This document shows positions 1-27,047 of a DNA stretch of 27,047 nucleotides, piece after piece. How positions within the stretch are numbered: the first letter of the stretch is position 1; every line of letters begins with the position of its first letter. The DNA is from a virus, in the IMG/VR virus record IMGVR_UViG_3300020442_002484, positions 1 to 27,047 of that record; one strand, given 5' to 3'. The notes beneath the pieces were generated by a model. It did no database searches. It was not told the DNA's origin and saw nothing but the letters and a program-made list of their open reading frames with translations. A program made the translations under genes and the position numbers.

Positions 1-35
1 TCAATCAGTCCTTGTCTGCTTGCTGGAGTTGCCAT
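1..35 (-). CDS. N-terminal fragment of a probable virion structural protein (runs off left edge)
   Basis: Only the first 11 codons are visible, reading MATPASRQGLI before the window ends. The ATG directly abuts the TAA stop of the upstream 70-aa gene. It has a good Shine-Dalgarno (AAGGA, seven bases before the ATG), which supports translation. From memory, an N-terminus of the form MATP-SRQ-LIDYC is typical of a conserved structural protein of about 300 residues in T4-like cyanophages, found downstream of the DUF4815-type protein. That identification rests on recall of a very short match, so the gene call is firmer than the product call. It continues the same minus-strand late operon. Confidence 0.6.
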   Translation of the reverse strand, partial: MATPASRQGLI

Positions 36-248
36 TTACTTGTCCTTGTTTATTAATTGAATTAAGAGATCCTTGATTTCACTAACATCATTTTCTAATT
101 TATCAAGTCTCTCCTTTTCCTTCCCCTTTGCCCTTCTCAGGTTTTTGTAGGAGTCATAGCCCTGTTTGTCTTTGTTCACGATAGCATTTGTTTTAGAATC
201 TCTGACTAAGTAACTATGACCCTCAACCTTTAGATACCTATTATCCAT
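36..248 (-). CDS. Small charged protein with C-terminal coiled coil, unknown function
   Basis: A 70-codon protein starting MDNRYLKVEGHSYLVRD. I chose the ATG at 248 because it lies one base after the TAA of the 2551-aa gene. The longer version starting at 263 would use a TTG inside that gene. The N-terminal half looks like a short beta-rich stretch. The C-terminal half (about residues 35-68) is rich in K and E with a heptad-like pattern (EKERLDKLENDVSEIKDLL), suggesting an amphipathic helix or coiled coil. I recall small proteins of this type, with an N-terminus about a residue to be kept or carried, in cyanophage late operons, but no function is known to me. Its position between two structural genes suggests a minor virion or chaperone role; this is inference. 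No strong ribosome binding site is seen, so it may be translated by coupling. Confidence 0.75.
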   Translation of the reverse strand: MDNRYLKVEGHSYLVRDSKTNAIVNKDKQGYDSYKNLRRAKGKEKERLDKLENDVSEIKDLLIQLINKDK

Positions 249-249
249 A

Positions 250-3200
250 TTATGCAAGTGCAATAACTCTAAGGTCTCTAATTCTTGGAGGATATGCCTG
301 ATTTGTAGAAGTACCTACAAGTTTGATTGTGAAGTACTTAAACTCTGGCAGATTATCAATACTAAATTCATAATCTCTAAATGGGAGATTAATACTTTCA
401 GCATCTAATACATCTGTCTTAGGAACCCTCTTATTAGGAAGACCATTGCTATTAGCAAAATCAAGGATGTTTCCATTCACATCCAGATTATCATATCCAG
501 GGAATGGGTAGTATAGTGGTTCTACATCAGGAGAATTACTAATAGAATAGAATGCTCTAATATCAGAGTAACTATTTACATAACCACCAAGAAGAACCTT
601 AATAGATGTTGCTGGATTTTCCAACTCTACTGGTTTGTTTGCATAAACAAACGCTGTTGGATCATCATTAATTGTGGCAGTTCTAGAGTCGGTTGCATAA
701 TCACTAATTGGAGAGTTAACTCTATTAGAGATCAGAACCATACCAACTCTATCCAAGTCAATTACTGGAGACACATTGCTGTTTGCAGTAGACAGAGTGA
801 AGGAAAGTTCCATAGACTTATTGCCAGGAAGATTTCCTAACTTATCCAGTTCATTAACTCTGGATGCAATCATTCTAGGTTCGGGAAGAGTTGTATCTTC
901 ACTCATGTTGATTGGTGTACTTTCTGTCTCCTCAAATGAGATCTCATTGCCATCAATACTGGTAGCAGTGATTCCCTTAAGACTTGCAGAGATAGAAGTT
1001 CCAGGAAGAGTCATAGTTTGTACGATTGGGCGTACAGTTTCATATTGAATATTCTGGGTTGCGTACACTCTTCCACCACCAGTAGAACTGGAATTGTTGA
1101 TATAAAGTTTGGGGAATCCAGAATTAGTACTTCTATCAATACCATTGATTGAAGTATTCAATTTAATGTAATAAGAGTCTAGAGTAATAGAACGATTAAC
1201 GAGAGCATCTTGTAGGTAATGATCAGTATTAATACGTCTCAGAGAAATTCCATTGTTCTCATACTTTTGAATTGAAGTCTTAACTGGATAGGTGTATGTT
1301 TGTGTTCCATCAACACCTCTAGTAATACCAATTAACTGACCTGCAGCAACTCCAGTGTAAGATACAATCTCATTATCAATCAAAGCATAACCTGGATTCG
1401 TAGATGCAACAGATACATTTTCAAAAGTTTCAAATCCAATAGTGCTTGCAATACTGATTGCACCAGAATCAGAGTTTGTGTATTCTGCGGTAAGAGAAGT
1501 TGGTTTCAGATCACTACCTACACCCTCAAGTTTTACAATATTTAATGTGGAGTGCATACCGTGGTTTTTATGGTTAACTTGAATATGTAAACCATCTTCA
1601 GCAAGAGATGCAAGTTCAAAATTGTCTACAGTGATGTCTCCACCAGCAACAGCAACCATCGTTGTGATTCCTGTGCTTGGACTTACATATTGCAATGGTT
1701 TTGCAACATTAAGTTCAAATTCACCTTGAACGTTGTCAAGAATTAATTCATTAATTCCAGTTACATTAGCGAGGGACAACTGAAGATTTCTTCCGAGTTG
1801 GTCATTACCAATAGAATCAACTGTAAATACATCACCAACTTGATATCCAGAACCACCTGCATTAATAGTTGCAGCGATTGCAACACCATTTGTAGAACCA
1901 GATGCTCCGATTGTGATATCTGCAGTTGCATTTCTACCATTTCCACTGAAGGATTCCAGAGCAACATTAGTAAATGTGAACTGATTACCATCAGATGGAG
2001 TATATCCAATACCAGCGTTAATGATTGTAAGAGGACCAGTTGCAGAACCACCAGCACCTACATAATCACCACTTGCATTAGCATTCTTTTGAACAATTGT
2101 ATTACCAACAACAAAATCACTTGTATTGATAATATCACTTGCAGTAACAATGATTCTCTTTGAGTTGAACTCAAGCGGATCAGTTATCAAGTTTGCAATT
2201 TGTTGATTACCCTTGTCAAGTTCTGGGTTAAAGAAGGATACTGTCGCAGACTCTTTAAATCCAGCAGTATAAAGACTAAACTTAAGGTCTTCATACTGAG
2301 AGGCATTCCAAGTAGAACCATTCTGGGACTTGAACAGAGAACCCATGTGTGGTTGTGCCGATACAACAACTTGTCTCGACTCTGCTTGAAGCAGGGTGCT
2401 TACATCAACTTCACCCATTCTGGAAATCCAGACAGTGTATTCGTTAGACTGAGACAGAAGAACAACACAATGCTCCGTATTACCATTCAAATAAACTGGT
2501 GCTGGGAATACAACAGTAGTAGGAACAGTAGCATCGAAGGATTCAACAACATCCTTAGATTCCAGAATAACTTCACCAAATGGATATACTTGATTAGATG
2601 GATATCCATTAACCATAGGTCTTAATTGTACCGTGACAGGTAGAAGTGGATCCTTCGTTCTGAAGAATACTTCAACCTCAGTTACAAATGCTCCTGGATC
2701 ATCAACAATCGAGAACGATTGCGCCAAGGGGTCTTTACCTCTTCTGGGCGGTCTCGGTGGACGTGGAGGACGAGGTGGACGTGGGGGTCTTGGAGGTCTT
2801 GGAGGACGTGGTGGTGGCGGAGGATTCGGTCTAGGGGGATTAGGTCTAGGTGCCGAAGGTCTTGGCCTTGGTGGTGGCGGCGGTGGTGGTGGCGGTGGAG
2901 GAGGTGGTGGTAGGGGAGTAACAGAAGTACTAGTGCTATTAGTTACTGCAGTTGTTACCTGTACATCAGTTGCAGGTCTAGTCTCACTAGTAGTATTTCT
3001 TTCAAATCTTGGTTTTCTGGTAGATCTAATTGTCTCTTGGACATTGTTCAATGTACCAGAAGCAAAGTATGCTTCCTCACCGCTTGTATTAGTAATACCA
3101 CCAAGAGAACTATTTGTGGAACTACTTGTCAGTCGGAATACTTTTGTTCCAACTTCAAAAGATGGATTTGTTGGGATGTTTGGAGGAGGAATAAAGAATG

Positions 3201-6200
3201 TGCCAATTACTGTTCCAACCTGATCAGTAAAGAGTTTTACATCAACAACTTCCGCTTCACCAGAAGTTCCTCTGAGACGCATACCCTTACGAATAAATCC
3301 AGTATATCTGGATTGATTGCTTTCAGATAAAGTTCTCGTATCTACGTTAATAAGAACCGAAGAACTGGAATAATTTTGAGGAATTGTATAATTCTCATCA
3401 TATGGACTACTGGTGAATATATCAGTTGGCGCATTAATTGGTCCATACTTGTGGTTTGATTGAGCTACTCTAAAACTAATAGAAGGAATAGCAAGACCAG
3501 TTACAGGTGTTGGGAACGTGCTGGTTGGCATAGAACCAGTTACTGTCTCACCAACAGAGAAGATACCACTGATCATTCTAATTTCGACCAGTTTAGGTAT
3601 AACGTAATTGTTAACGTCTACACCATCAAAGAATCCATAAACTCTAGTTCTTGGTTTGAACTTTCTTCCAGTAAATTCAATATTGCGTGATCTCATAAAT
3701 GCGATCACATCAGAACTTACTACTCTATCACCTTCATTGATAGTTTCAGTCTGCTCAGAAACTCTAAGTCTGTCTCCAGTTCTAGTCTCAGTACCAGTTC
3801 TAGTAGTTGTAGTAGTTGTAGTAGTTCTGAGTTGATTTGTGGTTACAATTGCACTACCATTATTTCTAGACGTGCTGCTAGTAACAACAGTATTACTTGT
3901 AGAAGTTGCAGTAGAACCAGTCCACGTTGCTGCCCATGCACCCCAACGAACGGGTCCAAATCCAGTCTGTGCATCATATCCTGCAAATTCTAATTGCAAC
4001 CTAGTTTGAGTATAATCATCAACGTTAATTCTCTGAGGTGCCAGTCTTACTTGGTCAATCCAGATATCCGATGATGGGAACAGCGCAATATTGCCAGTAT
4101 ATTCTGTGACAAGATATGGAGTTACATTTTCAACTCTAGTTGCAAATCCTTGTTCAATTTCAAGGTTATCAACATAGTCAATAGTAATAACTTGACCAGT
4201 TCTTCTATAGTTTGATCCAACAATATCGGTTACAAATGCTGGACTTACATTTGGATTTGCTGTTGTTCCAATACCAATCAAAGATCTAGAACCAATCAGA
4301 AGGTCAACTTCAGTGGTGAAGTGAGATGGTCTTAGTTCAGTATTAGCGGGATCAATAGCGTTAGTAATTTTACCACTCTTGAGTTGATTTCTTGTTGTGG
4401 TAAAGTTATCAACAAAAATACCAGACTTAAATCTAGTTAATCCTGTATCATCAGGAATAATTAATGCCTCTGTTTTTGCTTCAAGAAGAGATAATGCAGT
4501 GTAGTATTCAAGATTTTTGATTCTATCTTCCAGAAGAGCAATATCTTGCATTCTGTATCTCTTGTGAGATTTCAAAGAGATACTTACACTTTCAGCATTG
4601 CAAATATATGGAGGAAGATTTACTGTTGCTACTTCTAATGCATCCTCAATTGGTAATGGTGGTAAAGGAGACTCTGATGGAACACCTTTGAGTAATTGGA
4701 ATCCTCCATCTGGGTTGAAGTAAATTTTATCAATTCTGGGTAAATAATGACCATACGTGATGAGAATTGACTCATCAGATGCTAAAATGTTTTTACCAGA
4801 GTTAGTGGCATCAGAGAAAGATCTTGCATTAAATTCAAAAGGTGAATTTGATGTTGTATTGGGATCAAACTTACGGACCCTTGGTCTAATGTCAAGAACA
4901 TCAGATAATCTTAAGTTATTTTTAATTAAGGGTAAATCACAATAATCAAATTGATCATATGAAGAGATTGTTGTCAGATCACCTTCAGTTGAATCGGTAT
5001 ATTCTGCAGATTCAAATAATACTCTTAACTTTCTTCTTGGTTTCTTTGAAGAGGGTTTTCTAATTAGTCTAGAATAATCGACGATTGTATCTCTTTGACC
5101 AGAGTCTAAGGTATACCTGTTCAGAATGTTTGGATCACCAATGTCAAAATCGTTAATCGTACCAGTAATTCCAGTAGTACTGGATAGTACCGATTCACCT
5201 ACTTCAAAACGCAATTCATTTAAATATACTAAATTAATTGTTGATGAATTTGATCTTTCAACATACAGTGCTATTGCACCACTGTTTTGTCCTGTAATTT
5301 CTTCACCAATAACAAAGTCATCAGTCTTACCAGTAGGACCGTTCAGATTGAACAGTGAGATAGAAGGTAGTGTTGGATCAGAAGTATCATTAGACTCAAA
5401 TACTCCATAAATCTTAATTACATCGGGCTCAAGAAGACAAAGTTCTCTATCTTGAACTCTTAGTCCATACCCATAAGAAGAATAAGACAGTCCATCATTT
5501 AAAGTTGTAGAACCAATACCAGAAGAACTAAGTTCCGACTTGTTGATGATGATAGAATTTGTTTTTATAGAATTCTTTACTTTATTAATTACGTTAGTTT
5601 TTTTGATAGTTGCGACAAGTCTTGCAGGACCTGTAACATCCAGACCAAAAATTCTTAACTCTTTGCCACCATTAGTAAATCTAAACTTATCGGCAGTTAA
5701 GATTTCAAATCCACCAGAACTATTGATGAGAACATATCTCTCCTCATCATATGGTAGGAATGTTTCATTTTCACCAGCTTGAATGGTGTTAGTTGCATTT
5801 GCAGTAATAGTTACATTAAACTCTCTCTTAATTGAGATTGTAGATTTAGTAAGATCTACCGAAGAAACAAACTCTTTAGGGAGGGGAGTATAAAGGGTAT
5901 TGTCTGCAGATTCTTGGAATCTAGAAGATGCAATTGCAAAATCTGTTGGAGTTATAGTCTGAGTTGGAAGACCACCATCATTAATAAGAGCAACAGTTGT
6001 TACACCAACAATAGTGATATTGTTTGCATCAACAATACTTGTAACTCTTGCAAATGTTTTTACTTTAGTGTTACTAAGTAAACTATTTGTAAAAGATACA
6101 AGATCACCAGGTTTTACAATATTTGTAAATTCTACTGCACTGCTAGTAACAGTGGCAATTCCTGGAGCAGATCCAGACTTTGGAGATATGCTTATGGAAG

Positions 6201-7905
6201 AAAATTCAACGTTAGGGTATTGCTTTACATCACCATTAAAGGTTTGTCCTGTGCCAACAGAACTGTAAAGTGATTTTACATCAGCAATACTAAAGGTAGT
6301 TACTGCTGTTGAAATTCTACCGTCATCAATACCATTAAATACTAATTTCTCACCTTTTAAGAAAGTTCCTCTAGTACCATATGCAGTAACAATTCCAGCA
6401 TTACTATCAAATCTGAGGTGTGCAGTAGCACCACTAGATTTTCCTTCAATATATGTTGGAACCGTAAGTGTCGAAGATTGGTTAAGTACAATTTCAGTGT
6501 ATGGTTGGATATCATACATTGAGATATCCCACTCGTTTATATCAGATGCTACGGTGGAATAAGAACCAGACTCTAATGCATAATCATATACACGAGCAAC
6601 ACCAATCTCTTTACCTGCTGCAGTTGTTGATGTTACACCAATTCTAGAATCTCTAAGACTAATTACAGAAGTTGTACTAAATCCAATTCTTGGTGCTCCT
6701 ACAACTCTGTTGAGAGTTAACGTTGGACCAGTAAAATAGTTTACTGCTTGATCCTTTAAAGTTTTTACAGTTCTGGTTTTTTCAAAGTCCAGGTAATGAA
6801 CGGTTGAAGAATCAACTTCAAATCCACGAATAAATGCTTTACCTGGAGAAATTTTATATGTTCCTAAATCATCACTGGGAACATTATTATTGTAAGTTAG
6901 TTGATCTTTTGTAAATACTCCATTATTTCCTTTACGGTCATCAAGAGATTCTCTAGCATGAATAGAGAATGGTTTTACATAGAAGTCTCCAGATTGGTCA
7001 TAAGTTCTTCTGGCAAGTTCTTCTGCTAATTCGTTATACTGCGTTCTATCTTGAATATGCTGAAGATCACCATCACGAATCAACATTAACTGAACAAAGT
7101 TTTCACTCTTTGTTGATTCCAGTGGTTTCTTAGCAAGAACCGCACTAATTTTTAATCTATCTGCACCAGGTGCCGCGTAGTTATTAAATCCCTTTGCATT
7201 ATCTGTCAGTGATCTGTCCTGACCTGAAGTAATTACCTCTTCAAAAATCTCCAAACCAACTCTGTAAGATGGATTTGGATTATGTGCATCCAGCACAAGA
7301 GTTTGACCCTCAACTTTAACAAAAGTTCCTCTTAAGAAATAAACACCTTCTGTTAAAAAGACTGCTGATCCAATAGAAGTAGATTCTACTGGAGCAGTAT
7401 TTGCAAATCCTTGACCATTTTGAAAGTTTACGACTGCTGTAGACAAGTTATCTTCGAGCAGAAGAGTCTCGTCGTCATCAAAAGTATCTTTTCCGTCGTT
7501 ACCTGCACCAACGTAACTTACAAAATAAGTAAAGTAACCCCTTTCAGATGCTTCAGTTCCCTCATAGAATACAATTTTTGCCCTAACATTAGAGTTTTGT
7601 CCTCTAATATAGACGTTGATTAAGTCTTCTGCATATTGAGATACTGGAACTCCCAGATATTCTGGCTCAACTTCAACCGCAAAGAGCGTATTGTTGTAGT
7701 TAATTTGACCAGGAATTACAATAGAACCCTCTTTAAACAAGTGGGTTCCAATTTGTTCGACTTGATCCTGAAGAACAGACTGTAAAGAGGTTAATTCTCT
7801 TGCCTGAACAGGCAATCCTGGTTTGAACAGTACCTTATAATAATTCTTCTTCGGATCAAAGTCGTCAAAATAAGGAGATACGTTGAGATTAGTTTCTTGT
7901 GGCAT
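250..7905 (-). CDS. Giant DUF4815-type virion structural protein (baseplate/tail-fibre associated), 2551 aa
   Basis: The N-terminus (residues about 12-67) has the signature YFDDFDPKKNYYKVLFKPG followed by VQARELTSLQ, which I recognise as the DUF4815 type of phage structural protein. Further conserved blocks follow: PGKAFIRGFEVDSS (about 350-370), YTLDSGQRDTIVDYSRLIRK (about 930-955), a helical segment LLEDRIKNLEYYTALSLLEA (about 1125), a Ser/Thr-rich linker with eight consecutive threonines (about 1320-1375) and MRSRNIEFTG with YGFFDG (about 1400-1430). After a Pro/Arg linker (1666-1720) comes a DPLAQSF...GAFVTEVEVFF block (about 1722-1900), also familiar from large phage tail proteins. The C-terminal third holds GGSGY repeats, an IDNEIVSY module and a beta-rich end. 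The gene starts six bases after the gp8 stop. An AAAGGA box overlapping that stop ends only two bases before the ATG, which is unusually close. The position after gp8 recalls T4 gp9/gp10, but I see no convincing match to either. It is probably a peripheral baseplate or fibre-attachment protein. Confidence 0.85.
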   Translation of the reverse strand: MPQETNLNVSPYFDDFDPKKNYYKVLFKPGLPVQARELTSLQSVLQDQVEQIGTHLFKEGSIVIPGQINYNNTLFAVEVEPEYLGVPVSQYAEDLINVYIRGQNSNVRAKIVFYEGTEASERGYFTYFVSYVGAGNDGKDTFDDDETLLLEDNLSTAVVNFQNGQGFANTAPVESTSIGSAVFLTEGVYFLRGTFVKVEGQTLVLDAHNPNPSYRVGLEIFEEVITSGQDRSLTDNAKGFNNYAAPGADRLKISAVLAKKPLESTKSENFVQLMLIRDGDLQHIQDRTQYNELAEELARRTYDQSGDFYVKPFSIHARESLDDRKGNNGVFTKDQLTYNNNVPSDDLGTYKISPGKAFIRGFEVDSSTVHYLDFEKTRTVKTLKDQAVNYFTGPTLTLNRVVGAPRIGFSTTSVISLRDSRIGVTSTTAAGKEIGVARVYDYALESGSYSTVASDINEWDISMYDIQPYTEIVLNQSSTLTVPTYIEGKSSGATAHLRFDSNAGIVTAYGTRGTFLKGEKLVFNGIDDGRISTAVTTFSIADVKSLYSSVGTGQTFNGDVKQYPNVEFSSISISPKSGSAPGIATVTSSAVEFTNIVKPGDLVSFTNSLLSNTKVKTFARVTSIVDANNITIVGVTTVALINDGGLPTQTITPTDFAIASSRFQESADNTLYTPLPKEFVSSVDLTKSTISIKREFNVTITANATNTIQAGENETFLPYDEERYVLINSSGGFEILTADKFRFTNGGKELRIFGLDVTGPARLVATIKKTNVINKVKNSIKTNSIIINKSELSSSGIGSTTLNDGLSYSSYGYGLRVQDRELCLLEPDVIKIYGVFESNDTSDPTLPSISLFNLNGPTGKTDDFVIGEEITGQNSGAIALYVERSNSSTINLVYLNELRFEVGESVLSSTTGITGTINDFDIGDPNILNRYTLDSGQRDTIVDYSRLIRKPSSKKPRRKLRVLFESAEYTDSTEGDLTTISSYDQFDYCDLPLIKNNLRLSDVLDIRPRVRKFDPNTTSNSPFEFNARSFSDATNSGKNILASDESILITYGHYLPRIDKIYFNPDGGFQLLKGVPSESPLPPLPIEDALEVATVNLPPYICNAESVSISLKSHKRYRMQDIALLEDRIKNLEYYTALSLLEAKTEALIIPDDTGLTRFKSGIFVDNFTTTRNQLKSGKITNAIDPANTELRPSHFTTEVDLLIGSRSLIGIGTTANPNVSPAFVTDIVGSNYRRTGQVITIDYVDNLEIEQGFATRVENVTPYLVTEYTGNIALFPSSDIWIDQVRLAPQRINVDDYTQTRLQLEFAGYDAQTGFGPVRWGAWAATWTGSTATSTSNTVVTSSTSRNNGSAIVTTNQLRTTTTTTTTRTGTETRTGDRLRVSEQTETINEGDRVVSSDVIAFMRSRNIEFTGRKFKPRTRVYGFFDGVDVNNYVIPKLVEIRMISGIFSVGETVTGSMPTSTFPTPVTGLAIPSISFRVAQSNHKYGPINAPTDIFTSSPYDENYTIPQNYSSSSVLINVDTRTLSESNQSRYTGFIRKGMRLRGTSGEAEVVDVKLFTDQVGTVIGTFFIPPPNIPTNPSFEVGTKVFRLTSSSTNSSLGGITNTSGEEAYFASGTLNNVQETIRSTRKPRFERNTTSETRPATDVQVTTAVTNSTSTSVTPLPPPPPPPPPPPPPPRPRPSAPRPNPPRPNPPPPPRPPRPPRPPRPPRPPRPPRPPRRGKDPLAQSFSIVDDPGAFVTEVEVFFRTKDPLLPVTVQLRPMVNGYPSNQVYPFGEVILESKDVVESFDATVPTTVVFPAPVYLNGNTEHCVVLLSQSNEYTVWISRMGEVDVSTLLQAESRQVVVSAQPHMGSLFKSQNGSTWNASQYEDLKFSLYTAGFKESATVSFFNPELDKGNQQIANLITDPLEFNSKRIIVTASDIINTSDFVVGNTIVQKNANASGDYVGAGGSATGPLTIINAGIGYTPSDGNQFTFTNVALESFSGNGRNATADITIGASGSTNGVAIAATINAGGSGYQVGDVFTVDSIGNDQLGRNLQLSLANVTGINELILDNVQGEFELNVAKPLQYVSPSTGITTMVAVAGGDITVDNFELASLAEDGLHIQVNHKNHGMHSTLNIVKLEGVGSDLKPTSLTAEYTNSDSGAISIASTIGFETFENVSVASTNPGYALIDNEIVSYTGVAAGQLIGITRGVDGTQTYTYPVKTSIQKYENNGISLRRINTDHYLQDALVNRSITLDSYYIKLNTSINGIDRSTNSGFPKLYINNSSSTGGGRVYATQNIQYETVRPIVQTMTLPGTSISASLKGITATSIDGNEISFEETESTPINMSEDTTLPEPRMIASRVNELDKLGNLPGNKSMELSFTLSTANSNVSPVIDLDRVGMVLISNRVNSPISDYATDSRTATINDDPTAFVYANKPVELENPATSIKVLLGGYVNSYSDIRAFYSISNSPDVEPLYYPFPGYDNLDVNGNILDFANSNGLPNKRVPKTDVLDAESINLPFRDYEFSIDNLPEFKYFTIKLVGTSTNQAYPPRIRDLRVIALA
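2746..2910 (-). repeat. Polyproline and (RPP)7 linker coding repeat
   Basis: Codons 1666-1720 of the 2551-aa protein encode 14 consecutive prolines, then RPRPSAPRPNPPRPNPPPPP, then seven tandem RPP units (2746-2808). The codons are mixed (CCA, CCT, CCC, CCG for Pro; CGT and AGA for Arg), so the amino-acid repeat is kept without a clean DNA repeat. The block separates the Ser/Thr-rich middle from the DPLAQSF domain and is read as an extended, rigid, positively charged linker of polyproline-II type. The opposite strand is correspondingly G-rich. Confidence 0.9.
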
Positions 7906-7911
7906 AATCCT

Positions 7912-9495
7912 TTAGAATTGCAAAATAACTTTGATATCTTCTCTTTGGTTTACTGACCTAGTAATAGAGGGTCTATTATCAACATATAGTATGGTTCCAG
8001 AGTATTTTTCAACTTCTGGACTTGCTACACCCTTAATATAAGTTTGTCCCAGGTAGTATGTTTTATTATTTATGACGGTACTAATACCTGGATTCGTGTC
8101 AGTTCCGAATCCTTCATCTATGTATAAATCCTTACTACCACCGACAATTTTCAATGAACCGCCTGTTTGAAGAGTAGATGTGAATTGATTGATTGAGTAT
8201 CCATAAGTTGGATTTAATCTCTGTGTTCCGTCTGTATTGAACCCAACCAGAGATCTATCTTGCCAATATCTCAAAACACCTGTTTGAGCATCATATGAGA
8301 TAACTCTACCCACAGCAGTGACACCAGAACCAACAGTTTGCGTAATAACTGCATTTGGTTCAAATGTTGTTGATCTAAAGTCGTCTTGGTTTGGTGCTTG
8401 TCCTTTTAAGACTAAACCATATAAAGAACTAACTCTGTCATCAGTAATAATTGTATTAGATTCAAATCCCTTGGGATTTTCTACAATACCAATTCTAGCA
8501 ACAGAAGATCCAGTAACAAAGTCTGGATTTTGCTCATCATTCTCAATTCTAGAATAGATTAGAACATTAGTAGATCCAAGTTCCGAATAGATATCAGCAC
8601 CATGACCACCAGGAGGAGGAATAATTATGTCAAATGTTGGAGTCGTTGAACCAGTAGGAACATTACCACCAATTAAGTCAACACTTCCATAAGTATACCC
8701 ATTTCCGCCATTTGAAATAGTAATAGACTCTACTTTAGAATCATTGTTGATAACAATAGTGCATTCTGCTCCTGTCCCATCTCCCCTAATAGGAACCCTA
8801 GAATATGTAATGTTTGGTGGACCAACTAGGTAACCTCTATTAGTAATAGAGATTGTTTTTAATTGTCCACTAGTTGATGCATTAGTTCTTACGTTTTGAT
8901 AGTCGGCATTAGTCTCCCAGTCAACTGGAAGAGGAATAAAATTCAGAGAGTCAAATTTAATAACGTCACTAGGACTAATCGTATAAAGATATTTCCAAAT
9001 ATAACCATCACCACTAGTACCAGCAGCTCTTGGTTCTAAGTCTGTAAATAATGGTTCGTCCAGAGATGGTCTACCATTTGGGTTTTCTGGGTCAATACCA
9101 TTATTTAAGCAAATATATACTCTAAATTCACTATTTACGACATAATAGTTTGATGCATAAAGACTTGTCTTGTTAGATGGTTTAGACAAGTTATTGCGAT
9201 TTACATCATGACGATACATATCATAAATCGTCGCAGATGCCCATTGAACCTTTCTTACAACAGGTCTAATGTCATCTGCAGAGATTTTTTTCAATGCAAT
9301 CATCGTATCCCAATAAGTATTGGAATCATCGAAGCAGTCTCTTGGGGACGGAGGGGTCGTGTCCCAAGAAGCAGCAACCTCAGTGGCATTAGGGAGACCA
9401 ATAAAGGTATAGTAAGACCTATTAGCATCCCTAATCTTTTCAATGAAGTTTCTTGCGTTATTTACCCTCAGCAAGTCAGTTATAATTGCTGCCAT
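7912..9495 (-). CDS. gp8: Baseplate wedge protein gp8
   Basis: This 527-aa protein matches T4 gp8 in diagnostic places. The extreme C-terminus ILYVDNRPSITRSVNQREDI parallels the T4 ending with MIYMENRPPI. The segment SGDGYIWKYLYTISPSDVI (about residues 158-176) parallels GDGYVWEYLFEIPPDV of T4. In T4, gp8 is a dimer in each baseplate wedge that bridges gp10, gp7 and gp6 and helps shape the outer baseplate. At 527 residues it is clearly longer than the roughly 334 of T4. The extra length lies largely in the middle (about 208-440), where GYLVGPPNITY and SNGGNGYTYGSV type repeats occur, resembling repeats in both neighbouring giant proteins. It starts 30 bases after the giant gene's stop. A late-promoter-like CATAAATA stands just upstream. 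No clear Shine-Dalgarno is visible. Confidence 0.93.
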   Translation of the reverse strand: MAAIITDLLRVNNARNFIEKIRDANRSYYTFIGLPNATEVAASWDTTPPSPRDCFDDSNTYWDTMIALKKISADDIRPVVRKVQWASATIYDMYRHDVNRNNLSKPSNKTSLYASNYYVVNSEFRVYICLNNGIDPENPNGRPSLDEPLFTDLEPRAAGTSGDGYIWKYLYTISPSDVIKFDSLNFIPLPVDWETNADYQNVRTNASTSGQLKTISITNRGYLVGPPNITYSRVPIRGDGTGAECTIVINNDSKVESITISNGGNGYTYGSVDLIGGNVPTGSTTPTFDIIIPPPGGHGADIYSELGSTNVLIYSRIENDEQNPDFVTGSSVARIGIVENPKGFESNTIITDDRVSSLYGLVLKGQAPNQDDFRSTTFEPNAVITQTVGSGVTAVGRVISYDAQTGVLRYWQDRSLVGFNTDGTQRLNPTYGYSINQFTSTLQTGGSLKIVGGSKDLYIDEGFGTDTNPGISTVINNKTYYLGQTYIKGVASPEVEKYSGTILYVDNRPSITRSVNQREDIKVILQF

Positions 9496-9522
9496 TTTTT
9501 AAAAGTGACTTTTTCTATGATC

Positions 9523-9530
9523 TATTTATG
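9523..9530 (-). promoter_or_regulatory. Putative T4-like late promoter before gp8 (CATAAATA)
   Basis: On the minus strand the sequence CATAAATA matches the T4 late promoter TATAAATA at seven of eight positions and fits the NATAAATA form I recall for cyanophage late genes. It overlaps the TAA stop of the 4501-aa gene and ends 27 bases before the gp8 ATG, a spacing similar to that of the element before gp25. One identical octamer also occurs inside gp8 (8067-8074), so chance matches happen in this AT-rich DNA. Confidence 0.55.
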
Positions 9531-12500
9531 GGGAAATATAACCAAGATATTTAATTGGATTCTTTCTCCTCAATAGTGGATTAGTTCCAATACCTGCCTG
9601 AAGTCCATTATTTTGGATATTCCAGATTTGATTCTTGATTCTAACTGGAAGACCAACCTTACCCCAGGTATAGTAACCATAGAATGCTGTAGTTGCTAGA
9701 CCAACAACATTATTTGAACCTGAACTCTGAAGAGCAACAACAACAGACGTAACTGTTGTACCAAATCCAACAGTAGTTCCAAGTCCATTTATTCCTGCTG
9801 GAATTACGGACTGTTTGGTATAGTAATCAATGCATTCGTATGTCATATCCGCATGTAATGTGGATATTCCAATGACCGATCCATCTGCACTCAATGAAGT
9901 TTGTGCGGCACTAACAAAATTAGATTGAGTAACATTGAACAAGTCTCCTGTAGTGATTCCAGGAAGAGTTACATTTACACCACGTCTTATTTCAGAATCC
10001 ATGGGAATGTATAGATCAAGAACCACACCAAGACTTGTTCCAGCACCAATTACGGTTGTTCCTACCCCAACAACTAAACCATAATCCCCCTCGTAAGATA
10101 CAAATGGACATTCTTCAATTGCTCTCTTTGGTGGTGCAACAAGAGCAGGTGGAGGATTAATACTTGCAACTGTAAATTTAATTGGAGCTGCAAGTGCCCA
10201 CTTTCTAGAAGTTGTCGCTAGACCAACATTATCATAAGTATCAACAAATAATGTATCACCTACTAGATAATTGCTACCACCTTCAATAATACTGACAGAA
10301 GCAACATTAAAGTTAAGCGTACTTAACTCAATATCAGCAACTGCACCTACGCCAATACCAGTTTCACTCTTGAGTTTTGCACCTCTGAAGAAGTTGGTAT
10401 TTGTATCAACTGATGGGAATCCAGATCCTTGTTGAAGAACTGTCATGGATGACAGAGGACCGTAATAATAGTTTGTACCACCTGCACTAACTGTTGCAGA
10501 AGTTACTGAACCTCCAGCACCAATAGTTACTCCTCCAATTGCTTGTGTTCCATCTCCATATGGTTTTGCAATAGTAACTTCTGGGGCAGCAGTATATCCA
10601 TAACCTGGATTTACTACCTGAAGTCCAGTAATTGTTCCTCCAGCACCAATAACCACCGATAATCTTGCAGGTTCTAATCTATCCTGAGATACGATTTCAA
10701 TTACAGATCTATCTTGAGCACCAATACCTTCAAATGGGTTGTCAAATAGAGGTCTTAAGTCATTAACGTATACTGCGCTATCAGCAATACCAATATTACT
10801 AATAATATTTGTATTTGGATTAATTACTGGTTCATAATAAACTCTATCCTTACCGATATAATTATTATCGATAATCTTATCTACTGTTTGTTTTGTCCAA
10901 GATAGTGGTCTTTCAAACAGTTCATTTAATGTGACACCTTGACCAGCATAGTTATTAGTAATAACTTTATCTGCTGCTTTAATGTCCATAACAAGACGAT
11001 TCTCTTGTGTAAAGGTGGTATCAGTATTACTATAAAGTTGTACCTCATCACCAACTTCAACCGAAGGAAGAACGTCTACAGTACGAACGTCAATTGTTTG
11101 AGTACCAGTGTACATAAAGATTTTTGCAGTATCTCCTGTAGTGGTAAATCCTGTTATACCGCCTTTTGGTGGTTCAGTAAATCTAATGGTGCTACCACCA
11201 TTGAACTGATAACCTTCTCCAGGGGTCTGCAGAATATCGTTAACAAACACAAGAAGGTTAGACTCAAGATTAATTCCAGAGTTAGATCTTGCAAAGAATG
11301 AGATACTATCTCCGTTTACCGATAGAGGGAATAATCTTCTTTGACCATTAAAGAATGGGTCGATTTCATCAAGAACAATAAACTCACCAACGTTCCATCC
11401 AGCGAATTTAGATTGGAATACTTCATCAATAGTCAATTGGAATTCACTGTATGTCGCAAGTCCAACAAAGGTGTGTGGGAATTGCTTACCCTGTGGAGAA
11501 GGTCCAGCGAATACGGTAATTGTTGTAGAAGTGTATGAGGTAATGCCAACGTTTTGATCTGCAATATTAGTGTCTATATTTGGTCTAGGATATGCCAATA
11601 TAGCACTGTAATCATCACTTGCACATCTGAACAGGAGCGATCTGTTCGCAATAGTAACAGTGTTTGCTGTCGTCAGTGTGTGAATACCTATGGTAAGAAC
11701 AGACTCACCTGATACTGGGTCATAAGTCGCATCTGTTACTGCATAAGTATTCACACCATCAGATACTGGTTCTACTGCATTAGATGTTCTTGTTGCAAAT
11801 GTTTGAATACCAGTTGTTCCGCCAATAGCAACTGTTAATCTCTCTCCAGATCCATATCCATATCCAAAGTTATTAATTTCAAAGTTTAAAATGGTCGAAT
11901 CTTTACTTGGAACAAGATCAATAGTAGCTCCTGTACCAAACCCACTATTTACGTCACTGTAAATTAATGGAATATTATAGAGACTTGTTGGTTCATCAAA
12001 TACAACATCAAGAGGTCTTCTCAGTGTTCCACACCTCTTATACGTATGTGTATATGGCGAAGGACCAGAATTAATGATGAATGAGTAGTCATCAATAATT
12101 TTAACAATTCCAGTTCCATTTGTTGCTGGGTCTTGACCAGATGGAGAATTGTTAATTGGTCTAGGAGCAAGAATAATCTCCTCAACAATACCACCAGAAG
12201 TATAGAAAGACTCGGCAGTACTTACGCCAACATTGATTTCAAATTCATCAATACTATTGATTCTGGTGACTTGTGTTCCGCAATATGTTGGGTCACTTAC
12301 TCTTGGATGAGTAAGAATTCCAACTCCACCATCGTAAGAACATGTGAATGCCAAACCAGTAAGTGCAACATCAGTACCAACTTTTAACTTATGTCCAAAT
12401 GTTAGAGTTCCACCTTCAAGATAAGAGTGTGGAATAGTAGAAATTCCCGCATTAAATGTAAGTTGATACCAGTTTGGTGCAGAAGTTACACTAAAGGTGT

Positions 12501-15500
12501 CTCCAAGAGGAGAGTTTTGTGCATTTCCTGGGAAGATATTTGTTGTAATACCAGTTTGAACAACACCACCTGATACATATGCATGAGAAATCGAAGATAC
12601 ACCAACATTAACAGTAAAGGAAGTTGTTGTTCCGACACTATTAACATTAAAGAAATACCCCTGAGATCCATCTGGGAACTTAGTTGTTGTAAGACCAGCA
12701 GTTACCTGCCCAGCATCATTCTCAATATAAGTATGAGGAATAGTAGATACACCAACATTTAACTCAAATTTATCAGATGCAGTTACAGCAGTAACTGTAA
12801 ATGTATTTCCTTGAGTGCCATCTGGGAAAATAGTTGTTGTGATTCCAGAACCACCAGGACAACTAAATTCTAAATTATCTAATCTAATATCACTTCCAAT
12901 TCCTATAATGCCAGTAATAGGATCAGAAGTAGTAACTGTAGACAGACCAGTAACATTGTCATACTGGAACTGCGTAATAGTAAATGTTTGTCCATAACCT
13001 GTAGGACCTCCAATGGGACAACTAAAGATGAGTTCTCTCATCTTGAAATCATCAGATGCACTAAGACCGTGATCTGCAGTAGTAAATACTGTTGCTAATC
13101 CAGTAGTATTGTCATACTGGAAATCATAAACTGCAAGAGTATTGCCATATCCAACACAAGAAAGTGCTAATCCAGCAAGACTGAAGCTTCTTCCGATAGC
13201 TGTCATCGGAACAATCTTCATTGGTTCTAATGTTGTAATTGTAGCGAGACCAGTAGTATTATCATATGTAAAGTCAGATACAGTAAATGTAGATACACCT
13301 GTAGTGACTGTCATGATGCCAGTTGTGGTATCATAAAGAGCATTAGTTACATCAACTGCAGGATAGTAATCGCAGGTAAATGCAGCACCAACAACCTGAA
13401 CCTCATCCCCAAGAGAAAGGTTATGTGGGGTAGATGTTGTAACTGTCGTTATTCCAGTAATTGAACTGTATCCAATATTTGCAACTTCTCTAGGAGCATA
13501 AAATACCTGAGAATTTGTAATTGCAACACCAATAACATGTCCGTCAAGAACAGTTGCAACACCGACTGGGGTAATATTTGCTGCACCCTGGCTTGCAGTC
13601 TGAATACCCACAGATACAGTTTGTAAACCAGATCTGTAACCAGAACCACTATTACCAATCGAGATATTTGAGATAGTTCCTGCAGTAGATACAACTGCGG
13701 TTCCTCCCGCAGATACTAATGGTTGGAATCCATATCCAGCTCTAGAAGCAACACTAACAATTACACCACCTTTAGGTACTTTGTTTACATTAATATCATT
13801 ATGAAGTTCTGGATCAGTTACTTCACCATTAAATCCTAATAATAACTGCCCTCCACCTGCTTCTAACTTGTAGTCTCCTTCAATATTAGTAAGAACGTTA
13901 CCAAGTCTTTGGGGACCTTGGAAAATGTCATCAATAAGAACAATAGTATTTTGTGCAGACACATTATCAATATCATTACCCTGATACTTCAAGTAGAAAG
14001 AAGTTGTAATTCCGTTGAATTGGTCAGAGATATCATCATAAACATAGTTGTTGTCATATGCAGGAATGAATACTGATGTAAATCCTTGATTCAATGCAGA
14101 TCTTAAGAAGATTCTTCCACTAAATCTAGAACTTGTTGTTAATCCAGAGTAATCGACTTCACCAGCATTTTGTGCTGTAGTACCAAATCCAACAGGAAGA
14201 TTACCCCAAGGTCCTTCAATAAAGTGAAGATCATTATTAACTACACTATAATTACCAACTTGCTTTACAATGTTAGATCCAGAAGAATGAGATGTTGAGA
14301 TGGTTCCCATCCATCCTCTTCTAACTGTCAACTCATTGGTATCCCCATCTACAGCAGCAACAAGAACAACCTCATCATTTATCTTGAGAAGATCTCCACC
14401 AAATATAGTTGTAATTCCAGATACGCTTATAACGGTACTACCAACACCCACATTTGCAGATAATCCAGTAGTATATGCAGTTCCAACCATTGGAGATTGA
14501 ATTGTGCCATTAACTGTGATTAAAAGTCTATTGTTTGGATTTCTTGCTCTAAATAAGTGCTGAGTTCCAATACCAACTCCAGTTATTCCAACACCAATAG
14601 GATTAAACAAGAGAGCATTTGTTGCAGAAATCGCAACTCTTACCTTTTGATTATCTTGCTTAATAATTGTAAATTGAGATGGTAGCAAACTGGTAGTTCC
14701 GATTCCAGGACCAAAGTCAGTCTCAGCAATTCTAATTGCATTTGACCTATCATTATTTGGTGGAATATAGTCCACTAATTCTCCACTAACAAAGTAATGA
14801 TTTGCTATGTTTATAGTTCCTTCACCAGGACTAATTAATGTAGAATCGCTTCCATCAAATTCAATTTCAAAAATTGGTTTACCTTCAGTAAATAATTCAA
14901 AATCTCTCTTTACGCCATTAAATTGATCACTAAAGTCATCAATAGCAAGAACTCTATTGCCAATAAATTCTTGATATTTTGCCAAGAATGGTAAGTTAAA
15001 TAGAATTTCGTTAGATACTAAATCACCACTAACATCAATACTCTTTTCTCTACCAATATCAAAGTCTCTTACAGTGTTAAGATCAACAACATTTGTCAAA
15101 TCAGAGATCGCAATTAATGCATTCAGATCTTGAGAAGTAGATATACCACTAATTGTTGGATCATAAGAATCAATTACTAACTCACTAAACTTCTTGAATC
15201 CTGCTGTATGGTTAAGATTACTAACCATGGGATTCCATTTTTCAAAACTAATTGGGGATCTTACAGCATAAGAGAAGAATTGATAATAGTCATTATCATG
15301 AACTCTTTGGAAGAATCTATTGAGTTTACCAGTATCCTTTAACCATCCCTTCTTAGTGATACTATTAGATGCAATAACATACTTGGAATTAATTCCATCC
15401 ACAGATGAAATGAGACCTTTATTTTGAGAAGATTGACCAATAATTAAGTCATCAACTTCAAAAGGAATCTTTGATCTTACTCTTAAGTATTCATTTCTAA

Positions 15501-18500
15501 AGTCATATGACTGAACTACACCAGTATTTGCATCTTGTGCAACAATAATCTCACCAGTTCTAAATGAATCCTTCTCAAGTTCAATGTCAAATGATGGGAA
15601 ATATGATTCTGGCGTAACAGTTCCAAAAGAATCAAAACTATCAAAGTTTCCAGGAACTTCTCCAACCTTCAATACACTCGCCATATTGTAAGTAATCGTC
15701 GGATTGTCTCCACCAAGATCTGGATCTACTTCAGTGAGAACAAATAGTTCATAACCAAAGTCAGCAGAATTATATCCTGTTCCTTGAACACTACTATCAA
15801 TATTAGTGTTCTCAACAATAACCTTATCACCAACTTCAAAAGGATAATCTGCTACAGAATTGAATGTAACAGCAAATCCTATAGTAACATCTAGTGTTCC
15901 TGCATCAAAAGTAATTGAATCAATTCTTACACCATTTGGATTATTGATGGGTAGAATTCTTGGAGTAACATTATACAAACCTGTTGTATTTCTAATAACA
16001 GTTACTTCAGTGTCTCCAATATCATAACGAAGTGACGCTTCAGTGTTAACTCTACCTGTGAATCCGTCAAGAACAATTAATTGTGGTGGAATAAAATAGT
16101 TAACACCAGGATTAATAATTTTAATCTCTTTGAATTTAGATAGAGGTTCAATCTTGTACGTATATGGGAACTGTGCAATTGGTCTTAATGTTTTGTCTGG
16201 TGGATAATCAAACCCAATGTCAGTCAAGACTACAGTATCTGCCTTTCCGATAGTCGTACTTGCAGGAAGGAAAATTGCATTTGTACCACCAATACTAACA
16301 ATTTGAGAGACATTGGGAAGAGCAGTATAATTTCTTCCAATAGAATCTAGAGTGACTTCAGCAACAGGTCCAAGTGCAGTCAAAGAGGTTGTTGTATATG
16401 TAATTGTTGCCTCATTATCTGGATAAAGATCTCTCTCTGGAGTATTTCTTAGAGTATAATTAAATGTTGTCGAACCAATTCCTGTTGCATTTGCAGTAAC
16501 ATTAAACTTACTATTAACGATCGACAATTTATTAGAATTTTTAATATTAAACTTATCGCTAATAATCTCTAATTTTGCTGCAGACGCTCCATTGTATCTA
16601 ATAGGTTGTAAGTTATAGTACAAATTATTTGGTGTGTTATCATCAATGATTAACTCCAGTTTTGCACCAGGGTCACCAATAGTTCCAGAAGTTTTTACAT
16701 TGAATGCACCAACATTTTCTTTAGCAGTGAAGAATTCATCACTAAATTCTGAGTCAGAATATAAGAAGAAGTTAAATGCAGGAAGTGAATTTGCAATTAA
16801 AGTTTGATCAGAAAGATCAAAAATAACAGTAGAATTTCTTACACCTATAATCTCTGGATTGATTGGACTAAGTTGTCCAGGAGATTGAGTTTGAATGTCT
16901 ATAATCTGAACATCCTTCTCTGAAGAGATTACATCATAGTAGAACTCAGACAAAGATATTGTATTGTCATCTAACTTGATGACATAATACATACTAGAGT
17001 TTGTCAACCCCTGAGGAGCAGATGCAGAGTTGAAGATAACTTTTTCGCCATTTTTAAATCCATGATTTTGTATACTAATGGTATTTCTCTCAACGTTAAC
17101 CTGAGAATCAATAAAGTTTCTTGGATCAACAACCATTCGACGATTTACATCATCATATGCAATTCTGAATGTAGTTTGTATGCCAGATATAACATTTACA
17201 GTGACTAAATCCTGATCAGCAAGACCATGTGCTGTTTTTGTTGTAATAGTTGCTGTCTTTTTATAAGCGTCACCAACAATGGTAAGATCTTTATTTGTAG
17301 TGAAACTATGAATTTCTCCACTTCCATAAGTGCTTAAATCATATAGTTTTAATGGATCAGAACCAACTCCGACAAATCCACCCGTACTACCAATACCAAC
17401 TTTTTGAGTAGAGATTCCAATAAAATCAGAATCATATGCTGCAACGTAAAGTTGATCATCAGTTTCTAATGGGAATGTTGTGCTTGCAATACTTACACTT
17501 ACTCCAGTTCCCCCAGCACCAACAGAATATGTAATTAGATCATTAGTACTAAATCCATGTCCTGGTAAGTAGAACGTATTTAATCTTGGTCTAATTATTT
17601 GAGGTTGAGTAACGCCAGGATTGCTAATATACAACAATCCACTCTTATCATCAGTTTTTACAACAGCAGTCCCCTGAGTACTGTAGTAAGAACTTCTAAG
17701 AACTCCATTCTCAATTTGAGCACCCCAAACATAGATTGTTGGAGAATCATTCAGAATTAAATTCTCAGTTCCGAGAGTTCCAATTTTAAGATTATGTTGT
17801 CCAGCATTTGTAAATGCTTGGAATGAAAATCTCTGCCATTTTGAGGTTAATGTTACTTCACTGTGGTGATAGGTAAGTCCATCATCCAAAATAATGAAGA
17901 TCTTTTCTCCACCAAGATTACCTCTTAAGAATACTGATACTACATAATCATCAGCAGACAAACCAACACTAGAATATTGCAGTCCAAATCCATCTCCAGT
18001 TCCAGTTGTTGATGCAAAAGATACTTTTGCTGCTTCTAAAGATCCATCTGGAGAACTTGCATTGTAGTATTCTACGGTTCCAGTTCCTACACCAACTGTG
18101 TAGTAATTCCAATTGGTAGAAATTCCTTGAGGTACTGGATCAGAATATAAAAGTAAATTCTCTGAAGGAATAGTTACAGATTCACTAGGATCAAAGTAAT
18201 ACGTTCTATCTAACTCATATTCAGTTGATGTTGAGAATCCAGTTTTGACAGTAAACTTCCTAGTTTGTTCTACCAAAGAACTACCACTAGTGTGTATTCC
18301 AGAGGTGTTGTTAATTTGTCTCTGTACCCTAACTCTAGAATCTTGAGGATATACATTAAGAATTTTTACCAATTCATTATCAATTTCATAAAAATCATCT
18401 TCCCTCAAAGTTGGATAAGTTAGGTTGCCAGTTACATTGAAATACGTTACAATTCCAGTTCCAGAAGAATTGCCTACAGTATTTGATAGAGTCAATGTAT

Positions 18501-21500
18501 TTGTGGATACACCTATTGGATAACTGCTACCAAACTGAGTAGAAAGGATATTCAAATTTTGAATGGAAATAATATCCCCATCGCCAAATCCATGTGCAGT
18601 GCTACCAAATCCAACATATCTACCATCACTAATAGATGGTGCAAATTCGACACTTTGTAAAATTGATTCTTTATATTCAATTTTACTTACATTCTTACCA
18701 GAGAGTTTGGATATCCTTGCATAAGCACCAGAACCTCCTGTGTCTTTATTATCGAAGTAGATATTATCAGACAATGAATAATTATCACCAGGAGATACAA
18801 TATTCAGTTTTGTAACCTGACCTGGAGAAGAAGTTTCTACTTCCGTAAATCCTTCTGCAAAATCATCTGGTTGTAAGAATCCCTGATACTTCGTATAAGT
18901 ATTCAAAAGATTAAGATGACCAGTATATCTAATCCAACCAGATTCATTTATATTAACGAATAATACATTTGAGAACTGATCAAAATTATAATCAATTGGT
19001 TTAGATTTATATCTATCTCCAATTACATAAGGAAATATTGGTTTCCTATATCCATTAAGTGGTCCACTTGATTCTGGAGTTGAGTTTATTGTTGTAAAAT
19101 ATGCATAAACACCATTTGGGAATTCTGGTGTTTTGCAATATCTACCATTATGGATATCTAAGTCACCGTTACCAACAAATCTATGGTCCTCAACAAACAT
19201 TCCTGCAGGGAAAATTGCAGTAGAAGGTCTACCTGAGGGCAGAATAAGTTCATAACCACTTTCTAATCTCTTTATAGCACCACCTTCTTTATCAGCATAT
19301 CCATATGGTCCATAAATTGGATTACCATCATATGCCCAACCTACGATAGGTGAATGATATAAAGTTGCATTTGTGTCATTATCAATATCATCTCTATAGA
19401 TTGTGTTGCCATTTATGTCTAAAGAAGTAGACAATACCTTTCTTCTAAACTCCCTACCAGGATATCCATGAGTATATTGAAGTCCTTTCTCAGAAGTTAA
19501 AGCACTTGTAATTATACCGTCATCAGGATTTATTTTTTCTGCCTGAATAATTCGCTCAACATTATTAATAGTCCAATTTGTTATCTTGGCATTAAATTGT
19601 GCTCCAGAACCTGTTGATACTACGTTCAATGTTGTATCAACTTGCTTGTATCCAAATCCACCATCAATAATTACAACTTCTACTAGTACACCATTAACTA
19701 CAACTGGACTTAAAATTGCACCCGTTCCACTTCCAATAACATTAATAATTGGAGGAGAATTATACTTAGAACCTCCATTATTAACAATAACACCAATAAG
19801 TACCCCAGCAGCAGAAACAATTGGTGTTAATTGAGCACCCGAACCACTCTCAAGGGTGATCTGTGGTTGTCTGTTATAGTTTAGAACACCAGAATCTCCA
19901 TAATTTGATCCACCCTCTTTTACAGAAACTGAGAATATCTCTCCAGTAAATACTGGTTGAATTTTTGCGAAAAAGTCTTGACCAGATGTTGTTGTTATAC
20001 CAATAGGTGCCTCAAGAGCGACTGTAATTGGTCTGTAGGTAATATTATGAATTCCTGTTCCACCATCAACAAAATCAACAAATCGTCTGTTGATATAATT
20101 GTAATCAGCAGGAAGAGTGCTTCCAACTCCAACAGGAGTAGTTGCTGCTACTCTAAAATGATCTTCATCAACAACACTAATATAATATTCTTTTGAAGAA
20201 CTTAAACCAACAGGAAGAACTCCATCAGAAGAAATTCTTACAATTTCCTTATTAGTATAACCATGATTACTAAGTTCAATGGTATTATTAAAAAGATTTA
20301 TATTATTCTCGGTGAAGAATGTTGTCTTGTTGGTGTAACCAGATCCACCTGATACGACTTCAATAGAACTAATTACATTCTTTTTATTAAATGCTGATAT
20401 TTTTTGAAGACCATCTCCATAAGAAGTAAATGATATTGTATTAATACCACTAATAGCATCATCTGCATTATTATGTAATTTTATTGTAGTTGGATCTACT
20501 ACATTTACAAAGTAAAATGAGTCATCTACTAGACCACCAATTTCGGTCTGACTCTGAGAAGAATATACGACCTGCTCATAATCACGGAATTTATGATATG
20601 TACCAAATCCAATAGTATTATCACTGATATTTAAGTTTTGATATAGACTTCCTGCGTTAAAAGTTACCGAATGCGTAATTTTTGACAGATTGCATTTCGC
20701 CTCTGCAGAGTCACCATTACCACCAGAAATAGTGACCTTTGGTTCCTCAGAGTAATCAAATCCCTTATCAATAATATCAATTCTACTGAGAGATCCTCTA
20801 ACATTACAAACTGCCTTTACACCTGTACCAAAAGTAGTATTTCCAACTCCAGTATTGTCATCTATAACAATAATTGGTGGATTCACTACATCATAGTTGT
20901 TATCTCCAGGAGCAGAAACTTCAATTCCCTCGATTTCACCATAATATAAAGTATCTGAAGATTTATAATTTAATATCTCAACTCCATTAATAAACATTCC
21001 AGTATTGCCTGGAAGAGTTATTGAAGATTCTATAGATTCAATAGGTTTTGGTGCAGAAAACTTCCTAATAACATCTTGAGATCTAATAGTTCTTGATTGG
21101 AATTTAAGAAGTTCAAATTTATTATTAAATACAGTTCCAAATACCTTTACAAAAATTCCACTTCTAATATTGGATCTGGAAGTTGCTAGTCGTATTGTAG
21201 CAGCATTTACTTTATAAACAAAATATTGACCTTCTTGAATATCTAAACCAATATTATTATTGTAATTGTAATAAATTGCATCACCAGTTGAGAATGCATT
21301 TGCACCAATTACAAGATCAAATCCATCAAACTGCCCACTAAAAGTGACAGCAAGATCTTCTACAACAATAGGAGTGTTGTAGTAGTCAGGTAATGATGAT
21401 GCAACAACGTAAGTATCATCCTCATTAATATAAACATTTTGAACATTTGCTGATATAATGTTCAGTTCTGGATTGTTTACTGATTCTGTTTTCGATACAC

Positions 21501-23031
21501 CCTTTCTAATACTATACTTAACTGTGGAGGTATTAATTACGCTAGTTAAGTTAATATCAAATTCATATTTGTCTTGTACTGCAATAACAAAAACGTCATA
21601 AACATTTCCATCACTTCCAATGACACTTCCAATGTCACCAAGGGTCATAATGTGTGGATCAAATGTTCTAACTCTATACTGAGCAGCACCATTTAATTTT
21701 AATGCAATCTGAGTAATCTCATCAATTTCATACTCTGGGGTAGAGTTAATAATCCAACTAGTAGTTCTTTGGTGGTCACTATCAGCACCAAGAGAAACAA
21801 TTTCAATTTGATCTCCTGGTTGATAGTAAAAAGATTTTTCCCTATCAAACTCTAAATCACCAAGTACCCCTGTAACTTTTACTCTTATTTCCTCATCGCC
21901 AGCAATACCATATGCATAGTCTGGTGTTGTAATGTCAGCATTGAGAGGTAATGCTACAGGTGCTTCCAATCCGAAGAATTGAGTGGCACTTCTGCTCTCA
22001 TAGTCAAACTCATAACTAATACCATTATCAACACAAACTAAAGTTCCAGAATCCTGGAAACTTAATGTTGAGTCAACATCAAGGTAAGTTTGTGCAACTC
22101 CAACTGGATTAGTTACTCTAGTTTTTGGATGAACCGAGAATAAAAATGTCTCAAGTTCTGGATTGTAATCTAAACTAAGTCTGTAATAAAGATTACCATC
22201 TCTAAATAACTTTTCTACATCTGTAATTGTACCTGCTGCCTTTTGGATATTATCTGTAGCATCTTGATACAAAGTTCTATTGACCAGTAATTCTGGATCT
22301 CCAGTTACTGCTTCAACCACCAAATCTCTTGTAATTCGATAATCAGCATCCGATGGTTGAATTAAGAAATCTCTTGGTTTAATAACATCAACCTGAACAC
22401 CATAAAGAAGTTTAAATAAAACTTCAAAAGAACTATTTGCGCCTTTTGCTGAGTAAAAATCTTTTAATCTCGATAATGCAACAGATTCGTTAATTCCTTC
22501 GTAGAAATCAACATCATCAAATCCTGGAGCATACTGTTGCTTATATTTTTTAAATAATTCAACTAAAAAGTAACTATTAATATTTGATACTACAGAACCA
22601 CTTGTGTGAATACCTGCAGTAGTAACTTCAAAAGTTGGTGGTCTGGATTCTGAGGAAAAATATGAAGTTATACCTGAAAAAGATCTATTACAATTAATAA
22701 AACTAGTGTCAGTTTTAGATTCATAATGAATCAACTCATCTCCAATCTGAAGAAGACCATTCTTATCAGGAAATCCATAAGTGCTACTAACATCAACAGT
22801 ATTTGTTGAAAAACCAACTTTAGATGTAGTATTCGTAGAGAATACTAAATCAGTTAAACTATCCAGATCAGTATACTGATCAATATTATTAATAATATCT
22901 AGAGGACCACCAGGAGCCTCCATAGACTCATAGTAGTTCTCTAAAAAATTAACAAATTCTGGGTATGCTTCTCTAACAAACTGGGGAAGCTGATCTTGAA
23001 CCAGATTTTGGATGTTTACTCTTTTTTGCAT
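9526..23031 (-). CDS. Giant mosaic baseplate/tail protein in the gp7 position, 4501 aa
   Basis: It lies between gp6 and gp8, the place of T4 gp7 (about 1032 aa), but is over four times longer. The N-terminus (1-240), with QFVREAYPEFVNFLENYYES and FYSAKGANSSFEVLFKLLYG, is the conserved start I recall for this family in marine myoviruses. A second conserved block, DYYQFFSYAVRSP followed by NHTAGFKKF (about 2570-2612), marks a core in the middle. Between and after these are beta-rich inserts: HGF-type repeats (about 565-1000), GGSKY repeats (about 1030-1150), a YHYH-like domain (about 1180-1345), a lectin-like jelly roll (about 1624-1790), three D-FNG modules (about 2695-2850, 2996-3097, 3886-3980) and a YDNTTGL tandem array (about 3187-3600). 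There is no obvious catalytic domain, signal peptide or membrane segment. The start follows the gp6 stop by four bases, with AAGG about ten bases ahead. Likely a wedge initiator core that has gained host-contact modules; the wedge role is inferred from synteny. Confidence 0.85.
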   Translation of the reverse strand: MQKRVNIQNLVQDQLPQFVREAYPEFVNFLENYYESMEAPGGPLDIINNIDQYTDLDSLTDLVFSTNTTSKVGFSTNTVDVSSTYGFPDKNGLLQIGDELIHYESKTDTSFINCNRSFSGITSYFSSESRPPTFEVTTAGIHTSGSVVSNINSYFLVELFKKYKQQYAPGFDDVDFYEGINESVALSRLKDFYSAKGANSSFEVLFKLLYGVQVDVIKPRDFLIQPSDADYRITRDLVVEAVTGDPELLVNRTLYQDATDNIQKAAGTITDVEKLFRDGNLYYRLSLDYNPELETFLFSVHPKTRVTNPVGVAQTYLDVDSTLSFQDSGTLVCVDNGISYEFDYESRSATQFFGLEAPVALPLNADITTPDYAYGIAGDEEIRVKVTGVLGDLEFDREKSFYYQPGDQIEIVSLGADSDHQRTTSWIINSTPEYEIDEITQIALKLNGAAQYRVRTFDPHIMTLGDIGSVIGSDGNVYDVFVIAVQDKYEFDINLTSVINTSTVKYSIRKGVSKTESVNNPELNIISANVQNVYINEDDTYVVASSLPDYYNTPIVVEDLAVTFSGQFDGFDLVIGANAFSTGDAIYYNYNNNIGLDIQEGQYFVYKVNAATIRLATSRSNIRSGIFVKVFGTVFNNKFELLKFQSRTIRSQDVIRKFSAPKPIESIESSITLPGNTGMFINGVEILNYKSSDTLYYGEIEGIEVSAPGDNNYDVVNPPIIVIDDNTGVGNTTFGTGVKAVCNVRGSLSRIDIIDKGFDYSEEPKVTISGGNGDSAEAKCNLSKITHSVTFNAGSLYQNLNISDNTIGFGTYHKFRDYEQVVYSSQSQTEIGGLVDDSFYFVNVVDPTTIKLHNNADDAISGINTISFTSYGDGLQKISAFNKKNVISSIEVVSGGSGYTNKTTFFTENNINLFNNTIELSNHGYTNKEIVRISSDGVLPVGLSSSKEYYISVVDEDHFRVAATTPVGVGSTLPADYNYINRRFVDFVDGGTGIHNITYRPITVALEAPIGITTTSGQDFFAKIQPVFTGEIFSVSVKEGGSNYGDSGVLNYNRQPQITLESGSGAQLTPIVSAAGVLIGVIVNNGGSKYNSPPIINVIGSGTGAILSPVVVNGVLVEVVIIDGGFGYKQVDTTLNVVSTGSGAQFNAKITNWTINNVERIIQAEKINPDDGIITSALTSEKGLQYTHGYPGREFRRKVLSTSLDINGNTIYRDDIDNDTNATLYHSPIVGWAYDGNPIYGPYGYADKEGGAIKRLESGYELILPSGRPSTAIFPAGMFVEDHRFVGNGDLDIHNGRYCKTPEFPNGVYAYFTTINSTPESSGPLNGYRKPIFPYVIGDRYKSKPIDYNFDQFSNVLFVNINESGWIRYTGHLNLLNTYTKYQGFLQPDDFAEGFTEVETSSPGQVTKLNIVSPGDNYSLSDNIYFDNKDTGGSGAYARISKLSGKNVSKIEYKESILQSVEFAPSISDGRYVGFGSTAHGFGDGDIISIQNLNILSTQFGSSYPIGVSTNTLTLSNTVGNSSGTGIVTYFNVTGNLTYPTLREDDFYEIDNELVKILNVYPQDSRVRVQRQINNTSGIHTSGSSLVEQTRKFTVKTGFSTSTEYELDRTYYFDPSESVTIPSENLLLYSDPVPQGISTNWNYYTVGVGTGTVEYYNASSPDGSLEAAKVSFASTTGTGDGFGLQYSSVGLSADDYVVSVFLRGNLGGEKIFIILDDGLTYHHSEVTLTSKWQRFSFQAFTNAGQHNLKIGTLGTENLILNDSPTIYVWGAQIENGVLRSSYYSTQGTAVVKTDDKSGLLYISNPGVTQPQIIRPRLNTFYLPGHGFSTNDLITYSVGAGGTGVSVSIASTTFPLETDDQLYVAAYDSDFIGISTQKVGIGSTGGFVGVGSDPLKLYDLSTYGSGEIHSFTTNKDLTIVGDAYKKTATITTKTAHGLADQDLVTVNVISGIQTTFRIAYDDVNRRMVVDPRNFIDSQVNVERNTISIQNHGFKNGEKVIFNSASAPQGLTNSSMYYVIKLDDNTISLSEFYYDVISSEKDVQIIDIQTQSPGQLSPINPEIIGVRNSTVIFDLSDQTLIANSLPAFNFFLYSDSEFSDEFFTAKENVGAFNVKTSGTIGDPGAKLELIIDDNTPNNLYYNLQPIRYNGASAAKLEIISDKFNIKNSNKLSIVNSKFNVTANATGIGSTTFNYTLRNTPERDLYPDNEATITYTTTSLTALGPVAEVTLDSIGRNYTALPNVSQIVSIGGTNAIFLPASTTIGKADTVVLTDIGFDYPPDKTLRPIAQFPYTYKIEPLSKFKEIKIINPGVNYFIPPQLIVLDGFTGRVNTEASLRYDIGDTEVTVIRNTTGLYNVTPRILPINNPNGVRIDSITFDAGTLDVTIGFAVTFNSVADYPFEVGDKVIVENTNIDSSVQGTGYNSADFGYELFVLTEVDPDLGGDNPTITYNMASVLKVGEVPGNFDSFDSFGTVTPESYFPSFDIELEKDSFRTGEIIVAQDANTGVVQSYDFRNEYLRVRSKIPFEVDDLIIGQSSQNKGLISSVDGINSKYVIASNSITKKGWLKDTGKLNRFFQRVHDNDYYQFFSYAVRSPISFEKWNPMVSNLNHTAGFKKFSELVIDSYDPTISGISTSQDLNALIAISDLTNVVDLNTVRDFDIGREKSIDVSGDLVSNEILFNLPFLAKYQEFIGNRVLAIDDFSDQFNGVKRDFELFTEGKPIFEIEFDGSDSTLISPGEGTINIANHYFVSGELVDYIPPNNDRSNAIRIAETDFGPGIGTTSLLPSQFTIIKQDNQKVRVAISATNALLFNPIGVGITGVGIGTQHLFRARNPNNRLLITVNGTIQSPMVGTAYTTGLSANVGVGSTVISVSGITTIFGGDLLKINDEVVLVAAVDGDTNELTVRRGWMGTISTSHSSGSNIVKQVGNYSVVNNDLHFIEGPWGNLPVGFGTTAQNAGEVDYSGLTTSSRFSGRIFLRSALNQGFTSVFIPAYDNNYVYDDISDQFNGITTSFYLKYQGNDIDNVSAQNTIVLIDDIFQGPQRLGNVLTNIEGDYKLEAGGGQLLLGFNGEVTDPELHNDINVNKVPKGGVIVSVASRAGYGFQPLVSAGGTAVVSTAGTISNISIGNSGSGYRSGLQTVSVGIQTASQGAANITPVGVATVLDGHVIGVAITNSQVFYAPREVANIGYSSITGITTVTTSTPHNLSLGDEVQVVGAAFTCDYYPAVDVTNALYDTTTGIMTVTTGVSTFTVSDFTYDNTTGLATITTLEPMKIVPMTAIGRSFSLAGLALSCVGYGNTLAVYDFQYDNTTGLATVFTTADHGLSASDDFKMRELIFSCPIGGPTGYGQTFTITQFQYDNVTGLSTVTTSDPITGIIGIGSDIRLDNLEFSCPGGSGITTTIFPDGTQGNTFTVTAVTASDKFELNVGVSTIPHTYIENDAGQVTAGLTTTKFPDGSQGYFFNVNSVGTTTSFTVNVGVSSISHAYVSGGVVQTGITTNIFPGNAQNSPLGDTFSVTSAPNWYQLTFNAGISTIPHSYLEGGTLTFGHKLKVGTDVALTGLAFTCSYDGGVGILTHPRVSDPTYCGTQVTRINSIDEFEINVGVSTAESFYTSGGIVEEIILAPRPINNSPSGQDPATNGTGIVKIIDDYSFIINSGPSPYTHTYKRCGTLRRPLDVVFDEPTSLYNIPLIYSDVNSGFGTGATIDLVPSKDSTILNFEINNFGYGYGSGERLTVAIGGTTGIQTFATRTSNAVEPVSDGVNTYAVTDATYDPVSGESVLTIGIHTLTTANTVTIANRSLLFRCASDDYSAILAYPRPNIDTNIADQNVGITSYTSTTITVFAGPSPQGKQFPHTFVGLATYSEFQLTIDEVFQSKFAGWNVGEFIVLDEIDPFFNGQRRLFPLSVNGDSISFFARSNSGINLESNLLVFVNDILQTPGEGYQFNGGSTIRFTEPPKGGITGFTTTGDTAKIFMYTGTQTIDVRTVDVLPSVEVGDEVQLYSNTDTTFTQENRLVMDIKAADKVITNNYAGQGVTLNELFERPLSWTKQTVDKIIDNNYIGKDRVYYEPVINPNTNIISNIGIADSAVYVNDLRPLFDNPFEGIGAQDRSVIEIVSQDRLEPARLSVVIGAGGTITGLQVVNPGYGYTAAPEVTIAKPYGDGTQAIGGVTIGAGGSVTSATVSAGGTNYYYGPLSSMTVLQQGSGFPSVDTNTNFFRGAKLKSETGIGVGAVADIELSTLNFNVASVSIIEGGSNYLVGDTLFVDTYDNVGLATTSRKWALAAPIKFTVASINPPPALVAPPKRAIEECPFVSYEGDYGLVVGVGTTVIGAGTSLGVVLDLYIPMDSEIRRGVNVTLPGITTGDLFNVTQSNFVSAAQTSLSADGSVIGISTLHADMTYECIDYYTKQSVIPAGINGLGTTVGFGTTVTSVVVALQSSGSNNVVGLATTAFYGYYTWGKVGLPVRIKNQIWNIQNNGLQAGIGTNPLLRRKNPIKYLGYISP
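12190..13476 (-). repeat. Tandem protein repeat array inside the 4501-aa gene (YDNTTGL and ELNVGVST units)
   Basis: Five successive units of roughly 25-50 residues begin with or contain a Y-D-N-T-T-G-L-A-T-V type strand: near 13470, 13340, 13272, 13122 and 12969. Several continue to a short conserved L-x-F-S/T-C motif. Three anchor sites are also conserved at DNA level (12947-12969, 13100-13122 and 13250-13272), with offsets of 153 and 150 bases. They pass into a second series with ELNVGVSTIPHTY, TVNVGVSSISHAY and FNAGISTIPHSY strands and FPDG-QG turns (about 12230-12840). A diverged extra unit (TYDPVSGESVLTIG) sits at about 11640-11740. The array looks like a stalk of beta modules made by duplication. 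Confidence 0.8.
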
Positions 23032-23035
23032 GTCT

Positions 23036-24943
23036 TTATAACCTTACGTATTCCCCGTTTAAGTAGCTAGATGTTACTATGTATTGAGATCCAGAGAGAT
23101 CAATTCCAGAGGTAATTGTGTCGGATACCATCTTGACCGAAGAACTTGTTGTATCAAGTTGTAAGTAAAGATCTTGAAGACCAATAATATCATTTGACTT
23201 TGGAATCACAGATACTTCCATAATGTTGTCCCCAAACTTGACTTTAGATGTATTGGTAAAATTAAGAGCACTTAATTTAATCTCACCTCTTACATAATCA
23301 ATAGATCCAACATTTTGCCTTACAATGATTGGTTGGTTCTTTGCATTTAGTTTGAACATAAACACATTACCAGTAGAACCATCAGCATTAGGAGTATCGC
23401 TAAAATAGACTGTTCCAGTTATACCTTCAATTTGAACTCCACTTGTTTTGAAATTGTATCCACTTTGATTCTTGATATGAATCTGATTACCAAAACAAAT
23501 TTCGTATTCACTGAATACACCAGTGACTATTTTATTATCGCGTCTAATATTGATGGTAGTGATATTAGACGTGATTGCAGATGAAGTATCATCAATCAGT
23601 TTGAGGAACTTACTATATCTAAACCTAGAACCATACCTATTTAACTCATCAGAACTAGCGTACTTTTCAATATTTTTTGTAACCTGATCTCTTACAAAGT
23701 CTGCATTACCTTGATTTTGATTATAGTATACGTTTGTGTTATATTCGATGTAAAGATACTTAAGATCAATAAATTCAGGAATAATTCCTGCTACAGCATA
23801 CTTTCTCAATAATGTTTTAATGTTATCCTTTACGATAGCAGGTAAATAAGATCCATTTTGAGGTTTTACTGTAATAAAGACTTTTCCATACTTTGGAGGA
23901 GTCAATTCTTCTCCACCAAAGACAGATACCGATTCTGCTTCTGGATAGATAAGAGGAATCAATGCCTCATAGTCACCAGCAGTTACTGCTCTATTTTGAG
24001 ATGCGTATACCCTAGGTGCTAACTTCTTAATTGACTGCACAGACTCAATAGGAGCGCCGTATGCGCTCGCTTCCATCGTCTCTACGAGGGGTGAAGTTAC
24101 TTTTAGGGGTGATCCATTATTATCGAAGAATCTACCCGTAAAATTGAATTTATTAATGCCATTTGCACGCTCACCGTTAGTAACAACATAGTTAACTACG
24201 ATGTAATTGTTATTTTGCAGTTTACTGCCAAAACTACCATCACCAAATATCAACTCATACCTAGAATCGGAGATTTCATTCAAGAAAAATACATCATCTG
24301 TTGATTTTACATTAGTTAAGTTGTCTGCAAGTTTATATGTTCTTCTAATATTGCTGTTTCTACTTTCTCTAACCTCAACCCTAATAAGTTTAGTGTCAAT
24401 TCTGGGGTTTTGGAGAATAAATCTTTGATTTTTATTATTACTATCAACGGTAAAGGTGTTTTGAACATAAGCACCTTCAAAGACCTCAACATTAGTAAAA
24501 ACTGCTTGTTGAGATGATACAGGAACGGTGATATCTTCGGGTACGGAGTAAATATAGTTAGTTCCCCCAAAGTTCACCGCAGAGGTCGCTACAATGCCCT
24601 TCCTGAGGGTCACAGACACGGGAGAGGTGGCAAATGAAGTCAGGTCCAGGAAGAAACTAATAACGCCTCTTGACGCTGTTACCGACCTTGGGATGTATCC
24701 TAGGTTGCGTGCTAGTGATACAACATTTTCTCTTAAAGTCGCACCATCAAGGAAGACCTCATTGGTCAACATGTTCGCATTATACGAACTAATGTAGGTA
24801 TTGTACGCTAAAGTATCTAAAAGTATTGAAAAGTTAGACCCTTCAAAATCATAGTCAGTAAAACTACCATCTGCTCGTAGATAGCTCTTTATCGACTCTT
24901 TAATTTCTGCAAAGTCTAAACTTGCTACGTTTACTAATGACAT
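23036..24943 (-). CDS. gp6: Baseplate wedge protein gp6 (baseplate J-like)
   Basis: A 635-aa protein, close to the roughly 660 of T4 gp6. The N-terminus reads as the family usually does: a short helix, FTDYDFEGSNFSILLDTLAYNTYI, then LGYIPRSVTASRG. A baseplate J-like core carries the hallmark LIFGDGSFGSKLQNNNYIVV (about residues 230-250) with NG...NGINKF shortly after, and YPEAESVSVFGGEELTPPKY (about 327-347), then KVFITVKP. In T4, gp6 forms the dimeric ring around the hub that holds six wedges together and rearranges on contraction. Its ATG follows the TAA of gp25 with no gap, and the next gene begins four bases after its own stop, so the genes are probably translationally coupled. No anomalies are seen. 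Confidence 0.95.
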   Translation of the reverse strand: MSLVNVASLDFAEIKESIKSYLRADGSFTDYDFEGSNFSILLDTLAYNTYISSYNANMLTNEVFLDGATLRENVVSLARNLGYIPRSVTASRGVISFFLDLTSFATSPVSVTLRKGIVATSAVNFGGTNYIYSVPEDITVPVSSQQAVFTNVEVFEGAYVQNTFTVDSNNKNQRFILQNPRIDTKLIRVEVRESRNSNIRRTYKLADNLTNVKSTDDVFFLNEISDSRYELIFGDGSFGSKLQNNNYIVVNYVVTNGERANGINKFNFTGRFFDNNGSPLKVTSPLVETMEASAYGAPIESVQSIKKLAPRVYASQNRAVTAGDYEALIPLIYPEAESVSVFGGEELTPPKYGKVFITVKPQNGSYLPAIVKDNIKTLLRKYAVAGIIPEFIDLKYLYIEYNTNVYYNQNQGNADFVRDQVTKNIEKYASSDELNRYGSRFRYSKFLKLIDDTSSAITSNITTINIRRDNKIVTGVFSEYEICFGNQIHIKNQSGYNFKTSGVQIEGITGTVYFSDTPNADGSTGNVFMFKLNAKNQPIIVRQNVGSIDYVRGEIKLSALNFTNTSKVKFGDNIMEVSVIPKSNDIIGLQDLYLQLDTTSSSVKMVSDTITSGIDLSGSQYIVTSSYLNGEYVRL

Positions 24944-25345
24944 TTATCTTGTTGGCAGTAATACAAACTGTAATTGTTGGGGTTGTGCATCAATACCAAT
25001 GATAAAATATTTTACTGTAATATCCATTTGACCCTCATCGTAGTTCGGGGTCACAATAACTTCATTTAAATCAACTCTTGGTTCATTGTTTTTAATAACT
25101 GCTACGATTTCATCCTTTAGTGCTCTAGCAGTAAAGAAGTCGATGTTCTCAAACAACAAACGATTAACACCACACCCCAAACTGGGATTAAAGAACCTTT
25201 CCCCCTGTGTAGTTAAGACCAAATTTTGGACAGAGCGTGATATTGCATACTCATTTCTTAAAGAAAGTAAGTCTCTTGTCAAAGGACTACGCTTTAACGT
25301 GAGACTTACATCTTTAAAACCTTGACTGACACGCTCTAAGGGCAT
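24944..25345 (-). CDS. gp25: Baseplate wedge protein gp25 (GPW/gp25 family)
   Basis: At 133 residues this matches the size of T4 gp25 (132). It has the family pattern: SRSVQNLVLTTQGERFFNP (about 36-54) leading to LGCGVNRLLFE (57-67), the diagnostic EPRVDL (88-93) and a closing beta strand MDITVKYFI. In T4, gp25 is a wedge component that contacts gp6 and gp53 and resembles the lysozyme-free sheath-initiator of other contractile systems. The start at 25345 gives the expected length; no Shine-Dalgarno is obvious. Upstream lie a late-promoter-like element and an inverted repeat, so this could be the head of a baseplate transcription unit running leftward through gp6 and beyond. Confidence 0.96.
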   Translation of the reverse strand: MPLERVSQGFKDVSLTLKRSPLTRDLLSLRNEYAISRSVQNLVLTTQGERFFNPSLGCGVNRLLFENIDFFTARALKDEIVAVIKNNEPRVDLNEVIVTPNYDEGQMDITVKYFIIGIDAQPQQLQFVLLPTR

Positions 25346-25357
25346 GATATTTAGGAA

Positions 25358-25388
25358 AAGTGTACTTTTTCAGTTATTTAGTACACTT
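25358..25388. repeat. Inverted repeat between the 72-aa gene and gp25 (possible hairpin or terminator)
   Basis: Arms AAGTGTACT (25358-25366) and AGTACACTT (25380-25388) are perfectly complementary over nine base pairs around a 13-base loop, with one G-U and one A-U pair possible beyond. In minus-strand RNA the hairpin would be followed by a short U run (TTTTCC), so a weak intrinsic terminator for the upstream genes is possible. It overlaps the late-promoter-like box at 25375-25382, so it could equally be a protein-binding palindrome. Confidence 0.6.
25375..25382 (-). promoter_or_regulatory. Putative late promoter before gp25 (ACTAAATA)
   Basis: The minus-strand octamer ACTAAATA differs from NATAAATA at one base. 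It ends 29 bases before the gp25 ATG, close to the 27 seen before gp8, and sits in the only non-coding gap between the 72-aa gene and gp25. It lies partly in the loop and partly in one arm of the inverted repeat. The mismatch and the AT-rich setting keep confidence modest. Confidence 0.4.
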
Positions 25389-25397
25389 CTTATACAA

Positions 25398-25616
25398 TTA
25401 TTCGTGCCAACGCTCAACAAAATCATCAAATCCACCTGAACCACCACAAGGACGCTCTAAACGGTCCTCTGGAATCTGATAAAGTTCCTCTTTTCGCTTC
25501 GCACGGCGTCTTTTTGCAGCCATATCAAGGTATTTGTCGCTATCAACCTCTGTAATTAGAGTCATTCCCTCTTCAATAAAGAATTCTCCCTTATCGACCT
25601 TGTGATAATTGCCCAT
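25398..25616 (-). CDS. Small basic protein, unknown function (72 aa)
   Basis: The start is well supported: AAGGAG lies six bases before the ATG, the strongest ribosome binding site in the window. The product starts MGNYHKVDKGEFFIEEGMTL. It has a strongly basic run AAKRRRAKRKEE (about residues 33-44), then a Gly/Cys turn (PCGGSGG) and an acidic-aromatic end (FDDFVERWHE). There is no signal peptide or membrane segment. The basic run could contact nucleic acid or be an exposed helix, but I do not recognise the family. It lies 42 bases after the 222-aa gene and just ahead of the gp25 promoter region. Confidence 0.85.
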   Translation of the reverse strand: MGNYHKVDKGEFFIEEGMTLITEVDSDKYLDMAAKRRRAKRKEELYQIPEDRLERPCGGSGGFDDFVERWHE

Positions 25617-25658
25617 TTTTTGCTCCTTAGGTTAAAATTGGAACTTTTAGAGGGGTTA

Positions 25659-26327
25659 CTATCCCTGGTTTTCTTCGTTTTTGCGCTCTTTTGCTGTTTT
25701 CCAGAAATATTCATCCTCTCGACCCATGCCAAGACGCTCAAAACCGTTCTCGACTGAGTAAAATTCCGTAGAAACCTTGAAATCTGGCATTTTTGGTTCA
25801 ACAGGAGTCAAACTATTGTCAAAAATACGCATTCTGTTGTTTGGATAGAGTGCATATTGACCATTATTCAACTCAATTAGGTTATGTGACTTGTGTTCAG
25901 CAGGATTTTCGCTTGTTGCATAGTCAATAACGTCTGGATCTTGATGATAGTTGTCTATTGTACAGATATATGTGCCTTTTTGTATGCCATGATCTCTAGT
26001 ATATAGTTCAAAATCCATAGATCCAATGAATTGTTTTTGAATCGATACAACTCCATAGTCCATACAGTTCCAAAACTGTAGATTTGGGAGATCCATATCA
26101 GGATCAGGAAGTTCTGGCTCCGAGAGAAACGCGCTGATAGGCAACTTATCGTACATTGCAGCATACTCTGGTAAGTATGTCTCAAAATAAAAAGCACGCC
26201 CAGGAATCGATTTACACGATACCCAGACGCCTTTAACAAATTCACCGTGACCAGATTGGTGGTCGGTAAGATATTCTTTACGTACCCAAACCTCAACAGC
26301 AGGAAGATTGCAGATTAACGCTGCCAT
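25659..26327 (-). CDS. Conserved-looking phage protein of unknown function (222 aa)
   Basis: The protein begins MAALICNLPAVEVWVRKEYL and continues with HGEFVKGVWVSCKSIPGRAF and YETYLPEYAAMYDKLP-like text. The middle has FWNCMDYGVVSIQKQFIGSM, and later NGQYALYPNNRMRIFDNSL. The C-terminal 40 residues are charged (GREDEYFWKTAKERKNEENQ). The composition is that of a soluble globular alpha/beta protein. I recall similar proteins as conserved hypotheticals in T4-like cyanophages, next to baseplate genes, but know no function. No Shine-Dalgarno is evident. A small hairpin ends three bases before the ATG, and a late-promoter-like AGTAAATA lies 22 bases upstream, so it may have its own late promoter. 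Confidence 0.85.
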   Translation of the reverse strand: MAALICNLPAVEVWVRKEYLTDHQSGHGEFVKGVWVSCKSIPGRAFYFETYLPEYAAMYDKLPISAFLSEPELPDPDMDLPNLQFWNCMDYGVVSIQKQFIGSMDFELYTRDHGIQKGTYICTIDNYHQDPDVIDYATSENPAEHKSHNLIELNNGQYALYPNNRMRIFDNSLTPVEPKMPDFKVSTEFYSVENGFERLGMGREDEYFWKTAKERKNEENQG

Positions 26328-26330
26328 AGC

Positions 26331-26347
26331 AATAGTTCTTAACTATT
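26331..26347. repeat. Short perfect inverted repeat just upstream of the 222-aa gene
   Basis: AATAGTT and AACTATT form a seven-base-pair perfect stem with a three-base loop. On the mRNA strand it ends three bases before the ATG at 26327, occupying the place where a ribosome binding site would be. The stem is AT-rich and probably weak; it may be an RNA hairpin affecting initiation or a protein-binding palindrome. Confidence 0.5.
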
Positions 26348-26349
26348 AC

Positions 26350-26357
26350 TATTTACT
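26350..26357 (-). promoter_or_regulatory. Weak late-promoter-like element before the 222-aa gene (AGTAAATA)
   Basis: The minus-strand octamer AGTAAATA differs from NATAAATA at one base. It overlaps the TGA stop of the 48-aa gene by one base and ends 22 bases before the next ATG. It resembles in placement the elements before gp25 and gp8, but a one-mismatch octamer is weak evidence alone. Confidence 0.3.
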
Positions 26358-26503
26358 CAGCGCCCTTGTCCACGATAACGTTTTGGCTTAGAGTTCCGAG
26401 ATGTCGCGGCGTATTTGGTATGCTGTCCGCTTCCCTGACGAGTTTTTTTCGGGGTAGACTCGATGAACTGAGTGCCCATCATAGACTTTTTGACTTTTGC
26501 CAT
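26357..26503 (-). CDS. Very small basic protein (48 aa), unknown function
   Basis: This short gene fills the gap between the 52-aa and 222-aa genes. Reading from the ATG at 26503 gives MAKVKKSMMGTQFIESTPKK, then TRQGSGQHTKYAATSRNSKP and KRYRGQGR before a TGA. It starts two bases after the TAA of the 52-aa gene. It is highly basic and low in hydrophobic residues, so probably unfolded or nucleic-acid or protein binding. I recall tiny proteins with MMGTQFI-STPKKTRQG and a YRGQGR ending in many cyanophage genomes, which supports it being real. No function is known to me. Confidence 0.8.
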   Translation of the reverse strand: MAKVKKSMMGTQFIESTPKKTRQGSGQHTKYAATSRNSKPKRYRGQGR

Positions 26504-26505
26504 AA

Positions 26506-26664
26506 TTAATCAAGAATTGGTTCAAGTGAGATAAATGAAGGATTTATGGGTTCTCCTTCATAATAACGTTCGGAGAGGTCTTGTAGGACCTCTGTGGACT
26601 CCTCCAGAGTGATTCCCTGAAGGAGTACCTCGCCATTATAACAGATGTTATAAAGGATATCCAT
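26506..26664 (-). CDS. Small acidic protein (52 aa), unknown function
   Basis: The likely start is the ATG at 26664, which overlaps the TGA of the preceding glycosyltransferase-like gene by one base (TGATG), a typical translational-coupling junction. The product begins MDILYNICYNGEVLLQGITL, continues EESTEVLQDLSERYYEGEPI and ends NPSFISLEPILD. A longer reading from 26769 would run through the upstream gene in another frame with an unnatural Cys/Arg-rich sequence, so it was not used. The protein is acidic, with a probable central helix. I do not recognise a family beyond a general likeness to small cyanophage hypotheticals. Confidence 0.78.
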   Translation of the reverse strand: MDILYNICYNGEVLLQGITLEESTEVLQDLSERYYEGEPINPSFISLEPILD

Positions 26665-27047
26665 CAGATAATACGCATCTTTTCGTGACCAACACGAATA
26701 CGAGGGTCGCACCAGGTTTCGACACCTGCTTCCTTGGCATCCAGACAGAACGATACGTCCTCTCCGCACATATCCTGAACTCCACCAGATTCAAAGACTT
26801 GCATCTTAGGAGCGAACCAAGGGTATTCGAGACGCTCAAAGACGCCCTTACGAATCATAACCCATCCGAAGCCAGTGTAATCAACCGTGAAGGGTTTGCG
26901 ACGTTTTGCCATGGACTCTACAGTCTCATGGTTCATGACACCACCGTTCTTACGGAAGTCGTCTTCGTCCAACCAGTGTGCAACACTCGTAGTCATACCA
27001 TCTTCGGTGGCATACCATCCCGCAGCAATTTCACGCTCGGGTACTTC
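26664..27047 (-). CDS. Glycosyltransferase-like protein, C-terminal part (runs off right edge)
   Basis: The frame stays open to the right edge (EVPEREIAAGWYATEDG before the first internal ATG at 26996), so this is the C-terminal 127 residues of a longer protein rather than a complete 110-aa one. The visible part has FTVDYTGFGWVMIRKGVFER, then YPWF and GEDVSFCLDAKEAGVETWCD followed by VGHEK. A GED-x-x-FC-x-x-A-x-x-AG pattern followed by a D-P and an H near the end is typical of GT-A fold (family 2-like) glycosyltransferases, where it contributes acceptor and metal binding. The N-terminal nucleotide-sugar part and any DxD motif lie outside the window. In cyanophages such genes are common near structural clusters and could modify virion or host glycans; the substrate is unknown. 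Confidence 0.75.
   Translation of the reverse strand, partial: EVPEREIAAGWYATEDGMTTSVAHWLDEDDFRKNGGVMNHETVESMAKRRKPFTVDYTGFGWVMIRKGVFERLEYPWFAPKMQVFESGGVQDMCGEDVSFCLDAKEAGVETWCDPRIRVGHEKMRII

Follow-up and report, generated by a model that had tools for sequence, protein, structure and literature searches.

In phage T4, the baseplate wedge protein gp7 is monomeric, is present in six copies per tail and forms the wedge together with gp6 (PMC3004832). The (gp6)2-gp7 heterotrimer, six per baseplate, is known for both T4 and the Vibrio phage XM1 (PMC3004832, PMC10457771). In the gp7 orthologue of XM1, two unresolved regions are embedded in the tail-spike density and bind the spikes (PMC10457771). 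A different picture has been published for the marine relatives: T4 gp7 was reported to be absent from cyanomyophages and pelagimyophages, where it is apparently replaced by VrlC (PMC7029224), and gp7 was placed among the non-cyanophage core genes (PMC3037559). Contrary to both reports, GenBank cyanophage records name a gene gp7.

We analyzed a 27-kb virus record (the window), whose minus strand carries an ORF of 4,501 aa, here called X; residue numbers below are those of X and nucleotide positions are those of the window. In the ORF list of the window, X has an ATG start and is a single open frame with zero internal stops. Pfam and PHROG matches gave the minus-strand gene order gp25, gp6, X, gp8 and a VrlC/DUF4815-type protein, and X therefore has one feature of the gp7 wedge family, the gene slot between gp6 and gp8. 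The genes of this region are as follows:

24944..25345, minus strand: gp25 (PF04965)
23036..24943, minus strand: gp6, the presumed wedge partner (three gp6 domains, PF21379, PF21387 and PF21871)
9526..23031, minus strand: X, giant gp7 (baseplate wedge) gene, 4,501 aa, about 487 kDa
7912..9495, minus strand: gp8 (PF09215 and phrog_438)
250..7905, minus strand: VrlC-like protein, 2,551 aa (PF16075, DUF4815; phrog_358)

A preliminary description of this DNA had proposed a 13.5-kb gene in the gp7 slot. This was borne out by the 4,501-aa ORF on the minus strand between gp6 and gp8 and by its colinear relatives elsewhere. Such relatives are present in independent metagenome contigs, the nearest being ∼60–95% identical over nearly the full length, so the length of X is not an assembly artefact. 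Near-identical DNA was absent from the isolates searched, where only a match of 41–56 bases inside the X gene was observed.

The VrlC-like gene lies in the position that VrlC has in the phages S-SM2 and P-HM1. Both gp7 and a VrlC-like protein are encoded in the window, close together, and the published claim of cyanophages without gp7 looks wrong. A control profile comparison did not find the gp7 core in the VrlC-like neighbour; a 14-bit match of the N-terminal profile in this protein came from a shared beta module and not from the core. The VrlC-like protein also has a proline-rich low-complexity linker of ∼60 residues (poly-P and then PPR repeats) and one module in common with X 4128–4268. 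Just upstream of gp25, positions 25659–26327 encode a PHROG 3704 'ferredoxin' protein, which has no Pfam or NCBIfam match and whose relatives in related phages are annotated as PurM or ferredoxin.

Sequence and structure comparisons of X, described below, led us to divide it into putative core pieces and added modules:

22852..23022, minus strand: core piece 1 (X 4–60), N-terminal helices, the counterpart of the gp7 core-bundle helices (PF23786; compact-orthologue alignment)
22561..22851, minus strand: insert 1 (X 61–157), a beta module that separates core piece 1 from core piece 2 and is seen again elsewhere in X and in the VrlC-like neighbour
22162..22485, minus strand: core piece 2 (X 183–290), DFYsxKGxxxSFxxLFKxLYgxxV helices and the first part of a gp7 domain-V-like fold (hhalign; PDB profile search)
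21922..22134, minus strand: beta-barrel inserted into the domain-V-like fold (X 300–370; VIA-align)
21841..21915, minus strand: remaining strands of the domain-V-like fold, approximate (X 373–397; VIA-align of X 230–397 on T4 gp7 761–849)
15550..21840, minus strand: insert 2 (X 398–2494), about 2,100 aa of beta-rich modules between core pieces 2 and 3, without a core match; orthologues have 10–390 aa here
19084..19371, minus strand: YHYH domain inside insert 2 (X 1221–1316; PF14240, 84.6 bits, cut-off 25)
17659..18165, minus strand: head-spike-fibre-type domain inside insert 2 (X 1623–1791; NF048003)
15157..15549, minus strand: core piece 3 (X 2495–2625), a small beta domain and the segment YYxxFSYxxxSxxxxxxWxxxVxxxxHxxGF (family alignments; compact orthologues)
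9529..15156, minus strand: appended, beta-rich C-terminal arm (X 2626–4501), a separate ORF in phage B23
12052..13299, minus strand: tail-fibre-type module cassette inside the C-terminal arm (X 3245–3660; phrog_17885, tail fiber protein)

The first block of X is a gp7 homologue. When a profile of X 1–300 and its relatives was compared by hhalign with seven T4-type gp7s, X 183–288 matched T4 gp7 725–814 with 96.6% probability (E 5e-10). This stretch of T4 comprises the KG-helix segment and the start of domain V; in a shuffling test with seven T4-type gp7s, the match score was reached in 0 of 500 shuffles. Other 300-aa slices of X gave at most 0.4% probability against the gp7 profile, except the slice with the middle block (6%). 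Against all PDB sequences, the first-block profile had only two significant matches, both T4-type gp7s (E 5.8e-6 and 4.9e-5; the next was at 0.033). The AF2 model of X 1–500 was of moderate quality (mean pLDDT 67), and its best PDB match by Foldseek was again a T4-type gp7 (9f4a, E 7e-4). In VIA alignments, X 230–397 was superimposed on T4 gp7 761–849, which falls largely within Pfam gp7 domain V (766–861), with Z of 8.1 and 8.4 and rmsd of 3.4–4.7 Å; a Z of ∼8 is close to the level of unrelated folds, hence the superposition backs the sequence evidence and is insufficient alone.

At the extreme N terminus, PF23786 (Baseplate_wedge) scored 31.3 bits against a cut-off of 27, with the best stretch at X 6–37, and helices are visible at X 4–60 in the AF2 model at low confidence. 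The Pfam search gave no direct match of PF21428 (Gp7_helical) in X. However, the compact orthologues described below align at X 4–60, and the same orthologues align to T4 gp7 from residue 633 on, so that the N-terminal core-bundle helices of X are bridged to T4 633–824 through two of them, those of phages Moby and ACP17. The identification of X as a gp7 orthologue, which the preliminary description had drawn from gene order, is thus supported by hhalign, the PDB profile search, Foldseek and PF23786.

T4 gp7 (1,032 aa) shares with X the slot between gp6 and gp8 and the core, which matches T4 725–814 strongly and 861–889 weakly, whereas its N-terminal 640 aa and domain VI (920–1012) were not found in X. 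Neither domain VI (PF21456) nor the N-terminal fn3-type domain matched X at E≤0.1, and neither matched the compact orthologues at E≤0.01. As these two domains are missing from the compact orthologues too, they do not define the broad gp7 family.

These orthologues are shorter proteins of other phages. Stenotrophomonas phage Moby and Acidovorax phage ACP17 have proteins of 503 and 482 aa, respectively, in the gp6–gp8 slot, followed in each case by gp8 and a VrlC-type gene. The first block matches at 6–186 of the Moby protein and 6–175 of that of ACP17, and the middle block at 375–465 and 378–456; none of these scores was reached in 500 shuffles. A joint profile of the two proteins matched T4 gp7 at 633–824, from the helical domain onward (E 1.4e-5). 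Both blocks are also present in the freshwater Synechococcus phage BUCT-ZZ01 (607 aa) and the Methylophilales phage Melnitz (896 aa), and, with lower scores, in Vibrio phage K441 (335 aa). In Salmonella phage SJ2 (284 aa) and Rhizobium phage Y68 (867 aa), the first block matches and the middle-block matches are weak. PHROG matches agree with both blocks in the compact orthologues. The same-position protein of Campylobacter phage F365 (518 aa) was matched by neither core profile and was left out. The Moby (10788–12299) and ACP17 (4001–5449) proteins are at present called 'hypothetical' and could be annotated as compact gp7 orthologues.

The genes of the compact gp7s (Moby gp112, ACP17 gp79, BUCT-ZZ01 and Melnitz gp161) and of X all follow gp6, and their products have the two core blocks in identical order. 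They differ in that the compact proteins, most of which are annotated 'hypothetical protein', are 5–9 times shorter and have inserts of 140–250 aa. The gap between the blocks forms a series: ∼10 aa in K441, 20 in SJ2, 47 in T4, 142 in BUCT-ZZ01, 189 in Moby, 203 in ACP17, 251 in Melnitz, 393 in Y68 and ∼2,290 in X. The chain after the second block likewise varies from 4 aa in SJ2 and a few tens in Moby and ACP17 to ∼210–225 in BUCT-ZZ01 and Melnitz and ∼1,880 in X. Since both blocks occur within single orthologues of 335–896 aa, several of them in the gp6–gp8 slot, the core of X is split. It appears from these alignments to be cut in two by about 2,200 aa of added beta-rich modules, with ∼1,880 aa more after it.

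The middle block is the less direct part of this assignment. X 2585–2613 matched T4 gp7 861–889, just after domain V, only weakly (E 0.005–0.05), and 6 of 500 shuffles reached the T4 score; in the compact orthologues, the YY..W..V..HPxGF segment is clear (0 of 500 shuffles). A PDB profile search with this block gave zero matches, and we make no claim for the fold of the middle core, as the AF2 model of X 2420–2740 was unusable (pLDDT 36). The direct T4 comparison is too weak by itself, and it is by sequence comparison with the compact intermediates that we assign the middle block as the next segment of the gp7 core.

The preliminary description had placed conserved blocks at about 1–240 and 2540–2720, in good agreement with our finding that X 201–300 and 2501–2700 are among its best-conserved stretches. 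At E≤1e-5, X 1–240 matches 466 phage records, nearly all from cyanophages and mostly labelled 'baseplate wedge initiator' or gp7, and the middle block matches 426. The C-terminal 150 residues, which had been listed with these blocks for comparison with T4 gp7, are not gp7-like and lie outside the conserved core, and the last 183 aa match only four phage records at E≤1e-5. Of the checks proposed then, the profile comparison with T4 gp7 was strong for X 183–288 and weak for the middle block when made directly, and structure prediction gave a T4-type gp7 as the Foldseek top match for X 1–500 and nothing usable for the middle block.

As a gp7 orthologue from a marine phage of the Kyanoviridae type, X is not exceptional. 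The giant gp7 gene itself is already known: hundreds of cyanophage records carry colinear relatives. PHROG 2885 (4,179 positions, 'baseplate wedge subunit') matches X with 2,803 bits in four stretches. Giant gp7s with the same gene order and similar size are present in P-SSM2 (5,195 aa), P-HM1 (4,446), P-TIM68 (4,307), S-SM2 (4,156), Bellamy (4,067), SynMITS9220M01 (4,067) and S-B05 (4,024). X belongs with the Kyanoviridae gp7s of PHROG 2885 (P-SSM2, S-SM2, Bellamy and P-TIM68), which share with it the slot, the size class of 4,000–5,200 aa and colinear sequence. Their identity to X in the N-terminal block is about 38–48%, and the head-spike-fibre domain at X 1623–1791 is missing from the isolate gp7s compared. 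In the literature searched, which excluded most subscription journals, we found no earlier description of the split-core build, of where the insertions interrupt the gp7 core or of the compact orthologue series from which this can be read, and no priority is claimed.

Next, we considered the added modules. That a core had been expanded by modules, some of fibre type, holds: the gp7 core lies within the named blocks, and YHYH, NF048003 and phrog_17885 match in the rest. The description of the sequence as repeat-rich is mildly true, as blastp self-comparison of X gave no internal repeats at E 1e-3 and phmmer detected divergent repeated modules. X has no collagen-type GXY runs, which are characteristic of some trimeric fibres. 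The NCBIfam profile NF048003, of the GTA head-spike fibre family, matched X 1623–1791 with 57.6 bits (cut-off 36) over positions 6–179 of 182. The head spike fibre of RcGTA, as distinct from the X module, has been reported to bind capsular polysaccharide (PMC10218006). This stretch is skipped in the blastp alignments of X to the gp7s of S-SM2, Bellamy, SynMITS9220M01, P-TIM68, P-SSM2 and B23, and is present in the nearest metagenome contigs. An unrelated podovirus has the domain in a protein of 609 aa, and cyanophage S-TIM54 has it in a virion protein of 1,026 aa; the domain is therefore common to unrelated virion proteins.

Within the C-terminal arm, X 3260–3600 (12232–13251) was compared with IMGVR_UViG_3300021356_000072. 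Third-base identity to this metagenome contig at conserved codons was 77% in the stretch and 58% in the rest of the gene (Fisher p 2.6e-11; the stretch was picked after its high identity was seen), which is a sign of recent recombination, although stronger codon constraint could also explain it. For the head-spike domain and the 3260–3600 cassette, these comparisons support a piecemeal gain and swapping of modules. Across cyanophages, the added sequence is for the most part colinear and conserved, and a structural role would also be compatible with this. In phage B23 (20004–31783), gp7 is present as two ORFs of 2,845 and 1,081 aa, which overlap by ATGA at a boundary between modules that closely follows the core. 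The second ORF starts at the position equivalent to X 2677, so the C-terminal arm may apparently also exist as a protein of its own. In phage S-SKS1 (19974–32366), the gp7 region is divided among four overlapping frames, which together align with X from end to end; the breaks are probably frameshifts in the record, which leave part of the gene unannotated.

From these data we propose that X is a three-piece gp7 wedge core whose additions are covalent arms that build the outer baseplate and present carbohydrate-binding-type modules to the cell; we put the probability of this reading as a whole at roughly 65%. The three short core pieces (X 4–60; 183–290 with ∼373–397; and ∼2495–2625) would come together as the wedge core, and this core, by its homology to gp7, would pack with two gp6-type subunits as in T4 and XM1. 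Comparison with orthologues of 284–900 aa places all the other sequence of X at three points of addition: the first separates pieces 1 and 2, the second, of about 2,100 aa, separates pieces 2 and 3, and the third, of about 1,880 aa, follows piece 3. The larger two most likely extend from the wedge as covalent arms located at the rim of the baseplate; each gp7 would contribute one set, giving six sets per baseplate if the copy number is as in T4. Six X chains of 487 kDa each amount to 2.9 MDa. The arms would then build the outer baseplate and carry the carbohydrate-binding-type modules toward the cell surface. Receptor binding by these modules is plausible, and the six-copy receptor-binding apparatus suggested in the preliminary description may be envisaged from the T4 copy number and the module identities. 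A parallel is gp17 of Vibrio phage XM1 (242 aa), a T4 gp7 orthologue whose unresolved regions carry the host-binding spikes; we liken it to X by description, not by sequence, and the XM1 spikes are separate proteins, whereas the additions of X are fused into gp7.

It is also conceivable, but in our judgement rather unlikely, that the gp7 core is real and the additions are purely structural, forming a thick outer baseplate with docking sites for separate fibres in place of T4 gp9–gp12 and making no receptor contact. The colinear conservation of most inserts would agree with this, as would the XM1 gp7 orthologue, which holds separate spikes; moreover, PMC3037559 gives gp7, gp10 and gp12 for the non-cyanophage core only, so that other parts must build the periphery. 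However, head-spike-fibre and YHYH domains are built into X itself, and modules have been gained, lost or recombined, a behaviour more typical of host-contacting parts. It is because of these module identities and this turnover that we put the receptor-facing reading ahead of the structural one.

Two further explanations would deny X a gp7 core or its integrity. X might be a fibre or adhesin that has only its location between gp6 and gp8 in common with gp7, as most of its length consists of beta-rich modules, some of them common to fibre-type proteins. The preliminary description had likewise allowed for no gp7-like fold anywhere, but profile, PDB and fold comparisons all place a gp7 core in X and the compact orthologues carry this core in the same slot, which makes the explanation very improbable. 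Still harder to sustain is a chimera or assembly error joining separate genes. The two ORFs of B23 and the four frames of S-SKS1 could be read in its favour; against it, unbroken colinear relatives exist in independent isolates and contigs, and the S-SKS1 pieces, aligning end to end with X and mostly without a suitable start codon, look like frameshifts.

Few genes of these very abundant marine phages are larger than the giant gp7 genes, and around a single conserved core the length of gp7 varies about 18-fold, from 284 to 5,195 aa. Recognition of the T4 core in separated pieces provides a domain map for reading cyanophage baseplates, and X 1221–1316, 1623–1791 and 3245–3660 are named candidate host-binding modules. 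We tentatively suggest, as an idea that may well prove wrong, that the cyanophage gp7 is a covalent modular host-recognition platform, in which the core is a scaffold that tolerates insertions, and lectin-like modules are acquired and exchanged within one chain. If this is true, separate tail fibres would not be the sole determinants of host range, and the baseplate protein gp7 would have a share in it.
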